Part shown: one piece after another, positions 1-64,000 of the stretch
How the letters are laid out: every line of letters starts with the position of its first letter
Position numbering within the stretch: the first letter of the stretch is position 1
Source: a virus
Direction: 5' to 3' (one strand)
Length of the DNA stretch: 64,000 bases
IMG/VR virus record: IMGVR_UViG_3300031857_000130
Span: 1-64,000 of that record
Notes under the pieces: model-generated
The model's database searches: none
Told to the model about the DNA's origin: nothing
Seen by the model: the letters and a program-made list of their open reading frames with translations, nothing else
Made by a program: the position numbers and the translations under genes

Positions 1-2
1 TA

Positions 3-242
3 GACCAGACGGGCGACTACATCGTCAAAATCGAATACGGCGAGGAAGAAATGAGCTTCCGCGCGGGCACAGATGGCGAGAGCCACGGCCAAGACTACGA
101 TGGCACAATCATCGACATGACCACGACTGATCACGTGCAGTGGTGGTGCGCTGGTGAACTCTACACGCGGCTCCAAAGGGCCAAGCGCAAGATCGAGGAC
201 TTGGAGGCGAACGCCAGCGGTGAGCCGCGCCCCCTCGAATGA
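3..242 (+). CDS. Hypothetical protein, 5' end outside the window
   Basis: The reading frame is open from the left window edge, so the start lies upstream. The visible part is about 80 residues, acidic, with a central WWCAGELYTRLQRAKRKIEDLE segment that would form a short amphipathic helix. Its stop overlaps the next start as ATGA, so the two genes are translationally coupled. I do not recognise a family. Confidence 0.6.
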   Translation, partial: DQTGDYIVKIEYGEEEMSFRAGTDGESHGQDYDGTIIDMTTTDHVQWWCAGELYTRLQRAKRKIEDLEANASGEPRPLE

Positions 243-769
243 CTATGAACACCACGACTGAAACCCTGACCCTCGAAAGCCCTGCGCAGGCCGCCAGCGT
301 GACCAGCGGGGGTGTTGGCTCTAGCGCCTTGTTGGGCTCCGTTCATTTTTCGAGCGCGTCCGATGAATGGCCAACGCCTCGCGCCTACTTTGAAACGGTG
401 GAACGTGAGTTCGGCCCCTTCGACCTCGACCCGTGCGCAACGCCTGCCAGCGCCAAGGCTCCCAAATACTTCACGAAAGCAGACGACGGCCTCGCCCAAG
501 AATGGCGCGGGCGCGTGTGGATGAATCCGCCCTACGGTCGCACCATCGGCGCGTGGATGCGGAAAGCCTACGAAGCCGCGCAAGCCGGGGCTGTGGTGGT
601 GTGCCTAGTGCCAGCCCGCACGGACACCGCATGGTGGCACGACTACGCAGCCAAAGGCACCGTCCGCTTCCTGCGCGGGCGGTTGAAGTTCGGAGACGCC
701 AAGAACTCCGCGCCCTTCCCCTCGGCTCTCGTCGTCTTTGGTATGCCTAACGCCACTCGAAAGCCATGA
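239..769 (+). CDS. Phage DNA N-6-adenine methyltransferase (Dam-like)
   Basis: The 176-residue protein matches the phage Dam-like N6-adenine methyltransferase family. After a roughly 35-residue low-complexity leader it has EWPTPRAYF, the FDLDPCATP region (family cofactor segment), and the catalytic NPPYG tetrapeptide at about residues 99-103. A C-terminal FLRGRLKFGD...APFPSALVVFG block follows. The family methylates adenine in DNA using S-adenosylmethionine, which for a phage usually means evading host restriction. The start overlaps the upstream stop. The C-terminus meets a convergent regulator gene. Assignment is confident; target sequence is unknown. Confidence 0.88.
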   Translation: MTMNTTTETLTLESPAQAASVTSGGVGSSALLGSVHFSSASDEWPTPRAYFETVEREFGPFDLDPCATPASAKAPKYFTKADDGLAQEWRGRVWMNPPYGRTIGAWMRKAYEAAQAGAVVVCLVPARTDTAWWHDYAAKGTVRFLRGRLKFGDAKNSAPFPSALVVFGMPNATRKP

Positions 770-780
770 CCACCGCACCC

Positions 781-999
781 TCACGCTCCGTCCTTGCGCT
801 TCGACTTCCTCGCGGTGGTCGTTGGCTTCTCGGTCTTGTTGTGCATCTTTATTTCGCGGGTGACGTGCGCCGCCAGGATGGGCTGCAACCACTTAGCGGG
901 GCCGCTGCGGATGATCCAAGTGTGTGCGGTGGAGACAGAGCATCCAAGGCAGGCGGCGAGCTTCGTGGCTCCCAAGGCGAGGCATTCGTTCCATGTCAT
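781..999 (-). CDS. Small HTH DNA-binding protein, probable Cro-like repressor
   Basis: This 72-residue protein begins MTWNECLALGATKLAACLG and reads as a helix-turn-helix (about residues 8-30, CLGCSVSTAHTWI as the recognition part) followed by a basic tail (KTEKPTTTARKSKRKD). I use the start at 999 although the frame is open further upstream, because a promoter (TTGCGT-N16-TATCTT) ends six bases before that ATG. It is transcribed divergently from the gene at 1084, with a palindromic site in each promoter, the usual arrangement of a Cro/CI-type regulator. Binding to those sites is inferred. Confidence 0.7.
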   Translation of the reverse strand: MTWNECLALGATKLAACLGCSVSTAHTWIIRSGPAKWLQPILAAHVTREIKMHNKTEKPTTTARKSKRKDGA

Positions 1000-1005
1000 G
1001 CGTGG

Positions 1006-1033
1006 AAGATAACCCGCCAAATAAAAAACGCAA
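1006..1033 (-). promoter_or_regulatory. Leaderless promoter for the HTH gene
   Basis: On the minus strand: -35 TTGCGT (1033-1028), 16-base spacer, -10 TATCTT (1011-1006), then six bases to the ATG at 999. The -35 lies inside the palindrome ACGCAATGCGT. Confidence 0.65.
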
Positions 1034-1038
1034 TGCGT
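1028..1038. promoter_or_regulatory. Operator-like palindrome, copy 1
   Basis: ACGCAATGCGT is an inverted repeat (ACGCA-A-TGCGT) repeated 34 bases away. This copy overlaps the -35 of the leftward promoter. Confidence 0.65.
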
Positions 1039-1049
1039 AAAATAAAACC

Positions 1050-1077
1050 TTGCAACCGGATACGCAATGCGTAACAT
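1050..1077 (+). promoter_or_regulatory. Leaderless promoter for the gene at 1084
   Basis: TTGCAA (1050-1055), 16-base spacer, TAACAT (1072-1077), then six bases to ATG. The spacer contains the second operator palindrome. Confidence 0.68.
1061..1073. promoter_or_regulatory. Operator-like palindrome, copy 2
   Basis: TACGCAATGCGTA, a perfect 13-base palindrome lying between the -35 and -10 of the rightward promoter, where a bound repressor would block RNA polymerase. Confidence 0.65.
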
Positions 1078-1083
1078 CTTCGC

Positions 1084-1251
1084 ATGTCCAACACCGAACA
1101 ACTCGCCCGCCGTGCATTCTACCAAGCCAACGTCTCCGGAAACGAAATCCTCAAATCCAAATACCAAAATGGATGCTCACTCAACGAGGCCATCGCCTTC
1201 TTTAACTCGCTCCCAGCCGAAAAAATCGCCATCTGCGAAGCTCTCGGATGA
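1084..1251 (+). CDS. Small hypothetical protein of the divergent switch
   Basis: A 55-residue protein (MSNTEQLARRAF...AEKIAICEALG), largely helical, starting six bases after a -10 element. Its stop overlaps an out-of-frame ATG (ATGATG). The downstream frame carries protein-like sequence without a good start, so the two may be one gene with a frameshift. Function unknown. Confidence 0.6.
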   Translation: MSNTEQLARRAFYQANVSGNEILKSKYQNGCSLNEAIAFFNSLPAEKIAICEALG

Positions 1252-1432
1252 TGCTCTCGCCCCGTTTCTACGGGTTGCCAAAGGCATCCCTCGGAATTGG
1301 CCGGGGGGGAACATCCTGCGTTTTGACCAGCGCAGCGACGGCTCAATCTTCCTGGGCTATCACGGGATCAACGATGCCAGCGAAGGAATCACAATCGACG
1401 AGTGGCGAGCACTTATTCAGCACAACCAATAG
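1247..1432 (+). CDS. Downstream reading frame, start uncertain (possible frameshifted continuation)
   Basis: This frame encodes DDALAPFLRVAKGIPRNW, then a beta-rich stretch and the end ITIDEWRALIQHNQ, which looks like real protein. Within this frame no ATG, GTG or TTG sits close to the beginning of the plausible part; the nearest is an ATG at 1169 inside the previous gene. Either the two open frames form one protein through a frameshift near 1248, or a sequencing indel split one gene. Coordinates mark only the protein-like part. Confidence 0.4.
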   Translation, partial: DDALAPFLRVAKGIPRNWPGGNILRFDQRSDGSIFLGYHGINDASEGITIDEWRALIQHNQ

Positions 1433-1434
1433 CT

Positions 1435-1486
1435 GAGCCGCAAGCGAGCCAAAGCGAGTCTGTCGGCTCCAGCGAAAGTTCGGCTC
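1435..1486. other. Intergenic inverted repeat
   Basis: GAGCCG at 1435 can pair with either CGGCTC at 1464 or CGGCTC at 1481. There is no T tract, so a terminator role is only a guess. It fills the gap before the virion gene promoter. Confidence 0.35.
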
Positions 1487-1504
1487 AAATATGAAAATTA
1501 CCTA

Positions 1505-1532
1505 TTGCCAGAAATGCCGCACGGATTAGAAT
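1505..1532 (+). promoter_or_regulatory. Leaderless promoter for the virion block
   Basis: TTGCCA (1505-1510), 16-base spacer, TAGAAT (1527-1532), six bases to the ATG at 1539. Confidence 0.65.
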
Positions 1533-1538
1533 CGGGCA

Positions 1539-2504
1539 ATGCCCACAGGTCTAACAGTTGCCGCCGCCCGTGCTGCGCTATACACGCAAGTTGATCCCAA
1601 CGACGTTAACTCGACGTTGTTTTTGCCGTATTTGAACCAAGCCTGCGAGCGGATCATCAATTCTGGCGCGTGGAAAAACACCTATGGGCAGGTGGATTTC
1701 CAGACTTCGACAGGCTACATCACGCTTCCTAGACGCTGGGAATCAATCATCGGAGTTACCCGCGTGAACTATCCCACTGGCGTATATCCGAGAATGGTTG
1801 AGTTCATGACTTCGGGGCCGGGATATTTCGATGACGAGGCGATGGATGAGAACCTGAAAACCATCATAGATCAGGGGGATGCCTGCACGATGGAGTTCCA
1901 GACTGACGCTGGATTGCCTCAATTCGTCATTTCCAACGCCGCTGACGCAGGCAAAATCGTGCGCGTTTACGGTTACGACACGAACGGAGACGAGGTTTTT
2001 GACTCGTCTGGCAACGCTGGATTGGCCCTCACGCTGGCGAATACCACGGTGACCGGCGCAACGTCCATGACCATAACGCAGATCGTTAAGCCTGCGACCC
2101 TTGGTTCCGTGACGCTGAACGTGGTTGTGAGCGGCAATCCTGTGGAGCTTTCCGTTTACGAGCCAAGCGAGACGAACCCCATCTACCGCCGCTACAAGAC
2201 TGGCACCATGACAAGCCGGGGCGATGGCAAACCTTGGCTGCGCTGCCTGTGCAAACGTCGCTACGTCCCTGCTGCGGCGGAGACTGACCTCGTTTGGCCT
2301 GACAACCTTGGCGCTTTGAAGCACGCCCTCATTGCCGTGAAGCTGGAAAATGACGGCGCGTATGAAGAAGCCGCCGCCGAGCAGCGTTGGCAGAAGTGCT
2401 ATCAGATTCTCAATCAGGGACTCAAGCAAAATCGTGGCGCGATTCGGCCTACGATGCCGTTTTGGTACCCGCAGTCCGCAGGTTCCACTCCTCAAACTCG
2501 ATAA
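1539..2504 (+). CDS. Putative virion protein (head-tail adaptor/tail-tube type)
   Basis: A 321-residue protein with a helical N-terminus (TVAAARAALYTQVDPND...PYLNQACERIINSG) followed by beta-rich sequence and a helical C-terminal part rich in E and Q. Such an alpha start on a beta body is typical of podovirus adaptor or tail-tube A proteins. No catalytic motif is seen. It is the first gene of a tightly packed structural operon running to the giant protein, and the promoter spacing fixes its start. Structural role is probable; the exact role is inference. Confidence 0.55.
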   Translation: MPTGLTVAAARAALYTQVDPNDVNSTLFLPYLNQACERIINSGAWKNTYGQVDFQTSTGYITLPRRWESIIGVTRVNYPTGVYPRMVEFMTSGPGYFDDEAMDENLKTIIDQGDACTMEFQTDAGLPQFVISNAADAGKIVRVYGYDTNGDEVFDSSGNAGLALTLANTTVTGATSMTITQIVKPATLGSVTLNVVVSGNPVELSVYEPSETNPIYRRYKTGTMTSRGDGKPWLRCLCKRRYVPAAAETDLVWPDNLGALKHALIAVKLENDGAYEEAAAEQRWQKCYQILNQGLKQNRGAIRPTMPFWYPQSAGSTPQTR

Positions 2505-2507
2505 ATT

Positions 2508-3014
2508 ATGGCACGCGCATCAGCACGCAGTTTTAGTCAGTATTCGGGCGTTGACCGCTTTAAGCAGCAGCAAAAGTCCATCTATGGCAGCAAAGCATTG
2601 CCATCAGCATTTGAGCGATTGCAGCGTCCTGATTTGTATGGCCCCGGCACATACCGCGATCAGGCATTGAAAAGCGACGCCTATTCTTGGTCACTTCCTT
2701 TGTCTGAACGCCCCGCCGCAGCAGTTGGCCGCTCAAGCCGTGATCCATTCCGCGTTGGGGAGCAAGTCATGCGCGGAGTCAAGAATCGTGACCAATTCCG
2801 CACGGCCTTGGAGTTGGATGCAATGACACCTCCCCCTGACCAGTTCCAGCAAATTATGGGCGACCAACTTCAGCAAGAAATGGGCGACACCAAGAATTAC
2901 GGCAACGCTCAAAATCAAGGCCCGCTTCGCAACTACATGGGGCGCTCGCCTTCTAGCTGGGGGCGAAATACTGTGACCAATTCGATGTTCCGCAAACCGT
3001 CTTACTCATTTTGA
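2508..3014 (+). CDS. Hypothetical virion-block protein
   Basis: A 168-residue protein rich in R, S, Q and G (MARASARSFSQYSGVDRF...), with short low-complexity stretches and no membrane segment. It lies three bases after the preceding stop and three before the next start, inside the structural operon. It could be a minor virion or assembly protein. No family recognised. Confidence 0.6.
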   Translation: MARASARSFSQYSGVDRFKQQQKSIYGSKALPSAFERLQRPDLYGPGTYRDQALKSDAYSWSLPLSERPAAAVGRSSRDPFRVGEQVMRGVKNRDQFRTALELDAMTPPPDQFQQIMGDQLQQEMGDTKNYGNAQNQGPLRNYMGRSPSSWGRNTVTNSMFRKPSYSF

Positions 3015-3017
3015 TTT

Positions 3018-3626
3018 ATGAACCCCTCAGCTATTCGTCCATTTACCAATCTCATCAATCGAGTGCCGAATCTGAACTCGGTGTATATCGACACAGAGGG
3101 CGGTGGAGGATTTGACCTCAATGGCCTAGTCGAAATGGCCCGCCGCAAGCGCATGATGCAGGAAGCTGGCGCGAACGTCGCTGGACGCAGGCAGGAGCTT
3201 ATCGAGCAGGGTCGCATGGGGCCGCAGCCTTTGGCAAATCGTGAAGCGGCAAGTGAAGCTGTTTTTGAGCGCCTAAAATTCCCGCAAAACAAAGAAATCG
3301 CCGCCCTTGGTTTGCCGACTACCGTTCAGGAAGTTCCCGGCATTGGTCGCCGTGTGGATTACGATGGCGGAAGGGTGATGCTTGGCAAAGACGGAGTTGG
3401 AAGCGCAGTTCCGCTGAAAAAGGATCGGAAAGAAGCCATGATCGAAGGAATGCCAGCCTCCAAATACTTTGCCGAGAAAGCAGGCGAACAAGGCGTCTCC
3501 AATCGCTATGCAACTGCCGTGCCAACAGGCGTCACCGACAAGCAAGACCCTTGGGGCATCAAGCCTCGCTACACAGGGAAGGCAGTTGTCGACGATGCGA
3601 TGAACAAGAAAAAGGCCAAAGCGTAA
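3018..3626 (+). CDS. Hypothetical virion-block protein
   Basis: A 202-residue basic, mostly hydrophilic protein (GGGGFDLNGLVEMARRKRMMQEAGANV near residues 30-55, lysine-rich C-terminus NKKKAKA). No catalytic motif or signal peptide. It is packed between other presumed virion genes. Function unknown. Confidence 0.6.
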   Translation: MNPSAIRPFTNLINRVPNLNSVYIDTEGGGGFDLNGLVEMARRKRMMQEAGANVAGRRQELIEQGRMGPQPLANREAASEAVFERLKFPQNKEIAALGLPTTVQEVPGIGRRVDYDGGRVMLGKDGVGSAVPLKKDRKEAMIEGMPASKYFAEKAGEQGVSNRYATAVPTGVTDKQDPWGIKPRYTGKAVVDDAMNKKKAKA

Positions 3627-3632
3627 TCCTAT

Positions 3633-5039
3633 ATGCCCGTCATCTCTCTGCCAGAATACCTTGGAATTTCGGAGGCTCCGCAGCAGCCAGTTTTTCAACG
3701 CACGCGCCAAGTCGAGCCTGATTCACCTTGGGCGCGAACGATGCAGGTGGCAGACTCGTTGACGGCGCTTCGCAACCAGCGTCCAATGGCTCAAATTCAG
3801 GCGATTCAGAACGAATACGACATGATTCGGGAGAACGCCGAAAAGCTGCGCAGGGAGCGTGAAGCGGCGATGCAGGCTGAGCAGGCAGTTGGTGCTCTAT
3901 TTGACGTGGACGGACAGAAACCAGACTATCTGGAGCGCAAGCAGGCCGTGCTGAAGCAGTTCCCGATGGCGCAATTCGACCCGCGTGTTCAAAATTACAT
4001 CGAGAATAACGACAGGATGTTTGACGCCCAACAGAAGGCGGAAGCGCGTCGTCAGGAGGAGATTACCACCCGTGCGGCTGATCTTGTTCGCAAGGGTGGA
4101 ATTGACATCGCCAAGGCTCAGGAGGCTGCAAAAAGCCCGCTCACTGCCGCGCAATTGGAGTATCAATTTGGAAAGCCAACATCGTCCAATATCGGGCGAT
4201 TGGAGAAAGCCCTTGGAACCGTTCAAGACCTCATCAAATCGGTGCCGGAAGAAGAGCGTTACGACTTTGTTGATGGCAAGCAGATTGTGCGTCCTGAGTT
4301 CAAGACGCTCCTCGACAGGCAGAAGAAGTATGCCGACATGTATTTCAACGAGGTTGAGGGCATCTCGCCGCAACAGGAAGCTCCAACAGCAACACCTACC
4401 GCTCCTGCCACGCCATCTGTTGCTCCAGCGGCTACGGTTACGCCGCCTGCGCCCAAGGTGGATTTTGATGCAGCCACCAAAGCTCGATTGGCTGAAGTTC
4501 CAGCGGATGAACTTGCTGGTGCCATTGAAAAAGAAAAAGCCAAGGCCAAGGAGGTTGATGAAATCAATCAGGTGTGGCAGAAGGCCAAAGAATCTATTGA
4601 GGGTAAGCTGAAAAATGTTCTTCCTGACAAGGATATTGGCTTTGGAATTAACCCATTGGAACAATTCGCGTTGCAGGTTTTGTCTGGAAAGACCGTCATT
4701 GATCCAAACATTCAAATCAAAGGCGGTGGAGCGCCTGTTCCGGGCGGCTTTATTCCGGCTGCCGTTCCTGTTCAGCGCAAAGTTTTGGAAAAACTTGGCC
4801 TATCCCCCGGCGATGCTGTGTTTACAGAACCGGGAGAAAAGAGAAAATCATTCTTCGGCCTTATTGGAACTCAAGATGTTACCTACGATGAACTTGTGAA
4901 AGATTGGGCTGAAAAGTTTGCGGCGCAACGCGGCTTGACAGATGGAGCGCCATCAGCCAAGCAAATCGCACCCGAAGCTCGCCAAAAAGCTCTCTCAAAA
5001 GTAATGGAAAAAGTTGAACAAGGAGCGCCCGTAAAGTAG
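3633..5039 (+). CDS. Coiled-coil virion-block protein
   Basis: A 468-residue protein. Residues about 40-240 are strongly helical and charged (QNEYDMIRENAEKLRREREA), consistent with a coiled coil. A P/A/T-rich linker of about 30 residues follows (residues ~245-275), then a second charged helix and a mixed C-terminal domain. It directly precedes the giant protein and may be an internal virion or ejection protein, as in podoviruses with several such proteins. Role is inferred from position and composition. Confidence 0.6.
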   Translation: MPVISLPEYLGISEAPQQPVFQRTRQVEPDSPWARTMQVADSLTALRNQRPMAQIQAIQNEYDMIRENAEKLRREREAAMQAEQAVGALFDVDGQKPDYLERKQAVLKQFPMAQFDPRVQNYIENNDRMFDAQQKAEARRQEEITTRAADLVRKGGIDIAKAQEAAKSPLTAAQLEYQFGKPTSSNIGRLEKALGTVQDLIKSVPEEERYDFVDGKQIVRPEFKTLLDRQKKYADMYFNEVEGISPQQEAPTATPTAPATPSVAPAATVTPPAPKVDFDAATKARLAEVPADELAGAIEKEKAKAKEVDEINQVWQKAKESIEGKLKNVLPDKDIGFGINPLEQFALQVLSGKTVIDPNIQIKGGGAPVPGGFIPAAVPVQRKVLEKLGLSPGDAVFTEPGEKRKSFFGLIGTQDVTYDELVKDWAEKFAAQRGLTDGAPSAKQIAPEARQKALSKVMEKVEQGAPVK

Positions 5040-5042
5040 GCT
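5014..5042 (+). promoter_or_regulatory. Leaderless promoter of the giant gene
   Basis: TTGAAC (5014-5019), 17-base spacer, TAGGCT (5037-5042), six bases to the ATG at 5049. The elements lie in the end of the previous gene. Confidence 0.6.
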
Positions 5043-5048
5043 TGGGTC

Positions 5049-8000
5049 ATGCCTCAATGGTACGAAATCACCCGCTCCGAGGATTATCAAACCCTCGCTC
5101 CTGAAGAAAAAGCTCAAGCCAAGGCTCGCTTTTTTGAAAAGCAAATCTTGCCGTCATTGCAGAGCGATGACGAGTTGAATAACAATGAGGCAATTCAATA
5201 TGCCTACGAGAAGTTTATGCAACTTCCCGACGACACGGGCCAAGGATATGTAACCTCCATGCTTGGCGCTGCTGGACGCGGATTTGGCGAAATGGTTCCG
5301 GGCGCTATTGAGGGCGTTGGTGCATTGACGGGAAGTGAAGGCTTGCGTGAAGCTGGTCAATCTCTTCGCGGCACGCTTGAAGAAGTTGCCCCCGTAAACC
5401 CCATCTACGCCGAGTCTGTTCCCGTTAAACTTGCTGGTGTTGGTGGTCAGGCGTTGTCCATGCTTGCTACGGCTGGCGCTGGTGGCGCTGCTGGAAAAGC
5501 CCTTGGTGGTGTTGGCGCTGTCGGCAAAGGCGCTCAAGGTGCCGCTCTTGGTTCAGCCTTCTTACAGGGTGCTGCTGGCGGTGCGCGTGAAGCCGAGCAA
5601 TACGGCATGACGGGGCCGGAAGCGTATCTCAAGACCTTGGCTGGTGGCATGACTGAGGCTGGTACAGAGCTTCTTCCATTCGGCATGGCGTCTGAAACAG
5701 CATTGGCTAAGCGCATGTTTGCTGGTGCTCCTAGGGCCACAACCTTTGCTGGCGCTGTTGGCTCGGAATTTGGTGAAGAATCCCTTGGTCAAATAGCGTC
5801 GAACATCACGACAAAAGCACTTGCTCCCGCAGGAGTTGAAACGCCGGGAATCACCGAGGGCGCTCTTGAAGCTGGCCTTTATGGCGCGTTTGGAGGTGGC
5901 GTCATGGGTGGCATCAATGCCTTGATTCCAACGGCACCTGAAAAACAGACCGCAGAGCAAAAGCAATGGCAGGCTGAAATCAACGCCACTCCGGTTGATG
6001 TTTCTCCTCCAATTACACCAGAAGAAAGCCAGAAGAATGCCACGGAAGGCGGGATTCCAGTCGTTACGCCGGATGGTGCCGTAAGCTGGATGCCAGCAGT
6101 CAGCCAAGCGATTGCCCAGCAAGGCCCGCAACCCCAAGGAATGCCGTCCGACATTGAGCAGCGCCTCAAAGCGTTGACAGAGAATCCTGAAATCGAAGTC
6201 GCCGCAAGAACCCTGAATGAAACCAAGGATGTCCCGTTCACTGATGCAGCAGCCGAAACCGCAGCCAATATCGTCGCGCAGAACGCCGAAATCTCGATGC
6301 AGCCGCCAGTTCAGCCTGAGCAAGAGGCTGAAGCGCCTGCGGTAGTCGAAATGCCAGCGCCGACGCAAGTTGGCGAGGCACCCCTTTCCGAAGGCGCTGA
6401 ACGCAATCGCGCCATCATTGCTGACGCCGCTGCGAAAATGCGCGGTCAACTGCCACCTGAAGTTTCTGCCGGACTTGAATCCGTCATTCCAGCGCAACCC
6501 ACAACCCCACCAGAAGATGCCCTTCAAATCCAAATCCCAGATGAAAGCCTGCTACGCGAAAAAAGACCCGAAATGGAACTGCAAGGAATGGGCCAGCAAA
6601 ACGCCCAGCCCGAAGAAGTTGCCGCAGAAGGTGAAGAAGTAATCACCCCGCAAGGGACGCCGACGCCCGCTACCGAAGGCATGTTCACGCCGGGAGGCGT
6701 TGGCAGTGAGCGGGATGCGACTAAGCCGGAGCAGATGACGCCGGAGGAATTAACGAGCATAGCAAAACAGGCAAAAGAATGGGCCTCTACCCCGATTTCA
6801 GAAATAAAAAGAAAGTACCAAGCAGAGTTTGGGGCGTCAGACGCGTACATGGCTGCCTATCCCTATGCCGCTGAGATATACCAAGAGAGACAGGTTGCTT
6901 TGTCTAAAATAACTGACAAAAAAGCACAAAAACAACACGCATCTAATATCCAGTCGGCTCTTGAAGATAGGAAGCCGGTGTCTGCCGAAGCCGTTGACAC
7001 CTACGGCATTAGACTTCCAGAAGGCTACATCAAGCAGGGTGAACTCTACATCTTTCAACCGGGGGCAACTGGCGAACCAGTTCAGGCAGCGCCTTCTGCT
7101 GCACAGGCCGTGAAAGCGACCGCCCCCGGACCTGTTTCCCAAGGAGAACTTATTCTTGAGGAGACTCCAAAACAATCAGCAAGCAGGATCAAAAATAACA
7201 TGACGCGCTTTGCTTCAGGCATGAGCGCAATTGGAGACTTGAGAAAAGGAACCTATGCCAGAGCAGGCCATAAAAACTATGGGGTTGGATTTGATGTTGG
7301 ACTTCTATCCAAGAATGCAATTAACGAATTGGCCCAAATAATACTGAATCTTCGGACTCAAGTTTTTATTGATTCAGGAGCGTTTAGTAACTTTAAGAAG
7401 GCGATCAAGGCACCCGTTACGGGTAAAAAGGTAGAGCCTTTGAATTTTGATCAAATTCTTGCAAAATACGACGAAATTATTGCTGCCATCAATGATGCAA
7501 ATCTGGTTGAGGAAACCGATTACCCAAGACCCATGTTGGTCATGCCTGATGTTATAGGCAATCAGGCGGAGTCACTGTCATTGATTGAGAAGTATAAGAA
7601 CTGGATTGCTGTTGAATCTTCAAATAGCACAAGCATTCCAATTATTCCCATTCCTTTAGGAGAATTGTCGTTATCTGTGGCATATAACCGCATCTTGGAA
7701 ATTTTAGGATCAAATACCCTTGGAATTAAAATTGATCCACGCAGGTTTGTAGTTGGTATTCCATCAAATGCAGAAGCCATTAGCCGTAATGATTTGGCGA
7801 AATTCTTGAGTCAATCCAAGCCGCCACGTATTCACTTTCTTGGAGCGGCGGCTGATAAAAATATCAATCCATTGATAGATGTAGTTGCTGAAAACTCACC
7901 AACAACTCAAGTAACCGCTGATGCCAGCAAGATTCGCTCAGCGATTCTCAAGGGGGTTTCAGATGGCAAAACAAGAAATCAGGCAATTTTCGACGCTCTA

Positions 8001-11000
8001 TATCAAGAAGATGATCCTCTGGTTATTCTTGATGCTATCAAGAAGCAGATTCCCCAAACCACAACGGTAGCCACAAACGAAACCGCCCCTCCCTCGGCTA
8101 AGGGAGAGGCGGTAGCCAGTGCTGAGCTTCAGCCCGTGGAAGGGTCGATTCCCACGGTTCCTAAAGTCTCCGCCGAAGAAACCGTAAAGTCAACAGAAAA
8201 ATCCTTAGAAGCCAAGACCCCGGCTTTGGTCAATCGCCGTGTTGAGCAGATTCTCAACGCTGGCGGCAGGACGATGGTGGACGACTTGGACAAGTTCTTG
8301 AAGAGCTTGAGCGATCAGGAGTTCAACGACTTCGTTCGGAGCAACTTCTTTGAAGACCCAAGCGTGGCCATCAAGCCTACGGATAGCAGGCAGGCAAAGA
8401 ACGCCAAAAGGAAGGCTGCGACTGATGCGCTGGCTCAGGGATTTATTCCGTCTCCCAAGGCTCAAAAGGAGGCCAATGCCTTTGAACAAGCAGAACGCGA
8501 GCTTGAGCAGGAGCAGCAGAAGCAAAACGCTCAGTCCATTTCCAACCTGTTTGGCCCAAAACGCACGAATCCTGTCAGAAATCAGGTCAAGTCTGCGGAT
8601 GTCGAGCAGGCAATCGGCGAACTGCAAAACTCAGGAGAGGTGCCAAGTGCCGTGTTCACATGGCGTGGAACTTCTGCGGATATGCGTCGTGAGCGTGCCA
8701 AGTATCAGGCGCAATTCCCCGGTGCTGTGGCTGCTGCCGAGGCTGAGAATGTCGAAGGCGTGTTCGAGAACGGCATGTCGTTCATCTTCACAGACCGCGT
8801 GGTTGTCACCGATCTTGACCGCGCAAGGGCCAAGGAAGATGGCGTGACACCTGCTGTTGCCGCAGCAAAGCGTGTTTTGACGCACGAGAACATGCACAAA
8901 GGCTTCTGGCTTCTTCCTGCCAAGCAGCAGGCGCAAATCATGCGCTTCCTGCGCGAGATGTTCCCGGCAGAGGAGCTTGATGAGCTTGCGAAGGTTTACA
9001 AGCAATACGCCGACTGGAGGACTAACCCGGCGCATGAGGTCGCTCTTCTCGATGAACGCCTGCAAAAGTATATCGAGGAGACGAAAACCATCCCCACAGA
9101 CGGCGTCTGGAAGCAATTCTGGGACTACATCAAGGAAATCTGGCGCAAGTGGACGGGCAAGCCAAAGGGCGAGCCTACGCTATCTAGCATGAAGGACGTT
9201 GTTCGTCTGCTTCGGGGTGCGCTCAAGAACGCTCACAAAGCTCGTCCTGATGTGACGGTGGGCGGGGATATGGTGTTGTTCTCCTATGCGGGCGAGCAAG
9301 CCATCGAGAACCTTCCTGAAGAACGCCGTCAGTTCATGCGTGATTCGCTGGACACGGCAAAGGCGATGGCGGCTGCGGGTAAGAACAGCGAGGAGATTCG
9401 CGCCGTCACCGGCTGGTTTCCCGGCAAGTACGATGGGAAGATGCGGTGGGAAGTGCCGGATGAGGGGGCTAGATTGAGGAATACCACTGCGGACTGGAAT
9501 CCACTCGAAAACTGGCTGGATCATCCAGAGTTGTTTAAAGCATACCCGAAATCCAGAAATATCCCAGTTAGGCTGGACTCGTCCCTGAAATCTGGCGGCG
9601 TTTTTGCGGGCAATGGAATCCGCATTCATCCAGACGCCTCCGATGGGGTGTTGAATATACTCCTACACGAAGTCCAGCACTGGATTCAAGAGCAAGAGGG
9701 GTTTGCGACCGGCAGCAGTCCAGCCGCCGAACTGGCAAATCTCCCACGCGATCAAGAAGTAGCAGAAGTCGCTAGAAATCTTCGGGTGTGGTGGACTAGA
9801 TCAGTGCCGCCAAGTAGGCGCGTGGAAATCAAAGACCAACTTCGAGAACGCTACGGAAGTGGCGAGTTGACTACCCTTGGGATGGAGATTCCAGATGAAT
9901 CCGCTATCGAAATGCTGGAGGCTTGGGAGTCTGCGACTCAATTCATGCAGCCCCAAGAGAAAGCGGCTGCCGACGTTTTGATAAAGGCCATTTATGATTC
10001 AAGAGAAAGAGCGTTTGGGGAGACTGGCGAACAACCAACAAGTCAGCTTCGATACCTAAACAACGCGGCTGAAATCGAAGCCCGTGATGTGCAAGCTCGT
10101 CAAAAGCTGACGCCCGAGCAACGCCGCGCCACCGCTCCATACTCCAGCGAGAACATCGCCAAGGAAGATGCAATTGTGATGTTTGGCCGCGGCACTCAGG
10201 CATCCATCTCCTACGCCTCCGAATCCGCCCAAAACAGCGCGGCAGGGCAGCAGGCAGCGCGTTCCACGTCCTACACTCCGCGTCAGCTTGAAGTGTTCTT
10301 TGGCGTGCGCAAAGCCTACGAGCAAATGCCGAAACAGAACGGGCCGTCTGTTCCGCTTTCCGAGCTTTTCAACAAGACCAGCGAGCTTGTGGACAACCTG
10401 ACGCAAGCCGAGTTCGACAAGATCGTGCAGGACATGTACGCGGACAATGCGGCGCTGCAAAACGACCAATTTGAGCCAAATTCCATCGTCATCCTTCCCA
10501 CAGGCGCGATGCAGTCTCTCAGCAATCCCGCTCTTCTGACGATGGATGACGCGATTCAGCGTATCGAAGGCTTCACCGCTGACAACGAAGATGTCGATAG
10601 CTGGCCCGACGACGTTCAGCAGCGTTTTGAGGAATCGGCATACAACAGCGCGATTCAGGATAACGACGTTCTTGCTGCATGGGAACTGGCATCACCTGAC
10701 GTGCGTGATCCAAAGCTGGAGCCGTTGGTGGAGATTGCTCGCAAAGGCAGGCAGCATGATGTGGAGTGGGACAAGGTTGCCAATGGGCTTCGTGCTGCTG
10801 GCAAATACTCGATTGAGAGCGTCGATGCCGAACTCGCCAAGCGTCTCCCGCAGGACATCATTGATGCGGCACAAGAGGACACAAGCGCGTTGGACGAATG
10901 GGTGGCATCAGACGAAGTGCTGGCAGACGCGAAGAAGCCATTCATCGCCGAGGTTGAGCAACGCATTGCAGACGCCATCAAGCGTGTTGAGGACACTGGA

Positions 11001-14000
11001 CGCTACACTTGGAACGGCTCTGAGTTTGAGCCGGTTGAGGACGAGGATGTGAGCGTGCGCTACTCGCTTGCTGCAAGTTCTGAGGTTGCGCAGAAGGATG
11101 CCGAATACATGGCAGCCGTGGAGTCTGGCGACATGGAGAAGGCGCAGCGGATGGTGGATGCGGCGGCGAAGGCTGCTGGAACTATCTGGGATGTTGGGTC
11201 AGGTCAGATGTTCCACGGCACGCGCTCTTCTTTTACGAGGATGCGGGTTCCGGCATTCTTCTCCCCTAACCCTGAGGTTATCTATGACCAGCAGCAAGAA
11301 AACAAGACTCACGACTACGGAGACCAGATCAAATCGTTCTTTCTGTTCGGAAAAGTTAAACAGGGCGTCGAAATGCCGGAATATACTTGGGGAGTGCGAA
11401 GTGTGGAGGATGACAGAATCGCCGTCGCGGAAGGTGAGGGGTATGACATTATTGAGCTTGTCCCTTATGGTGACACATCGGGTGGCGAAAACTCATTTTT
11501 TGTAGCTATTAACCCATCCTCCATCAAATCCGCCGACCCCGTCACCCGCGACGACGCTGGCAACGTGATCCCGCTTTCCCAGCGTTTCCAGACTACTTCG
11601 CCGGACATTCGTTACTCCTACGCTCAAACGCCAGCGCAACGCTCGGCTGTCAGCCAGTTCAAGGCGGATATTGGCGAGGCTGCAAAAGGCACCGCTGAGT
11701 TTGCCGACTACGAAGGTCGTCCGATCAAGGATTACGAGATTCTGCCGCACGCGAAGATGGCCGCAGGATTGTATCAGGATGCCGCTGCAAGGTTGCTCAC
11801 AAGCCTTGAAAACGATGGGCTGACGCTGCAAGACATTTACTTGAAGCTCAAGGAGAACGAAGATTTTCGCCTAGAGCTTGGCTTGCACAAGATTGGGGGC
11901 AACATCGCTGAACTTATTTTGACGGCGCAGATTCTTCAACGCTCCAAGAACGCCATCAACAAGGCCAGAACTCCTTCACAGAAGGCGCAGGCGGAGAAGA
12001 TCAGCGACACGATTGCTGATTACTTTGACGGTCTTAGCACAGAAGCAGGCCAGCTATTGCGCAGCGTTCAATACATCTACGACGACCCGCGCACCAAGTT
12101 CTCATTTGAGCAGTTGCAGACTGAGAAGAAGATGAAGAAAAACGGCACCGAGGCCGTGAACAACAAGATGGAAGGCTCGCTGCCACAGGTGAAGGCGAAT
12201 CTGTCCAATGAGATTCCGAAGGTGGACGAGCAAGCGGCTACGGCTGCTGCTAAAGAAACGGAAGCCGCCGTCGAAGAAGATCAGGACGCGATTGATTTGG
12301 CGGAAGGCGAGGCGACTTTGACCGACAAGCAAAAGAGTGCTTGGGAAAGATTCAAGGACGCCATTCGCACCAAGGGGCTGATTGCAAAAGCTCTGAAGGC
12401 CATCAGAGAGCGCAGGGATGGCAATAAAGCTCGAATGTCCATTTCTGGAGAGGCGAGAAATGCCATATTCCAGATGACAGAAGAAGAGCTTATTGCTTTG
12501 GATAAGAAGCAGGATGAGATTATGGCGGAAGCCGAGAAAGCCTTCTTCTCGGAAGGAGATAATACCGCCAAGGCCAAGCGCAAAAAGATGGTCAATACCG
12601 CTAAGAAGCGATCTGAGCAAGGCAAGGAAGTCGAAGCTGGCGTCAAAGACCCGACTCTTGCCAAGGTTGCACGCGCAATCAACGTGGCTCGCAAGAACAT
12701 CAAAGGCCCGTCTGGCAAAGCTATCCAGTGGAAGCAGCTATTCAGCCAGAAAGGCTCCACGGTTGAGCAAGTTCGCAAGAACATCCTCGCCGAGGTGATG
12801 GACAATGAAGCCTTCCGCGACATGTCCGATGACCAGAAGAAGATGGTTGCCGATTACTTCGCTGAATCTTGGAACAGCGAGCGCGAGAAGATCATCAATG
12901 ACATGATTGACAAAAATCGCGATATGCTTGCAAATCAAGACAAGAAGAAAGCCGCAAAAGCTCTTAACGACTCGCGCAATCGCATCCTTGAAGCAGTCAA
13001 CCTTGGCGTTTTCGACAACGACGAGTTGGTTGCCATCCTTGGCGACAAGTTCGGCATTAAGATGAAGTTCACCGAGGCTGAGAAGGCTAAGCTACGCGAC
13101 CTTGCCGAGAAACTTCAGGACGACACGCTGAACAAGGCCAAGCGGAATAAGCTAGGACGCGAGTTCCTGATGGAGCTTGAGGCGGCTTCGCAAGTTCCGA
13201 TGGCTGAGTTGATGGCGAACTTCTGGGTGTCATCGGTTCTGTCTGGCCCGAATACCATCATCTCGATTGGCTTATCCTTCCTCAATGCCACGGGAATCAA
13301 TATCGTGGGCATCCATGTGGCGAGGGCGGTTACCGCCTTTGCCAAAGGCGATGTGGCTGGTGCTATTAAAGCCATCACCACGATGTTCAGCGATTACGCG
13401 AGGCATTTGCTATCTTTCCCATCTGCTATGAATCGCGCTTGGCAGTATCTCTGGAGCGGCGACGTGTCGTTCCTTGAGTCTGGTGCCAACGACCCATTCA
13501 AGAAGGTGAACTCGCTCAAAGAGGTTGCCCGCTATCAGGTTGTGGCTGACCTGATTGCCAAAGACCCGAATGCTGTAAAAGCCGTCTTTGGACGCTTCAT
13601 GCAGTTCATGAGTCGCCTTCTGACCGCGCTTGACGGCTTCAACGTGATGGTGACGAAAGCTGGAACGCTTCACGCCGCCATGTTGCAATCCAACATCACG
13701 CCTGAGCAGATTCGGGACATCACGCTGAAGTCCGACCTCAAGATTTACAAGGATCGCATCGTCAAAAGCGAGTTTGGTGGCAATTACCCCACTAGCCTAC
13801 GCGATAAGGCTTACTTGAACTCGTTGGCAGAAGCCGAGATGTATGCCGACTTGTCCAAGCTAGGACTCAAGGTTGAGAACCAAGACTATCTTGCGGCTGA
13901 ATCGGCAATGACGCTTGACCCGACTGGCGTTGGCGGGCACTTCTACAATCTTGTGCGCTCTTTCGACACGCGCATCATGACTTCGACCAAAGAACGGTTG

Positions 14001-15188
14001 AAGCAGGCTGAAGCGGATTGGGCTGTGAAAAAAGACCCTTGGAATGCTCTCAACTACGTTGTCTGGAATGCGCTCAACTTCATCGCTGAACAGGGAACGA
14101 ACATCACGGGCGTCCGATTCGCCCGATTTGCAGGCAACAAGTTCAACCAGTCTGTGAGCTTTATTCCGCTGGCTGGACTCCTTCGACTTTATGAAGCTGA
14201 CAACGCCAAGCTGGAAAACGCACAGCAGGCTTTCCGTGACTCCATTTGGCGCAATCAGATTGTGGGCGTTGTGGTGACAGCCATTGGTGTTCAACTTATC
14301 AGGGCTATCTCAGACGAGCCGGATGACAAGAAGCGCGGTTGGTTCATCAACGGCGGCTGGAATAACCTTACTCCTGCACAGAAGAAGCAGAAGCTCTCTG
14401 AAGGCCAGCGCGAATACACCCTTGGATTCGGCGACAAGGTGTTCAACTACCAGAACTGGCTTCCAAGCGCATTGCTGGCTGCTATCGGCAACGTCTCTGA
14501 CATGATTCGCTATTCGCCCGATGAATGGAAATCAAAGGGATTTGCCAACCAAGTCATCACCGCTGGCGTTTCTGGCGTGCAATCCTCGCTGGAAATCCCC
14601 GCCCTTGCTCAGCTTGGGCAGTTGTTCGCCAACGACCTCGCCACCAAAGACCCGGCTGAAAAGGCCATCGGACGCTTGGGACAGGTTTTGGCAGGATGGG
14701 CTGGCGGATTCATGCCTCGCTTCCTCAAGGACATTGATTACATGACGGCACCTGACATGCGCCGTTACACCACGTTCTACGAGAAAGTCGCATCGCACAT
14801 CCCGGTTTACCGACGCTACGTTGGCAACGACTACTACGATATTCTTGGCAACAAGATTCAGAAGAACGCATACCCCGGCAGCCGTGATTTTGGCAAGCTC
14901 AAGGACGAGCCTGAATACCAGATGCTTGGCGCTCTGAACGCCCGTGGAATCTGGCTGACACCCGCCAATGCCGAATACCGCATGGTGGGCAAAGGACGCT
15001 ACCGCCGCCGTTTGACGCAGGAAGAAGCCGACGCTTACAGCCTTGAGACGGGCAAGCTCTACAAGCAGATGATCCTGCGCTACGGCCCTAGAGCCTTGCA
15101 AATGCCCGCTGAACGCGCTAAGGACTACATCTCAGACAAGGCAGACGCCATGCGTGATCTTGCCCTCCAAAGAGCAATGAGACGATGA
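5049..15188 (+). CDS. Giant polyvalent virion protein with zincin, ADP-ribosyltransferase-like and TGT-like domains
   Basis: At 3379 residues this is by far the largest gene. Visible parts in order: a Gly/Ala-rich, membrane-active-looking stretch (~65-295); a P/A/E-rich linker; a TIM-barrel TGT/DpdA-like segment (~715-970: DSGAF ~775, MPDVIG ~832, RFVVGIP ~899, HFLGAA ~929, TADASKIRSAI ~956). Next come a zincin motif HENMH (1279-1283), a second zincin motif HEVQH (1540-1544), an ADP-ribosyltransferase-like MFHGT (~2054), and LSQRF...DIRYS (~2177), common in phage polyvalent proteins. Long charged helices follow, then a hydrophobic region (~2715-2780) and a C-terminal domain. Polyvalent proteins are packaged and injected with DNA to modify host targets. 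Domain calls are by motif only, and the TGT-like segment is richer in A+T than its flanks. Confidence 0.85.
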   Translation: MPQWYEITRSEDYQTLAPEEKAQAKARFFEKQILPSLQSDDELNNNEAIQYAYEKFMQLPDDTGQGYVTSMLGAAGRGFGEMVPGAIEGVGALTGSEGLREAGQSLRGTLEEVAPVNPIYAESVPVKLAGVGGQALSMLATAGAGGAAGKALGGVGAVGKGAQGAALGSAFLQGAAGGAREAEQYGMTGPEAYLKTLAGGMTEAGTELLPFGMASETALAKRMFAGAPRATTFAGAVGSEFGEESLGQIASNITTKALAPAGVETPGITEGALEAGLYGAFGGGVMGGINALIPTAPEKQTAEQKQWQAEINATPVDVSPPITPEESQKNATEGGIPVVTPDGAVSWMPAVSQAIAQQGPQPQGMPSDIEQRLKALTENPEIEVAARTLNETKDVPFTDAAAETAANIVAQNAEISMQPPVQPEQEAEAPAVVEMPAPTQVGEAPLSEGAERNRAIIADAAAKMRGQLPPEVSAGLESVIPAQPTTPPEDALQIQIPDESLLREKRPEMELQGMGQQNAQPEEVAAEGEEVITPQGTPTPATEGMFTPGGVGSERDATKPEQMTPEELTSIAKQAKEWASTPISEIKRKYQAEFGASDAYMAAYPYAAEIYQERQVALSKITDKKAQKQHASNIQSALEDRKPVSAEAVDTYGIRLPEGYIKQGELYIFQPGATGEPVQAAPSAAQAVKATAPGPVSQGELILEETPKQSASRIKNNMTRFASGMSAIGDLRKGTYARAGHKNYGVGFDVGLLSKNAINELAQIILNLRTQVFIDSGAFSNFKKAIKAPVTGKKVEPLNFDQILAKYDEIIAAINDANLVEETDYPRPMLVMPDVIGNQAESLSLIEKYKNWIAVESSNSTSIPIIPIPLGELSLSVAYNRILEILGSNTLGIKIDPRRFVVGIPSNAEAISRNDLAKFLSQSKPPRIHFLGAAADKNINPLIDVVAENSPTTQVTADASKIRSAILKGVSDGKTRNQAIFDALYQEDDPLVILDAIKKQIPQTTTVATNETAPPSAKGEAVASAELQPVEGSIPTVPKVSAEETVKSTEKSLEAKTPALVNRRVEQILNAGGRTMVDDLDKFLKSLSDQEFNDFVRSNFFEDPSVAIKPTDSRQAKNAKRKAATDALAQGFIPSPKAQKEANAFEQAERELEQEQQKQNAQSISNLFGPKRTNPVRNQVKSADVEQAIGELQNSGEVPSAVFTWRGTSADMRRERAKYQAQFPGAVAAAEAENVEGVFENGMSFIFTDRVVVTDLDRARAKEDGVTPAVAAAKRVLTHENMHKGFWLLPAKQQAQIMRFLREMFPAEELDELAKVYKQYADWRTNPAHEVALLDERLQKYIEETKTIPTDGVWKQFWDYIKEIWRKWTGKPKGEPTLSSMKDVVRLLRGALKNAHKARPDVTVGGDMVLFSYAGEQAIENLPEERRQFMRDSLDTAKAMAAAGKNSEEIRAVTGWFPGKYDGKMRWEVPDEGARLRNTTADWNPLENWLDHPELFKAYPKSRNIPVRLDSSLKSGGVFAGNGIRIHPDASDGVLNILLHEVQHWIQEQEGFATGSSPAAELANLPRDQEVAEVARNLRVWWTRSVPPSRRVEIKDQLRERYGSGELTTLGMEIPDESAIEMLEAWESATQFMQPQEKAAADVLIKAIYDSRERAFGETGEQPTSQLRYLNNAAEIEARDVQARQKLTPEQRRATAPYSSENIAKEDAIVMFGRGTQASISYASESAQNSAAGQQAARSTSYTPRQLEVFFGVRKAYEQMPKQNGPSVPLSELFNKTSELVDNLTQAEFDKIVQDMYADNAALQNDQFEPNSIVILPTGAMQSLSNPALLTMDDAIQRIEGFTADNEDVDSWPDDVQQRFEESAYNSAIQDNDVLAAWELASPDVRDPKLEPLVEIARKGRQHDVEWDKVANGLRAAGKYSIESVDAELAKRLPQDIIDAAQEDTSALDEWVASDEVLADAKKPFIAEVEQRIADAIKRVEDTGRYTWNGSEFEPVEDEDVSVRYSLAASSEVAQKDAEYMAAVESGDMEKAQRMVDAAAKAAGTIWDVGSGQMFHGTRSSFTRMRVPAFFSPNPEVIYDQQQENKTHDYGDQIKSFFLFGKVKQGVEMPEYTWGVRSVEDDRIAVAEGEGYDIIELVPYGDTSGGENSFFVAINPSSIKSADPVTRDDAGNVIPLSQRFQTTSPDIRYSYAQTPAQRSAVSQFKADIGEAAKGTAEFADYEGRPIKDYEILPHAKMAAGLYQDAAARLLTSLENDGLTLQDIYLKLKENEDFRLELGLHKIGGNIAELILTAQILQRSKNAINKARTPSQKAQAEKISDTIADYFDGLSTEAGQLLRSVQYIYDDPRTKFSFEQLQTEKKMKKNGTEAVNNKMEGSLPQVKANLSNEIPKVDEQAATAAAKETEAAVEEDQDAIDLAEGEATLTDKQKSAWERFKDAIRTKGLIAKALKAIRERRDGNKARMSISGEARNAIFQMTEEELIALDKKQDEIMAEAEKAFFSEGDNTAKAKRKKMVNTAKKRSEQGKEVEAGVKDPTLAKVARAINVARKNIKGPSGKAIQWKQLFSQKGSTVEQVRKNILAEVMDNEAFRDMSDDQKKMVADYFAESWNSEREKIINDMIDKNRDMLANQDKKKAAKALNDSRNRILEAVNLGVFDNDELVAILGDKFGIKMKFTEAEKAKLRDLAEKLQDDTLNKAKRNKLGREFLMELEAASQVPMAELMANFWVSSVLSGPNTIISIGLSFLNATGINIVGIHVARAVTAFAKGDVAGAIKAITTMFSDYARHLLSFPSAMNRAWQYLWSGDVSFLESGANDPFKKVNSLKEVARYQVVADLIAKDPNAVKAVFGRFMQFMSRLLTALDGFNVMVTKAGTLHAAMLQSNITPEQIRDITLKSDLKIYKDRIVKSEFGGNYPTSLRDKAYLNSLAEAEMYADLSKLGLKVENQDYLAAESAMTLDPTGVGGHFYNLVRSFDTRIMTSTKERLKQAEADWAVKKDPWNALNYVVWNALNFIAEQGTNITGVRFARFAGNKFNQSVSFIPLAGLLRLYEADNAKLENAQQAFRDSIWRNQIVGVVVTAIGVQLIRAISDEPDDKKRGWFINGGWNNLTPAQKKQKLSEGQREYTLGFGDKVFNYQNWLPSALLAAIGNVSDMIRYSPDEWKSKGFANQVITAGVSGVQSSLEIPALAQLGQLFANDLATKDPAEKAIGRLGQVLAGWAGGFMPRFLKDIDYMTAPDMRRYTTFYEKVASHIPVYRRYVGNDYYDILGNKIQKNAYPGSRDFGKLKDEPEYQMLGALNARGIWLTPANAEYRMVGKGRYRRRLTQEEADAYSLETGKLYKQMILRYGPRALQMPAERAKDYISDKADAMRDLALQRAMRR

Positions 15189-15820
15189 AAGAGCTAATCC
15201 GCACCATCGAAATCCCCAAGTTCACCAAAGAGCGCCTTCGCGGCATGCTCCCCGATTGCACGGTTGTCGGCGACCCATACGGCTGGTTCTACAAGGTCGA
15301 TGAAACCAAGGTGGTTCTTGTCAGCTACGGGTGGTCGTCGCTCATAGCGGACGTTAAAGCGCATCTGGCTGGCAACGGGATCAAGGAGCCATTGACCATC
15401 GAAATCATGATGGCTGACTTTATCTGCCAGTATATCCCCGAATGGTGCGACGAGATTCGGCCTGACCGGGAAGCGAAAGTCTCAGCGTGGAAGATGATGA
15501 AGAAGTTCTACAAGGCCGTGGAGGCACGCTGGCATGAAGGACAGGTAAGCCAAGAGGAGGCTGAACGCAGGGCTGCTATTTGCGCCACATGCCCGAAGAA
15601 CACGGATCAACTCACTGAGTTTTGCATAGGGTGTCATACACGGGATTTGCTGTCAAAGGTGACGGATTTCATGCGGTCAAAGAGGACGAGCAAGGATGCG
15701 GAGTTGAAGGTGTGTGCAGCTTGCCATTGCAACCTGCGGCTCAAAGTGCATTTTCCGATTGTGAAGGAGACTGACCCTGACGTGGTGTATGATCCTCGTT
15801 GCTGGATGAACGAGGCTTAA
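15185..15820 (+). CDS. Hypothetical protein with C-terminal zinc-binding cysteines
   Basis: A 211-residue protein overlapping the giant gene's stop by four bases. The N-terminal part is alpha/beta. The C-terminal third has paired cysteines (CATCPKN, EFCIGCHT, CAACHC and a final CW), suggesting one or two zinc-binding knuckles. It is the last gene of the structural block and converges with a minus-strand zinc-ribbon gene, overlapping it by four bases. Function unknown. Confidence 0.65.
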   Translation: MKELIRTIEIPKFTKERLRGMLPDCTVVGDPYGWFYKVDETKVVLVSYGWSSLIADVKAHLAGNGIKEPLTIEIMMADFICQYIPEWCDEIRPDREAKVSAWKMMKKFYKAVEARWHEGQVSQEEAERRAAICATCPKNTDQLTEFCIGCHTRDLLSKVTDFMRSKRTSKDAELKVCAACHCNLRLKVHFPIVKETDPDVVYDPRCWMNEA

Positions 15821-16044
15821 GCCTTCCTTTTCGTTCCCTTTTTCACCCCGCGCTTGATGATACCGCATTTGCCGCAGGACTTCTTATCGCCTTGAACAAG
15901 GTGCTGGTAGTATGCCGTGGTCAATTCGCCGCAGTCGCAAACGCAGGCCCAGATCGAGTTGCAGTGGGCATTTCGCTCCATGAACTCGACAACTTTAAGG
16001 TGTCCGAATCGTTTTCCTAGAAGATTGACCTTGGGGTATGGCAT
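15817..16044 (-). CDS. Stand-alone zinc-ribbon domain related to the HNH endonucleases of this phage
   Basis: A 75-residue protein (LLGKRFGHLKVVEF, VCDCGELTTA, SCGKCG) with the same N-terminal pattern (GxxFGxLxVV, CxCG, CGxC) as the two HNH endonuclease genes in this window, but with no HNH domain. It has its own leaderless promoter. It could be a remnant of a homing endonuclease or a domesticated DNA-binding module. Confidence 0.6.
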   Translation of the reverse strand: MPYPKVNLLGKRFGHLKVVEFMERNAHCNSIWACVCDCGELTTAYYQHLVQGDKKSCGKCGIIKRGVKKGTKRKA

Positions 16045-16054
16045 AATAGCTCCT

Positions 16055-16082
16055 AGCTTACGGGAAATAAGTAGGAGGTCAA
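16055..16082 (-). promoter_or_regulatory. Promoter of the zinc-ribbon gene
   Basis: Minus strand TTGACC (16082-16077), 16-base spacer, TAAGCT (16060-16055), ten bases to the ATG at 16044. Confidence 0.6.
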
Positions 16083-16300
16083 GACCTGACTTTGCGGTTC
16101 AGATACCACCAAAACGGGCGGGTGAGGAAGTAGCTGAGCGCATTGCAATCCCACAGGACTTTGGGATAGAAGTCAACGCACTCGTATGCCCGGATGCCGT
16201 AGAACATCTTCACGCGGCCATTGGTCAGATAGCCTTCGTCCTCGCGCCAAGACTTCCAATCGAGCATCATGGCGATAATTTGCGGGGTGGTGTATTTCAT
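16079..16300 (-). CDS. Hypothetical protein
   Basis: A 73-residue protein, aromatic-rich (SYFLTRPFWWYLNRKVRS at the end), coupled by ATGA to the methyltransferase gene before it. No family recognised; it is the last gene of the methyltransferase/glycosyltransferase operon. Confidence 0.55.
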   Translation of the reverse strand: MKYTTPQIIAMMLDWKSWREDEGYLTNGRVKMFYGIRAYECVDFYPKVLWDCNALSYFLTRPFWWYLNRKVRS

Positions 16301-16842
16301 GCGGTTTTTTCAACAATGACTTGATAATTAAGGTGAAGAATCTTCAACTCGCGCTCGCAGATGTTGAGGAACATGTCGATTCCCATCTTGGGGCAGTCCA
16401 GACGACTGAGTTCGTTCATTCTCCATTGATAATCATCCCATATCATGATGCCGCCCTTTTTGAGCGCATTCCAAGAACGAACGGCATCAAACAAAGCGAA
16501 CCTCGCCCCGTGATGGCCGTCAATGTAAACAAAATCCCACTTCTTTGCCTCCAAGGAAACATCATCGCTTTTGGCCTTAAACAAGGTGATTTTAGACCTG
16601 CAATTTAGAGCATCCACATTATGCCAGAATCGCTCCTCGGTTGACATCAAAAACGGATCAACGCATGTCATGGTTGAGTCTTGATGCGTCAGGATATTCT
16701 GAGTGAAAAAGCACGTTGAGCGACCCTCGCAAACGCCGATTTCCAAAGCGTGGGCCTCCTTGCCGGTAAACTTTCCAAGGTGCTTCAGCCATGATGAGTA
16801 GTGGTTGCACGCCCAATTATTTGTCCAGATAGGTTCGCTCAT
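16297..16842 (-). CDS. Class I SAM-dependent methyltransferase
   Basis: A 181-residue protein with the Rossmann-type motif I HALEIGVCEGRST (~32-44), an acidic post-II position in CVDPF, WDFVYIDGHHG (~103-113) and GGIMIWDDY (~131-139). This pattern is that of the Methyltransf_24-type family, often found beside sugar-transfer genes. Substrate unknown. It is translationally coupled on both sides, so it is expressed with the second methyltransferase and two glycosyltransferases, suggesting decoration of a glycan or virion component. Local DNA is A+T rich. Confidence 0.75.
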   Translation of the reverse strand: MSEPIWTNNWACNHYSSWLKHLGKFTGKEAHALEIGVCEGRSTCFFTQNILTHQDSTMTCVDPFLMSTEERFWHNVDALNCRSKITLFKAKSDDVSLEAKKWDFVYIDGHHGARFALFDAVRSWNALKKGGIMIWDDYQWRMNELSRLDCPKMGIDMFLNICERELKILHLNYQVIVEKTA

Positions 16843-17393
16843 ATTCTTGATTTGAAGAAGAAAAATGTATTCTTAAACCAAGGGCATGAATCATTTGATG
16901 GTATTGATGCCCTGGATTTATCGGTTTCGTCTATCATAATGTCAAAGCCCATATTCTGCATTTGGGCAATGACTTCGTGATTGTCTAAGCAGTTAACGTG
17001 ACCAAGGCCGTGTTGCCCTCTAATAGCCCATGACAAGGCCACAAATTTGGCACCACGGGTAATTGTAGTCAAAAACACCTCCATGTATTTGGCTGGAATA
17101 TGCTCCGCAACTTCAAGACTGACCGACATTCTATCGGTGTAGAAACAAACTGGTTCGCATAAATTTATCTCAATAACGGGTGCATTAATATCTTGAGAAA
17201 CTCCTTCTATTCCAAGCGCTAAAATTCCATTTTCTAAAAATGAGTTGACGTATGATCCATCTCCACAACCATAATCAACAATTGGCAAATTAGGACAATG
17301 GAAGTGATGAAATGAGATAATTGAATCTGCCACCGGCTTGCAAAAGCGATGCGCTCTTTCATGTGGAGAAAATATACCAAATGAATCAGGCAT
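16839..17393 (-). CDS. SAM-dependent methyltransferase (type 11-like)
   Basis: A 184-residue protein with motif I IVDYGCGDGSYVNSFL (~37-52), GIEGV as the motif II region, and VSLEVAEHIP (~89-98), the hallmark of small-molecule methyltransferases. The C-terminal half holds a strand-helix repeat and GFDIMIDET. It sits between a methyltransferase and a glycosyltransferase with overlapping ends. Sugar or peptide methylation is likely, but the substrate is not determinable. Confidence 0.78.
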   Translation of the reverse strand: MPDSFGIFSPHERAHRFCKPVADSIISFHHFHCPNLPIVDYGCGDGSYVNSFLENGILALGIEGVSQDINAPVIEINLCEPVCFYTDRMSVSLEVAEHIPAKYMEVFLTTITRGAKFVALSWAIRGQHGLGHVNCLDNHEVIAQMQNMGFDIMIDETDKSRASIPSNDSCPWFKNTFFFFKSRI

Positions 17394-18009
17394 TTACTTT
17401 TGACGCCCCCTCTCTTAGCCATTGTAACTTGTTTTTTTGTTCCGCCGCATGAAGGGCTATGGTCTTATGAGAGATATTTTGATTGCCACACCAATTCAGA
17501 TAGTTGGACATTCTGGCAACCATAATTCCCAATTCTCTAGCTGAACGATTCAAAAAGACCTCAGCATGATTTGGAACATCTTTTCCAAAATGTTCATCCA
17601 TGTAAATGATGGCCATCTGAACGCATTGTCTTATTCTTTCGGAACCCATATCCAAAGACACCAAGGAGAGATTAAATGTGTCTCTTGTCTTGAAATCTAG
17701 ACCCTTGAATTTCCCACCTAAAACAGCATCGGCTGGAGCATGTTCATTCAATGAACCAATTATCACATCGCCAGAAATTACTGGTAATGTATATGGCCTC
17801 ACAAACCATAAATCAGCATCCATCATCCATACGGGCCTATCAAATTTTAACAAAGATGTAAATCTTGCCCTAATAACATCTTTAGGATCAAAAGATTCAC
17901 TTATCACAGATAGGGGGCCGCAAAATCGGCTTACTCTATCAGAGGCTTCTTGTGCTATGATGGGCCACGATCCATGAATTGAATGAATAATCGAAATTAG
18001 AGGTTTCAT
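17386..18009 (-). CDS. Glycosyltransferase, GT-A fold
   Basis: A 207-residue protein beginning MKPLISIIHSIHGSW, with the metal-binding DxD-type motif in VWMMDADLWFV (~59-69) and later HAEVFLNRSARELG and KTIALHAAEQKN, as in small GT8-like phage enzymes. It overlaps both neighbours in the operon. Probably transfers a sugar to a virion or host surface component. Acceptor and donor are unknown. A+T-rich compared with the structural genes. Confidence 0.65.
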   Translation of the reverse strand: MKPLISIIHSIHGSWPIIAQEASDRVSRFCGPLSVISESFDPKDVIRARFTSLLKFDRPVWMMDADLWFVRPYTLPVISGDVIIGSLNEHAPADAVLGGKFKGLDFKTRDTFNLSLVSLDMGSERIRQCVQMAIIYMDEHFGKDVPNHAEVFLNRSARELGIMVARMSNYLNWCGNQNISHKTIALHAAEQKNKLQWLREGASKVNA

Positions 18010-18722
18010 CGCATGTCAAAAATACGAGCGGTTTCAAATTGATAGGCTTCTGCGCAGACAATCAGGTTGTCTTGCTTGAAGACTTGCTCCTGAACTTGTA
18101 GCGCCTGCAACTTGTCCTCGCGTTTGTATCCAGCCGCATGAAGGCCAATGATGTCTCGCGGAATATAAGGCACCTGCCCCCAGACTGAAGCCTTGTGATA
18201 GTAATTGAACTTCAATGGCACCAGATTCAAGCCAACCCCAAGCTCCTGCACGGCATAGTTCAGGTAGAACTGATCCGTCACATCCACAGGCTTCGGAAAC
18301 TTCTTCCGCTGAACCTTGGCGTGAATCTGCCGAGCACGCTGGAACACCTTGCGATGCATCGGATTGCGCAGGTCGCAGATGAAGAAGCCGCTGTTGAAAT
18401 AGCGCAGCTTGTCCAGCTTGTAGAGTCCGCAGTCCGTGCTTGGAAACGCATGAGGATTGAAGACAGCGGAATCGTGGGTTGCATACCAATGCGGCGCATC
18501 CCATGCGTCAAACTTCACTGGACGAAGGAGCCAAAAATCCACATCGAAGAACACCACCCTTTGCTTTCCGCAATAGCGGTCTAACTCCAGCTTGGCGGTA
18601 AATCCTTCAGTATCCTTGACACGAATCACCTGAACGGGCAAGCCTGAGTGCTTTTTGAAGCGTTTAACGGCTTCTTTCTCAAGATGCTTATAGGACGGCG
18701 TGACGACGGTGACTGCGATCAT
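18006..18722 (-). CDS. Glycosyltransferase, GT8-like
   Basis: Begins MIAVTVVTPSYKH, with DRYCGKQRVVFFDVDFWLL carrying the DxD metal site (~60), FNSGFFICDLRNP, DQFYLNYAVQELG and a late GLHAAGYKR motif, the order seen in GT8-type glycosyltransferases. I chose the ATG at 18722 rather than the TTG nine bases upstream because the -10 element ends eight bases before the ATG. First gene of a five-gene operon with another glycosyltransferase and two methyltransferases. Confidence 0.7.
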   Translation of the reverse strand: MIAVTVVTPSYKHLEKEAVKRFKKHSGLPVQVIRVKDTEGFTAKLELDRYCGKQRVVFFDVDFWLLRPVKFDAWDAPHWYATHDSAVFNPHAFPSTDCGLYKLDKLRYFNSGFFICDLRNPMHRKVFQRARQIHAKVQRKKFPKPVDVTDQFYLNYAVQELGVGLNLVPLKFNYYHKASVWGQVPYIPRDIIGLHAAGYKREDKLQALQVQEQVFKQDNLIVCAEAYQFETARIFDMR

Positions 18723-18730
18723 GTCTGACA

Positions 18731-18759
18731 ACCTTACGGTTATCTTGCGAGCAAATCAA
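18731..18759 (-). promoter_or_regulatory. Leaderless promoter of the glycosyltransferase operon
   Basis: Minus strand TTGATT (18759-18754), 17-base spacer, TAAGGT (18736-18731), eight bases to ATG. The -10 and flanking CGTAAGGTT recur at several other starts. Confidence 0.68.
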
Positions 18760-18935
18760 GCGGGAACGTATGTGAAGCTCTGAACAGTCACCCGCTTTGA
18801 TGGCAGGGTGCCGATTACCGTGGTGTTTCCATCCCGGCTGACATCCACTCCAACGCCTGCATATCCCCACGTCCACGGGCGCATGGCAAACGGGCTGCTG
18901 GCAGGCTTGAAGTCTCCTTGGACAGTCGTAATCAT
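18756..18935 (-). CDS. Small hypothetical protein
   Basis: A 59-residue beta-rich protein (MITTVQGDFKPASSPFAMRP...SFTYVPA) coupled by ATGA to the gene before it. Position after two virion-like genes suggests a minor structural protein. No family recognised. Confidence 0.6.
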   Translation of the reverse strand: MITTVQGDFKPASSPFAMRPWTWGYAGVGVDVSRDGNTTVIGTLPSKRVTVQSFTYVPA

Positions 18936-19771
18936 CGGATGATGGCTTCTGGTGTCGGCGGCGGAAAGATTTGAACGGATTCACGCAGCCACAAGCCGTT
19001 GACCTGCTGCTGCCTGTCCTCGATGTAGAAATCAGCCCAATCGGTGAAATTCGTGGCAGGGAAAATCTGGCCGTTCAGCGACCTGTCCAGCGGAGGATTT
19101 ACGATGCCAGCGCCATAGACGATTTGAGCACCCGGCACCAGTTCACGGAATCTGGCCGTGTCATGCAGGCACCTCTCAAAATTGATATTCAGGCCGATAA
19201 AGTCAGCGTTGATGTCAGTCGGAACGGGCTGCTCATGCTCCAAGGCACCATCGGGCCAAGGAACTTCGGACAGGTATTGCCGAACGATGATCCTGCTGTT
19301 GTAGCTGACGGCAGGGCGGAACTTGTATTTTGGGATGTAGCGCGGCGTTGAGGTGACGCTGGTGCCGTTGTTGATATACTGCGCCACCGTGGAACTAACA
19401 ATGTACAGGTCTTCCAGCACCGAGGGCCAAGTGTATTGTCGATTATCCCGATAGACAGAGAAGGGTGTATTGCGCTCGTCCGTAGTCCTTGCCTTACCAA
19501 AGAAGAACGTGACGTAATCCGCGCCACTTTTCTCACATTTGAGATAGACGTAGTTGGCGAACCCATCTGCTACACGCTCTTGATTTACGGCCCATAGGAA
19601 CTCGGCATAGGTTGTGGCCGTTCCGCCAGTTCTGAACGCCGTCTGCGCAGAAACAAGCGTGCTACCGGGCTTAAGCAGCAGCCCCGTGTTGATCTTGCGG
19701 TCAGGAACCCGCACAGAGAAAGAAAACTCCTCTGGATTCGGTGTTGGAAGTATCTGGAAGTCAGAGGCCAT
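18932..19771 (-). CDS. Hypothetical virion protein
   Basis: A 279-residue protein, beta-rich with many aromatic residues (DYVTFFFGKARTTDERNTPF, FATNFTDWADFYIEDRQQQV-like stretches), no signal peptide or membrane helix. Starts one base before the upstream stop. Likely structural, judged by composition and by its neighbours; no family assigned. Confidence 0.6.
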   Translation of the reverse strand: MASDFQILPTPNPEEFSFSVRVPDRKINTGLLLKPGSTLVSAQTAFRTGGTATTYAEFLWAVNQERVADGFANYVYLKCEKSGADYVTFFFGKARTTDERNTPFSVYRDNRQYTWPSVLEDLYIVSSTVAQYINNGTSVTSTPRYIPKYKFRPAVSYNSRIIVRQYLSEVPWPDGALEHEQPVPTDINADFIGLNINFERCLHDTARFRELVPGAQIVYGAGIVNPPLDRSLNGQIFPATNFTDWADFYIEDRQQQVNGLWLRESVQIFPPPTPEAIIR

Positions 19772-20484
19772 TATTGCGTTGGAGCATTGTCGGCGATAAC
19801 ATCACCTGCCTGATATTCGGCGTAGAGGTAGCGAGGTGCGACAGAGGCACCACGGTCAAAAATCCAGAAAGTGCGGTTTACGAGGGTCTGGCGGAGGGGG
19901 TAATGCCCAACGTCGTCAGAAACCGTGGCTTTAGGGGTGCCTTCAAGGTAGCCGTCAAAACCAACGCCACTTGTCACCAGCGAGCCAGTGATAGCCGCAT
20001 TCGGGTCTGCGTAGATGCCAAAACCCTGTGGAGCGCCAAGAGTAGCGTTGTAGGAGCTTCCGCCGCTTGATCCTGCCGAGACAGCGCCCTGAACCCCAAG
20101 GCCCGTAAAAACGTCCCTAAACTCGCTAGACCACACGCGGAACTGAGGGTTGACCACGATTGCCGATCCAGCCGTGATATTGCTGCCAAGAGCGATTGCC
20201 GTGCCACCTTCTGTTGTAGCCAGCTTGCAGGTTGCCCCGCTGGAATTGATGGCGAAATAGGCCACCCCGGTAGAAAGGCTGGAACCGCCCGTCAAGCTGG
20301 TGAAAATCACCTGCATCCCGTCTGCCATCGTAGAACCCGTGATGGTGACTACGCCGGTAGCAGAAACGCCCGTGACAGCCGCGTAAGCCGTTCTCAATCC
20401 TGAGAGAACGACTTCGGTGACGGCTGAGTATTTGACGGAACGGGGATTGGCTGTTCGCCGAATGAGATAAACGTCTTGCGCCAT
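19771..20484 (-). CDS. Hypothetical virion protein
   Basis: A 237-residue protein starting MAQDVYLIRRTANPRSVKYS. It has a repetitive G/S/T-rich middle (TGVSATGVVTITGSTMADGM), typical of beta-structured tail or decoration proteins. I use the ATG at 20484, although the frame is open further upstream, because a promoter lies just ahead. It begins the minus-strand operon that continues into the next two genes. Confidence 0.6.
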   Translation of the reverse strand: MAQDVYLIRRTANPRSVKYSAVTEVVLSGLRTAYAAVTGVSATGVVTITGSTMADGMQVIFTSLTGGSSLSTGVAYFAINSSGATCKLATTEGGTAIALGSNITAGSAIVVNPQFRVWSSEFRDVFTGLGVQGAVSAGSSGGSSYNATLGAPQGFGIYADPNAAITGSLVTSGVGFDGYLEGTPKATVSDDVGHYPLRQTLVNRTFWIFDRGASVAPRYLYAEYQAGDVIADNAPTQ

Positions 20485-20501
20485 AAAATGTGGGTTTGCT
20501 G

Positions 20502-20529
20502 AGAATATCACTTGCAAGGGCGGGCGCAA
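20502..20529 (-). promoter_or_regulatory. Promoter of the minus-strand virion genes
   Basis: Minus strand TTGCGC (20529-20524), 16-base spacer, TATTCT (20507-20502), 17 bases to the ATG at 20484. It overlaps the divergent small RNA promoter. Confidence 0.5.
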
Positions 20530-20540
20530 GGGAATAAGAT
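20512..20540 (+). promoter_or_regulatory. Promoter of the small RNA
   Basis: TTGCAA (20512-20517), 17-base spacer, TAAGAT (20535-20540). The same -10 is used by the recT and pentapeptide genes. No coding start follows; an RNA hairpin and intrinsic terminator do. Confidence 0.68.
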
Positions 20541-20546
20541 TTGTCC

Positions 20547-20642
20547 AGCTTGAAAGAGCATGCTTTGGGTGGCACCGAAGCAATTCGGCAATCCCAAAGT
20601 AGAAAGCCCCGCCTCCATGCCACCCGGAAGCGGGGCTTTTTC
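20547..20642 (+). ncRNA. Candidate phage small RNA (about 96 nt)
   Basis: Between a consensus promoter and an intrinsic terminator lies a noncoding stretch with a long hairpin: CTTTGGG/CCCAAAG closing an inner CCGAA-GCAA-TTCGG stem with a GCAA tetraloop. The sequence GGGTGGCA in the first hairpin is exactly complementary to TGCCACCC in the terminator loop, so the two hairpins could form a kissing or alternative pairing. This would suit a regulatory RNA or attenuator. No ORF fits. Target unknown. Confidence 0.65.
20603..20642 (+). terminator. Intrinsic terminator
   Basis: AAAGCCCCGC pairs with GCGGGGCTTT and is followed by further T residues (stem 20603-20612 / 20630-20639). The loop carries TGCCACCC, complementary to the upstream hairpin. 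Confidence 0.8.
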
Positions 20643-20947
20643 ATGTTCCTGAACCATCTGTCCACCGGAAACGCTGAGATAAGTTCTTGAGCCAAAGCAG
20701 GACAGCCCTGCGCCTTTCCAAGCATTAAATAGCTTGGCGTGTAGCAGCAGGAGATCGTATTGACGGGCCTGTGTGTGAAGGAGCGGAGCTAGTTCTGACC
20801 GGGCTAGCTTAATGAAGTCCGAAAGGAGTCTGCCAGAATCCACGAAAGAAGATAAGCGTAGGCAAGCTGTCCGCTGCGCGAGCTGGAGCCGATAATATCG
20901 GTGTGTTGATGGGGCGTCGATTCCCAATTGAAAGAATCGTATCTCTG
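20643..20947. other. Noncoding region with several hairpins
   Basis: No convincing gene. Local inverted repeats include GCAGG/CCTGC, CCAAGC/GCTTGG around an A+T loop, AGCTAG/CTAGCT, the near-palindrome CCGATAATATCGG and GATTC/GAATC. This density suggests structured RNA, but direction and ends are not determinable. Confidence 0.4.
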
Positions 20948-20978
20948 CACACAGACCCTTTTGCTAAGGGTCTGTGTG
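20948..20978. terminator. Strong hairpin, possible bidirectional terminator
   Basis: A perfect 13-bp stem (CACACAGACCCTT / AAGGGTCTGTGTG) with a five-base loop, 40 bases ahead of the next start. It lacks a T tract, so it may instead be an mRNA leader structure. Confidence 0.5.
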
Positions 20979-21017
20979 TGCATCCAAAACGCCGAGAAAC
21001 CCATTGAAAGTAGCTTT

Positions 21018-21206
21018 ATGAAGAACTTTACCCTAAACGCCATGAGTAGCGAATCACTCGAAAAACTGCTGAAATCTGAAAGCGAGCTTATGAGAAAGAT
21101 GGCGGCAAAGATTTTGAGCCAACGCAAAGTGATTGTTGAGGCTGATGGTTTTGGCAAAAGAAGCAACCTACCAAGAATGGATTCGCATCAGCACGCCGGA
21201 AAATGA
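21018..21206 (+). CDS. Small hypothetical protein
   Basis: A 62-residue protein starting MKNFTLNAMSSESLEKLL, with a charged helix (EKLLKSESELMRKMAAKILSQ) and a basic tail. It follows the strong hairpin. No family recognised. Confidence 0.5.
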   Translation: MKNFTLNAMSSESLEKLLKSESELMRKMAAKILSQRKVIVEADGFGKRSNLPRMDSHQHAGK

Positions 21207-21222
21207 GATTCTGTGATGCTTG

Positions 21223-21251
21223 TTGACTGATGGCTGTAATAAGCGTAAGGT
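21223..21251 (+). promoter_or_regulatory. Leaderless promoter
   Basis: TTGACT (21223-21228), 17-base spacer ending AATAAGCG, TAAGGT (21246-21251), seven bases to the ATG at 21259. Confidence 0.72.
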
Positions 21252-21258
21252 TAAAACC

Positions 21259-21564
21259 ATGACCATCGCATTTGACATCGACGGAACCATTTCGCTAGAC
21301 CCTGACACGTTTTACAGGGTGATTCGTGAGTTCCGCATGGCTGGATGGACAACCATTATTGTCACTGGCGCTGAGCAGCCGCCTGAAAAGTTGAAGAGGC
21401 TCAAAATTGATAGCGACGATCTTCCTATTATTGTCTCGGCAGGAATGTTCAAAGAACAATCTGCACGCAAAGCTGGCTACAAGGTGGACGTTTGGGTGGA
21501 TGATATGCCGGGGGTGATTCAGGAAACATTGATCCTGAAAGACGGCGTTGACTCTGAGTTGTAA
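21259..21564 (+). CDS. Small HAD-superfamily phosphatase-like protein
   Basis: A 101-residue protein with the HAD nucleophile motif in TIAFDIDGTISLD (residues ~3-14), a Thr motif in IIVTGAE (~32-38) and an acidic motif VDVWVDDMPG (~77-86). It lacks a cap domain and is short, as in phage-encoded polynucleotide-phosphatase-like or hydrolase minimal HADs. Substrate unknown. Its promoter fixes the start; the next promoter lies within its C-terminal codons. Confidence 0.72.
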   Translation: MTIAFDIDGTISLDPDTFYRVIREFRMAGWTTIIVTGAEQPPEKLKRLKIDSDDLPIIVSAGMFKEQSARKAGYKVDVWVDDMPGVIQETLILKDGVDSEL

Positions 21565-21576
21565 TAAGCGTAAACT
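21548..21576 (+). promoter_or_regulatory. Leaderless promoter
   Basis: TTGACT (21548-21553), 17-base spacer ending GTAATAAGCG, TAAACT (21571-21576), nine bases to the ATG at 21586. The spacer end is shared with the promoter 325 bases upstream. Confidence 0.68.
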
Positions 21577-21585
21577 TTCCTCACC

Positions 21586-21822
21586 ATGCAATACTTGACC
21601 GAAATCACCGAAAAAATCACCGCAGCAGCCGACTTTGCGGCGCAAGAACACAAAGCCGACGTGAAGCAGATGCTCATGTCCAGCGCGGTGTTTAGCGCCG
21701 GGATGCTGTTTGCCAATTACTCATTCGATCCCAAAGTGCTTGAGGAGGCAATTTCGGCCCATGAAAACACGGTGCGCAATGTTGTGGCGAGCATGGTCAA
21801 GAGCCAGATGCCTGCGGGATGA
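21586..21822 (+). CDS. Hypothetical protein
   Basis: A 78-residue, mainly helical protein (EKITAAADFAAQEHKADVKQ) with a mildly hydrophobic centre (SSAVFSAGMLFANYSF). It overlaps the next gene by ATGA. Function unknown. Confidence 0.6.
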   Translation: MQYLTEITEKITAAADFAAQEHKADVKQMLMSSAVFSAGMLFANYSFDPKVLEEAISAHENTVRNVVASMVKSQMPAG

Positions 21823-22034
21823 GAGAACTCTGCCCCAAGTGCCATAAAGCAGGTCGCAGCCTTTGGGAAGGCCACTGCCTTTGCACGGGCGATGTTCTGC
21901 TGCCGACTGAGTTCCATTCATGGAGCATCAAGAACCGGGTGCCGTTTAATGTGCCGCAGGAGGCAAGAGAGGTGCCGAAAATAGTTCCGGCGAAAAGAAC
22001 GCTGGTTTTTGGTGAAACGATTAAAAAGAAATGA
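21819..22034 (+). CDS. Small zinc-binding hypothetical protein
   Basis: A 71-residue protein starting MRELCPKCHKAG and continuing GHCLC, a CxxC...CxC pattern suggesting a zinc knuckle, with a basic C-terminus (KKK). Coupled to the neighbours at both ends by four-base overlaps. Confidence 0.6.
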   Translation: MRELCPKCHKAGRSLWEGHCLCTGDVLLPTEFHSWSIKNRVPFNVPQEAREVPKIVPAKRTLVFGETIKKK

Positions 22035-22528
22035 GCAGACCACTTGCACCCAAAGGCGGCAATGACCGCGTTTATACCCCGCCTGAACTGGCTCGTCAGA
22101 TTGTGGCGCATTTCAATCCGAGTGGCATGCTGCTAGACCCTTGCAAGGGAAGGGGAGCGTTCAGTGACGCAATGCTACCTTATGCTACAAACGGGTTCGT
22201 GGAGTGGTATGAGATCGACGTTGGGCTGGATTTTCTTAATTCTTGTCAAGAGCCTGTCTGCTGGACAATCACCAACCCACCGTGGTCAAAGCTCCGCGCC
22301 TTTCTCAAGAAGTCCATGGAGTGCTCCGATAACGTCGTGTTTCTCTGCTTGGTGAACGCCTTCTTCATGAAAGCCCGTCTTCGGGACATGGAGGAGGCGG
22401 GGTTTGGCATACGCGAAATACTTTTTGTTCCGACACCTCCGAAACCTTGGCCTCAGACTGGATTTAGTCTAGGGGCTGTTCATATCCAACGAGGCTGGAC
22501 AGGGGATTGCAAAATGACTACGTTGTAA
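22031..22528 (+). CDS. DNA methyltransferase-like protein (NPPW)
   Basis: A 165-residue protein with YTPPELARQIVAHF, the cofactor motif LLDPCKGRGAFSDAM (~34-48) and the catalytic ITNPPWSKL (~79-87), typical of N6-adenine methyltransferases. The short length and absence of a target recognition domain are similar to phage orphan methyltransferases. Unlike the Dam-like enzyme at the left end it has NPPW rather than NPPY. Its last codons overlap the convergent minus-strand gene by 11 bases. Confidence 0.72.
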   Translation: MSRPLAPKGGNDRVYTPPELARQIVAHFNPSGMLLDPCKGRGAFSDAMLPYATNGFVEWYEIDVGLDFLNSCQEPVCWTITNPPWSKLRAFLKKSMECSDNVVFLCLVNAFFMKARLRDMEEAGFGIREILFVPTPPKPWPQTGFSLGAVHIQRGWTGDCKMTTL

Positions 22529-22715
22529 ACCGCTTCTGCCACTCAGCCAAGACTTGAGTGAGCGGCAATCCCTCGCCATCCCAATGCTCACACTTGCAGT
22601 TGCCTTTGGTTTCCACAACAAGGCACCCCGGTTCGTAAAAGACGCGAGGGTTGTTGCCATGAACGCACTTTGCGGTGGCCTCGAAGTGATTGACGATCTT
22701 TTCCCAGTCGGTCAT
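22518..22715 (-). CDS. Small hypothetical protein after the endolysin
   Basis: A 65-residue protein (MTDWEKIVNHFEATAKC...EWQKRFTT) with three cysteines (CVHG, GCLVV, CKCEHW). Coupled by ATGA to the endolysin gene and last in that operon. Function unknown. Confidence 0.55.
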   Translation of the reverse strand: MTDWEKIVNHFEATAKCVHGNNPRVFYEPGCLVVETKGNCKCEHWDGEGLPLTQVLAEWQKRFTT

Positions 22716-23206
22716 ATCGTGAATCGAATGCGGCTGCGAATCTTTGAAATGTGACGGGTTTTAGCCAGAACAGCACCACCTTCACGGCTTCCTGCGCCGT
22801 CTGTATTCCCCTCACACGTCCTCACATTGCCATTCTTGTCTGGCGCAGACGTAGCGATACCGATATGGCTAAAGGTGAAGATCACAATGTCACCAGACTG
22901 AATGTCTCCGCGATGAGGCTTTTTGGTGTTGGTGCTGTTGTCCTGATCCTTACTCCAGTTTTCAAAATCCCACGCGCCAGCCGTGCGAGGACGCTTGAAC
23001 GTCTTGGTTTCCTTGATGCCGGTCATGGTCAGGGCTTCACGAACGCACCAACAGACAAACGCCGCGCACCAAGGCCAGCCTTTATTGGCGGGAAGCCAAG
23101 TGGCAGCTTTGTATTCGTTCACGCGAGGGCCGCAATTTGACCCGTTGATTTCAGTGACTCCAATTTCCTTTTTGGCGATTTCTACGATTGCTTCTGAGAG
23201 TTTCAT
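22712..23206 (-). CDS. Endolysin, CHAP/NlpC-type amidase or peptidase
   Basis: A 164-residue protein starting MKLSEAIVEIAKKEIGV. The catalytic cysteine is in WPWCAAFVCW (~45-54), the histidine in FTFSHIGIAT (~111), and CEGNT (~129) supplies the third residue, as in CHAP-domain cell wall hydrolases. No signal peptide, so export needs a holin; the membrane microprotein directly upstream is a candidate. Start chosen at 23206 because it overlaps that gene's stop. It cleaves peptidoglycan to release progeny. Confidence 0.85.
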   Translation of the reverse strand: MKLSEAIVEIAKKEIGVTEINGSNCGPRVNEYKAATWLPANKGWPWCAAFVCWCVREALTMTGIKETKTFKRPRTAGAWDFENWSKDQDNSTNTKKPHRGDIQSGDIVIFTFSHIGIATSAPDKNGNVRTCEGNTDGAGSREGGAVLAKTRHISKIRSRIRFTI

Positions 23207-23304
23207 ATCTTGGATGAGTTGATGATTACAAGCCCCCAAATGAGTAGCAGGATGGCTATAAATGTCAGGGCGGAAATTTGCAATGCGGAGAACTCCTCGA
23301 TCAC
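23203..23304 (-). CDS. 33-residue single-pass membrane protein, holin or spanin candidate
   Basis: Starts with GTG overlapping the previous stop (GTGA) and ends overlapping the endolysin start, so it is coupled on both sides. One hydrophobic helix (ALTFIAILLLIWGLVII) fills residues ~12-28 with a short acidic N-terminus (MIEEFS). Position immediately upstream of the endolysin suggests a holin-type role; size is very small. Confidence 0.6.
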   Translation of the reverse strand: MIEEFSALQISALTFIAILLLIWGLVIINSSKI

Positions 23305-23558
23305 GGCTGACTGTCCTCCTCGATCATTCTGGCGTTGTGCTTGTGGAGGAACTTTGACAAGTCTCTGGACAATTTATCCACAACCTCTTCTGGAAGCGCC
23401 CATTCCCATTCGTGCAGGAACTCATGGATGAGAATGCACAGGTGATGCCTTCCACGAAGGCGCTCATCTATCTCGATCTTTCCATTACCGTGCGCAAGCC
23501 CAAGCGCCTTGTGACGCCCGAGCTTGCGCTTTAGAACGGTGATGGACTCGGCTTTCAC
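23301..23558 (-). CDS. Small zincin-like metalloprotein (HEFLH)
   Basis: An 85-residue protein with CILIHEFLHEWEWALPEE (~40-57), an HExxH zinc motif followed by a downstream acidic helix. Minimal zincin-like proteins of this size occur in phages. The fold is too short to name a family, and protease activity is not shown. It sits one gene before the lysis genes and overlaps both neighbours. Confidence 0.65.
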   Translation of the reverse strand: MKAESITVLKRKLGRHKALGLAHGNGKIEIDERLRGRHHLCILIHEFLHEWEWALPEEVVDKLSRDLSKFLHKHNARMIEEDSQP

Positions 23559-23932
23559 AGGGTTGCGCGAACGGCTGCTACCATTGCCTTTGTGGCACCA
23601 CGGAAGTTCTTCGCAATATCAGCATCCGAGTGCTTTGGATTGCGACGAATGGAGGCCGCGATCTTGGCGTTCAAATCGTTTGTTGGCGTTGGCGAGTTTT
23701 CGTCAACCCGCTGACGATAGCATCGAATCCTGACTGTCAGCCTTCTCTTGGCGTCCCACACGGGAAACTCTTGGCTTTCAAACGCTCCTGATGCGATGCC
23801 GCTTTTGAGCAGGTCGTGAACCCGGTCTGGAGAGCATTGAAGCTCTTGTGCTATCTTCTCTTTGGAATCCCATCCAGCCGGGATTTTGTATTTGTCCTGA
23901 TTGATCTTGTCGATTGCTTTTTGCCAGTTCAT
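23555..23932 (-). CDS. Putative DNA-binding protein with two helix-turn-helix-like segments
   Basis: A 125-residue protein. The N-terminal half has DSKEKIAQELQCSPDRVHDLL, an HTH pattern. The C-terminal half (NAKIAASIRRNPKHSDADIA) resembles a second HTH. Overlaps the following zincin-like gene. Could be a regulator or packaging accessory. Confidence 0.55.
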   Translation of the reverse strand: MNWQKAIDKINQDKYKIPAGWDSKEKIAQELQCSPDRVHDLLKSGIASGAFESQEFPVWDAKRRLTVRIRCYRQRVDENSPTPTNDLNAKIAASIRRNPKHSDADIAKNFRGATKAMVAAVRATL

Positions 23933-23949
23933 GTGTGTTTGCTTTGGTT

Positions 23950-25962
23950 TTAGACAAAGATCGGGAACGTGATTGTTCTGCCGTATCGTTTGTCGAAAAT
24001 GAAGCCCGTTTGCGACGGAGGCTCATAGGGAGCTTTGATGACAACCGAATAAGCGTTGTAGCCAATGAGCGAATTATGAACTCCTATGCCATTAACGTTA
24101 TAGGTGTGAGGGCCGGAGACTTGTAAATCAAATACATCCTCAACGTCATTGACTCTGCCACGATAGTCCAATCTAACAAATCGCATTCCATCAACCCACG
24201 CAACGTCTTGCCCCTTCACAAAGCTAATATGGTAAGACTCACATTCCCCCTTGGGGCCTCCTTTGGGTCGTTTATGCCTTAAATACAAAGCCGTTTCATA
24301 TTTTGTGCCAACAGACATCCATTGCAAAGCCCACGCTAACTGCTTAGAAGCAGTTGTTCCGCCTTTTAAATGTCCTTTGTGACCGTCTCCTTCATACCAT
24401 CCATCAATAACAGCCTCTCGACATTCCTTGGTTAAGTCAAAGAAGAACGATGGAACATTTTTACAATAGCAAGTATGTCCAAAAAGATTCCTCCATTCAA
24501 GAGCTATTTCTTTGCCATGGTATTCCAGACCCGATCCTGTTTTAGCTGGATTTGTAAAAATGCGACCGCTTTTATTCCACAACTTGTCTAAAATGGACTT
24601 TGCTCTTTCTAAAGTTGGAACTTCTTTTAGATGCATAGAAAAATTGATCTTATTTACACGCTTGTCTTTTCCTGCATCAATTGTGGCATGACCTTCTGCC
24701 AAAAACAAACCCATTGCCCAAAGAACATCTTTATCATACTCCAAAGTGCCTTGCAATTGTGGAGTTAACACCCAATCACCCTCGGAAAGATATTCAGCCG
24801 CAATCCATTTTGGTTTTTCTAACTTTGGAAATGTGTGACACCTACTTAGCCTTTCTCTCCTCAAGGACTCCCCCTTAATTGCAAAAATCTCATGATTTGG
24901 CGTGCATCGCACAAAATGAGGCAGTCCTTTTGCCCTAAATTCAATCAGGCCCTCAGTTGATTTACGGGTAGTTGTGTTTTCAACTTCCTGAATCGACCCA
25001 TCATGGGCAAAAACTTTGTCGCCAACTTGAATAGTTCTGATTTCCTTAAAACCAAAAGGTGTCATTACGCGAGCGTCGCCAGTAAAACACCCGTTACAAA
25101 TCCACTTGGGGTTTTGCTGCGATTGATGCCAGTGACCAAAAATGTCGAGGTCTGCGGGAACGCCTTTGTTCCAAGACGCGATGGCCTTTTCCACGGGGAT
25201 TGTCAGTCCACCGATGCCACCTTGATACTGCAAGCCGTCGCCGTGGTGAATGCGCAGAGTCTTGCCGTAGAGGTCGAGAAGAAGGTGATAACCATCTGAC
25301 ACATGCCATTCAGCCTTGCTTCCAAGATGCTTCGCCATCGTCTTGTAGAGCATCCACTCGTAGGAATTTGCCGCACCTGTGGCATGGCGAGGTTTGCGGG
25401 TGTTGCGACCATGATTTCCGTACACACAGGGAATCACCACTTCGCCAAAGTGCTTCGACAGCAATTCAACTCCGCTGGCGATTTGATCTTGAAGCCACAA
25501 CACCGTCTGCGTTGGCGATAGAGCGTTGTTCTCCATCAACTCCTCATGGATATAGCCCGTCATCAAGTCGCCGCCCAAAACAAGAACTAGGCGGTCAATT
25601 TTGGCACCGTGACGCTGGATTTGAGCCATGCGGACAATCGAGTTCCAAAAGCGGTTGATGCGCTGCTCGGCTATGTCGAGATTGAACTCGTTCAGGTTGT
25701 TGATGGTCTTGCCTTCAACCGTCTCCTCCACATGCCAGTCTGATGCGACTGCGACAAACGTGGCCTCCGCGTCCATTTCTTTTGCAGCTTTGATCTTGGA
25801 TACCGTTGGCTTTTCACCACTGATGCCAAGGGCGATGTTTAACTGGTGATCTTTTTCGGAGATGACAGAAAGAAGATTCTTCCTCTCGGCTTCAAAGTCA
25901 GAAACAGTCTTTTTGTGTCGGATTTCCTGACTCTCGTGAACGGCAGTTGACCAGTTTTTCAT
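23950..25962 (-). CDS. Metallophosphoesterase interrupted by an intein
   Basis: The 670-residue precursor is a calcineurin-like metallophosphoesterase with metal motifs VASDWHVEE (~72-80), LGGDLMTG (~129-136), YGNHGRN (~181-187), IHHGDG (~238-243) and FGHWHQ (~275-280). At residue 292 the sequence changes to an intein of 339 residues and resumes with SLIGYNAYSV. The spliced product is about 331 residues, the size of phage nuclease-type phosphoesterases. It probably acts on DNA ends or nucleotides; the substrate is unknown. The insertion lies just after the last metal motif, a conserved site as is usual for inteins. Confidence 0.88.
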   Translation of the reverse strand: MKNWSTAVHESQEIRHKKTVSDFEAERKNLLSVISEKDHQLNIALGISGEKPTVSKIKAAKEMDAEATFVAVASDWHVEETVEGKTINNLNEFNLDIAEQRINRFWNSIVRMAQIQRHGAKIDRLVLVLGGDLMTGYIHEELMENNALSPTQTVLWLQDQIASGVELLSKHFGEVVIPCVYGNHGRNTRKPRHATGAANSYEWMLYKTMAKHLGSKAEWHVSDGYHLLLDLYGKTLRIHHGDGLQYQGGIGGLTIPVEKAIASWNKGVPADLDIFGHWHQSQQNPKWICNGCFTGDARVMTPFGFKEIRTIQVGDKVFAHDGSIQEVENTTTRKSTEGLIEFRAKGLPHFVRCTPNHEIFAIKGESLRRERLSRCHTFPKLEKPKWIAAEYLSEGDWVLTPQLQGTLEYDKDVLWAMGLFLAEGHATIDAGKDKRVNKINFSMHLKEVPTLERAKSILDKLWNKSGRIFTNPAKTGSGLEYHGKEIALEWRNLFGHTCYCKNVPSFFFDLTKECREAVIDGWYEGDGHKGHLKGGTTASKQLAWALQWMSVGTKYETALYLRHKRPKGGPKGECESYHISFVKGQDVAWVDGMRFVRLDYRGRVNDVEDVFDLQVSGPHTYNVNGIGVHNSLIGYNAYSVVIKAPYEPPSQTGFIFDKRYGRTITFPIFV
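24073..25089 (-). mobile_element. Intein with LAGLIDADG-like homing endonuclease
   Basis: Encodes 339 residues starting CFTGDARVMTPFG (Cys1, block A), with RCTPNHEIFA (block B, TxxH type), two LAGLIDADG-like motifs (LWAMGLFLAEGHA and EAVIDGWYEGDGH), DVFDLQVSGPHTYNVNG (block F) and the terminal HN followed by Ser in the host protein. All splicing residues appear intact. The DNA is visibly more A+T rich than the flanking extein, fitting recent acquisition. Confidence 0.9.
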
Positions 25963-25999
25963 CGTATGAGTTCCTTGGGGTAACCCAACTGTAAGCTAC

Positions 26000-26086
26000 C
26001 TAAAGGCGGTTTATCAAGTAAAAAATACTCATGACCACCGCAACGCATGCAGCTATGCCGATGATTCCTAGTATAAATCCCGTCAT
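26000..26086 (-). CDS. 28-residue membrane microprotein
   Basis: MTGFILGIIGIAACVAVVMS is one hydrophobic helix followed by IFYLINRL. The start overlaps the stop of the DUF1353 gene as ATGA, arguing for real coupled translation. It lies between DUF1353 and the phosphoesterase gene. A lysis-related or small accessory membrane role is possible. Confidence 0.55.
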   Translation of the reverse strand: MTGFILGIIGIAACVAVVMSIFYLINRL

Positions 26087-26673
26087 GGTGATATGTTTTT
26101 TGGTGCTTTTGCAGAAGAAAGATTCCTACGCAGTCCGTAGGCTATGGAAGCGATTTCTGGCTGTCCTGCAACGGTTGCCACAGTGCCATAGATGGCTAGA
26201 CGCTCATCGCGTGACAGGCCAGCAATGTCGTTAGCGCAAGAGGCGAGCATCATAGCGACCACTGCCACAGCATTGCGCCATGCCAGCCAGCCGCCGATTC
26301 GCAAGGCAAACCAGCGGATGTTTGCACGCCACACGGGAGTGCCTTTAGCTAGGAGCATCTCACGGTAAACGGCATCGGCTTGCTCACGGGTGACAGGAAC
26401 GAATGCGCCGTCATCAGCCTGATAGCCGTGGTTCTGATACAACCAGTCATGGACGCACGCGCCACGTTTGGACATGCCAAATGGACGGACAATGCCTTGC
26501 AGCGGGCCGGGGATGGATTCGTCAAACTCGAAGCCTTCTGGCACGGTGAACTCGGCATCAAGCTCATCGCTATACACACGAAAAGGAGACAGTAGCTTCA
26601 AGCGAGATACCTCACGATCACCAGAAATGTCCTTGGCTTCAAATGGAGTGAGAAATTCGGCTTTTCGGCTCAT
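26083..26673 (-). CDS. DUF1353-family phage protein
   Basis: Using the start at 26673 (MSRKAEFLTPFEAK, overlapping the previous stop), the protein is 196 residues. It contains the DUF1353 pattern: FTVPEGFEFDESIP (~39-52), KRGACVHDWLYQ (~67-78), followed by REQADAVYREMLLA. A hydrophobic stretch at ~115-145 may be a membrane segment. DUF1353 proteins are common in phages near lysis or tail genes; no activity is established. Confidence 0.75.
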   Translation of the reverse strand: MSRKAEFLTPFEAKDISGDREVSRLKLLSPFRVYSDELDAEFTVPEGFEFDESIPGPLQGIVRPFGMSKRGACVHDWLYQNHGYQADDGAFVPVTREQADAVYREMLLAKGTPVWRANIRWFALRIGGWLAWRNAVAVVAMMLASCANDIAGLSRDERLAIYGTVATVAGQPEIASIAYGLRRNLSSAKAPKNISP

Positions 26674-27113
26674 AACAGGGAAAAGTAGATGTTTTGCGGG
26701 CATTCGCACCAACGCCTCGCCGTAGGATCATAGAAATCAATTCCTTGTCCAGAAACAATCCAGACATAAACGTGGCGTTCGGAATCTTGGAATCTGCCGG
26801 GAGGGTCTGCAAACACGATGCCTATGGCAATCTGACAGCTCTCATTCGCGGCTTTTCGTTGAGCAGCTTCGATTAAACTGTGGGCCTGATTTTCGCATTC
26901 CCAGACATCCTTGACCCAAGGTGCGTAGCTCTTTGCACTGGCATCCTCCACATCCTTGACCGTCGCCAAGGCCATTGCGCTCTTTGTCCAATACGATTTG
27001 AAGTTGCTTTGCTTGTTCTCAGCAATCCGTTTGTCCAAAAGCATCCTCACCGTCTCCACATCGAGCTTCCGACGTGGAACAGGCGGCTGCTTTTTGCGGA
27101 ACGGCCAGATCAT
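26670..27113 (-). CDS. Hypothetical phage protein
   Basis: A 147-residue protein starting MIWPFRKKQPPVPRRK (basic head), a charged helical middle and a beta C-terminus with ERHVYVWIVSGQGIDFYDPT. The late pattern HxYVW...FYDPT resembles a small conserved phage family, which I cannot name. It overlaps both neighbours. Confidence 0.6.
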   Translation of the reverse strand: MIWPFRKKQPPVPRRKLDVETVRMLLDKRIAENKQSNFKSYWTKSAMALATVKDVEDASAKSYAPWVKDVWECENQAHSLIEAAQRKAANESCQIAIGIVFADPPGRFQDSERHVYVWIVSGQGIDFYDPTARRWCECPQNIYFSLL

Positions 27114-27640
27114 TTTAGTGCCAGAACTGCCTTGAGAATTTCAATGATGGAGTCTCTTCCGAAGACGATTGAAGCGAGTCCTCCCAACATGAGGGCGTCT
27201 TTGGGGTGTTTTCTACACCAGTCAAGCCAGTTTGACGGCTGCTCAACTGCGGTTGTTCCGACAACGGGGTATTTGATTGGGTGGGCAACAACGAAATAGC
27301 AGACAAAACGCTCTCCGTCTCGGATTGCTCTGACGTGAAGATTGACCCATACGATTTCTCCTGACTTGGTGATGTATCGCTTGGTAACGGTATAGACCTC
27401 GGTTTCAAGATCGGTTTTAAGGCTTTCGGCTCCAGATTCGTCGCCAGCGAGGTCGTCCGGGTGAGTAAATGACTTCCACGTTCTTGATGCAAGCTCACCT
27501 CGGCTGTAACCAACAAGACGGCAATACGCATCGTTAGGTCTAAACACCCGATGCTCAGGAGACACAAGAGCCATCGGCGTAGGCGATTCGGTGAAGAGTG
27601 CTCTAACCCAATCGTCATCAAGTTCATCGAATGTTTGCAT
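27110..27640 (-). CDS. PAS-domain protein with C-terminal membrane segment
   Basis: A 176-residue protein. Residues ~8-125 form a PAS-type sensor: PTPMALVSPEHRVFRPNDAY, YCRLVGYSRGEL, FTHPDDL, and VTKRYITKSGEIVWVNLHV, the PAS core and PAC segments. The C-terminal portion has DALMLGGLASIVFGRD, a possible membrane or amphipathic helix. No kinase, cyclase or HTH output domain is present, so it may be an adaptor. PAS proteins are rare in phages. It lies between the fibre genes and lysis genes. Confidence 0.78.
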   Translation of the reverse strand: MQTFDELDDDWVRALFTESPTPMALVSPEHRVFRPNDAYCRLVGYSRGELASRTWKSFTHPDDLAGDESGAESLKTDLETEVYTVTKRYITKSGEIVWVNLHVRAIRDGERFVCYFVVAHPIKYPVVGTTAVEQPSNWLDWCRKHPKDALMLGGLASIVFGRDSIIEILKAVLALK

Positions 27641-27690
27641 GTCATGTTGTTGCGGCGTCCAGCCGTGGTTAGAGTTGTGCTTTCAAAAAG

Positions 27691-27894
27691 TCACGATTGA
27701 ATTTGTCCTTCCGCAGCTTTGAAGCAAGCATACATGAGGGTTTGAGGGCTTACAGGTGGAGGAGGCACAGTCAGTGGATCGTAAGTAATCGTGCCGGGGT
27801 GATTCTTGTTCACCAATGCCACGCGAATTGCGTTGAGCAGCGTTTGCACACTGACAGGCGGCGGTGTTTGTAGGGTTTGAGCGATTCCGGCCAT
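27691..27894 (-). CDS. Small protein with two PPPV repeats
   Basis: A 67-residue protein with two copies of a short motif: QTLQTPPPVSVQTLLNAI and TVPPPPVSPQTLMYAC. The same motif occurs in a 31-residue protein beyond the other end of the tail fibre operon. It may be a virion capping or assembly peptide. Function unknown. Confidence 0.55.
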   Translation of the reverse strand: MAGIAQTLQTPPPVSVQTLLNAIRVALVNKNHPGTITYDPLTVPPPPVSPQTLMYACFKAAEGQIQS

Positions 27895-27898
27895 AGCG

Positions 27899-28384
27899 TT
27901 AAATGGTGATGATTTCGGTTTTTCTGTCAGCGGAAATTATGCCCAATTCCACCATCTTGTCCAGCCCCATAACGACGCGAGGATCATTGGAGTGAACGGT
28001 GGAAAACCAAGTCGAAAGCTCAAGGCGTAAAGCGGCCAAAGTCGGGTCTGTGCTAAGGGCTACGGCAGCTTTTTCTGGCATGGTAAATTCAGCCATAAAT
28101 TGCTGAACGTTCGGCCAGATTTTTTGCTGTTTTTGCGCAATCTCCTCAGGGCTGAGGTCGGCAATAAGCCATTGACGTTCAACGCGGTCGCTGAACCACA
28201 CAAGGTGCGGCTCGGCTTTCTGCGTGGCGCTAATCGTTGGCGGCGGCACCTTCACCATCGGAACGATGGAAGGCGGTTGCCAGTCCTCGGCGGCATCTCG
28301 TGGCCGCTCAAAGATGGGCGTTCCATTTTCATCGGTTTGGAGCGTGATCAGCTCTTGCGTCGTTGGATTTCCGAAAGTTTTCAT
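27899..28384 (-). CDS. Hypothetical protein next to the tail fibre
   Basis: A 161-residue acidic protein starting MKTFGNPTTQELITLQ, P-rich in its first third (WQPPSIVPMVKVPPPT), helical in the rest. Its gene starts four bases after the fibre stop. Position fits a fibre assembly or attachment protein; no family recognised. Confidence 0.6.
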   Translation of the reverse strand: MKTFGNPTTQELITLQTDENGTPIFERPRDAAEDWQPPSIVPMVKVPPPTISATQKAEPHLVWFSDRVERQWLIADLSPEEIAQKQQKIWPNVQQFMAEFTMPEKAAVALSTDPTLAALRLELSTWFSTVHSNDPRVVMGLDKMVELGIISADRKTEIITI

Positions 28385-28387
28385 AAA

Positions 28388-31300
28388 TCAGGTGCCGTAT
28401 GCGACTTCCACTGCCTCGACCGAAGCCGTCCATCGCCACGTTTCCGAAGTGATTCCGGTCACATAAATGCGCAGCGCGTCATTCGTGTCGTTTGCCTCGA
28501 CGGAGACACTTGTTCCTGCCGCATTGTCAGTGCCAATGGTGACCGAGGCGTAAACGGCGGATGTTGTCCCGGCTACGTTTTTGATGCTAAACTGGCGAAG
28601 GAAATGCGCCACCGCTGAGCCATCGCTTTTCACACCCGTGATGTTCACATTGCCCGACATGATTTTGCCGCTTGCAAGGGTGAGGCGGATGAAATTGTTG
28701 CCACCGTCGATGAATAGCTCAGTTTGCGTGTTGTTGGTTGTTTTGTTGCGCAAAACAGCTCGGATGTATTGCGCGTCACCCGTTGCCAAAAAGCGACCTG
28801 CCGCATGAGCAAACAAGCATTGCCTGTCAGCGAGGCCGTATTGTCCGCCAGACACCCATGAGGCTGTCCCGCTGGCGGTGTTGCCCGTTCCCGAAAGCAC
28901 GGCGGAAGAATTTCCGCTGACAGTGTTAGTGTCGCCTGAAAAAACGGCGCTGAAAGTGTTGTTGGCGATGTGGCCTGTCCCGTTGCCAATAATTGAATAG
29001 TTGCCAGACGCATTGTTTCCTACACCACCAATGACGGCGGCATAACTTGAGGATGCTGTGTTACGAGCACCACCCACAACGATTGTGTTCGCGCCAGAGG
29101 CTACCTGCGTCGCCGCATCACGACTCGTTTGTAGATCGACCGAGTTTGCTCCGCGCTTGTTCCCGCCAGATGCCAGCGAATTAGCGATGTGAGCAGTCAG
29201 AGCGCCAGCACCTTTCGGCACAATGGCAGCATCGACGTTGGTGGCTGCATTGGTGGCTGTGAAAGACACCACCGGCACCGTCGCATTGGGAGCCGAGGTG
29301 CTGACCGCCTCCGTCCAGTTGGTTAAACTTCCACCACTCGACGAGAGCGTGGTTCCGCTCATGGAGAGTCCAGAACCAATAGTTATCTCCTCAAAATCTC
29401 CCGCTCCCGACGCTGATCCACGGCCAAGAAGTCTGGAAGCCGCCGTGGCTGGCGTAAGATTCGCAAATGGCAAGTCGCCAGTGACGCCAGTTGACAAAGG
29501 CAACCCTGTGCAACTTGCCAAAGAACCAGAACTTGGAGTTCCCAAAGCCCCACCATTCACCACGAAAGCGCCAGAGCTTCCTGTGTTTACAGCTAGAGCA
29601 GTTGCCACGCCAGTTCCAAGACCTGTGATACTACCAACAGCAGGAGTAATCGTGTTGGTTGAGGCTGCGGTAATCAACCCCTTGGCGTTGACCGTGAATG
29701 CTGGCGCTGCTGTGGCGCTGCCAAAACTGCCGACATTGGCATTGACCGTAGCCAGAGTCACCGCGCCAGTACTTGCAACAGTGGCGTCTCCAGATGTGGA
29801 TACTGCCGCATAAGCCGTTCCGCCAGCGTTGCCGACAAGAAGTTGGCCCGCTGATGGAACCGTGTTCGGCACGATAGCAGCCTTGGTTTGCGCATCATCG
29901 GTGACATTGGACAGGCCAACAGCAGCCTTCGTAATGTCTGCTGTGATCGCCAATGTTCCGCTAGACGACATGTTGTTGCCGAGACTGGTGGCAACGTTTG
30001 TGCCGAGCGCGGTGATGCCAGTGCCGCCATTTACCACTGGTAGAGTGCCAGTAACCTTGGTTGTCAGGTCGATGCTGCCTGCGAGCATCGTGTTTGTGAC
30101 TGTGCCGGTGTCGCCGGAAGTGACAACAGTTCCAGAAACGTTGGGCAGGAAGTATGTTCTATCCGCAGTAAGTGTCGTTGGATACATTTGACCGGCATAC
30201 GATGATGTAGGACTCCATCTCACTATACCACCATTGACTGCTGCTAGTGGATAGGTGTTGGCAGCACCATCCCAGACAACGACGCCGCCAGTAAAGGCCG
30301 CACCTCCTTGGCTATTGAACTCCACCAGTTTACCTGAGTCAGAAGCACCATTACCACCCGTGCTGGTAGCCTTTGAAGCGGCTGTTCCAAGTGCGACACC
30401 ACTATCCTTAATCAGCTTGCCGGTAGTTCCATCAAATAGCACAGCGTTATTGTTTACGCTAGACGCTGGACCAACCACGTCGCCAGAGCCACCTCCAGTG
30501 GCGCTGAGCGTCGTTCCAGACATACTCAAGCCTGAACCGATAGAAATCTCTTCAAAGTCACCAGCGCCACCTGCTGAACCGCGTCCAAGCAACTTGGAGG
30601 CTGCTGTGGCTGGAGTTAGATTGGCAAACGGAAGATCGCCGGTAACTCCTGTGGATAGCGGCAGGGAAGTGCAATTTGCCAGTGAGCCAGATGAAGGCGT
30701 TCCAAGTGCGCCACCGTTTACTACAACAGCACCAGAAGAACCCGTGTTGACTGCAAGAGCGGTGGCAACACCAGTTCCCAAGCCAGTAATACTGCCCACT
30801 GCTGGGGTGATGGTGTTGGTGCTTACAGCCGTCACAAGTCCCTTGGCATTGACAGTAACCGCAGGAGCGGCAGTGGCATTTCCGTAGCTTCCGACGTTGC
30901 TATTGACTGTGGCAAGCGTCAAAGCGCCGGTATTGGAAAGCGCCGCATCACCTGAAACAGACTTGTTCTCAAAAACCGTGCCAGCGTTGTTGGCGACAAG
31001 GATTTGACCAGAAGTGAGTGAAGTGATGGTAACACCCTCATCGGCGCGGATGTTTGATCCAAGGGTGGGTTTGATAAAAACCGTGCCGTTGGATGCGTGA
31101 GCGTGGACAACCGCCAGAACTTGAACGTATGGATTTGGCGCAACCGGCTGAGTTTTTGTCAGGGAACCGGAAGTTGTTCCAGTGTAAATCAAATCGCCAT
31201 CCGCCCAAGTTTCACCGTAGTTGGCACCGTTGGTTTGAATGCCGCTGAGCTTTCCAAAGCCAATTACAAACCCCTCAGAACCGTTGCCGATGGATTCTGC

Positions 31301-32551
31301 CGTCAACCCCATGAAGTAGGTGCTTGGCCCGGTGCCATTCCAAGGCTGAACCAGAAGTTTCCCACTGTTGCCAGTAGTGCCAGCATACATCACTGGAACA
31401 CCAGCGGCGATTGGGCTTCCCGTGCTATTCTTGACGTGATACAGCACATGCTGGCCTGTGTGCATCGCAAAGCCGTTCAGTTGGATGTCCAACGTCTCGT
31501 AGGTGCTGTTCCACATCGCCTGCCCCTGAGTAGAAAGCGAACCGCTTGGGGTGGTGTCAAACGTGACGCTGTTGATGGCGGCCAAATCACCCGCGTCAGA
31601 CTGCGTGATCGTGCCGTTTTGGATGAGCTTGCCCGTGGTGGAATTAAAGCGCACCAAGGCGTTATCCGTGGATGAAGCAGGGCCAACCACGTCGCCAGAA
31701 CCGCTTGCCGTGGAATTGATGGTTATGCTATCTGTGCTAGCATCCGTCGTGATCGTGATGTTGGAACCAGCCACCAAGGTCAACGTGTCGTTCGTGGAGT
31801 CCGCCACCACATTGCCTTGTCCAGCCACCGCAATAGTCCCGAAAAGATTCTGGTCGCCCGTATTGGTTCCAGCCAAGTTCAGCGTGGTTTTCATCGTGGC
31901 AGCATCCACGCCAAGCTGAATGTCTCCAGATGTCGTCACTGGCGAACCTGAATCCACCTGAATACCGTCCGTGCCAATAATGCCAACGCTGGTAACTGTC
32001 CCGCCACTTACCGTCCCATTGGCAGCAGATGTGATGCGACCCTTGGAATCGACTGTGATGTTGGCGTTCGTGTAGGCACCGGGGACAACTGCCGTTGATG
32101 CAAGCGTGGCAGCAACCGAACCGGGACCAGATGCAGTCACATCGCCCGTAAGTGCCGTGATGTAGTTGCCAGCCCCCTGCTTGGCATTGAAAGTCTGCCA
32201 GTCAGCCGATGTCAAAGCCCCCGTTGTGGACGCAGATGACGTTCCAAGGCTCAACGCCTGTCCAGCAAGAGACAAACCATTGGCCGTTCCAATCGTGACA
32301 TCTCCGCTATTCGTGCCAGAAAGCGTTCCAGAAGCTCCATCAGCCACCGTGATGCCGCTGTTCTGGATGACCTGACCCGTTGTTCCGTTCCACCTGACAA
32401 TCGCGTTATCCGTTGATGCAACCGGCCCGACAATATCACCAGATGCCGTGGCAACCGGATTGTAGGCAATCGCAAGTGTCACGTCTCCATCAGAGGTGAC
32501 GGATACGGTAGGTTGCGATGCTGCGGTGCTGACATTGACAGAAGTGCTCAT
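28388..32551 (-). CDS. Large tail fibre protein
   Basis: At 1387 residues this is a G/S/T/N-rich beta fibre. Repeats include GDVVGPASSTDNALVRFN-type units in the first half and a ~135-residue module present twice (about 555-690 and 935-1070). Around 1155-1245 there are short repeats such as NTASSSYAAVIGG and NTVSGNSSAVLSG, like the left-handed roll of trimeric adhesin heads. The C-terminal 130 residues are globular and probably bind the host. It begins exactly at the stop of the preceding gene (one shared base), indicating coupled expression. Confidence 0.82.
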   Translation of the reverse strand: MSTSVNVSTAASQPTVSVTSDGDVTLAIAYNPVATASGDIVGPVASTDNAIVRWNGTTGQVIQNSGITVADGASGTLSGTNSGDVTIGTANGLSLAGQALSLGTSSASTTGALTSADWQTFNAKQGAGNYITALTGDVTASGPGSVAATLASTAVVPGAYTNANITVDSKGRITSAANGTVSGGTVTSVGIIGTDGIQVDSGSPVTTSGDIQLGVDAATMKTTLNLAGTNTGDQNLFGTIAVAGQGNVVADSTNDTLTLVAGSNITITTDASTDSITINSTASGSGDVVGPASSTDNALVRFNSTTGKLIQNGTITQSDAGDLAAINSVTFDTTPSGSLSTQGQAMWNSTYETLDIQLNGFAMHTGQHVLYHVKNSTGSPIAAGVPVMYAGTTGNSGKLLVQPWNGTGPSTYFMGLTAESIGNGSEGFVIGFGKLSGIQTNGANYGETWADGDLIYTGTTSGSLTKTQPVAPNPYVQVLAVVHAHASNGTVFIKPTLGSNIRADEGVTITSLTSGQILVANNAGTVFENKSVSGDAALSNTGALTLATVNSNVGSYGNATAAPAVTVNAKGLVTAVSTNTITPAVGSITGLGTGVATALAVNTGSSGAVVVNGGALGTPSSGSLANCTSLPLSTGVTGDLPFANLTPATAASKLLGRGSAGGAGDFEEISIGSGLSMSGTTLSATGGGSGDVVGPASSVNNNAVLFDGTTGKLIKDSGVALGTAASKATSTGGNGASDSGKLVEFNSQGGAAFTGGVVVWDGAANTYPLAAVNGGIVRWSPTSSYAGQMYPTTLTADRTYFLPNVSGTVVTSGDTGTVTNTMLAGSIDLTTKVTGTLPVVNGGTGITALGTNVATSLGNNMSSSGTLAITADITKAAVGLSNVTDDAQTKAAIVPNTVPSAGQLLVGNAGGTAYAAVSTSGDATVASTGAVTLATVNANVGSFGSATAAPAFTVNAKGLITAASTNTITPAVGSITGLGTGVATALAVNTGSSGAFVVNGGALGTPSSGSLASCTGLPLSTGVTGDLPFANLTPATAASRLLGRGSASGAGDFEEITIGSGLSMSGTTLSSSGGSLTNWTEAVSTSAPNATVPVVSFTATNAATNVDAAIVPKGAGALTAHIANSLASGGNKRGANSVDLQTSRDAATQVASGANTIVVGGARNTASSSYAAVIGGVGNNASGNYSIIGNGTGHIANNTFSAVFSGDTNTVSGNSSAVLSGTGNTASGTASWVSGGQYGLADRQCLFAHAAGRFLATGDAQYIRAVLRNKTTNNTQTELFIDGGNNFIRLTLASGKIMSGNVNITGVKSDGSAVAHFLRQFSIKNVAGTTSAVYASVTIGTDNAAGTSVSVEANDTNDALRIYVTGITSETWRWTASVEAVEVAYGT

Positions 32552-32910
32552 CAGGAGGGAAGGGAATACTGGCTGAGAACGGTAAAGGAGCCTTGGAGGT
32601 ATGTCTGAATGCCGCCATTTGAGTCTGTGATGCGGAACTGCCAGACGTAATCACCAGCGGTCAAATCAAGCTCCTGAGCAGGAATCGAGAAAATCCAGTT
32701 GGTGTTATCACTGATTGTGATGTCGCCATCCGCAGACGACAACTGCTTCACAGGCTGAATGTCTGCTGGCGTCTTTTTGATGGCAAAGATCGCAGCATCC
32801 GCCGTGTAAGCTGGCGCTGGCGTGACAGTAATAGACGGAATGCCGCCCCAAGTGTCGCCTTGGACAAAAGCCAGATTGGCATCAAGTTGAGCGGAAGTTC
32901 CGGGTATCAT
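32551..32910 (-). CDS. Tail fibre N-terminal companion (baseplate-type) protein
   Basis: A 119-residue protein (AFVQGDTWGGIPSITVTP, FRITDSNGGIQTYLQGSFTV) with an immunoglobulin-like or BppU N-domain-like pattern seen in proteins linking fibres to the tail. It overlaps the microprotein before it and the fibre after it. Family call is tentative. Confidence 0.55.
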   Translation of the reverse strand: MIPGTSAQLDANLAFVQGDTWGGIPSITVTPAPAYTADAAIFAIKKTPADIQPVKQLSSADGDITISDNTNWIFSIPAQELDLTAGDYVWQFRITDSNGGIQTYLQGSFTVLSQYSLPS

Positions 32911-33002
32911 GGCATTCTCAGAATGGCAAGGTAGAGATTATAGAGGATCGTCCGCACATCCACTGGCGGAGGCGTGTCCAAAGTTTGAGGCTGTCCGGGC
33001 AT
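32907..33002 (-). CDS. 31-residue microprotein with the PPPV motif
   Basis: Contains QTLDTPPPVDVRTIL, then NLYLAILRMP. The start lies four bases beyond the preceding stop and the end overlaps the next start by four bases, so it is in a fully coupled gene chain. It shares its motif with the protein at the far end of the fibre operon. Confidence 0.6.
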   Translation of the reverse strand: MPGQPQTLDTPPPVDVRTILYNLYLAILRMP

Positions 33003-33005
33003 GGC

Positions 33006-33290
33006 TTAGAATAGACCGGCTTTTTGAGCACGCATCATCATTTCTTCAGGGGCGGTCATTCCTTCCTCGTTCTTGGCTGGCTTCTTTTTGCCGCCAACCT
33101 CGATTTCGATTTCGGTTTCCTCGTCTTCCATCTCAGGCTCTTCGTAGCCCTCGATGGGCGAACCGTCGATTTCCATCAATGTGAGGTTTCCGGCTTCGTC
33201 AGCCACGAATGTTCCGACAGCCTGAAAAGGTTGTCCCGGCGTTGCATCAGTAGGCATTTCCCAGCCTTCAGGGGTTTTGAAACTTGGCAT
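33006..33290 (-). CDS. Acidic hypothetical protein after the capsid gene
   Basis: A 94-residue protein with a highly acidic middle (EEPEMEDEETEIEIEV) and helical end (EEMMMRAQKAGLF). Begins shortly after the capsid terminator hairpin. Possibly a minor head or decoration-related protein. Confidence 0.55.
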   Translation of the reverse strand: MPSFKTPEGWEMPTDATPGQPFQAVGTFVADEAGNLTLMEIDGSPIEGYEEPEMEDEETEIEIEVGGKKKPAKNEEGMTAPEEMMMRAQKAGLF

Positions 33291-33305
33291 AGTGGTAAGT
33301 AAGAA

Positions 33306-33338
33306 GGGCGGGGCCAGCAGTTGATGCCGACCCCGCCC
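33306..33338 (-). terminator. Hairpin after the capsid gene
   Basis: Perfect 8-bp G+C stem (GGGCGGGG / CCCCGCCC) followed on the minus strand by a T-rich run. Would terminate or reduce transcription after the highly expressed capsid gene. Confidence 0.65.
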
Positions 33339-33362
33339 GGTTAGAGGTTAGACCGTTCGGGA

Positions 33363-34538
33363 TTAGGAGCAGGCGGTGTTCACCGTCCAGCTTTGCGGGC
33401 AACGCTTGAAGCGAATAACCGCACCGTATTCAGGGATACCCGGTTGCGCACCATAGCCGAGCTTGCCACGGAAGTAACCGATGTTCTCGTCAGGGTTGCA
33501 CTCAAGGTCATACTTGTTGATCCAGCGGAAGTTACCGAGGTAATCCTGCGGAGCGAACTTGAGGTCGCCAGCCTGAAGGGCAGAACCCGGAATGGCGAAC
33601 TTGACCACCTGATTAGAGGCGATGTAGAGGTCTTCGTAACCAGCGGTGGAGTAGTCAGGATTGACTTCCGCAGCTTCACCAGCCGAGGAGGCCGGAAGGA
33701 AGAAGGGAACACGCACCCAAGCACCGCCAACAAGGTTCCAGCGAGGAGCCTGAATGTCGATCATGTGCTTGAAGCCCTCAAGGTTCACGAAGGAACCGCG
33801 AGGCCCAAGGAGCTTGTCGCTGCTATTCGACCAGCGGATGTTGTTCAGGCTCGTCTCATTGTTCACAAGAGTGGCTTGAGCTTCACGGCTGAGGATCAGC
33901 GGCAGAACCGGCTGCCCATACTGGTTGGTGCCAAGACCGTTGCCCTGATGAGCGCCGTCAGCCACAAGGCGATCATACCAGTAGTCAAGGACTTCACGGT
34001 TGATGGTGCCGATGGTGCCGGTGCCGAAGCTGGAGCTAGAGGTCGTCATGGACGAGTCAAGCACAGCCTTGTTGGAGCACACGCTGGTGAACTCGTCACG
34101 GCGCTGATTGGCCCAAGCGTAGCGTGAGTTGTTCTGGAGGTTACGCAGAATGTGCGAACCCTGCTGAACGATTTCGTAGGCCATACGACCGTCTTCCATG
34201 CAGATTTTCTCGGACTGAACCGCAGCCAGCTTGAGAGCCATCGTGCGGCGGGTGTAAGCCTGATAGACCGTGACAGTCGTAGGAGTGCAGGAACCACCAG
34301 CATCGCCTTCACCGCCATCGTTGAAGCCGACAGTATCAAAGGTGATTGCGTTGTTGAGCGGGGTGCTACGTTCAAAAACCAAAAAATTAGGCGTTGCGCC
34401 CATTCCATCAGGCCAACGAGTCTTAGGAACAATAGTATTGTCGTCCCAGGGAGTGGTTACCCAGTTACGGTAGGAAGGATCATTACTGATGCGGTTAGCT
34501 TCGCTTACGAAGAAGTTGTTAATCGAGTCACAGGCCAT
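33363..34538 (-). CDS. Probable major capsid protein
   Basis: A 391-residue protein without catalytic motifs, with the mixed alpha/beta composition and length of HK97-fold coat proteins. Segments include MACDSINNFFVSEANRI, MALKLAAVQSEKICMEDG, a central helix with NREVLDYWYDRLVADG, and a beta C-terminus ending in RFKRCPQSWTVNTACS. A strong hairpin after it fits a highly expressed gene. The identification rests on size, position and lack of another candidate. It is transcribed opposite to portal, scaffold and terminase, which is unusual. Confidence 0.65.
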   Translation of the reverse strand: MACDSINNFFVSEANRISNDPSYRNWVTTPWDDNTIVPKTRWPDGMGATPNFLVFERSTPLNNAITFDTVGFNDGGEGDAGGSCTPTTVTVYQAYTRRTMALKLAAVQSEKICMEDGRMAYEIVQQGSHILRNLQNNSRYAWANQRRDEFTSVCSNKAVLDSSMTTSSSSFGTGTIGTINREVLDYWYDRLVADGAHQGNGLGTNQYGQPVLPLILSREAQATLVNNETSLNNIRWSNSSDKLLGPRGSFVNLEGFKHMIDIQAPRWNLVGGAWVRVPFFLPASSAGEAAEVNPDYSTAGYEDLYIASNQVVKFAIPGSALQAGDLKFAPQDYLGNFRWINKYDLECNPDENIGYFRGKLGYGAQPGIPEYGAVIRFKRCPQSWTVNTACS

Positions 34539-34561
34539 AATATTTTGCCCTAAAGGCGGTT

Positions 34562-34889
34562 AAGGAGTTAGTTGAGGGAATGCTTGTTGTGAACGAGGTA
34601 AATGCTATCGGCACATGCCGTAGCGACCTGTTCTGCTTTCCATCCGAGCGAAGATGAACACCATTGCTGGTGATTTAAGCTCTTGGCTCCTCCTTTTCTA
34701 CCTGCCGAGCGATGCGGGCTGCGTGGAGAATCAACGCATTTTCAACTCATTACCCGTGAGTTTGCATAAAGCGTTCCATTTGTCAATAAAGAAATCTGGC
34801 AAATTATCACTTTTCTTCAAATTCTCACTTCCCCACATTAGCTGCGGATTTCCACTTGTAATTTCTAGCAAGTCAAGCACGCTACCTCT
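34562..34889. other. Intergenic region upstream of the capsid and Dps-like genes
   Basis: Divergent gap of about 330 bases. It contains a hairpin (AACTCA/TGAGTT) and, at its left edge, the shared sequence CCTAAAGGCGGTT. I see no clear -35/-10 pair for the capsid gene and no convincing ORF; a minus-strand frame here is antisense to the following gene. Confidence 0.4.
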
Positions 34890-35294
34890 ATGGACTCCCT
34901 CATCACTCAGTATCGCGCCCTTCAGTTTCTCGCCCATCGTGCTCACAACATGGTCAAAGGCCCGAATTTCTTCGAGGATCACGAGTTCCTTGGCGAGCTT
35001 TATCCGGCCTATGAAGCAGCTTACGACTCCCTTGTTGAGCGCGTCATCGGACTTGGTAGCGAAAAGCTCTCCATCACCAAAATCAACCGTGTGGCGGCAG
35101 ACATGTCGGCGGTAGCCCCTGATGAAACAAAAGCAGAAACCTTCTTCCGCATCATTCTCAAAGGTGAGAAAGACCTCTGTGGCCTGATTGACAAGGCGAT
35201 GGCAAAAGCGTCCAACGGCACACAAGACTTGCTGCAAGGGCTTTGCAATGCCAGCGAGGCTAGGCAGTACCAGTTGAAGCAGCGTCTCGGTTGA
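34890..35294 (+). CDS. Dps/ferritin-like protein
   Basis: A 134-residue helical protein. Its first helices read LAHRAHNMVKGPNFFEDHEF followed by AAYDSLVERVIGLG. This parallels Dps helix A/B signature residues (His, KGPxFF, HE, later D..ER), which in Dps line the ferroxidase centre. It is about 20-30 residues shorter than bacterial Dps. It may be a phage ferritin-like protein of DUF5856 type; iron or DNA binding is untested. Lies alone ahead of the small gene at 35336. Confidence 0.55.
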   Translation: MDSLITQYRALQFLAHRAHNMVKGPNFFEDHEFLGELYPAYEAAYDSLVERVIGLGSEKLSITKINRVAADMSAVAPDETKAETFFRIILKGEKDLCGLIDKAMAKASNGTQDLLQGLCNASEARQYQLKQRLG

Positions 35295-35301
35295 TTTTCG
35301 C

Positions 35302-35330
35302 TTGCCGGGTTCATTCTAATGCCGTAAGGT
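35302..35330 (+). promoter_or_regulatory. Leaderless promoter
   Basis: TTGCCG (35302-35307), 17-base spacer, TAAGGT (35325-35330), five bases to the ATG at 35336. Confidence 0.68.
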
Positions 35331-35335
35331 TTCTC

Positions 35336-35578
35336 ATGGCAAAGAAATCACCATCACTATCGGTAGGCCGAGGCGAAAAACTTCCTGTCTCTAAGGGGGC
35401 GGGTTTGACCGCCAAGGGCCGTGCAAAATACAACGCTGCCACGGGTAGCAATCTCAAAGCACCAGCGCCGCATCCCAAGACTGAAGCTGACGCAGCACGC
35501 AAAAAGTCGTTCTGCGCACGTTCACAAGGATGGACTGGCGAACGCGGTAAAGCTGCTCGTAAGCGTTGGGCTTGCTGA
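35336..35578 (+). CDS. Small basic phage protein, DUF6321-like
   Basis: An 80-residue basic protein starting MAKKSPSLSVGRGEKL, with GAGLTAKGRAKYNAATGSNLK, KKSFCARSQGW and KAARKRWAC, the pattern of a widespread small phage family (DUF6321). Found beside structural genes in many phages; function unknown. Start set by promoter spacing. Confidence 0.75.
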   Translation: MAKKSPSLSVGRGEKLPVSKGAGLTAKGRAKYNAATGSNLKAPAPHPKTEADAARKKSFCARSQGWTGERGKAARKRWAC

Positions 35579-35676
35579 ACAAATCATGCCGGAGTCGAAA
35601 GTGCGAACCCCTTCAAGTTAGCCTTCTTGTGGTGTAGTAGTAACATAACCGGGGCGGAAGATAAAAAGGCAATTTT

Positions 35677-35752
35677 AACCGGCCATGTTCCAAGGTTGGC
35701 GAGTTGGACTCCAAATCCGATTGGTAAGGTTCGATTCCTTAGCCGGTTGCCA
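35677..35752 (+). tRNA. tRNA-Trp (anticodon CCA)
   Basis: Acceptor AACCGGC pairs with GCCGGTT, discriminator G and encoded CCA. Anticodon arm TTGGA-CTCCAAA-TCCGA gives anticodon CCA with T33. T arm TAAGG-TTCGATT-CCTTA is perfect. The D arm pairs poorly and position 8 is not T, so the D arm is unusual. It lies directly before the XRE-type gene, 16 bases upstream of its ATG. Confidence 0.85.
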
Positions 35753-35768
35753 CTTTCCCTTAACTCTT

Positions 35769-36065
35769 ATGACAAAACTACAACAAGAACTGCAACGCCT
35801 GCAAAAACTCACGAATGAGTTCCACAAGAACGTCTCTCAAATCACAGAGAAATACAAAACTGCGAGGTCTGGCTATGTCAATCGCATTGGCATGGAACTC
35901 AAAAAGTTTCGCGTGGAGAGGCGAATGAAGCAGCGTGAGCTTGCTTTTCAAATTGGCATCAACAGCGCGTTTCTCTCGTTTATCGAAAACGGCGACTCTT
36001 GCGCCTCCACAAGCGATAATGTCATTGCTCAAATCGCGGAATGGGTGTCTAAAAACCAATCTTGA
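35769..36065 (+). CDS. XRE-family HTH regulator
   Basis: A 98-residue protein starting MTKLQQELQRLQKL. A coiled-coil N-terminal helix is followed by a Cro/CI-type HTH (LKKFRVERRMKQRELAFQIG and INSAFLSFIENGDS, ~46-78). The frame is open upstream but that part would run through the tRNA, so the start at 35769 is preferred. It shares bases with the next start (TGATG). Confidence 0.75.
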   Translation: MTKLQQELQRLQKLTNEFHKNVSQITEKYKTARSGYVNRIGMELKKFRVERRMKQRELAFQIGINSAFLSFIENGDSCASTSDNVIAQIAEWVSKNQS

Positions 36066-38482
36066 TGAAAATAATCTCTCTCTGCCACGCAACAAAACGT
36101 CCTCATGTAGCCAAACAGTGTCACGAATTGTGGCGCAGTATGGCGAAAAACCCTGAGCGTGTCGAGATTGTTCTTGGCATTGATCTTGGTGACGAGGCTT
36201 TGTTTGAGGACTTCAAACGCCCCACGTTCATAGGCAGGGAGAACTCATGTGTTGCTGCGTGGAATGCCGCCGCTGCTGGCTGCAAGGGAGATATTCTCAT
36301 CGGCCTAGACGACGATTGGGAGCCAGTTCAAAATTGGGATGAGATTGTGGAGGCCCGTCTTGGCGACAACGACGTTTTGCGCATTGGCGACTTGCACCGC
36401 AAAGACGACTTGATCTGCCATGCCATCGTTTCCCGCGATTGGTATGAGACGGTTGGCTACCTCTATCACCCCCTGTTCAAATCCGTTTACTGCGACAACT
36501 TCTTTACCCAACAAGCTATCCGACATGCCAACATTGCTGACGCGACTGACATCCAGTTCATCCACAAAAACCCAAGTCAAAACTACGGCACCGAAGATGA
36601 GGTCGCTCGCAATAGCAATTCGCCTGCGCGTTATGAGCATGGCCGAATGGTTTTTGACTCACTGATGGGGCCGGAACATGCAATCTTGGCGTTTACCTGC
36701 GCTGGCAGGCCGATGTATCTGCAAGAGTCTTTGGAAAGCTGGCTGAAAAACGATTTGTCGCTGGTGAAAAGCGTTCAGTTCTTTGTGGAGCCGACAAATC
36801 AACGTGATTTGATCCTTGCCATCATTGATGATTTCGCGCTCAAATGCCCGGTTCCTGTGATCGTTCACAAGAACAAGGAGGTCTTGGGCGTGCTAAAGAA
36901 TCCGTGGCACCTGTTTGAAAATTGCTTCAGCGAGCAAATGGCAAGCCGCGTTATTCTTGGCGAGGACGATTTTGTGGTTGCTCCTGACACGCTGAGATTC
37001 CTGCTGTCCATGACGACTCACATGGACAACAAAACTATGGCTGTTTGCGCCAAGTGGGTTGGAAAGAATGCAGACCACAATCCTGAGACATGGCACCGTA
37101 GCACGGAGTTCACGGGCAACATTTGGATGATGCCACGACACATCTGGAAGGATTATGTGCGTGACACTTGGGACTTCGACTATTCCAGTGGCAATGCCGA
37201 CAAAACACCTTCTGGCTGGGATTGGAACATTCAGCTTCGCGTCATTCCTCGCAATGGGCTGCATTGCATTGTGCCTACTGCCTCTCGTTCCCGCCACATT
37301 GGGGTTGATGGTGTTCATTGCCACAAGGACGTGTTTGATGAAACGGTGGCGTGGAATGCGATCAACACTCCCTACTCTAGGCCATACACCCCGTTTGAAT
37401 ATTGCATCGTTCGCCCCACAAAGACGTATTCAGGCGTCAAGCATGTCACCTCTTCTGGCGATTTGGGCGACATCATCGTGTCCTTGGCCACATTGCATCA
37501 CCTTGGATGCGAGGCTGTGTATCTGTTGCGCGACAATGGGCAAACCAAAGGCATCACCAGCAAGATTGACATCATCAAGCCAATCCTGATGGCTCAGCCA
37601 TACATCAAGGATGTCAAGATTTACGAGGGCGAGCATGTTGACTGGCAAAGCGAAGGCTTCCGCTCAGGCTGGGTTCAGCGCGACATGTCCTTGGCTCACA
37701 ATCATGCCAAGCACGCCTTGGATCATGGGTTCATTTCGACCATGCCAAATCTCTCCGAACGCTGGCTGTTCAACATTGAGCCTAGCAAGCTGACGCGGGG
37801 GCGGGTTGTCATCAATCGTTCTCCGCGATACGGAAATCCTCACTTCCCTTGGCGCAAGATTGTTGAGTTCTATGGAGAGAAGCTGCTTTTCCTTGGCTTA
37901 GACCATGAGCACCGAGCTTTCTGTGATGCGTTTGGCGCTGTGGAATACAAGCACACAGCCAACATGCTAGAGGCCGCCGAATTAATCGCTGGCAGCAAGC
38001 TATTCATCGGCAATCAATCCTCCTGCATGACGATTGCGGAAGGGATGAAGCATCCTCGCATTCAAGAGGGGAGCCTCGTCATTTCGGACTGCGTTTATCC
38101 AAATGCTCACAACGCTCAGTATGTCTTTGATGGATCGGTAAATCTTCCGTGCTTGAGCGACGATACTGTGTATCACATTGATTCTCAGGTCAAAACGTGG
38201 CGAAGTTATCTGGTTAACGAAGTTCCTATTTGCGGCAATGGCATTGTCGGATGGCATTATCAATGCGGCAACGTCATGGTGAACGAGGGTTACTTTGAGT
38301 TTGCCGTGCGCAAGGTCAAGAAGCTCACTGGATGGGATGACGAGACGGCATCAAAGGCTATTATCGAGTTCACGGTTTCCCTCAATCCGCAGTGGTTTGA
38401 AAAGAAAGTCAGGCTTCCGCAGCTAGGCGTGGCACGCAGAGCTTTGCGAAATGCTGGATATAACCAGCACGCGATTCTGTGA
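36065..38482 (+). CDS. Three-domain glycosyltransferase
   Basis: An 805-residue protein with three parts. Residues ~1-195 form a GT-A domain (MKIISLCHATKRPH, DILIGLDDDWEP with the DDD metal motif). Residues ~205-430 form a second GT-A-like domain (AILAFTCAGRPMYLQESLESWL, RVILGEDDFVV). Residues ~455-700 resemble a GT-B/GT9-type domain (SSGDLGDIIVSLATLHHLG, VINRSPRYGNP, LFLGLDHEHRAF, GSKLFIGNQSSCMTIAEG). Such a fusion would sequentially build or modify a glycan, perhaps on virion proteins or host surface. Activities and order are inferred from motifs. Confidence 0.75.
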   Translation: MKIISLCHATKRPHVAKQCHELWRSMAKNPERVEIVLGIDLGDEALFEDFKRPTFIGRENSCVAAWNAAAAGCKGDILIGLDDDWEPVQNWDEIVEARLGDNDVLRIGDLHRKDDLICHAIVSRDWYETVGYLYHPLFKSVYCDNFFTQQAIRHANIADATDIQFIHKNPSQNYGTEDEVARNSNSPARYEHGRMVFDSLMGPEHAILAFTCAGRPMYLQESLESWLKNDLSLVKSVQFFVEPTNQRDLILAIIDDFALKCPVPVIVHKNKEVLGVLKNPWHLFENCFSEQMASRVILGEDDFVVAPDTLRFLLSMTTHMDNKTMAVCAKWVGKNADHNPETWHRSTEFTGNIWMMPRHIWKDYVRDTWDFDYSSGNADKTPSGWDWNIQLRVIPRNGLHCIVPTASRSRHIGVDGVHCHKDVFDETVAWNAINTPYSRPYTPFEYCIVRPTKTYSGVKHVTSSGDLGDIIVSLATLHHLGCEAVYLLRDNGQTKGITSKIDIIKPILMAQPYIKDVKIYEGEHVDWQSEGFRSGWVQRDMSLAHNHAKHALDHGFISTMPNLSERWLFNIEPSKLTRGRVVINRSPRYGNPHFPWRKIVEFYGEKLLFLGLDHEHRAFCDAFGAVEYKHTANMLEAAELIAGSKLFIGNQSSCMTIAEGMKHPRIQEGSLVISDCVYPNAHNAQYVFDGSVNLPCLSDDTVYHIDSQVKTWRSYLVNEVPICGNGIVGWHYQCGNVMVNEGYFEFAVRKVKKLTGWDDETASKAIIEFTVSLNPQWFEKKVRLPQLGVARRALRNAGYNQHAIL

Positions 38483-38537
38483 TTTAGCATAAAATTCCGG
38501 TTGCCAACCTTACGGAACATGCTACGAGAGCACTACC

Positions 38538-39599
38538 ATGCTCTTAGCAATTCCTGTATCGCAGTCTGATGTTCATTTGCTCGCCAAGCGAGTTGACCTA
38601 ATAAAGAAGTTCGGGCCTTACCCGCGTCACGTTCTGGCGATTGTGCCGGATATTACCGTGCAGCAACCCGCCAAGGAGGCGCTTGAAAAGCTGTCTCCGC
38701 TGTTCAGCCGAGCAGAGCTTCTTCGTGTCAATCTGAACGGCATCACGGGCTGGCCGCTGGCTTCAAACAAGCACTTCAAGCTGGCTGCTCAGGCCATTCA
38801 CGCTCTCGGCATCCGGGAAGCGTTCTACTTCTTCGAGCTTGATAACACGCCGCTGTGCTCAGGCTGGCTTGACCGCCTGCACGACGAATACGTTTCTGCG
38901 AACAAACCCTACATGGGTTGCGTTGTGCCAACACGCGGATTTCAGGATACTCCGCAAGGTCGAGTTCCTATTCTTGGTGAACCTCACATGGTTGGCACGG
39001 GTATTTACCCGCCGAATTACGCCGCCTACTCGCCTAAGATTCAGCACATTGACCGTGTAGCTGCGTTCACGGGTATGCCCTTGGAGCCATTTGACGTGGC
39101 TATCCGGCATGAAGTGATCCCGCATTCTCACTCCACAAACCTGATTCAGCACCTTTGGCGCACCTGCAATTTCCGCAAGGAAGAAAAGCAAATCGTCTGC
39201 GATGACATGCCGGGTGTCGGGCCAAACGAATCTCACAAGGCTCCAGTTTCCTCTTCAGCGGTGGTCGTTCATGGTTGTAAAGACGACTCGCTGCCGAATC
39301 TGCTGCTCTCAGCGGCAGACCCCATTGTATCACCGACGACTGACGGTGCCGTAGCAGGGGCAAGTGCTGCGGATTCATGTGCCTCGCCCGTCGCCGGGGA
39401 TCAGTCGAGCGACGGACTTCCTAAGCACAAGACTTTTATCGGCACGCAAGTTGGCAAGCTGGTGGCTGACAAACCTATGAGAATCAAGGAACTGGCGAAA
39501 CTACTCAAACTTGAGTTGGATCAGTTGAAAGCGGAAATCGACAATCCTGTGAACGGCCTAGTTCTTTCCAATAAAGCTGGATGGGTGAAGCTGGCATGA
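38538..39599 (+). CDS. Glycosyltransferase-like protein with C-terminal helical domain
   Basis: A 353-residue protein. The N-terminal 230 residues have GT-A features (LAIPVSQSDVHLL, AFYFFELDNTPLCSGW carrying an acidic metal site at ~98, VPTRGFQDTPQGR). A P/S/A-rich linker follows (~235-290), then a helical C-terminal domain (RIKELAKLLKLELDQLKAEI) resembling a small winged-helix or oligomerisation unit. A weak promoter-like pair (TTGCCA-N16-TACGAG) ends nine bases before the start. Lies between the three-domain glycosyltransferase and portal genes. Confidence 0.55.
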   Translation: MLLAIPVSQSDVHLLAKRVDLIKKFGPYPRHVLAIVPDITVQQPAKEALEKLSPLFSRAELLRVNLNGITGWPLASNKHFKLAAQAIHALGIREAFYFFELDNTPLCSGWLDRLHDEYVSANKPYMGCVVPTRGFQDTPQGRVPILGEPHMVGTGIYPPNYAAYSPKIQHIDRVAAFTGMPLEPFDVAIRHEVIPHSHSTNLIQHLWRTCNFRKEEKQIVCDDMPGVGPNESHKAPVSSSAVVVHGCKDDSLPNLLLSAADPIVSPTTDGAVAGASAADSCASPVAGDQSSDGLPKHKTFIGTQVGKLVADKPMRIKELAKLLKLELDQLKAEIDNPVNGLVLSNKAGWVKLA

Positions 39600-39642
39600 A
39601 ACCCCTTGATTATCAAACGAAGGATGGGAGAATCGCCTAATT

Positions 39643-41916
39643 ATGGAACTAGCAACTGCCCTCAATAATTACGCGCCACCTGTCGTTGACACGGAGGGCA
39701 AACCTCTTGAACGCCGTATTGCCGATGTGGCTGGCGCTCGCTCTCTCTGGTTTCGGATGCAGCAGGCTGATATTGCCAGCAATCAGCAGATGGCAAAGGT
39801 TCAGGCGATGGTTGACGGCAAAGAGCCTTACGACCCCGTAATGCTGCAAAAACAAGGCTTGGGCCACATGTCCAACTTCAATCCGGGCGACGCCAAGGCT
39901 TTCTTGGACACCTCGATTGCCGCGTTCATGGACTTGATTACGGGTTCCGAGGCGCTGATTGACGTGCAAACCAAGTATGGCGAGCCTTCCGAGCGCCAGA
40001 ATCTTTCCCAGCGTATCAGCCTGCACCTGAGCAGGACGATTCGCCAGTGGCCTGAGTTCTTTTTCCGTTACGCCTACATTCCGCACTATCGCACACTGCA
40101 TGGCGTTGGAATTGCCTATTTCCCCGACCCTCAGAACTGGCAGTGGGACGTTACGAGTCTTTCCTACCTGAAAATCCCGCGTCAAACCCGCACTTGTGAG
40201 GACTCGATTCAGTATGCGGCAATGAAAAAGCTGGAGCAGCCAGACCAACTGATGCGCTACATCAAGCTCGGTCAATACGCTGCCGAGGAGGGCTGGAACA
40301 TCGAAATGCTCAAGCGGGCAATGATGAACGCCACCCCGCAGTTGATTGACCCCTTCAATTGGATGGAGTGGGAGCAGCGTTGGAAGAACAATGACCTCGT
40401 TCTTGGCGAAACTGGCCCAACGATTCCCCTGATTTACATGTGGGTGCGTGAAAACGACGGCCAAATCAGCCTGATGATCTTCACGGAATCCGCGCTTTCT
40501 ACAACGAATGGCGAGCCGGAGGACTTCATCTTCTATCGTCAGGGAGTCTTCTCATCCGCTCAGGAGGCATTCATCTTCTTCACCCGTGGCATCGGCACAA
40601 ATGCCACCTATCACGGCGTTCGTGGACTTGGCAGCGACATGTTCAACGCCTTCAACCAGTTGATGCGCCTTCGCAATCGCGCTGTGGATACCGCGTTCTC
40701 GGCTGGCCCGACTTGGCAGGTGGAAAGCGAGGAGGCTGTCGAGAATTTCCGCATCGTTCCCTACGGTTTCGGCTTCCTTGTCACTCCCGGTGCCAACTTC
40801 ATTCAGCAGCAACCGCCGAATATCACGGCGTCTATTGCTCCTGCTATCGAGATGCTTCAGCAGACGGTGGCGACGAACATCGGTCAATACACCAGCACAA
40901 AGACGCTGGATACGGGGCGCGAGATTTCCAAGTTTGAGGCGATGGCCCGCTTGGACTTGAACGCCCAGCTTTCTGTCACCGAAATCAACATGTTCATGCA
41001 GCAGTTTGACCGTCTGTGCAATCAGGTCGTTCGCCGCATGATGCGTCCGGGCTATCAGCGTAGCGATCCCGGTGGGCAGTATGTGTGGGAGTTCAAGGAA
41101 CGCTGCCTTGAGGACGGTATTCCTATGGCCGCGCTGGAGCAGCTTGACCTTCGCTATACCCGCGCAAGCCGCACGATTGGTTCCGGCTCTCCTGCCGCAC
41201 GTCGTTTGAGCTACGAGTCGCTGATGGCGCTCTACCCCTACTACGATGACTACGGCAAGCAGCAGCTTGTGCGCCTTCAGACGGCTTCTGTGGCTGGATG
41301 GGATATTGCCAATCAGCTTACAACTCCTCCCGGCTCGGATCAGCGTCCTCCGATTGATGCTGCTATTGCGGATTCTCAGAACGTAGCACTCGCTCAGGGC
41401 TTCCAGCAGATGATCCTGCCGAACGAGAACAAGACGGTTCACCTTCAGGTTCATATCTCCAAGCTCAACGAATACTACCAGCAGTTTGACGCCGCTGGTC
41501 AGAATCCTGCGCTGTATCAGGAGATTGTGCCTCCGATGGCGAACATCTTCGATCACGCCGCTCAAACGCTTGAGCAATACACGGGCAACGAAGCCCCGAT
41601 GTTCCGTCAGCAGCTTCAGCAGTTCAACGAAATCATCACGAACGGCACCCGTCACCTGCAAAAACAGCAGGCTCAGGAGGCTGAACAGGCCGCAATGGCG
41701 CAAGGCCAGCCAGCACCGCAGGCACAAGGCCCGTCTGACATCGAAAAGATGCTCGCCGAATGGCGCGTCAAGATGGATCAGCGGGAAGAAGAGTTCCGCA
41801 TGAAAATGCAGCAGAGACAGGTTGAGGCGGCTCAGAAGATGGCCCTCAAGCAGCAGGAATTTGCTGCGGATATGTCTCGCAAGGCCGCGTCTGCTCAGTT
41901 GCAGCGGGCTGTCTAA
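39643..41916 (+). CDS. Portal protein (head-to-tail connector type)
   Basis: A 757-residue protein of the size and layout of podovirus head-tail connecting proteins. It has a helical N-terminus (RSLWFRMQQADIASNQQ), a wing region, a central FQQMILPNENKTVHLQVHIS segment and a long charged C-terminal helix (EFRMKMQQRQVEAAQKMALK). It forms the dodecameric ring through which DNA enters and leaves the capsid. It precedes the scaffold and large terminase genes, the expected order. A degenerate promoter (TTGATT-N16-GAGAAT) lies nine bases before the start. Confidence 0.82.
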   Translation: MELATALNNYAPPVVDTEGKPLERRIADVAGARSLWFRMQQADIASNQQMAKVQAMVDGKEPYDPVMLQKQGLGHMSNFNPGDAKAFLDTSIAAFMDLITGSEALIDVQTKYGEPSERQNLSQRISLHLSRTIRQWPEFFFRYAYIPHYRTLHGVGIAYFPDPQNWQWDVTSLSYLKIPRQTRTCEDSIQYAAMKKLEQPDQLMRYIKLGQYAAEEGWNIEMLKRAMMNATPQLIDPFNWMEWEQRWKNNDLVLGETGPTIPLIYMWVRENDGQISLMIFTESALSTTNGEPEDFIFYRQGVFSSAQEAFIFFTRGIGTNATYHGVRGLGSDMFNAFNQLMRLRNRAVDTAFSAGPTWQVESEEAVENFRIVPYGFGFLVTPGANFIQQQPPNITASIAPAIEMLQQTVATNIGQYTSTKTLDTGREISKFEAMARLDLNAQLSVTEINMFMQQFDRLCNQVVRRMMRPGYQRSDPGGQYVWEFKERCLEDGIPMAALEQLDLRYTRASRTIGSGSPAARRLSYESLMALYPYYDDYGKQQLVRLQTASVAGWDIANQLTTPPGSDQRPPIDAAIADSQNVALAQGFQQMILPNENKTVHLQVHISKLNEYYQQFDAAGQNPALYQEIVPPMANIFDHAAQTLEQYTGNEAPMFRQQLQQFNEIITNGTRHLQKQQAQEAEQAAMAQGQPAPQAQGPSDIEKMLAEWRVKMDQREEEFRMKMQQRQVEAAQKMALKQQEFAADMSRKAASAQLQRAV

Positions 41917-41922
41917 TCACTC

Positions 41923-42249
41923 ATGGCTAAGAAAACACTCATACAAAGGTGGCGTGAAGAGGGTCTTGCACCCGAACTCGCCCATATCATGCAATCCACC
42001 GTGTTCGCACGGGCAATGGAAATCGTCAAAGAGCACACGGAGCCGAATGATCTGGTGATCCAGCGTGTCTATCGGGAGAACCCCGTTCACGCAGACCAAA
42101 TCATATCCTCCATGCACAAGATGCAGGCTGGAGAACGGCGCGTCTGGAGAATGTTGAAATGGCTGTCGGAAGTTCAACCCGAAACCAACGGGTCGATTCC
42201 AGAGCCATTCCAGCAATACGACGAACAATACTTTGAACCACGCCAATAA
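41923..42249 (+). CDS. Hypothetical head-assembly-block protein
   Basis: A 108-residue helical protein (MAKKTLIQRWREEGLAPELA, HKMQAGERRVWRMLKWLSEV) located between portal and scaffold, six and three bases from its neighbours. Likely a small structural or assembly protein. No family recognised. Confidence 0.6.
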   Translation: MAKKTLIQRWREEGLAPELAHIMQSTVFARAMEIVKEHTEPNDLVIQRVYRENPVHADQIISSMHKMQAGERRVWRMLKWLSEVQPETNGSIPEPFQQYDEQYFEPRQ

Positions 42250-42252
42250 CCC

Positions 42253-43467
42253 ATGAATACCGAAGCATCGCCAGCAGTACCGCAGCCATCACAGGAACAA
42301 GCCACGTCCGGAGTCGGAGATTTCGACATCGGGCCAATGATGGAGCGTTTTACCGCACAGGAAAACGCCGCCAAACAGGCAGCCGTGTCTGAACCCGTGA
42401 AAACGGAGGAAGTTGCGCAGAAAACCACCGAGGAAGCAGCGCCAGAAGCGAAAACCGAGGAGAAAGCCACTGAATCCAACGATGTTCCCGACGATTTCCC
42501 GTCCAAGAAGCACGCCACTCCAGAGGCAATCAACACTTGGAAGGGCATGAAGGAGGAGTTAAGCAAACTCCGCACCGAGCTTGGTGAACTCAAGGACAAG
42601 CAGCTTCCCGCCAAAGACCAAGAGCTTCAGGCTAAGTTGCTTGAAATCGAGGAGTCCAAGAAGCGTCTTGCTGAGTTTGAGGGCAAGGACATCTCTCAAT
42701 ACGAGAAGCGCATCAAGGAACTGGAAGAACGCGATGCCGAGAACGAGAAGTTCCGCGCCGTCCATGACGTAATGAACTCGCGCACGTTCCACAACGAAAT
42801 CATCGCTCCTGCCGAGAAGATTGGTGCTGCCGTCGAAGAGCTTGCCAAGTCCTACGAACTGTCACCTGACACCGTCAAGGAAGCGTTGAAGACGGAAGAC
42901 CCTGTGGAGCTTCGCCGTAAGCTGCGTGAGCTTACGTCCGACTGGAATCCGATGGACGCAGCCGAGCTTGCCTCTTATGCCAAGACGCATCGTGAGCTTT
43001 CTGACAAAGCTCAGCAGATGATCGACAACGCGGAAAAGGCCAAGCAGGAGCTTCGCTACATTGAAGAAACTGAGTCCAAGAAGAAGTCTGAGGCTCAACT
43101 TGCTGCCGAGAAAGCAGCCTACGAGGCTGTGGACAAACAGCTTGGCGAGAAGTTCGCCATCCTGAAGGACGATCCTGAACTGGCAGAAACTCTGAAAAAC
43201 GCTAAGTTTGAGGACACGCCAGCCAATCGCGCTCTTGCCGCCAAGACTGCTCCTATGGTGATGAAGCTCAATGACTTGTATCACAAAGCACAGTCTGAAA
43301 TCAAGGCGCTCAAGGAGGAGCTTGCCAAGCGCAATGCTGCCAAGCCGAATCCTAGCCAGACGACTCAGCCTGCCAAGGACATCGAGGATCGCACCAAGGA
43401 GCAACGTGGATACACGCCGGAAGATGCGATGAATCGTTGGTTTGCCATGCAGGCTCAGGGAGCGTAA
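42253..43467 (+). CDS. Scaffolding-type coiled-coil protein
   Basis: A 404-residue, highly charged protein. A low-complexity E/A/T-rich head (~1-90) is followed by long heptad-like helices (WKGMKEELSKLRTELGELKD, EKRIKELEERDAENEKF, IKALKEELAKRNAA) and a short conserved-looking tail (YTPEDAMNRWFAMQAQ). Length, charge and location after the portal match phage scaffolding proteins that guide capsid assembly and leave afterwards. Confidence 0.65.
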   Translation: MNTEASPAVPQPSQEQATSGVGDFDIGPMMERFTAQENAAKQAAVSEPVKTEEVAQKTTEEAAPEAKTEEKATESNDVPDDFPSKKHATPEAINTWKGMKEELSKLRTELGELKDKQLPAKDQELQAKLLEIEESKKRLAEFEGKDISQYEKRIKELEERDAENEKFRAVHDVMNSRTFHNEIIAPAEKIGAAVEELAKSYELSPDTVKEALKTEDPVELRRKLRELTSDWNPMDAAELASYAKTHRELSDKAQQMIDNAEKAKQELRYIEETESKKKSEAQLAAEKAAYEAVDKQLGEKFAILKDDPELAETLKNAKFEDTPANRALAAKTAPMVMKLNDLYHKAQSEIKALKEELAKRNAAKPNPSQTTQPAKDIEDRTKEQRGYTPEDAMNRWFAMQAQGA

Positions 43468-43470
43468 TCT
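43442..43470 (+). promoter_or_regulatory. Leaderless promoter of the terminase gene
   Basis: TTGCCA (43442-43447), 17-base spacer, TAATCT (43465-43470), six bases to ATG. It lies across the scaffold gene's stop. Confidence 0.6.
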
Positions 43471-43476
43471 CCTGCC

Positions 43477-45282
43477 ATGACCAAAGCCCCACAGAAACCC
43501 GTTGTCGCCAAACTGACAAAGGGGCCGCTGAACACCTACGGGATGCGGGAGAAGTTCAGGGCCAAAAACCAGTTGGAGATTGAGCTTATCTTGATGCAAG
43601 TCAGGTCAGGCTCGCTCCGACATCGGGATGGCAGCGTGAACGCCAAGGGCTTTCCTGCGTGGCGGCATTTCTGCAACGCGGTTGACATCCTGTGGAACTT
43701 CCAAGGATCGCAAACCAAGTTCCTGTGGCATCCTTGGGCGCTAACCATGATTCGGGACGCATTCAAGCACAAGCGTCTGGCGATCACATCGGGTGGCTCA
43801 GGCGGCAAGACTGACGTTTTCGCCGTCTATGCCCTCGTCTGGTGGCTGGCAAAGCCGTTCAAGAATGTTGTTCTTGTGAACACTACCACGAAGGCAGCAG
43901 CTATGGGCCGTATCTGGGGTCGTATCGTGCGTTATTTCAACGGCATGGTAGCGCCACCTCCAGGCAAGCTGGTTGGCTCATCCTACTCCATCAAGGCGGT
44001 TGATCCTAACACGCAGGTTGTCATGGAGGAATACGGAATCCGACTGTTTGCAGGTGAACCCGCCAAGGCAGCAGAATCCGCGACAGCCATTCGAGGCTTG
44101 AAACACGGTGCCGGTGGTAAGCTGATCGTGATCCTTGATGAGTGCGCCGAACTCTCATGGAGCATCGTTAACACATTCGAGGAAAACATCACGCAGAACC
44201 CGAATGTCCAGCTTATCGCCCTAGCCAACGCCAATTCGCCTTTTGACACGTTTGGCCGTCTTTGCGAGCCTTGGGATGGTTGGGATAGATACGACCCGTC
44301 TTGGGACGAATGGGAAGGTAAAGGAGCGCATGTGAGGCGAATCAACATCGAGACTTCGCCCAACATTACCGAGGGAAAGGTTATTTACCCGTTCCTAATG
44401 ACTCAGGAGATGCTTGCCGAGAAGCGGGAAAAGCTGGGGCCGAACACACGCTCATACTGGCGAGGCGTCCTTGGTTCGTTCATGCTGGATGCTGACGACG
44501 AGACAATCTACTCACCCGGCGAGCTTCTGCGCATCCCGAATGACTGCGTGTGGCAGGGGATTCCAACGAAGGTTGCTGGCTTCGATATTTCCCACACAGC
44601 AGGTGGAGACAAATCCGTGCTCACCGTTGGCAGCATTGGCGTCTGCACCGATGGTAAAAAGCGTCTCAAATTTGAGAAACACTACGAACTCAATGAAGAC
44701 ATGGGGCGCAAGGACGTGGACAGAACCACGCAGATTATTGAAAAGTTGCGCGAGATTTGCACGAAGGAAGGAATTGCCATCGAGAACATGGCTATTGATG
44801 CCAGTGCGGGCGGCGGCAAAACCTTTGCTGACGCCATCTGGTCAAAATGGAGCAACCGCTTTCTCCGCGTGGACTTTGGCGGCAAAGCATCCGACCGACC
44901 CGTATCTTCTGCCGACAGGGAGAAATCCAGCGTCCGATATGGCAATAAAGTGGCAGAACTTTGGGGAGTGGGCAAAGAACTGATTCGCTGCGACCAGCTT
45001 CGCAACATCACGAAGGAAATGGCGGACGACATGACTTCACGCCGCTACAAGGAGAACAAGGCGCAGGACGGCGGCTCACGCATCAAGGTGGAATCCAAGG
45101 TCGAGATGAAGCAGCGCATTGGACGCAGCCCCGACCACTTTGACAGTGCGGCAGTTCTGATCGAGCTTTGCCGTGAACGTCATGGCCTGTCTGGTATCGA
45201 CAAACCGGGGAATTACAGCAGCAAGGGCAAATCACCGCTCAAAAAGCGGTTTGATTCGCTGGCGTCGTTGTATGCGGCGTAG
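43477..45282 (+). CDS. Terminase large subunit
   Basis: A 601-residue protein with an N-terminal ATPase and a C-terminal nuclease. Walker A is TSGGSGGKTD (~105-114), Walker B with catalytic Glu is LIVILDECAEL (~215-225), and a coupling motif lies in LIALANANSPFDTFGR. The RNase H-like nuclease has AGFDISHTAGGDKS (~367-380), MAIDASAGGGKT (~440) and DHFDSAAVLIE (~553). It cuts and translocates DNA into the prohead through the portal. Preceded by portal and scaffold genes and followed by a convergent block. Confidence 0.9.
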   Translation: MTKAPQKPVVAKLTKGPLNTYGMREKFRAKNQLEIELILMQVRSGSLRHRDGSVNAKGFPAWRHFCNAVDILWNFQGSQTKFLWHPWALTMIRDAFKHKRLAITSGGSGGKTDVFAVYALVWWLAKPFKNVVLVNTTTKAAAMGRIWGRIVRYFNGMVAPPPGKLVGSSYSIKAVDPNTQVVMEEYGIRLFAGEPAKAAESATAIRGLKHGAGGKLIVILDECAELSWSIVNTFEENITQNPNVQLIALANANSPFDTFGRLCEPWDGWDRYDPSWDEWEGKGAHVRRINIETSPNITEGKVIYPFLMTQEMLAEKREKLGPNTRSYWRGVLGSFMLDADDETIYSPGELLRIPNDCVWQGIPTKVAGFDISHTAGGDKSVLTVGSIGVCTDGKKRLKFEKHYELNEDMGRKDVDRTTQIIEKLREICTKEGIAIENMAIDASAGGGKTFADAIWSKWSNRFLRVDFGGKASDRPVSSADREKSSVRYGNKVAELWGVGKELIRCDQLRNITKEMADDMTSRRYKENKAQDGGSRIKVESKVEMKQRIGRSPDHFDSAAVLIELCRERHGLSGIDKPGNYSSKGKSPLKKRFDSLASLYAA

Positions 45283-45293
45283 AACTTGCGCTG

Positions 45294-45315
45294 CACCGAA
45301 CGCTTCGCGTCGGTG
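45294..45315. other. Hairpin between convergent blocks
   Basis: CACCGA pairs with TCGGTG around an inner CGC-TTC-GCG. No T tract. It sits between the terminase stop and the convergent membrane gene, so it may act as a weak bidirectional terminator. Confidence 0.4.
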
Positions 45316-45334
45316 AGCTATTGGTTGGGCAGAC

Positions 45335-45607
45335 CTAGCGGCGTCCGAGTCGGTTCGATAATTCGCGGCATAGACGTGCGGCCTTTTGGTTCGGCGTTTC
45401 CGGCTTTTTGAAGACCTGCACCAACACCGCGACAATCGCGACGATGAGCAGGATACCGAGAACCAGACCAAGACTGATCCAGATCGGCGACAATACCCAC
45501 CACCACGACCATGCAATGACATTGCAGAGTTTTAGGGTGATGAAGACGATGGTGAGGAGACCGGCGAAGCCGGTTCCTCCTGATTTGCTGTTATTTTGGT
45601 TACTCAT
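45335..45607 (-). CDS. Small two-helix membrane protein
   Basis: A 90-residue protein with two membrane helices (FAGLLTIVFITLKLCNVI and LVLGILLIVAIVAVLVQVF) joined by AWSWWWVLSPIWISL, and a basic tail. This WSWWWVLSPxWI pattern occurs in a widespread family of small phage and plasmid membrane proteins. Function unknown. Confidence 0.65.
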   Translation of the reverse strand: MSNQNNSKSGGTGFAGLLTIVFITLKLCNVIAWSWWWVLSPIWISLGLVLGILLIVAIVAVLVQVFKKPETPNQKAARLCRELSNRLGRR

Positions 45608-45648
45608 GGTCGTAGATAATTCAAAAGATGCCCAACAAGGCGTGGGAT

Positions 45649-46068
45649 CTAACCGCCGGAAGCGTCTTTCTTGAAGTCGGGCTTCCCACTCGGCGGTAGA
45701 TCCACTAGATCGTTAGCGGAAGAATCCAGAGCCGCCTTGAAATCCTCGCTGGGGCAATACCAGTCATCTTTCACGATGTGGCCGATGCGCTTGATTTCCG
45801 ACCACGATCCTTCCACTCGGATGGTGCGTCCTTTCAGTTGCGACCACTTTTCCACACCAGCGATTTCCAAGATGCGGAAGATGTGATGTCCAGCCACGCT
45901 CAAGACTTGGTGATGGCTGAACGATTTTGGCAGATACAGCGCGTAGCCTCCAAAGCCTTGCCCCATTCCTCCGAAGTCGAGATGCAGCCAGCAATCCAAG
46001 ATGCCGCGCTCTGCCATGGTGATTTCTGCCGATTCGATCACGGCGTTTTTGATTTCGGTGTCTTTCAT
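45649..46068 (-). CDS. Hypothetical phage protein
   Basis: A 139-residue protein (ITMAERGILDCWLHLDFGGM, YALYLPKSFSHH, GRTIRVEGSWSEIKRIGHIV) with an alternating beta pattern found in a conserved family of uncharacterised phage proteins. The leader before it is A+C rich and hairpin-bearing, like those of the 51-56 kb operon. Confidence 0.6.
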   Translation of the reverse strand: MKDTEIKNAVIESAEITMAERGILDCWLHLDFGGMGQGFGGYALYLPKSFSHHQVLSVAGHHIFRILEIAGVEKWSQLKGRTIRVEGSWSEIKRIGHIVKDDWYCPSEDFKAALDSSANDLVDLPPSGKPDFKKDASGG

Positions 46069-46143
46069 ATTTCGGTGTTTTCTTGTGGTTTCCTGCCGCT
46101 CCCAACCGCTAACAAGACGGTCGAGGCAACGGCGATAAAGTCT

Positions 46144-46497
46144 CTAGTCGAGGTCGGCGTCCTTCGCGCCGTGCCTCACCTCTGCGTTCTCCTCATCAGA
46201 TTTGGGCGTCGGCATGATTGCGACGATCCGCGCACAGACAAGCATGTCCTCCAGCTTGTTTTCCCACAGTTCGCACCCGAGAGTGTCACCGGCTGCATTC
46301 GTGAGGATGATTTCTCCGTCGTCGTAGCCGAGTTCTTCAGCGATATTGCCGATGGCGGATTCGATCACGTCGAGTCCGGTGCAGTTGCCTCCCACCGTGG
46401 TTGTTTTGGTGGCCGTGTATTCCCATTGCTGGAAGGTGAGTTCGACGGTTTGCGTGGCCATGCGGCCTGATGTCGTAAGATTTGGATCGTAGTTCAT
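46144..46497 (-). CDS. Hypothetical protein
   Basis: A 117-residue acidic protein (TVELTFQQWEYTATKTTTVG, LGYDDGEIILTNAAGDTLG) that looks beta-rich in its first two thirds. No family recognised. Separated from its neighbours by about 75-80 base leaders with inverted repeats. Confidence 0.55.
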   Translation of the reverse strand: MNYDPNLTTSGRMATQTVELTFQQWEYTATKTTTVGGNCTGLDVIESAIGNIAEELGYDDGEIILTNAAGDTLGCELWENKLEDMLVCARIVAIMPTPKSDEENAEVRHGAKDADLD

Positions 46498-46579
46498 AGT
46501 CGTTAGGTGATTCGGAAGAAGGAGAACAAGGCACCTGCTGGCAACCTGCCGTCAGTAGTTTCGTCGGCGCGGGGCGTCG

Positions 46580-47581
46580 TTAGGAGTGGCCATTTTGTTT
46601 CGGAGTTGGAGTGTCGGCAGGTGCCAGAGGGCGGACGCTCCCTCCAACCTTCTCCGCGCATTCCGCATACCCGATGATGTCAATCAGCGTGTCCTGCTTT
46701 TTGCTGGTCTTTGCGCGGCTGACTTTGAGCAGGATCATCATCATGGCCACATCCCAAGAGGTGAACTCGACACCCTTCCACGCGCTCCATAAGGCGGCAA
46801 TGCGGGCAAACGATTCTGATGCGTCACCGTAGTCTTTGGCCCTGTCGCCAGCAACGATGGACTTGGCGGTGTCGGAGATGGAGGTTGGTATGGTTTCTTT
46901 TGGAGACTCATCAGCGTAGCGCCATCCGATGATGTAGGGTTTTGTTGTATTTTTCCACACCCACGTTTTTGCCTTGGAAGGACGGTGGCAAGCGTGGTGG
47001 CAGACACGGTGATCTTCTCCGATCACCCATACCTCGCGCTCCCCATCGCACGGCATTGGATCGCCCGGACGGTGCCATGTCCATTCGTGGCCTTCGTAAG
47101 TGAAGGTCAGTGGGCGGGTGGTGCGAAAGAAATAATCGTTTGCTCTGTCTTGACTGAAAGTGGAGTATCTTTCTGGGGTTGCTGGCTGGTCGTAAAACCC
47201 CAAACAATCCCCCCAATACGAACTTAGGTTGGTGTGGCAGCATTTATCACATACGTTAATGGTCTCCCCCAAATACAGAGGTCTTGTTCCAGATGGCAGC
47301 ATGTCAGCCGTCCATCCGTCTTCGCGGTGCCACTTCATGCCCGGTGGCGGAGTTGGAAGTTTGAACTCATTCTTTGGTGTGGACTCAGATTTCTTGCCAA
47401 CAGCATCCAGAATATGCTTGGCAATCGCCAGCCTATGAGGGGCTTCATTGTCCCAATAAGGGTAATCAGATGGGTCTGATTCGAGAGAGCCAATTCCTTT
47501 TGGAAGCGCAAGGAAAGAGTCGTCTGCAATTTGCTGGAGATTGTCGGGGTGGTTCATGTGAAGGAAAGCATCGCCCATCAT
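46580..47581 (-). CDS. Protein with C-terminal DUF6378 domain
   Basis: A 333-residue protein. The N-terminal two thirds include a cysteine group (VCDKCCHTNLSSYWGDC, CHHACH), which may bind metal, and PLTFTYEGHEWTWHRPGD. The C-terminal ~85 residues match DUF6378: DRAKDYGDASESFARIAALW, FTSWDVAMMMILLKVSRAK and DIIGYAECAEK. DUF6378 is common in phage nucleotide or replication contexts; activity unknown. A second ATG eight codons in is an alternative start. Confidence 0.7.
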   Translation of the reverse strand: MMGDAFLHMNHPDNLQQIADDSFLALPKGIGSLESDPSDYPYWDNEAPHRLAIAKHILDAVGKKSESTPKNEFKLPTPPPGMKWHREDGWTADMLPSGTRPLYLGETINVCDKCCHTNLSSYWGDCLGFYDQPATPERYSTFSQDRANDYFFRTTRPLTFTYEGHEWTWHRPGDPMPCDGEREVWVIGEDHRVCHHACHRPSKAKTWVWKNTTKPYIIGWRYADESPKETIPTSISDTAKSIVAGDRAKDYGDASESFARIAALWSAWKGVEFTSWDVAMMMILLKVSRAKTSKKQDTLIDIIGYAECAEKVGGSVRPLAPADTPTPKQNGHS

Positions 47582-47610
47582 CGGGCTGGATTCAAGTTAA
47601 AAGCGTAAGG

Positions 47611-47826
47611 TTATGCTTCATCCCCCAACGCCAAGGAATACGCCGGGTTGAGAATAACAAGAGCTTCGCGCAAGGCTTCGTTCGCCTTTTCGTCCTCGCC
47701 GTATTTCGCAATTCTGCGAATCTCCTCGTAGGCAGCGATCACTTTGCCGGACAAAGCGGAGGCATTCGAGGCAAGCCGGAACTCGTCTTGTTCTTCAGGA
47801 AGGTAGAAGGTCAGGGTGGCTGTCAT
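47611..47826 (-). CDS. Hypothetical protein
   Basis: A 71-residue acidic helical protein (LTFYLPEEQDEFRLASNA, AYEEIRRIAKYGEDEKANEA), coupled by ATGA to the gene before it. Its sequence pattern LPEEQxEF occurs in small uncharacterised phage proteins. Confidence 0.6.
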   Translation of the reverse strand: MTATLTFYLPEEQDEFRLASNASALSGKVIAAYEEIRRIAKYGEDEKANEALREALVILNPAYSLALGDEA

Positions 47827-48020
47827 GATTTGCGGATTTGTTGAAGCAGGTTAAAGCAGGCAGACTCGTAGGAGGTGCCAGACCCATAAACAACATCACC
47901 TCCACAATAGGAGCGAACACGAAGAATCCATAGGCCATTAATGCTTGGACTAGTGGTGAGAAGGCTGACTTCCGGCTGATCCTGAAGCCATTGAAGGAGG
48001 GATGAGTGGGCGGTGGGCAT
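47823..48020 (-). CDS. Small hypothetical protein
   Basis: A 65-residue protein (MPTAHSSLLQWLQDQPEVSL...). It has few charged residues and no clear membrane helix. Overlaps the next gene by four bases and starts six bases after the regulator's stop. Confidence 0.5.
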   Translation of the reverse strand: MPTAHSSLLQWLQDQPEVSLLTTSPSINGLWILRVRSYCGGDVVYGSGTSYESACFNLLQQIRKS

Positions 48021-48026
48021 GGGTGG

Positions 48027-48311
48027 TTAGGTTTTGGATGAAATAGCTTCAAGAATGCGACTCACCAGTTTGTCGTTCCACGGCCTGATCTTTTTCTCCA
48101 AGGCGTAGATGTAGGCTTTAGAGACTCCACACAGAGAGCCAAATTGCCTTGCTGTCATCCCGGTTTCTTTGCGCAGCTCCAGCATGGCTTCTTGGAGGAG
48201 GGAGGTGCCGTTATCCAGATGACATTGACCAATCGACCTCTCGCTTAAGGCTAGGTTGATTTGATCGAACGCTTTTTGACTGATGGATTTAATGGATGCA
48301 GGGATTGTCAT
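48027..48311 (-). CDS. XRE-type HTH protein
   Basis: A 94-residue protein with a C-terminal Cro/CI-type HTH (LRKETGMTARQFGSLCG then VSKAYIYALEKKIRPW, ~46-80). The N-terminal helix may dimerise. Coupled by ATGA to the upstream gene, so the two are co-expressed from the promoter at 49.05 kb. Confidence 0.7.
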   Translation of the reverse strand: MTIPASIKSISQKAFDQINLALSERSIGQCHLDNGTSLLQEAMLELRKETGMTARQFGSLCGVSKAYIYALEKKIRPWNDKLVSRILEAISSKT

Positions 48312-49027
48312 GGTAGGTAGATGGCTATTTTATTATGGTTTTCTGGATATTGAATCTGCTTGATGATTTTCTTTTCGGACATCCCATCGTTAATCATTTC
48401 CTGCACAATGGATTGAAAATTCATGACTTGTGATGGGGTGAGTCTGACTTTCGCGGCTTCAGCCTTGGATGTCTTTTCACGCCCAAGGGCGACCCGATAT
48501 GCCACAAATTTCCTAAACTCATCCCGTATTCTATCGCTCCATCCGGGAGGTGTATCAACTGACAGTGACAATTCAAGTTCCCGCCTATGGTTCGCCATCC
48601 ATGTTGGGGGTGGCATTCCCTCCACATATTCATCGGGGTATTCGGGCGCAAATTTGAGAATGTCCAATTCCCTCCAAGCCTCGATAAACGGAGTCAGATT
48701 GTCTTTGGTAGCCTTCCATCGTAGCTCCAACTGACGCCACATTTTTGTCTGAACCTTCATCGTGCGCGAAAACGTGCCGATAGTGGTTTTGAGATACCTG
48801 CTCAGGATAACCTCGTTGCCATCCAAGACTTTGACCCGGTTTCCAAAGTGAAGCAAATCCTCGTACTGATACCGTATGCCGGTCAATCCAAGAATCATGT
48901 CCATGTTGGCAACAATGTGCCCAATCTCGTTTGCCCGACTCCAAAGCGTCAAATACAACAGTTTGTGCATTCCACTGATCGGGCCAAGCTCTGCAATGAT
49001 GTCTGCCTCATAGGCTAGTTTTGCCAT
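48308..49027 (-). CDS. Hypothetical protein, first gene of an HTH operon
   Basis: A 239-residue helical protein (HKLLYLTLWSRANEIGHIVA, GNRVKVLDGNEVILSRYLKT). Its N-terminal half resembles a winged-helix replication or DnaD-like protein, but no motif is decisive. The C-terminal region is helical and basic. The promoter fixes the start five bases after the -10. Confidence 0.55.
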   Translation of the reverse strand: MAKLAYEADIIAELGPISGMHKLLYLTLWSRANEIGHIVANMDMILGLTGIRYQYEDLLHFGNRVKVLDGNEVILSRYLKTTIGTFSRTMKVQTKMWRQLELRWKATKDNLTPFIEAWRELDILKFAPEYPDEYVEGMPPPTWMANHRRELELSLSVDTPPGWSDRIRDEFRKFVAYRVALGREKTSKAEAAKVRLTPSQVMNFQSIVQEMINDGMSEKKIIKQIQYPENHNKIAIYLP

Positions 49028-49032
49028 CCCTT

Positions 49033-49061
49033 ATTCTACCTCAATATAGCCTGAGAATCAA
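49033..49061 (-). promoter_or_regulatory. Leaderless promoter of the HTH operon
   Basis: Minus strand TTGATT (49061-49056), 17-base spacer, TAGAAT (49038-49033), five bases to the ATG at 49027. Confidence 0.72.
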
Positions 49062-49091
49062 CTATTTTTGTGTGTCTTACTAAAAAAGGCA

Positions 49092-49108
49092 ATGCATTAA
49101 CAATGCAT
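49092..49108. promoter_or_regulatory. Operator-like inverted repeat, copy 1
   Basis: ATGCATTAACAATGCAT has perfect 7-base arms around a three-base centre. A second copy lies 38 bases away, centre to centre. Confidence 0.65.
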
Positions 49109-49129
49109 ATTCTGTACTCTTATATATAT

Positions 49130-49146
49130 ATGCATTATCAATGCAT
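49130..49146. promoter_or_regulatory. Operator-like inverted repeat, copy 2
   Basis: ATGCATTATCAATGCAT, identical arms to copy 1. A run of alternating TA lies between the copies, which could be part of a further promoter. The XRE-type protein of the adjacent operon is a candidate binder. Confidence 0.65.
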
Positions 49147-49158
49147 AGACAACTTTTG

Positions 49159-49365
49159 TCATACTTTCCTCACACCCTTTGGCTGACACCCGCAAGATTG
49201 CGTATGCAGGCTCTTCAGATTGTGATGCAAATACCCGCTCCTGACGTTTCCGCAGTCGCACAACGCCTCGTAAATGGCTACTCCAGCTTTGGACTTCCCC
49301 ACCCTCCGCAAAACAACAAGGTGTCCAAATCTCTCCCTAGACAGGTCTTTTCTTGGTCTTGGCAT
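49159..49365 (-). CDS. Stand-alone zinc-ribbon protein
   Basis: A 68-residue protein starting MPRPRKDLSRERFGHLVVL, with YEALCDCGNVRSGYL and SCGCQPKG. It matches the N-terminal zinc-binding part of the adjacent HNH endonuclease but ends before any HNH domain. Upstream it shares the sequence TTGAATTTACTC with the HNH gene, followed 17 bases after TTGAAT by CATCTT, a likely promoter. Confidence 0.6.
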   Translation of the reverse strand: MPRPRKDLSRERFGHLVVLRRVGKSKAGVAIYEALCDCGNVRSGYLHHNLKSLHTQSCGCQPKGVRKV

Positions 49366-49379
49366 AGGCCCAAAGATGG

Positions 49380-49401
49380 TAGAAGAAATGAGTAAATTCA
49401 A
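49380..49401. repeat. Direct repeat flanking the HNH gene (left copy)
   Basis: TAGAAGAAATGAGTAAATTC and one further base pair match the sequence at 50288 except for a short gap. The left copy overlaps the HNH stop codon and forms the -35 region of the zinc-ribbon gene. Confidence 0.55.
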
Positions 49402-50273
49402 GCTCCAACAGGAGAATATGGCGAAAAAGGACGCTTTACACTCCAATCAATCTTCTCATTCAAAGACCCGTCATAGTCCGAAGGAAGCGGCCCGCGATAC
49501 TTGATGGCATCACAACGGCAAATGCACTGCCACAGACGCCGATCCTCCGCATTGGACGACATCGCGCCCCCACCCAATGCCACAAGCTCAGCCTTGGTGG
49601 TTTCCGGCATAATCTCACCCTCTCTGGGAAGATACTTGTGCCCGTCATACCTCACCTTCAAAACCGCAGTCCTCACATCCATGCCCTTGTTTTTCAGCGC
49701 AAGAGCACGCCCATATTCCACATTCATGCGACGGCAAATCTCCCGCAACGAAATGCGCTCACCATCCCATTCATGGCACCTGCGGGTATTGTTCGCCTGC
49801 TGCATCTGCGTGGCCCAACGGCAGTTCTCAGGAGAATACCCCATGTCGTTGTCAATCCTGTCCAAAGACATCCCTTCCGGCTTCGGGTGCATGTCATCCA
49901 CAAAACGATCAAAGTCCTGCCAACGCTCGCAAACCGTGATCCCACGGCCACCGTAATTGGCATAGCTCGAATTAGCCGGATTCTCGCACCTCTGACGCAT
50001 CATCTGCCACGTTGAATACAGCGAGTTCTCCTTCGACCTAGAACGCTCAGGCGGACACTTCAACGCAGCACGCATGTAGTCGCTCCTCAAGCAGCCACAG
50101 GACGAAGAACGCCCCGTCACCAAAGACCCATAGTTCACCTCACGCCGGTTGCCACATTCACAACGGCACAACCACCGAGACTGGTAAGTTCCCGGTGAAC
50201 GCAATGCCTCGCAAACCACCGTCCATCGTCCGAAGGTTTTGCCAGCCAGATTTTTGAAGTCGCTTCTACGCAT
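49398..50273 (-). CDS. HNH homing endonuclease with zinc-ribbon and DNA-binding tail
   Basis: From the start at 50273 the protein is 291 residues. Its N-terminal zinc ribbon reads FKNLAGKTFGRWTVV, CRCECGNRREV, SCGCLRSD. The HNH core spans WQMMRQRCENPANSSYANYG, GITVCERWQDFDRF, MSLDRIDNDMGYSPENCRWA (about residues 87-160). The C-terminal region has RISLREICRRMNVEYGRALA, a small HTH as in NUMOD-type modules. Such enzymes cut DNA to spread their own gene. Near-identical upstream sequence beside both this gene and the zinc-ribbon gene suggests duplication. Confidence 0.8.
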   Translation of the reverse strand: MRRSDFKNLAGKTFGRWTVVCEALRSPGTYQSRWLCRCECGNRREVNYGSLVTGRSSSCGCLRSDYMRAALKCPPERSRSKENSLYSTWQMMRQRCENPANSSYANYGGRGITVCERWQDFDRFVDDMHPKPEGMSLDRIDNDMGYSPENCRWATQMQQANNTRRCHEWDGERISLREICRRMNVEYGRALALKNKGMDVRTAVLKVRYDGHKYLPREGEIMPETTKAELVALGGGAMSSNAEDRRLWQCICRCDAIKYRGPLPSDYDGSLNEKIDWSVKRPFSPYSPVGA

Positions 50274-50287
50274 GAGTAAATATCGCA

Positions 50288-50306
50288 TAGAAGGGAGTAA
50301 ATTCAA
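50288..50306. repeat. Direct repeat flanking the HNH gene (right copy)
   Basis: TAGAAGGGAGTAAATTCAA; the partner lies at the other end of the HNH gene. Read on the minus strand it provides TTGAAT ahead of the HNH start. Confidence 0.55.
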
Positions 50307-50522
50307 CTTTGGAGGAGGAATTTTTGAGGGGCTATATATCGTCTTGAACCCGCCGGGCCTGCCCCGCTCCACCTGCCCCACCCGCCCCGTGGTCATGCTA
50401 TGGGACCACCATCGCCACGCCTCGCCGGGTGCCTCGATTAACTACCAAACAACACGCCATTTGCTCTCATACTTTTAACGAGTCTAAAGAGGAGTATGTA
50501 ATTAGCTCTACCTCACTGACTC
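50307..50522. other. Gap with a G+C-rich tract, no gene seen
   Basis: Between the HNH gene and the next minus-strand gene. It contains an unusually C-rich run with CCGCCC and GCCCC blocks, unlike its surroundings, and an A+T-rich end. No supported gene or terminator. Confidence 0.35.
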
Positions 50523-51107
50523 TCAATCATTTACGTCAATCACCGGAAATTCTTCCCCACCAAACTCCGCGCTTCCATCGGTCACGATGTTCACTTGAAC
50601 GCTGTTGGACTGCTCGATTCCGTAGAGCTTGAGCGCCAGGCCACCTAGCTGGACAAGCTCCGACACATTCTCAGGAATGATAGATTGCGCCTCCGGGCTA
50701 TTAATCGCGTTTTTAAGCGTTTTGGCGAGTCCTAGCAAGGTTCCGCTCCTGTGACTCTCCAGTGTCTCTGCGACGGCCTGAGAGGCCAAAAGAACGGGTT
50801 TCTCGGCTTTTCCAGCTTCTTGTGACAATTTCTCTTTTTCCGTGACAGCCAATTCACGCTTCATATTCTCAATTTTGAGAGGTGTGAGCCAGTTCTCACG
50901 GCATGAACGCTGACGAATAGCATCATAGCTTGTTTTGAAGATGCGGGCGGCGTCTTGATAGCTCATTCCAGCAACGCAGGCATCTTTGACTTGTGACCAC
51001 TGTTCCGGCGTTAAGATAGGGGCAGGAAATGCCGCTTTCGGCTCGATTTTAGCCTCCTGATATTGTGCTGGCGCTTCGCTTTCTGCTTCTTTCTCTTGTG
51101 TCTCCAT
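50523..51107 (-). CDS. HTH protein, candidate terminase small subunit
   Basis: A 194-residue protein with a charged head, an HTH at ~34-65 (LTPEQWSQVKDACVAGMSYQ, DAARIFKTSYDAIRQRS), a coiled-coil middle and a beta tail ending in SVQVNIV...EFPVIDVND. This N-terminal HTH plus oligomerisation layout is that of terminase small subunits, but it lies 5 kb from the large subunit gene and could be a regulator. Its promoter overlaps a dyad, suggesting autoregulation. Confidence 0.55.
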   Translation of the reverse strand: METQEKEAESEAPAQYQEAKIEPKAAFPAPILTPEQWSQVKDACVAGMSYQDAARIFKTSYDAIRQRSCRENWLTPLKIENMKRELAVTEKEKLSQEAGKAEKPVLLASQAVAETLESHRSGTLLGLAKTLKNAINSPEAQSIIPENVSELVQLGGLALKLYGIEQSNSVQVNIVTDGSAEFGGEEFPVIDVND

Positions 51108-51113
51108 GCCTTA

Positions 51114-51142
51114 ACGCTTCCCTTTTCCACTCGCTTTGTCAA
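51114..51142 (-). promoter_or_regulatory. Promoter of the HTH gene
   Basis: Minus strand TTGACA (51142-51137), 17-base spacer, AAGCGT (51119-51114), six bases to the ATG. The -10 is poor but the -35 is perfect. Confidence 0.5.
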
Positions 51143-51148
51143 ACAAAG
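51134..51148. promoter_or_regulatory. Operator-like dyad over the leftward -35
   Basis: CTTTGTCAAACAAAG: perfect six-base arms around CAA. It covers the -35 of the HTH gene promoter. Confidence 0.6.
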
Positions 51149-51171
51149 TGAATCATTCCCTCTTTTCCTCC

Positions 51172-51199
51172 TTGCAATATACGCGTCTGCGCGTATCTT
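51172..51199 (+). promoter_or_regulatory. Promoter of the small-gene operon, with internal dyad
   Basis: TTGCAA (51172-51177), 16-base spacer, TATCTT (51194-51199). The dyad ATACGCG-TCTG-CGCGTAT (51179-51196) fills the space between the two boxes, an ideal repressor position. Unlike most promoters here the mRNA has an A-rich leader of about 30 bases. Confidence 0.65.
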
Positions 51200-51232
51200 G
51201 TGGCCCGGTTAGTAAACAAACAAAACAAAGAT

Positions 51233-51499
51233 ATGACACTAGAGGAAACGATTCACGATAAGTACATGAGCTGGGGCGCGATTGAGGCAAATGCAGAACT
51301 TGCGCCGTTCATCATGGAGTGGGAGAAATCCAACGGAGTGGAACTGACAAAGCAGGAGATTATGCGGGCTATCTATCACGCTGGGGAGCGTTTCGCTGAC
51401 TCCATGCAAGATGACGCAAGCGAAGAAGAAGCGGCACGATTTGAGGCCATGCGCCCTTCCGTGCGCAGGAAGAAAGAGATTCTAGCAATGCTTGGTTAG
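51233..51499 (+). CDS. Hypothetical protein, first gene of the small-gene operon
   Basis: An 88-residue helical acidic protein (MTLEETIHDKYMSWGAIEAN, LTKQEIMRAIYHAGERFADS). No family recognised. Start preferred after the leader AACAAACAAAACAAAGAT. It is controlled by the dyad-bearing promoter upstream. Confidence 0.6.
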   Translation: MTLEETIHDKYMSWGAIEANAELAPFIMEWEKSNGVELTKQEIMRAIYHAGERFADSMQDDASEEEAARFEAMRPSVRRKKEILAMLG

Positions 51500-51679
51500 C
51501 CTTCACACGGCGCGCCCTTAATCGGGGCGCGCAAGTGAGCGCTAAAAGCTCAAAAAGACAAAGGCGCAATGGGGCCGTTCGCCATCCCTCCATTCATGCG
51601 AAGGATAGAAGCATGCGAAACAAGAGTGCTCTGCATTCTGCCCGGAATTAGCCGGGCAGAAACCAAAGCACAAAAAAAT
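51500..51679 (+). other. Structured intergenic RNA (hairpin-AAGTGAGC class plus second hairpin)
   Basis: Stem GCGCGCCC/GGGCGCGC (51510-51532) is followed by AAGTGAGCGCTAAAAGCTC, containing GAGC/GCTC; the same order recurs at 54160. A second stem TCTGCCCGG/CCGGGCAGA (51636-51659) precedes the next gene. A basic 40-codon frame with a GTG start at 51536 lies between and cannot be excluded. Confidence 0.55.
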
Positions 51680-51826
51680 ATGAAACTAACCAAAAACGAG
51701 TTCGTCGCAATCTGCGCAGAGTTTACCGTTGATCCGGCTGTGGCTCTGGAAGCTGAAGCAGTTATTCGCGCTTTAAAAACAGGTTGTGCGGATGCAGTCA
51801 GACTGGCGATTGCGTGCGAAATGTAA
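51680..51826 (+). CDS. Small hypothetical protein
   Basis: A 48-residue protein (MKLTKNEFVAICAEFTVDPA...LAIACEM), helical with three cysteines. The frame is open upstream to 51569, but that part overlaps the hairpin and lacks an A-rich leader, so the ATG at 51680 is preferred. Confidence 0.5.
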   Translation: MKLTKNEFVAICAEFTVDPAVALEAEAVIRALKTGCADAVRLAIACEM

Positions 51827-51838
51827 GCAAAACAGGGG

Positions 51839-51856
51839 CCGCGCATCTTCACGCGG
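51839..51856 (+). other. Leader hairpin
   Basis: CCGCG-CATCTTCA-CGCGG followed by AAACAAAC and the start codon. The loop word CATCTT recurs in leaders at 54.85 kb and in the operon terminator. Confidence 0.5.
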
Positions 51857-51864
51857 AAACAAAC

Positions 51865-52134
51865 ATGAAAAAACCGATACAAATCAAAGCGGAAAGCGCC
51901 AGAAAGCTCTCGCGAGTTTTGATGGCTAAACTCGGCCCGCCAGAAGGCGGATCACCGGGCTGTGACCAGCGCGGAACCGAGTACCAGTTCACTTGGCGCT
52001 ATCGTCACGACGACGGTAGCACATGGGCGAAAATGGGATATGGGCCAACTCGTAAAATGGTCACCCTTTCGCGATTTGAGCCTAAAAATGGAACTCCCGT
52101 GTTCCGGATGTGGATTCGCCTGTGTAAAGCATGA
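51865..52134 (+). CDS. Small basic hypothetical protein
   Basis: An 89-residue basic protein (MKKPIQIKAESARKLSRVLM, RYRHDDGSTWAKMGYGPTRK) with a mixed alpha then beta pattern. Similar small proteins occur in phage operons of tiny genes; no function known. Confidence 0.55.
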   Translation: MKKPIQIKAESARKLSRVLMAKLGPPEGGSPGCDQRGTEYQFTWRYRHDDGSTWAKMGYGPTRKMVTLSRFEPKNGTPVFRMWIRLCKA

Positions 52135-52216
52135 CGCTCAACACCTGCCCTTGCCACAAGCCAGGGCAGGCATTGAACGCCACACGGCGGGAAGGAAACA
52201 ACGAAAACAGACACCG
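52135..52216 (+). other. Structured intergenic RNA, two-hairpin class
   Basis: Stem CCTGCCCT/AGGGCAGG is closed by an outer TCAA/TTGA, then AACGCC-ACAC-GGCGGGAAGG forms a second hairpin, then an AACGAAAACAGAC leader. The same order with a different first stem recurs at 53083. Confidence 0.65.
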
Positions 52217-52510
52217 ATGAAAAAGGAACAAACGAAAGTTATTTTCCGCAAGTTTACAGGTGACGGCTCAATTATTGCGCTATTCCCCGAACTGCCCGCG
52301 GATGTCCACGCGGACCATTGCTTGTCGTATCAGCATATCGGCCAGCATGGAGCAGCGAGTATTGACCTTGCACACGTTACAGTGCCAGCAAAGCCAGCAG
52401 AGTACGCCCGCCTTAAGGCGGAACTCGAAGCAATCGGCCATAACCTGGAAACCGTGAAGCGGGCAACGGCAGCAATGCACGCGGCGCGCTGCGCAAAAAT
52501 AAGGCGCTAG
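52217..52510 (+). CDS. Hypothetical protein
   Basis: A 97-residue protein (VIFRKFTGDGSIIALFPELP, ADHCLSYQHIGQHGAASID) followed by a helical C-terminus with an arginine-rich end. This pattern occurs in uncharacterised phage proteins handling small molecules or DNA; no motif is decisive. Confidence 0.6.
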   Translation: MKKEQTKVIFRKFTGDGSIIALFPELPADVHADHCLSYQHIGQHGAASIDLAHVTVPAKPAEYARLKAELEAIGHNLETVKRATAAMHAARCAKIRR

Positions 52511-52605
52511 ACACAAGGGCGCGGGAACCCTTAAATCCCGCAAATTTTCGGCCATCAAGCCCCGCCCGCATGCGGAAAACTGCCGGAAACAGACAAAACG
52601 ACGAC
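52511..52605 (+). other. Structured intergenic RNA, pseudoknot class
   Basis: AAGGG (52515-52519) pairs with CCCTT (52528-52532), which lies in the loop of GCGGG/CCCGC (52521-52525 / 52537-52541): an H-type pseudoknot. The conserved word AAATTTTCG follows. Related elements are at 53299 and 56297. Confidence 0.6.
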
Positions 52606-53082
52606 ATGAAAAAAGCAAACATTGGCTCCATTTCGCATGGAACACTCAGAACGGCAGACTTGCTAAACGCATTCTGCAACGAGCTGGAATGGCAATTGCG
52701 CAGAAACGGGAATTATTTCGCCCACCCTGAGAACAGAGAGGAAGGGCGCAAAATTCACGAACTTTGCGGAGAGTGCCAGGACCAGTACGAGGAGGATGGC
52801 GAAACGCTAAAAGACGAAGACACAGCAAGCGAGCTTGTGGAGAGTTTGACAGACTCCCTACAACAATTCGCGCCCGCTTACTGCTACTTTGGCGCACATG
52901 AAGGCGATGGTTCAGACTTTGGATTCTGGCCTAGCATAGAGAGTATTGAAGAATTGCCTTGTTATGAGGGAACCGAAGAAGCACTCAAAGCAGGAGAAAC
53001 GAACGACTTTCGCGTGGTGAATGACCACGGGAACGTGACTGTTTATTCTGCTAGTGGGAATGAGATTATTGCACTCGTATAA
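52606..53082 (+). CDS. Hypothetical acidic phage protein
   Basis: A 158-residue acidic protein (SHGTLRTADLLNAFCNELEW, CGECQDQYEEDG, AYCYFGAHEGDGSDFGFWPS). Proteins with the late FGAHEGDGSDFGFW pattern are common in phage small-gene operons. Function unknown. Confidence 0.65.
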   Translation: MKKANIGSISHGTLRTADLLNAFCNELEWQLRRNGNYFAHPENREEGRKIHELCGECQDQYEEDGETLKDEDTASELVESLTDSLQQFAPAYCYFGAHEGDGSDFGFWPSIESIEELPCYEGTEEALKAGETNDFRVVNDHGNVTVYSASGNEIIALV

Positions 53083-53166
53083 ATGACGCTCAAAGGGCGC
53101 ATAGCAAGCCTATGCGCCCCATTGAACGCCACAAGGCGGGAAGGAAACAAACGAAAACAGACTATT
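53083..53166 (+). other. Structured intergenic RNA, two-hairpin class
   Basis: Stem GGGCGCATAG/CTATGCGCCC (53095-53104 / 53110-53119) within TCAA...TTGA, then CGCC-ACAA-GGCG and GGGAAGGAAACAAACG leader. The second half is nearly identical to 52172-52216, while the first stem is different in sequence yet fully paired. Confidence 0.68.
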
Positions 53167-53298
53167 ATGCAAATTGGACTCTATGCGGGATCATTCCCCA
53201 CAATCGAAGAAGCGGAAAATTGCGCGAACCACATGATTCACGGCGGAGCGATTCAAGAGCAAGATGGCAAGTTTCACGTTTGGTACGTGAACGCCTAA
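53167..53298 (+). CDS. 43-residue hypothetical protein
   Basis: MQIGLYAGSFPTIEEAENCA, then NHMIHGGAIQ and KFHVWYVNA. A short alpha/beta peptide. Supported by the structured leader and distinct reading frame; function unknown. Confidence 0.5.
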   Translation: MQIGLYAGSFPTIEEAENCANHMIHGGAIQEQDGKFHVWYVNA

Positions 53299-53382
53299 AA
53301 AACCACTAAAGGACACCGGCCCTCCATAAACCGGCAATTTTCGAGCGGCAGACGCTCATAATAACAAACGAAAGGACAAACG
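53299..53382 (+). other. Structured intergenic RNA, pseudoknot class
   Basis: CCGG/CCGG stem with a loop ending ATAAA, weak AGG/CCT pseudoknot pairing, CAATTTTCG, then GAGCG-GCAGA-CGCTC (53343-53357). The second hairpin covaries with the one at 56341. Confidence 0.6.
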
Positions 53383-54159
53383 ATGAAAGAGCACGAAACA
53401 TACAAGGGTTACAAAATCGAAATTAAACAGGATCAATACGCAGAAAACCCGTTTGAGGCATGGGATTTTGAACCGCCACTAATCGCCTTTTATGGCGGGA
53501 GGCATTCCGAGGCATCCTATTATCAGGACGCGCCGGAATCATGGTGGGATATTCTGCGAATGCTTCCACCTGCATTCTTCAATCGAAAGAACCGCATGGC
53601 ATTCTTGCGGGAGTTTATTCTCCCGCTTGGCTTGTCCTTGCGTGACTTCGCGGAGGAAAGGCAACGCATTGGAGAAGTTGACGCAATCGCAACGTTGCTA
53701 GGCGAGTATCTAGGCGAAAAACCACAAGGATGGCGTGCCGCTAGTGAATGGCTGGAAATGGCCGAAAGCCTCTTAAAATGGGGCGGGATTGAATGCTTAA
53801 ACACTCAGTCTAATGGTTATTCACAAGGCGATTCCACCTTACTGCTTGTTATTGCCTCGCCTAAATGGCTGGAACAAACAGGCATCAAAGCGGAGCATGT
53901 GGCGGAGTCGTTACAAGCAAGCGCGGATTTGTATGGAGCTTGGGTATGGGGCGACGTCTACGGCATTTCCGCAATCTACGCTCCAAACGAGGAAGACGAG
54001 GACGCACAAGGCGAGAAAATCAGCGAAGGTTCTTGCTGGGGTTTCTATGGGCGGGATCATGAAAAATCCGGCCTTATGGAGCACGCAAGGAGCGCGATTG
54101 ACTGGCACCTTGAGAACAAGGCACAAACGGCACTCAATGAGCCTGCGTGCCTGATATAG
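53383..54159 (+). CDS. Hypothetical phage protein
   Basis: A 258-residue protein, the largest of this operon. The first 60 residues are aromatic and beta-like (WDFEPPLIAFYGGRHSEAS), the middle helical with many W, and the end reads CWGFYGRDHEKSGL. This is a family frequent in phage operons of small genes, with no known function. Confidence 0.65.
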   Translation: MKEHETYKGYKIEIKQDQYAENPFEAWDFEPPLIAFYGGRHSEASYYQDAPESWWDILRMLPPAFFNRKNRMAFLREFILPLGLSLRDFAEERQRIGEVDAIATLLGEYLGEKPQGWRAASEWLEMAESLLKWGGIECLNTQSNGYSQGDSTLLLVIASPKWLEQTGIKAEHVAESLQASADLYGAWVWGDVYGISAIYAPNEEDEDAQGEKISEGSCWGFYGRDHEKSGLMEHARSAIDWHLENKAQTALNEPACLI

Positions 54160-54244
54160 AACACGCACGGAGCGCCTAGCCTAAACCGCTAGGCGCTCAA
54201 GCGTGAGCTACAAAGCGCACGAAACAAAACAACAAAACAAAGCA
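54160..54244 (+). other. Structured intergenic RNA, hairpin-AAGYGAGC class
   Basis: Perfect 11-bp stem GAGCGCCTAGC/GCTAGGCGCTC (54170-54180 / 54188-54198), loop CTAAACC, then AAGCGTGAGCTACAAAGCGC and an A-rich leader. Compare 51510-51551. Confidence 0.62.
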
Positions 54245-54382
54245 ATGCCCTATCACCTCCAACAACATTACAGGGAAGCCGCAAGGCGACGCCAAGCCGC
54301 TCACGATCAAGCCAGCTTCATTCGCTGGCTCCTGATTTACGGCGCTTTAGTCCTGGCCGCACTCGTAGCGGCGGCAATGTGA
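54245..54382 (+). CDS. 45-residue single-pass membrane protein
   Basis: MPYHLQQHYREAARRRQAAH is a basic, helical N-terminus; FIRWLLIYGALVLAALVAAA is one membrane helix. Charge distribution suggests the N-terminus stays in the cytoplasm. Function unknown. Confidence 0.55.
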   Translation: MPYHLQQHYREAARRRQAAHDQASFIRWLLIYGALVLAALVAAAM

Positions 54383-54408
54383 ACAACAACAAACACAGAA
54401 AGAAGAAC

Positions 54409-54780
54409 ATGAACACAGACAACGAAGCAAAAATCAAAGCCTTGGCGGCATATCTCGAATGTTCGCCGGAAGAACTCAGCGAAGAAAGGTGTGACCACTA
54501 CGGCATGCCGATTTTCTCGCTAGGTTCTCAGGAGTACTCCGTTGGGACGGATGAGGAAGCGGACGCCGCTTGGGATGCTGAACTCGACAACTATATCGAG
54601 GAATGCATCACGCCGGAAATCGACAGGATCGAGCTTGGCAACCTTTCCAGCTACCTCAAATTCGACGAGGAAGCATGGAAGCGTGACGCTCGCATGGACG
54701 GGCGCGGGCACGCGCTTAGCCGTTACGACGGCGACGAAATCGAGCTAGACGGCGGTTTCTACGCTTACCGGCTCAACTAG
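54409..54780 (+). CDS. Hypothetical phage protein
   Basis: A 123-residue acidic protein starting MNTDNEAKIKALAAYLECSP, with SVGTDEEADAAWDAELDNYI, FDEEAWKRDARMDGRGHALS and GGFYAYRLN. The order matches a family seen repeatedly in phages with small-gene operons; no activity known. Confidence 0.68.
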   Translation: MNTDNEAKIKALAAYLECSPEELSEERCDHYGMPIFSLGSQEYSVGTDEEADAAWDAELDNYIEECITPEIDRIELGNLSSYLKFDEEAWKRDARMDGRGHALSRYDGDEIELDGGFYAYRLN

Positions 54781-54897
54781 GCATTGCCTCCTTGTCTCCC
54801 CTCCCGTCATGGGAGGGGAGCAAAGGGCGCAAAACCCTCCTTGCAAGGCTGCCCATCTTGCACGGCAAAACCGGGCAAAACATAACCACAAAAACAA
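54781..54897 (+). other. Structured intergenic RNA with three hairpins
   Basis: CTCCCCTCCC/GGGAGGGGAG (54796-54805 / 54811-54820), AGGG/CCCT (54824-54838), then GCCCATCTTGCACGGC and an A+C-rich leader. The CATCTT word is shared with 51844 and the operon terminator. Confidence 0.6.
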
Positions 54898-55227
54898 ATG
54901 CAATTAAACCACAATCCCGCAGAGTTCTGCGCAGTAAACAACATAGTTGGCCTCTCCCTTGATCGCCTCCCAAGCGGCAAGGTGATGGCCTGCGAAGTCC
55001 GAAGAGACGAAGCCGGAGAGCTTCGCGTCCCCATTGCTCAAATGAGTCTGGAGGAGCTTTATCGGCTCGCCTCTCGGCTCCATTTGGAAATCTTGCCATC
55101 GCGTTTCGCGTCACGGCAGGAGATGGATTCTCACCGGGCGCACGTGCGCCGACTCTCTGAACGCGCCGAACAAGCGCGGGAGCTTCGCGGGGAACGCGAA
55201 AGCGAGGGATGGAAACAAGCTGAATAA
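54898..55227 (+). CDS. Hypothetical protein
   Basis: A 109-residue protein: beta-like first part (NNIVGLSLDRLPSGKVMACE) and a charged helical C-terminal half (RRLSERAEQARELRGERESE). No family recognised. Confidence 0.58.
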   Translation: MQLNHNPAEFCAVNNIVGLSLDRLPSGKVMACEVRRDEAGELRVPIAQMSLEELYRLASRLHLEILPSRFASRQEMDSHRAHVRRLSERAEQARELRGERESEGWKQAE

Positions 55228-55314
55228 CCCTCCTGTCTGCTCTGTCGGCTAACGCTGGCAGAGTAGCGGGGAGCGTTAAAGCTCCGAACAAACAACAAAA
55301 CGAAAGGAAACGAC
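55228..55314 (+). other. Structured intergenic RNA, TAACGC-loop class
   Basis: Stem CTGCTCTG/CAGAGTAG (55237-55244 / 55259-55266) with loop TCGGCTAACGCTGG, then GGAGC-GTTAAA-GCTCC (55270-55285) and the leader AACAAACAACAAAACGAAAG. Covaries with 55805. Confidence 0.7.
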
Positions 55315-55509
55315 ATGAACGAAAAATGCAAACGGCACAAATGGCAAAATATCGGAGGATGCCGGGAAAACCCTGGCATCATGGGCATCGGTGGCGCTGC
55401 CATACGTCACACACAGCAATGTACCGAGTGCCAGCGCACGCGTTCTCGCGTGTTCGGCGACGTGAATGTGTGCGGCAATCGCAACCACGGATGGAGGAGC
55501 CACGAATGA
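55315..55509 (+). CDS. Small cysteine-rich hypothetical protein
   Basis: A 64-residue protein with CKRHKW, GGCRENPG, QCTECQRTR and VCGNRNHGW: four or more cysteines that could bind zinc. Ends overlap the next start. Confidence 0.6.
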   Translation: MNEKCKRHKWQNIGGCRENPGIMGIGGAAIRHTQQCTECQRTRSRVFGDVNVCGNRNHGWRSHE

Positions 55510-55610
55510 ACCCCCTGGAACCCCAAGAGCCTTGCGCGCTCGTGCAATTCGCCGTTACTTTGGCCTTCGCGGCCTTTTTCGCGGCGATATTGTTCGGGTA
55601 TTGCCACTAA
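55506..55610 (+). CDS. 34-residue membrane microprotein
   Basis: MNPLEPQEPCALVQFAVTLA then FAAFFAAILFGYCH, a single hydrophobic helix. The ATGA overlap with the preceding stop supports coupled translation. Confidence 0.55.
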   Translation: MNPLEPQEPCALVQFAVTLAFAAFFAAILFGYCH

Positions 55611-55624
55611 CCAAACAGACAACC

Positions 55625-55804
55625 ATGAGCACACTAGAAACAGGTACAGAGACTCGCGGCATTGATACCGCCGCGATTTGGCAACGTGAGTACGAGCAAG
55701 CCAAGCAAGACTGGCCCAAAGGGGGGCCGGATTGCTGGCAATGGCACGCCGATGAAGCGGTTCAAGAGGCCATAAGTGGATACGCCAGCGTTGCCAACTA
55801 CTAG
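55625..55804 (+). CDS. Small hypothetical protein
   Basis: A 59-residue protein (RGIDTAAIWQREYEQAKQDW, CWQWHADEAVQEAISG), helical with a W-rich centre. No family recognised. Confidence 0.52.
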   Translation: MSTLETGTETRGIDTAAIWQREYEQAKQDWPKGGPDCWQWHADEAVQEAISGYASVANY

Positions 55805-55894
55805 AACGCTCCCGTTCAGCCTCTCTGGTTAACGCCGGGGAGGTTGCGGGGAGTTTTCACGACTCCGATAAACAACAAACCAAAACATAGAAAC
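55805..55894 (+). other. Structured intergenic RNA, TAACGC-loop class
   Basis: Stem CAGCCTCTC/GGGAGGTTG (55817-55825 / 55838-55846) with loop TGGTTAACGCCG, then GGAGT-TTTCACG-ACTCC (55850-55866) and an A-rich leader. Several base pairs differ from 55228 but stay paired. Confidence 0.7.
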
Positions 55895-56296
55895 ATGAGC
55901 AAGTCACACCTACCCTACCCTGGACGCCACGAAAGCCACGAAAGCTGGATGCGCCGTTGCGACGAATGGCAGGAAAACCGCCGCCGTTCTCAGTCTCGCG
56001 GCCTTTCTGGCCGCCCCGATTACCACGGCCTAGCAAGCGAGGGGCGCGGAGTCGAATGGCAGAGAGTCCGCATCGCCGGGCAATGGCATACCGTTGAGGT
56101 CCCTCACTTCGCTGAGCATGAGGGCAAACGCGTACGTGTCCTGCGCTACGGCTGGGGCAGCAAGACGGCCTACCGCGTGAGAGACTGGGCGAAAAAGAGA
56201 GGTTTCAAGTTCGCCCGTCTCATAAATGCAAACGGCCACTACGGCATGTGCGGACGGGATGACGGCATGGCCTACTGCGAGGTAGCTTTTGCCTAA
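55895..56296 (+). CDS. Basic hypothetical protein
   Basis: A 133-residue protein: arginine-rich first third (WMRRCDEWQENRRRSQSRGL), then a beta segment (VEWQRVRIAGQWHTVEVPHF) and AYRVRDWAKKRGFKFARL. May bind nucleic acid; no family recognised. Confidence 0.55.
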   Translation: MSKSHLPYPGRHESHESWMRRCDEWQENRRRSQSRGLSGRPDYHGLASEGRGVEWQRVRIAGQWHTVEVPHFAEHEGKRVRVLRYGWGSKTAYRVRDWAKKRGFKFARLINANGHYGMCGRDDGMAYCEVAFA

Positions 56297-56386
56297 GAAC
56301 CCAAGGGAGCCGGAAACCCTCACAAACCGGCGAATTTTCGGGGCGGCAGACGCCCAAACGACAAGAGACACAAACCACAAGACAAC
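56297..56386 (+). other. Structured intergenic RNA, pseudoknot class
   Basis: AGGG (56304-56307) with CCCT (56317-56320) in the loop of GCCGG/CCGGC (56309-56313 / 56327-56331), then GAATTTTCG and GGGCG-GCAGA-CGCCC (56341-56355). Confidence 0.65.
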
Positions 56387-56575
56387 ATGAAAACGATGCA
56401 AATCGAGGCCAATAATCACGACAACAACGACCTGCTTCGTTACGCTGGCGCGAAGCGTATTTTTCCCGGATGGTACACAGTGCGCTATCGCGGCGTGAAG
56501 CTGGACAAATCGACAATATGCGGAGCAAAACGCAATCGCAAAGGATTGATCCACATCTCCCCTCCGCACGCATGA
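56387..56575 (+). CDS. Small basic hypothetical protein
   Basis: A 62-residue protein (MKTMQIEANNHDNNDLLRYA, IFPGWYTVRYRGVKLDKS). Overlaps the next gene by ATGA. Function unknown. Confidence 0.52.
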   Translation: MKTMQIEANNHDNNDLLRYAGAKRIFPGWYTVRYRGVKLDKSTICGAKRNRKGLIHISPPHA

Positions 56576-56724
56576 AAACCGACGCCGAAAAACTCGCCGC
56601 TTTCTTTGACCTGCTGGCTAAGCGATGGCAGGAACATGAGGCGGAGAAAGCGCAGGAAAGGAAAGACGAGCAGTACAAGAAACTAGCAAAGCTCCAGCCA
56701 TGGTGGCAGGACGCCGCGCAGTAA
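56572..56724 (+). CDS. 50-residue helical protein, last gene of the operon
   Basis: A charged helix (AFFDLLAKRWQEHEAEKAQE) followed by KLAKLQPWWQDAAQ. It begins at the overlap and ends just before the terminator. Confidence 0.52.
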   Translation: MKTDAEKLAAFFDLLAKRWQEHEAEKAQERKDEQYKKLAKLQPWWQDAAQ

Positions 56725-56727
56725 ACG

Positions 56728-56762
56728 AAAGCCGGACATCTTCGCGGGTGTCCGGCTTTTTT
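56728..56762 (+). terminator. Intrinsic terminator of the small-gene operon
   Basis: AAAGCCGGACA pairs with TGTCCGGCTTT around a loop starting TCTTCGCGGG, followed by more T. The only textbook terminator in this stretch, so the preceding genes form one unit. Confidence 0.85.
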
Positions 56763-56871
56763 GTGCCCTCATGCAATTCTCAATTATGAGAACCCGGCGA
56801 TGCGTTCACGCCCTACCATTTCCGCACTCGTGAAATTCAACCAGAGCCGCGAAAATGAGTCGCAAACATCC

Positions 56872-56900
56872 TTGCATTCATCCGCGAATTAGCGTAAGGT
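56872..56900 (+). promoter_or_regulatory. Leaderless promoter
   Basis: TTGCAT (56872-56877), 17-base spacer, TAAGGT (56895-56900), six bases to the ATG at 56907. Confidence 0.68.
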
Positions 56901-56906
56901 TGATTC

Positions 56907-57059
56907 ATGTTCAACAAAACAAAGCCCGCACGTTTCCGCGTCACCTACTCAATCAAGAGCCGCGAATACTGGTTTACGATTCCAGCCGTTTCGGCCAGCG
57001 CAATCTGGCGTTCGTGGGATCGTCTCGATTCCACGCTAGTTGATGTCAGTGAAGTTTAA
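56907..57059 (+). CDS. 50-residue basic hypothetical protein
   Basis: MFNKTKPARFRVTYSIKSRE, then a tryptophan-containing stretch and acidic end (LVDVSEV). Too short for a family call; supported by promoter spacing, and the start of a five-gene overlapping series. Confidence 0.55.
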   Translation: MFNKTKPARFRVTYSIKSREYWFTIPAVSASAIWRSWDRLDSTLVDVSEV

Positions 57060-57064
57060 GCATC

Positions 57065-57271
57065 ATGAAACCTCTAGCCGCAACAAAAGCCCTCTTAAAC
57101 CTAGTTTGGTGGCACGAACACGCCATCAGCGTCATGCAAACCATTGGCGAATACCAAATGCACAAGCGTCCAGAACAATTCAAACGAGCCGCAAATCAAG
57201 TGATCGAGGCCGCGTCACTGGCGGAAAAATGGCATAATGAGTGGCTGAAAACTTTTCCTCAAACAGCATGA
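57065..57271 (+). CDS. Small helical hypothetical protein
   Basis: A 68-residue protein (MKPLAATKALLNLVWWHEHA, QFKRAANQVIEAASLAEKWH). Overlaps the following HTH gene by ATGA. Function unknown. Confidence 0.55.
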   Translation: MKPLAATKALLNLVWWHEHAISVMQTIGEYQMHKRPEQFKRAANQVIEAASLAEKWHNEWLKTFPQTA

Positions 57272-57462
57272 ACAAAATAGCAGAATTACTCCGAAAACAC
57301 TTGTCAGAGTCTCCACGCGGGGAGCAAGCGCGAATTGTCCGCGATCTAAACATTAACAAATCCACCATGACGCGCTGGCTTGACGGTGACATGCACCCCA
57401 ATGGGCAGCACACAATGACGATTGTGGAATACATTCGTCGTAAGAGGGGAGGAACTTTGTGA
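57268..57462 (+). CDS. Small HTH protein
   Basis: A 64-residue protein (MNKIAELLRKHLSESPRGEQ, ARIVRDLNINKSTMTRWLDG) with the two helices of an HTH at ~20-45. Probably binds DNA. Coupled at both ends. Confidence 0.62.
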   Translation: MNKIAELLRKHLSESPRGEQARIVRDLNINKSTMTRWLDGDMHPNGQHTMTIVEYIRRKRGGTL

Positions 57463-57647
57463 CTCTCCGCCCCTCAATCATGGTTGACGCAGCGACTCGC
57501 TACTGCCTTGAGCAAAGCGTGTCGTTTGAAAAACCTGTGGCCTTTCTTGACTCGACGGTTCTTCGTCGTGTAAGATTGCCTGTCACGTTCAAGTATCGCA
57601 AGAAGAAGCAAAAGCGTTTGGCACTACCGGAGAAAGCATCATCATGA
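57459..57647 (+). CDS. Small basic hypothetical protein
   Basis: A 62-residue protein with a GTG start overlapping the previous stop. The end is strongly basic (KYRKKKQKRLALPEKASS). A TTGACT-N18-TAAGAT pair lies inside it. Function unknown. Confidence 0.5.
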   Translation: MTLRPSIMVDAATRYCLEQSVSFEKPVAFLDSTVLRRVRLPVTFKYRKKKQKRLALPEKASS

Positions 57648-57943
57648 AAACCACTACTGTCGAAGTCTTTACCGAAGACCTTGGCCTCAAGGACTGCTTT
57701 GAAGTATCAGCCACCGTTGACGTTGAACATTGCGACGATTCTGACTACAACCGCGAGCACGGCTACGGCCATGCGGAATACATCGGCGATGCTGAGATTT
57801 TCTTCCTCGTTGTCCGTGAAGTTGATCGCGAAACCGGCGACGTTCTCGATCACGACGTTTTGCATCCTGCGATTGTCAAGCAAGCCGAGGAATGGGCCAT
57901 TGAGAAAGCCAAACAAAAGATTCGGAATGGAGATTTGCCTTGA
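57644..57943 (+). CDS. Hypothetical protein
   Basis: A 99-residue acidic protein (TTVEVFTEDLGLKDCFEVSA, YGHAEYIGDAEIFFLVVREV) with a beta then hel­ical pattern, ending EKAKQKIRNGDLP. No family recognised. Overlaps neighbours at both ends. Confidence 0.58.
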   Translation: MKTTTVEVFTEDLGLKDCFEVSATVDVEHCDDSDYNREHGYGHAEYIGDAEIFFLVVREVDRETGDVLDHDVLHPAIVKQAEEWAIEKAKQKIRNGDLP

Positions 57944-58062
57944 AGTCCAACCGTCCTCAGCATAAGTTTTCCACGTCACCGACAGACATTGAAGCCGAGG
58001 TTTATTCTTTTTTCCTTGTTATCGCTGCCCTCTCCAGCGTAGGCATGTCGGCGAGAGGCTAA
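57940..58062 (+). CDS. 40-residue possible coupled protein (TTG start)
   Basis: TTG overlaps the preceding stop (TTGA). The product has a hydrophobic stretch (VYSFFLVIAALSSVGMSARG). The overlap is the main support. Confidence 0.35.
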   Translation: MKSNRPQHKFSTSPTDIEAEVYSFFLVIAALSSVGMSARG

Positions 58063-58069
58063 TTTCACC

Positions 58070-58219
58070 ATGAACACTACACCAGAACAACCTGAAACTG
58101 AGCAAGTCACCAAGACATGCAATTCGTCGCAACCTTGCTGCCTGATGGACGACGATCTGAACGAAGAACTTGGAACGCCAGCTTGCGATGTTGAAGGCGG
58201 CTGCGAGTCGTGTCAGTAA
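58070..58219 (+). CDS. 49-residue cysteine-rich protein
   Basis: MNTTPEQPETEQVTKTCNSS, then QPCCLMDDDLNEELG and CDVEGGCESCQ: six cysteines in an acidic peptide, which may bind metal. No family recognised. Confidence 0.5.
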   Translation: MNTTPEQPETEQVTKTCNSSQPCCLMDDDLNEELGTPACDVEGGCESCQ

Positions 58220-58311
58220 ACTTCCAGCCTAGTATTGAGCAATGGCCCGCCGAGGTTTGGCTGCAAAACCGATTAAACTGACAATTCTAGGTTGATGATC
58301 TTTGACAACTT

Positions 58312-58498
58312 GAAAACAGAATCCAGCGGCGGCGTGGAAGGACACGCTGATGACTCTAAGCGGGAAGCACCAACGTCCCATGCTACGCATGACCAGTTGG
58401 GTTTAGCGATAGGAGTTGAACGGCGAGCGGCAACGCGACGACCCGATCTGGAACTCGCACTAGCAGGTATCAAGCCCTGCCCGCTGGATTCTGTTTTC
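58312..58498. ncRNA. Candidate structured RNA, part 1
   Basis: An 18-base arm at 58312-58329 (GAAAACAGAATCCAGCGG) is perfectly complementary to 58481-58498, enclosing about 150 bases. Inside lie GCGTG-GAAGGA-CACGC and a nested CCAAC...GTTGG around CATGC-TAC-GCATG. The overlapping open frames do not look like proteins. Neither strand nor promoter is settled. Confidence 0.5.
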
Positions 58499-58505
58499 CA
58501 CTAAT

Positions 58506-58647
58506 TTGCCTGCCGTGCCTGTGCTGGCCGATAGCCTTCTATGTAACGCTGCAATATGCGTGAACGATGCAACAACGCGAAGCGCGAGAGAGCACAAAAC
58601 CGAAGACAGGGAGCGATCCCAAGTAGGACTCTCGCGGCGGCAGGCAA
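58506..58647. ncRNA. Candidate structured RNA, part 2
   Basis: TTGCCTGCCG (58506-58515) pairs with CGGCAGGCAA (58638-58647), and directly inside CGCGAGAG (58583-58590) pairs with CTCTCGCG (58629-58636), with a GGGA/TCCC hairpin within. It follows part 1 by seven bases, so they may form one RNA. Confidence 0.45.
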
Positions 58648-58668
58648 CTACTTTCTGTAAGGTTCGTG

Positions 58669-58697
58669 TTGCTTTTCAGCGCACAAAGTGATAAGAT
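58669..58697 (+). promoter_or_regulatory. Leaderless promoter of recT
   Basis: TTGCTT (58669-58674), 17-base spacer, TAAGAT (58692-58697), eight bases to the ATG at 58706. Confidence 0.68.
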
Positions 58698-58705
58698 TGA
58701 CTTCT

Positions 58706-59446
58706 ATGAGTGAAACACCAAAACAAGAACTGGCAACGAAACAACCGTCTCTCAAAGAGCTAATCAGCGGCGACAAATTCAAAGAACAGGTGGCCTTGGC
58801 GTTACCAAAACACATGACGCCCGAAAGGTTCACGCGCATTGCTCTCACAGCCATCTCACGCACGCCAAAACTGCAAGACTGCACGCAGACGAGCCTGTTT
58901 AAGTGCCTTCTGGACTTGTCGGCTGCTGGTCTTGAACCTGATGGTCGCCGAGCATATCTCATTCCATACGGCAGTGAATGTACTTTGATCTTGTCATACA
59001 TGGGGATGATCGAGCTTGTGCGTCGTTCGGGCGATGTCGTGAGCATCCGCTCCGAGCTTGTCTGCGAGAATGACGAGTTCTCATGGGAGAATGGCAAGAT
59101 TACTCACAAAGTCGAATGGCGCAAACCACGCGGAGAAATTCAAGCCGTGTATGCCGAGGCCGTTCTGCGCTCTGGCGAGACTCAGACCGCAACCATGACC
59201 AAAGACGAAGTTGATGCTATCCGCAAACGCAGTCGTTCTGGCAATAGCGGCCCTTGGGCTACGGACTATGGCGAGATGGCCAAGAAGACAACTTTGCGCC
59301 GCTTGTGCAAGCTGCTGCCGCTTTCTTCTGAGGTTGCCGAGCACATCGACAAAGATCAGGACATCCTCATCGAACGCGATGTGACCCCTGTGGCAAAAGC
59401 AACTCTCAACCTTCCTAGCCAAGCGGAGGTGGAAAATAATAATTGA
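58706..59446 (+). CDS. recT: RecT-family single-strand annealing protein
   Basis: A 246-residue protein with the RecT-family order: LKELISGDKFKEQVALALPK, ERFTRIALTAISRTPKLQDC, LFKCLLDLSAAGLEPDGRRA, LILSYMGMIELVRRSGDV and a late MAKKTTLRRLCKLLPLS. It anneals complementary strands for recombination and repair, with the exonuclease encoded downstream. The start at 58706 fits promoter spacing; an upstream GTG is inside the -10 region and is rejected. Confidence 0.9.
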   Translation: MSETPKQELATKQPSLKELISGDKFKEQVALALPKHMTPERFTRIALTAISRTPKLQDCTQTSLFKCLLDLSAAGLEPDGRRAYLIPYGSECTLILSYMGMIELVRRSGDVVSIRSELVCENDEFSWENGKITHKVEWRKPRGEIQAVYAEAVLRSGETQTATMTKDEVDAIRKRSRSGNSGPWATDYGEMAKKTTLRRLCKLLPLSSEVAEHIDKDQDILIERDVTPVAKATLNLPSQAEVENNN

Positions 59447-59471
59447 CAACAACCGCTTGTTGTCCTAACAA
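59443..59471 (+). promoter_or_regulatory. Leaderless promoter of the HNH gene with overlapping dyad
   Basis: TTGACA (59443-59448), 17-base spacer, TAACAA (59466-59471), six bases to the ATG at 59478. GACAACAA-CCGC-TTGTTGTC (59445-59464) is a perfect dyad covering the -35 and spacer. Confidence 0.6.
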
Positions 59472-59477
59472 AGTTAA

Positions 59478-60215
59478 ATGAACTATGACGCATCAGCAAT
59501 TCAGCAAAAAAGGCGGTCAGGCAAAAACACTTGCAAAGAAAAAAGCAGCGCAATCCAATTTAGCCAAGGCAAGACAAAAACTGACAGAAAAAAGATTGAA
59601 ATCAAAGAGGGTCAAACTTTTGGAAGATTAACAGCTATTTGTTTTAATGGAAAAGATCGTTACAACCATCCTATTTGGATGTTCTTGTGCACTTGTGGAA
59701 AGAAAAAAGAAATAAGCGCAATAAGTGTTTTCAAAGGCGTAACACGTTCGTGTGGTTGCCTAAGAAAAGAAAATTCAAAAATAATGAAATCCACTCATGG
59801 TCTTGGTCATTTAGATGAGTATGTAATATGGTGCGGAATAAAACAAAGGTGCTTTAATCCAAAATGCAAAGAATATCGTTTATATGGAGCTAGAGGTATC
59901 ATTCTTTGCGACGCTTGGAAGCATGATTTTAAAGCATTCTATGAATACATTGGCCCAAGGCCAACAAAGCACCATTCCATTGATCGAATAGACAGCAATG
60001 GCAACTATGAGCCGGGCAATGTACGTTGGGCAACACATTTAGAACAGGCCAACAATGTTAGAAGCAATACTATCCTAACATGTCGTGGAGAATCTAAAAC
60101 AATGGCCGAATGGGCTAGGTCTCTCGGTATTGCATATGATATGCTATGCCAGCGCGTTTGCAAACTTGGATGGTCACATGAAAAAGCTATACTTACCCCC
60201 AAATTATTCACATGA
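59478..60215 (+). CDS. HNH homing endonuclease
   Basis: A 245-residue protein with the zinc ribbon GQTFGRLTAI, FLCTCGKKKE, SCGCLRKEN, then an HNH core (EYVIWCGIKQRCFNPKCKEY, LYGARGIILCDAW, SIDRIDSNGNYEPGNVRWAT, ~118-185) and a DNA-binding tail (KTMAEWARSLGIAYDMLC). A+T-rich, lysine-rich and inserted between recT and the exonuclease gene, so it looks like a recent mobile insertion. The N-terminal ~45 residues overlap another protein-like frame (see findings). Its own promoter fixes the start. Confidence 0.8.
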   Translation: MNYDASAIQQKRRSGKNTCKEKSSAIQFSQGKTKTDRKKIEIKEGQTFGRLTAICFNGKDRYNHPIWMFLCTCGKKKEISAISVFKGVTRSCGCLRKENSKIMKSTHGLGHLDEYVIWCGIKQRCFNPKCKEYRLYGARGIILCDAWKHDFKAFYEYIGPRPTKHHSIDRIDSNGNYEPGNVRWATHLEQANNVRSNTILTCRGESKTMAEWARSLGIAYDMLCQRVCKLGWSHEKAILTPKLFT

Positions 60216-61006
60216 TTATTTACAATGAAACTGAATATAGGCAATGGAACGCTCTAAACTACTCAGCGGCCAAATCGCTGCTGAAGTCGCCCAAGCATTT
60301 TCAAGCAGGACTCAATCGCAAGTTTGAGCCGTCGCGTGAAATGATGATTGGCACATACGTTCACGAAATCGTTCTGGAAGGCAAAACGCCATCCTACATC
60401 GTTCGTCCAGACGACATTGATCTTCGCACTAAAGAAGGCAAGGCATGGCGAGATAAAAACGCAGGCCGTGAAATCCTGTCACCTGAAGATGACGCCGCCG
60501 TTCGCATGGCTGCTGATGCTGTTCGCAAAAGCGCGGATGCGCAGTATCTTCTTGGTCGCTGCCCCAATCGTGAACATGGCATCGTGCAGACGTTCGGAGG
60601 CGTGGAAATCAAGGGCAAGCTGGACGCTTACGGGACGGATGAGGCTGGGAAAGCCATCATCCTGGATTTTAAGACAACATCTAACGCTGACCCTGAAGAG
60701 TGGGGCCGTAAGGCTTTTGGTCTCCGCTACCCAATGCAGTCGGCTTGGTATCAGGCATTGCTTGCTTTGGAGCTTGGCCTTGAAGAACCACCGGCTTATT
60801 TTTGGCTTTGTGTCGAAACGCAAGACCCGTTTGACGTGGTGATTTACCAGCCGCCAGAAGAGGCTCTGGAGATTGGCCGCGCCCAGATGAAGCATTGCGT
60901 GGAAACCTACAAGTCCTGCAAAGATAGCGGAAAATGGCCGGGATACAGCAAGGGCATCATCGCTTTGGAAGTGCCAGCATGGGAACGCCGCCGCTGGATC
61001 AAGTAA
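60212..61006 (+). CDS. PD-(D/E)XK exonuclease, RecE-like partner of RecT
   Basis: A 264-residue protein of the DUF3799/PDDEXK_1 type. ALNYSAAKSLLKSPKHFQAG and FGGVEIKGKLDAYG, AIILDFKTTSNA (~145-156) carry the D...DxK nuclease core, followed by YPMQSAWYQALLAL, the conserved Q-Y motif. It resects double-strand ends to feed the annealing protein. Overlaps the HNH stop by four bases. The insertion of the HNH gene separates it from recT. Confidence 0.85.
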   Translation: MIIYNETEYRQWNALNYSAAKSLLKSPKHFQAGLNRKFEPSREMMIGTYVHEIVLEGKTPSYIVRPDDIDLRTKEGKAWRDKNAGREILSPEDDAAVRMAADAVRKSADAQYLLGRCPNREHGIVQTFGGVEIKGKLDAYGTDEAGKAIILDFKTTSNADPEEWGRKAFGLRYPMQSAWYQALLALELGLEEPPAYFWLCVETQDPFDVVIYQPPEEALEIGRAQMKHCVETYKSCKDSGKWPGYSKGIIALEVPAWERRRWIK

Positions 61007-61026
61007 TAATTTAACCTCAAACACCA

Positions 61027-61431
61027 ATGCCTAATAACAACATCAACATCAGCTTCGACATTCTCAAAGTCCAAGGAGCGAAGAAAATCACCGGCAAAGA
61101 CGGCAAAGAATACGTTGCCATCTGCATCCCAGAAAGTCGCCTCAAGCGTTTCCAGCGCAAAGATGGTAGCGAGAGCCTGTTCTTTGAACTCGACGTGAAA
61201 GCCAACCGAGACGGCGAAGACAAGTTTGGCAAGACGCATTTTGTTGCCGAAGCTGCCTCCAAAGAAGAGCGCATGGCAAAGACTCGTCTGCCCATCATTG
61301 GCAACGGCAAAGAGTTCGTCTTTGGCGGGTCGTCTGGCGGTTCTCGCGCTAGTCAGCATGGAGCGGTCAAAGCCGCTAATCACCCCCTGATGAAAGACGA
61401 TGGCCTTGAAGAAGACCAGATTCCGTGGTGA
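61027..61431 (+). CDS. SSB-like protein with acidic tail
   Basis: A 134-residue protein: MPNNNINISFDILKVQGAKK, a beta-rich OB-fold-like middle, a G/S-rich linker (FGGSSGGSRASQHG) and the acidic end LEEDQIPW, like the DDIPF-type tail of SSB proteins that recruits partners. Located just after the recombination genes. OB fold is inferred from pattern. Confidence 0.65.
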   Translation: MPNNNINISFDILKVQGAKKITGKDGKEYVAICIPESRLKRFQRKDGSESLFFELDVKANRDGEDKFGKTHFVAEAASKEERMAKTRLPIIGNGKEFVFGGSSGGSRASQHGAVKAANHPLMKDDGLEEDQIPW

Positions 61432-61469
61432 GCAAATTACTACACCTGACAACAACCGAGGGGCGCGAC

Positions 61470-61498
61470 TCGACAACGCGCAAAACTCAGCTTACAGT
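61470..61498 (+). promoter_or_regulatory. Leaderless promoter
   Basis: TCGACA (61470-61475), 17-base spacer, TACAGT (61493-61498), seven bases to the ATG at 61506. Confidence 0.55.
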
Positions 61499-61505
61499 TG
61501 CCTAT

Positions 61506-61787
61506 ATGCCTTGCTACGACGCAGAAGCACGCGAACGACCGCAAAGACTTGAATCCAAAGTTCATAAACTTACAGCAATGCTTTGTGGTCTTTGCACAAA
61601 AATTGAAAATTCATCATTGCGCTCAATGATCGACTCCGACCCGAATCTTTCCGATTGGTGGCAAAACCACAAAACTCATGACGAAAGAATTGCTGCTATC
61701 AAACAAAAGAGAGATGCTTTAGGTTCTCATTGTCTGACGGATAAGGAGTTTGAGCTTTTGTGGAATGCGGATGACATTTCTTATTAA
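61506..61787 (+). CDS. Hypothetical phage protein with MPCYDA start
   Basis: A 93-residue protein starting MPCYDAEARERPQRLESKVH, with KLTAMLCGLCTKIE, a signature of a widespread phage family of unknown function. I prefer this ATG to an upstream GTG because of the promoter and the conserved MPCYD N-terminus. Confidence 0.7.
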   Translation: MPCYDAEARERPQRLESKVHKLTAMLCGLCTKIENSSLRSMIDSDPNLSDWWQNHKTHDERIAAIKQKRDALGSHCLTDKEFELLWNADDISY

Positions 61788-61805
61788 CACACATCAAAAG
61801 AACAC

Positions 61806-62162
61806 ATGACCTCCGATCAAATCGACACCATCAACGCCATCGCCGCCGACTGCTACGAGAAGGCTGCGATGAAAGGCTTTCATGACAGCGACCTCGATAA
61901 AAACGACGTTGAACTCATGGCAGCGTGGACGGCAAACCTGCACGGAGAAGTATCTGAGCTTTGGGAGGCTGCTCGCAAGGGTAAACTCAACCATCAATGC
62001 GACAAAGAGGCTGCTCTGACATGCGCAGAAGAGGAGTTTGCGGACATCTTCATTCGTGTCTGCGACTCGTCACGCGCTTTTGGAATCAACCTTGGACGCG
62101 CCGTTCACCTGAAAATGCAATACAACGCCAGCCGTCCGCACATGCACGGCAAACTTGCTTGA
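61806..62162 (+). CDS. MazG-like nucleoside triphosphate pyrophosphohydrolase
   Basis: A 118-residue helical protein with NLHGEVSELWEAARKGKL (~41-58, the E..ELxE metal motif), EEEFADIFIRVCDSSRAFG (~78-97, ExxD motif), and VHLKMQYNASRPHMHGK. This is the all-alpha NTP-PPase fold. Phage MazG proteins alter host nucleotide signalling or clean the dNTP pool. Confidence 0.85.
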   Translation: MTSDQIDTINAIAADCYEKAAMKGFHDSDLDKNDVELMAAWTANLHGEVSELWEAARKGKLNHQCDKEAALTCAEEEFADIFIRVCDSSRAFGINLGRAVHLKMQYNASRPHMHGKLA

Positions 62163-62165
62163 CCT

Positions 62166-62348
62166 ATGTACGCCACAGAAATCATCGCAGAATTGAAGCG
62201 GCTCATCGAAATCCACGGCGATGTTCCGGTAAAGACACTCATCGTCAATGGCGAATCATTCACAAAAGCCGAGGCCGAAGTGACTGATATTCGCTACACA
62301 AGCTCCGAAGCATGGCGTAAACCCATCATCAAAATCGTATCAAAATGA
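62166..62348 (+). CDS. Small hypothetical protein
   Basis: A 60-residue protein (MYATEIIAELKRLIEIHGDV...) of a short alpha/beta type found in many phages (HGDxPV...). Overlaps the next gene by ATGA. Confidence 0.62.
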   Translation: MYATEIIAELKRLIEIHGDVPVKTLIVNGESFTKAEAEVTDIRYTSSEAWRKPIIKIVSK

Positions 62349-62491
62349 ACGGCATTACCAAGGAAAAGATCGAAATGCTTGATGAAGCCATTGCTTGGCA
62401 CTCCGCACAGGAGGATGTCAGTGATACTGAAATCGAGTGGATTGAGTGGGCCAGAAAACGTGTGAAGGAATTGGAAAGGGGTGAATCATGA
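62345..62491 (+). CDS. 48-residue acidic helical protein
   Basis: MNGITKEKIEMLDEAIAWHS, then ARKRVKELERGES. A single amphipathic helix with four-base overlaps at both ends. Function unknown. Confidence 0.58.
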   Translation: MNGITKEKIEMLDEAIAWHSAQEDVSDTEIEWIEWARKRVKELERGES

Positions 62492-62922
62492 AGCTGTGGC
62501 TAGGTGTGGACGTTGGAATCAACGGTGGAATCGCTTTCATTCCAGAAAGGGGTAACTCTTGGGCTATTAAGATGCCCGATACTTTATGTGATCTTTGGGA
62601 TGCGATTGATAACATTGGCTTTGATTTTACATATCTGCACGCATGCCTTGAGCGTGTGCATTCATCTCCGCAAATGGGCGTCAAAAGTGCGTTCACTTTC
62701 GGCCAAGGATTCGGCCATCTTGAAATGGCTCTGACTGCCGCCAAGATTCCATTCACTTACGTCACTCCTCAGAAGTGGCAAAAGGAGCTTGGATGCCTCA
62801 CTGGTGGTAACAAGTCTATTACAAAGGCTAGAGCGCAGCAACTTTTTCCGCACATCAAATGCACGCACGCCATCTCAGATGCGTTGCTCATCGCTGAATA
62901 CTGCCGCAGAACCATCAGATAG
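62488..62922 (+). CDS. RuvC-like Holliday junction resolvase
   Basis: A 144-residue RNase H-fold protein: WLGVDVGINGGIAF (first Asp, ~5-18), LERVHSSPQMGVKSAFTFGQ (Glu, ~55-75), TYVTPQKWQKELGC, and ISDALLIAEYC (final Asp). These match RuvC-type resolvases of phages that cut branched DNA before packaging. Coupled to the gene before it. Confidence 0.82.
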   Translation: MKLWLGVDVGINGGIAFIPERGNSWAIKMPDTLCDLWDAIDNIGFDFTYLHACLERVHSSPQMGVKSAFTFGQGFGHLEMALTAAKIPFTYVTPQKWQKELGCLTGGNKSITKARAQQLFPHIKCTHAISDALLIAEYCRRTIR

Positions 62923-62924
62923 CC

Positions 62925-63023
62925 ATGAACCCCGACGACGAAACAAGCCCTATCCCCGCCTTCATTATGATGGCTATCATCACGACGCTCGCTGCTGCAA
63001 TCCTGCTCAAAGCCCTGCTCTAG
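62925..63023 (+). CDS. 32-residue membrane microprotein
   Basis: MNPDDETSPIPAFIMMAIIT then TLAAAILLKALL, an acidic head and a single membrane helix. Starts two bases after the resolvase stop. Confidence 0.5.
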   Translation: MNPDDETSPIPAFIMMAIITTLAAAILLKALL

Positions 63024-63054
63024 CACACTTGAAATAGTAAGCTGGTAAAGAACA

Positions 63055-63083
63055 TTGACAATATCCGCTTAAAAGCGTAAGAT
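63055..63083 (+). promoter_or_regulatory. Leaderless promoter of the pentapeptide gene
   Basis: TTGACA (63055-63060), 17-base spacer ending AAAAGCG, TAAGAT (63078-63083), nine bases to the ATG at 63093. The best match to the consensus. Confidence 0.75.
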
Positions 63084-63092
63084 TGAAGTCAC

Positions 63093-63719
63093 ATGAAAAC
63101 ACAAATTAAGAACAGGTTTACAGGCAGTGTGATACATGAGGGCGACTACGCTTCTATTTATGAGGCAGTTGCGACGGCCATCAAATCAAAAACTGACCTT
63201 CGCTGTGCTGACCTTCGCGGCGCTGATCTTTGCAATGCTGACCTTCGCGGCGCTGACCTTCGCGGCGCTGACCTTCGCTGTGCTGATCTTTGCGGTGCTG
63301 ACCTTCACGGTGCTGATCTTTGCGATGCTGACCTTCGCGGTGCTGACCTTCACGGTGCTGATCTTTGCGGTGCCAAATACGCAACATTAATCATTGCACA
63401 AACACGCATTCTTCCAGACGGGGAAATTATTGGTTGGAAGAAGCTGCAAAATGGAAGTATTGCAAAATTGCGCATTCCTGAATCCGCAAAACGCTCTAAT
63501 GCTTTTGGTCGCAAGTGTCGATGCTCTGAGGCTATTGTTGTGGCAATTTATGATGGTGACAACGAAGTGGATGTGGGTTTTTCCTCGCACGATCCAGCCT
63601 TTGAATACAAAAAAGGCGAAATCGTCAGGCCCAAAAAGCCGTTTTCTGAAGACTGGCAAGATGAGTGTGCTTCAGGTATTCACTTTTTCATCACGCGAGA
63701 GGAAGCTGAAAATTACTAA
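63093..63719 (+). CDS. Pentapeptide-repeat protein with C-terminal DUF5758-like domain
   Basis: A 208-residue protein. Residues ~34-93 are 12 pentapeptide units of the A(D/N)LxG type (CADLRGADLCNADLRGADL), giving a square beta helix. The C-terminal part (IGWKKLQNGSIAKLRIPESA, KRSNAFGRKCRCSEAIVV) matches the DUF5758-like domain that follows such repeats in phage and other proteins. Function unknown; some repeat proteins mimic DNA. Confidence 0.82.
   Translation: MKTQIKNRFTGSVIHEGDYASIYEAVATAIKSKTDLRCADLRGADLCNADLRGADLRGADLRCADLCGADLHGADLCDADLRGADLHGADLCGAKYATLIIAQTRILPDGEIIGWKKLQNGSIAKLRIPESAKRSNAFGRKCRCSEAIVVAIYDGDNEVDVGFSSHDPAFEYKKGEIVRPKKPFSEDWQDECASGIHFFITREEAENY
63193..63372 (+). repeat. 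12 tandem 15-base repeats inside the pentapeptide gene
   Basis: Each unit follows CTGACCTTCGCGGCG with limited variation (gac/gat, cgc/tgc). In frame with the five-residue protein repeats. The array is uninterrupted. Confidence 0.85.
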
Positions 63720-63722
63720 TTT

Positions 63723-63962
63723 ATGCCAAACGAGAAAGCATCGCCCGCGCATCGTCTAGCATACCGGCTGGAATCCATTCTAGTGTCAAGTAAAGTTGAC
63801 GCTGACGAGATTACGAAGATTCTGATCGACCTTCTGGCGCATCACATCGCTGGCTACGAGCCGATTCACCGGGAATACATCTGGGATGCGGCTGTGGATG
63901 AACTCGACGACATGGTGGAGATTTTCTCTGCTATCGAGGACGAGGATTATCAGAAGAATTGA
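63723..63962 (+). CDS. Hypothetical protein
   Basis: A 79-residue acidic helical protein (LAYRLESILVSSKVDADEIT, AAVDELDDMVEIFSAIEDED). Three bases after the pentapeptide stop. No family recognised. Confidence 0.58.
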   Translation: MPNEKASPAHRLAYRLESILVSSKVDADEITKILIDLLAHHIAGYEPIHREYIWDAAVDELDDMVEIFSAIEDEDYQKN

Positions 63963-64000
63963 CACACCCTCCTCGCTGAGATAGGGTTGGAGTGCCGACT

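Follow-up and report, generated by a model that had tools for sequence, protein, structure and literature searches.

Hammerhead ribozymes in prophages flank single genes or short blocks of genes; of their tandem arrangements, three showed activity in vitro and one showed it in vivo, in E. coli (Perreault et al. 2011, PMC3088659). Of 18 hammerheads that conform to the consensus, 14 were active (PMC3088659). Pistol, twister, twister sister, hatchet and HDV-like ribozymes are likewise compact, (pseudo)knotted RNAs of phage neighbourhoods, and several of these classes were first found by searching beside other ribozymes (PMC6154101, PMC4604425, PMC10879173). Small phage genes are also preceded by repeats of other kinds. 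In cluster K mycobacteriophages the SAS is a 13-bp Shine-Dalgarno-like repeat, while the ESAS repeats give no support for pairing in the RNA (PMC3203893), and T4-type phages carry PeSL promoter-terminator cassettes, repeated intergenic stem-loop elements in hypervariable regions of small genes that have been linked with modular shuffling (Arbiol 2010, Comeau 2014; PMC4503421).

The window analysed here, the whole 64,000-nucleotide stretch of a virus record, contains a hypervariable operon of a tailed phage. Sixteen genes, most of them tiny, occupy 51233–56724 on the + strand, as do all the features described below. They lie behind one promoter, read from the sequence as TTGCAA-16-TATCTT with an ATACGCG/CGCGTAT dyad between the hexamers (51172–51199); the same arrangement is found at the same position in the relatives G003 (TTGCAA..TATAAT) and G005. 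The operon ends at one intrinsic terminator, GCCGGACA-loop-TGTCCGGC-TTTTTT (56731–56762), which was read directly, as its loop of 10 exceeds the reach of the pattern scan used. The junctions between genes measure, in order, 180, 38, 82, 95, 84, 84, 85, 26, 117, 87, -4, 14, 87-90, 90 and -4 nt. Twelve are gaps of 26-180 nt, and 11 of these 12 hold a folded element; the 26-nt gap and the 14-nt gap hold none, and the two other junctions are overlaps. The sequence-only reading had described fifteen mostly tiny genes, gaps of 40-180 bases and a single dyad-bearing promoter leading to a single intrinsic terminator. Both ends of the operon and the small size of its genes agree with this, but the gene count is sixteen and the spacing includes shorter gaps and overlaps. 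The contrast it drew with coupled genes elsewhere holds, as other junctions in the window are mostly -4 to +9 nt, and so does its succession of stop codon, stem and A/C-rich leader: in the 25 nt before each ATG of the operon the composition is A 0.56, C 0.24, G 0.14 and T 0.06, against A 0.32 and T 0.24 elsewhere.

Gene 1 (51233–51499, 88 aa) has a short A-rich leader without an element. The gap after it contains a class H element (51498–51561; model R3, 35.1 bits, E 2e-6) and then a class E hairpin (51626–51676), which is 98% identical in G003 and G005 and stands there before a different gene. Gene 2 (51680–51826, 48 aa) is followed by the class Z hairpin GGGGCCGCG-CATCTTCA-CGCGG (51835–51856), a motif also present at early gaps of nine relatives, and gene 3 (51865–52134, 89 aa) by a class A element (52135–52189, folding z -3.5) whose flanks recur in gap 5 and in G005. 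Between gene 4 (52217–52510, 97 aa) and gene 5 (52606–53082, 158 aa) lies the first class B element (52515–52586), an H-type pseudoknot AAGGG-C-GCGGG-AA-CCCTT-AAAT-CCCGC with a 3' domain. A further class A element (53087–53138, z -3.8) precedes gene 6 (53167–53298, 43 aa), and a class B element made of a pseudoknot and the hairpin GAGCG-GCAGA-CGCTC (53311–53357) precedes gene 7 (53383–54159, 258 aa). The second class H element (54162–54225; z -6.3; R3 54.3 bits, E 1.1e-11) leads to gene 8 (54245–54382, 45 aa), whose C-terminus is hydrophobic, and gene 9 (54409–54780, 123 aa). The class D element that follows (54783–54877) is built of two long stems and a hairpin; the TGCCC loop of this hairpin forms a pseudoknot with GGGCA. 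Gene 10 (54898–55227, 109 aa), which by an alignment of 11 is better conserved than any other gene of the operon, is followed by a class C element (55228–55285, z -5.3); genes 11 (55315–55509, 64 aa), 12 (55506–55610, 34 aa, overlapping gene 11) and 13 (55625–55804, 59 aa) come before its second copy (55807–55866; R2 66.3 bits). Gene 14 (55895–56296, 133 aa) is separated by a last class B element, AGGG-A-GCCGG-AAA-CCCT-CACAAA-CCGGC and then the hairpin GGGCG-GCAGA-CGCCC (56304–56355), from gene 15 (56387–56575, 62 aa) and the overlapping gene 16 (56572–56724, 50 aa). The proteins fall into two PHROGs of unknown function, 29605 (gene 5) and 6186 (gene 7), and otherwise gave only sub-threshold matches. 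The predicted structure of gene 10 (pLDDT 77, pTM 0.55) found no confident match in the PDB.

The gaps are more strongly folded than control windows. Folding z averages -3.1 over the 12 gaps, with individual values to -6.3, against -0.4 in random windows and -0.9 in windows taken from the operon's coding sequence. Gaps 4, 6 and 14, which hold class B, are weak by this measure (-0.8 to -1.8): nested folding does not count a pseudoknot, and their helix is one. Over 73 non-redundant gaps folding was stronger in the sense direction (-2.71) than in antisense (-1.34, p=5e-8), and selection therefore acts on the transcript. Covariation in classes C, D and H is far above shuffled and slid controls: pairing is kept at 98.2% in class D, with double changes in 16 of 32 pairs, and at 92.2% in class C, with double changes in 14 of 21 pairs across both clades. 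The partners of the class B pseudoknot are complementary in 17 of 18 cases, falling to 6 of 46 when swapped between copies; these helices were placed by hand and tested against the swapped partners, as a free descriptor search was too noisy (8 sense, 8 antisense matches). Three covariance models match this operon almost exclusively in 536 kb scanned.

About 30 related phages in IMG/VR carry the same kind of operon with its genes reshuffled. They were reached through searches with terminase, RecT and gene 10; nucleotide search of phage records gave no close relatives, searches of viral contigs with gene 7 and with exact class A and class B DNA patterns found nothing, and a search for the host through genome contigs gave no match. 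Three stretches (51626–51676, 52510–52597 and 53079–53173) match close relatives where the genes beside them do not, among them the class B element of gap 4, which stands alone in G003, and one element class is found between different gene pairs. Alignments with close relatives break in the gaps at 13 of 19 ends, although gaps make up 19% of the operon. The stems thus exceed what shuffled sequence gives and covarying elements are kept in relatives, the two checks on which the sequence-only reading had staked its claim, and its description of the scheme as modular is borne out.

The slot before gene 10 is the most informative. At least 11 distinct, complete type II hammerheads lie directly before this gene in relatives, on the + strand only, and none was found at other places in the scanned loci. 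The core is intact in all 11, with GAAA, CUGANGA and UH, a GUC cleavage site, stems I and III closed and stem II open, and covariation is seen among the sequences. Loop I forms a pseudoknot with a tail 3' of stem II (TAGCC/GGCTA in eight, GCTC/GAGC in three). Rfam Hammerhead_II scores in the relatives were 39.2, 38.1 and 36.9 bits, with a cut-off of 37. In the window and in other relatives the slot holds class D instead, and between the same two flanking genes one of the loci L033 and L028 has a hammerhead and the other class D. Hammerhead and class D versions alike place an H-type pseudoknot just before the leader. On the explanation we favour, the junctions of some relatives, at the least, would cleave themselves. 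The window has no hammerhead (CTGANGA is absent from the + strand of 51101–56800), and for the window we infer cutting from its relatives.

The arrangement in the relatives is like that of the prophage hammerheads described by Perreault and colleagues, in that type II hammerheads with a loop I pseudoknot stand between small phage genes on one transcript, and the outcome we propose, operon- or gene-length messages, is the same. It differs in that the hammerhead fills a single slot amid an array of other covarying classes. None of the elements in the window is a known ribozyme: no Rfam family reached its curated score, and no ribozyme matched even at permissive thresholds. The best Rfam match, CyVA-1 antisense on class D (21.8 bits against a cut-off of 41.4, E 0.006 in 126 bases), was rejected because relatives have lost the GUUUU letters that match and folding is mostly stronger in sense. 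A pistol ribozyme has a P1-loop pseudoknot, P2, P3 and 10 conserved nucleotides; class B lacks P2 in its layout, and it also misfits the HDV-like layout, lacking P3. The elements belong to several classes of conserved, covarying RNA, none of them recognised by Rfam. Those of classes A, E and Z may be no more than stabilising hairpins.

On balance, we think it somewhat probable that the modules are transcript-processing and insulating junctions. One promoter would transcribe the whole operon as one RNA, with cassettes of one to three tiny genes, nearly each set off by a module in the order upstream stop codon, structured RNA, unstructured A-rich leader and next ATG. The structured part would be cut: a ribozyme would cut itself, and a plain hairpin would perhaps be cut by a nuclease of the host. 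Each downstream message would then gain its own structured 5' end and an A-rich site where ribosomes can land, while every upstream message would finish in a folded 3' end. With a processing site and a leader supplied by every module, phages could exchange cassettes and leave the neighbouring ones undisturbed. The hammerheads in the orthologous slot lend indirect support to the processing that had been suggested for this operon, although the window itself has none; cutting at all, cutting of the window's non-hammerhead classes and separate messages as its purpose are our deductions. It is rather unlikely that at least one RNA class in the window, most plausibly B, with its pseudoknot and hairpin, or D, is a previously undescribed self-cleaving ribozyme; if so, this phage family would dice one operon transcript with several unrelated ribozymes.

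The modules may instead insulate without cutting, a reading we consider less probable. Stable hairpins and pseudoknots after each stop would guard the message upstream at its 3' end and leave the A-rich leader free of structure for independent, Shine-Dalgarno-poor initiation, and what the versions of the gene 10 slot share would be a pseudoknot near the leader and not cleavage. The pseudoknot before the leader in every version of that slot and the uniformly A-rich leaders fit this, but a catalytic core intact in 11 of 11 distinct hammerheads is needless for insulation. In class D the unpaired positions differ from one distant relative to another, as insulation would allow and unlike a catalytic core; this variability, like the confinement of the hammerhead to one slot, is an observation that speaks against cutting. 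Cutting could also be left to the host. In the early region of T7, RNase III cuts hairpins between small early genes to give separate messages, and the long stems with small internal loops of classes A, C, H and E, in gaps between small and probably early genes, would suit RNase III or another endonuclease. The pseudoknotted classes B and D and the hammerheads are ill-suited to a double-strand nuclease and have no counterpart at the T7 sites, so that we regard this as unlikely.

Very unlikely, in our view, is a role in the DNA, with the elements serving as blocks of homology or as hairpin sites through which small genes are shuffled, as T4 PeSLs or integron attC sites might. Homology does break in the gaps, shared elements are free-standing and one class is flanked by different gene pairs, but structure is selected on the transcript strand and pairing is kept while the helix sequence diverges, lowering its use as homology. 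No gap has a RYYYAAC and GTTRRRY pair and the record has no tyrosine integrase (PF00589), so integron attC was rejected. So was PeSL identity: a scan of the + strand found no promoter-like site in the gaps, and these also lack U-tract terminators and show RNA covariation and pseudoknots where PeSLs show conserved DNA. Nor are these SAS or ESAS, repeated elements of which some contain inverted repeats and which likewise precede starts of small non-structural genes of different families; here there is covarying pairing and no common 13-bp repeat with AGGAG before the starts, the leaders sharing A-richness only. Least probable of all is joint regulation of the operon by switches or by leaders that bind a protein, such as autoregulation by gene 10 in the manner of T4 gp32 and its leader pseudoknot. 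The constant pseudoknot of that slot and one conserved strand of class H, able to pair with an upstream or a downstream partner, would fit, but unrelated classes precede different genes with no common binding motif, and no known structure was confidently matched by the gene 10 model. Translation control, also proposed from the sequence, is hinted at by the uniform leaders; apart from the class H strand, no regulated switch was found.

That hammerheads flank small phage genes is already known (Perreault 2011). New are the combination of several RNA classes in one array, the modularity of that array and four or five RNA families not described before, which are candidates for catalysis tests. These make up a short list of covarying RNAs that Rfam does not know, in the kind of neighbourhood that yielded ribozyme classes before. 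What phages gain from hammerheads between small genes has been an open question since 2011. Natural swaps occur in this family, in which one phage has a hammerhead between two genes and the next has a different structured RNA between the same pair, so function is directly testable. If the modules are indeed processing junctions, the free swapping of tiny genes would be explained, each cassette bringing its own message ends.

The 67.6-kb IMG/VR virus record containing the window carries a terminase, RecT, a PD-(D/E)XK nuclease and a 3379-residue gene, and is therefore assigned to a tailed phage. The 3379-residue gene (window 5049-15188, left arm) has the size typical of very large virion proteins. 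A tRNA-Trp gene (35677-35752) lies directly 5' of a gene with glycosyltransferase matches (36062-38482; PHROG 14945, GNT-I family). The operon promoter (51172-51199) carries a dyad between its -35 and -10 hexamers, whose symmetry is kept in the two closest relatives, G003 and G005, despite letter changes, as expected of an operator. The sequence-only reading had described an operon of mostly tiny genes from this promoter to a terminator (56731-56762); the layout stands, but its count of fifteen does not, as there are sixteen genes of 34-258 residues. Its arrangement of stop codon, stem and unstructured leader also held: in 11 of the 15 junctions a structured element, most often immediately 3' of the stop codon, precedes a leader rich in A (A 0.56, T 0.06).

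The gaps fold beyond dinucleotide shuffles, the check that reading had named: twelve gaps averaged z -3.1, whereas random windows gave -0.4 and coding windows within the operon gave -0.9. Across 73 non-redundant gaps from about 30 phages, the sense strand folded more strongly than the antisense (mean z -2.71 versus -1.34, p=5e-8). The transcript, not the DNA, is therefore under selection.

Class D (window 54783-54877) consists of stems and a loop, TGCCC, pairing with GGGCA. In fitted alignments, which are biased towards their own model, 98.2% of class D cells were paired, with changes on both sides in 16 of 32 pairs and covariation of 0.434 against 0.151 when shuffled; the values were 97.0% and 9 of 14 pairs for class H, and 92.2% and 14 of 21 pairs (both clades) for class C. 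The first, unfitted class D alignment was 96.8% paired, with 11 pairs changed on both sides, and without fitting the class C and H alignments also show covarying pairs. The class D pseudoknot strands are invariant in the fitted alignment; the pairing rests on perfect complementarity beside diverged stems and on variants in two relatives' contigs, a longer TGCCCATG/CATGGGCA in L072 and TTGCCC/GGGTAA in L037. Class B is an H-type pseudoknot, followed in most of its ten copies by a hairpin; in an alignment made by hand of copies from one clade, 17 of 18 distinct helices had complementary partners, versus 6 of 46 combinations with partners swapped. For classes A, E and Z, all of them hairpins, the examples are fewer. 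In 536 kb scanned, matches to the covariance models R1-R3 were almost confined to operon gaps; many weaker matches were antisense shadows of the same elements, and a few weak ones lay elsewhere.

Class H occurs in the window at 54158-54228 and 51498-51561. Its conserved strand, GCGTG, can pair with an upstream or a downstream partner, and in the second copy the strand and both partners change together. Judged by these pairings, class H could be a two-state RNA. An alternative-pairing strand is seen in part in classes C and D too.

Near-identical phages were found through the terminase, and their operon region is a mosaic; about thirty more contigs were reached through RecT and gene 10. The elements recur across relatives, the conservation that the earlier reading had named as a check, and its term modular is supported. 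Of 19 ends of alignments between the window operon and its two closest relatives, 13 fall at element edges or within gaps; three elements, E, B (gap 4) and A (gap 5), are matched there without neighbouring genes. Class E lies upstream of different genes in different phages, class H upstream of gene 8 and its relatives, and class C downstream of gene 10, in the window also after gene 13 and in L072 after another gene. The cassettes of genes 7 and 5 extend to phages of other hosts: Erythrobacter phages vB_EliS-R16L/R22L encode relatives of gene 7 (53383-54159) at 35% identity, and Pseudomonas phages KPP25 and phiR18 encode relatives of gene 5 (52606-53082) at 33-35%. The operon of the two closest relatives is split between genes 12 and 16 by an insert (L017 3240-3860; L018, the contig of G005, around 5180-5780) that comprises a terminator and an HNH-like gene on the reverse strand and looks like a homing endonuclease insertion.

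Conservation within the operon is highest for gene 10 (54898-55227), which lies behind a pseudoknot-bearing element in every case and for which structure comparison gave no confident fold match. Class D occupies this slot in the window, G003, G005, L021, L023, L028, L072, L074, L077 and L037. Eleven distinct sequences from relatives instead have a complete type II hammerhead directly upstream of gene 10, in the order GUC-GAAAC, stem III, GUC, stem I, CUGANGA-GAC; loop I pairs with the tail, and stems I and III carry compensatory changes. Rfam type II hammerhead scores were 39.2, 38.1 and 36.9 bits (cut-off 37), and 34.7 in the most distant relative group. Both genes flanking the slot belong to the same families in L028, with class D, and L033, with the hammerhead.

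Hammerheads flanking small phage genes have been published, with the production of gene-length messages as their proposed role (PMC3088659), and the relatives' hammerhead before gene 10 is a similar case. In contrast to those phages, the hammerhead slot here stands among several other RNA classes, exchanged as modules, which the window has in place of any hammerhead. In the open-licence literature searched, we found no description of an operon that combines a structured module, of one of several classes, at nearly every junction with exchange of these modules as units and mutual replacement of a hammerhead and a different RNA.

Cutting at the relatives' hammerheads would follow from established ribozyme chemistry. 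Position and replacement in the slot suggest that the window's own classes likewise cut or partition the transcript. The main rival is that the modules insulate without cutting, which fits with the unpaired letters of class D varying while its pseudoknot is kept, and with both versions of the gene 10 slot having a pseudoknot beside the leader. Cutting, or at least partitioning, of the single operon transcript at the modules is the likeliest account; each downstream piece would then start with a folded structure at its 5' end, ahead of an A-rich leader. Gene 1 has a leader without an element, which fits the idea that internal genes, having no transcript start themselves, would depend on the element.
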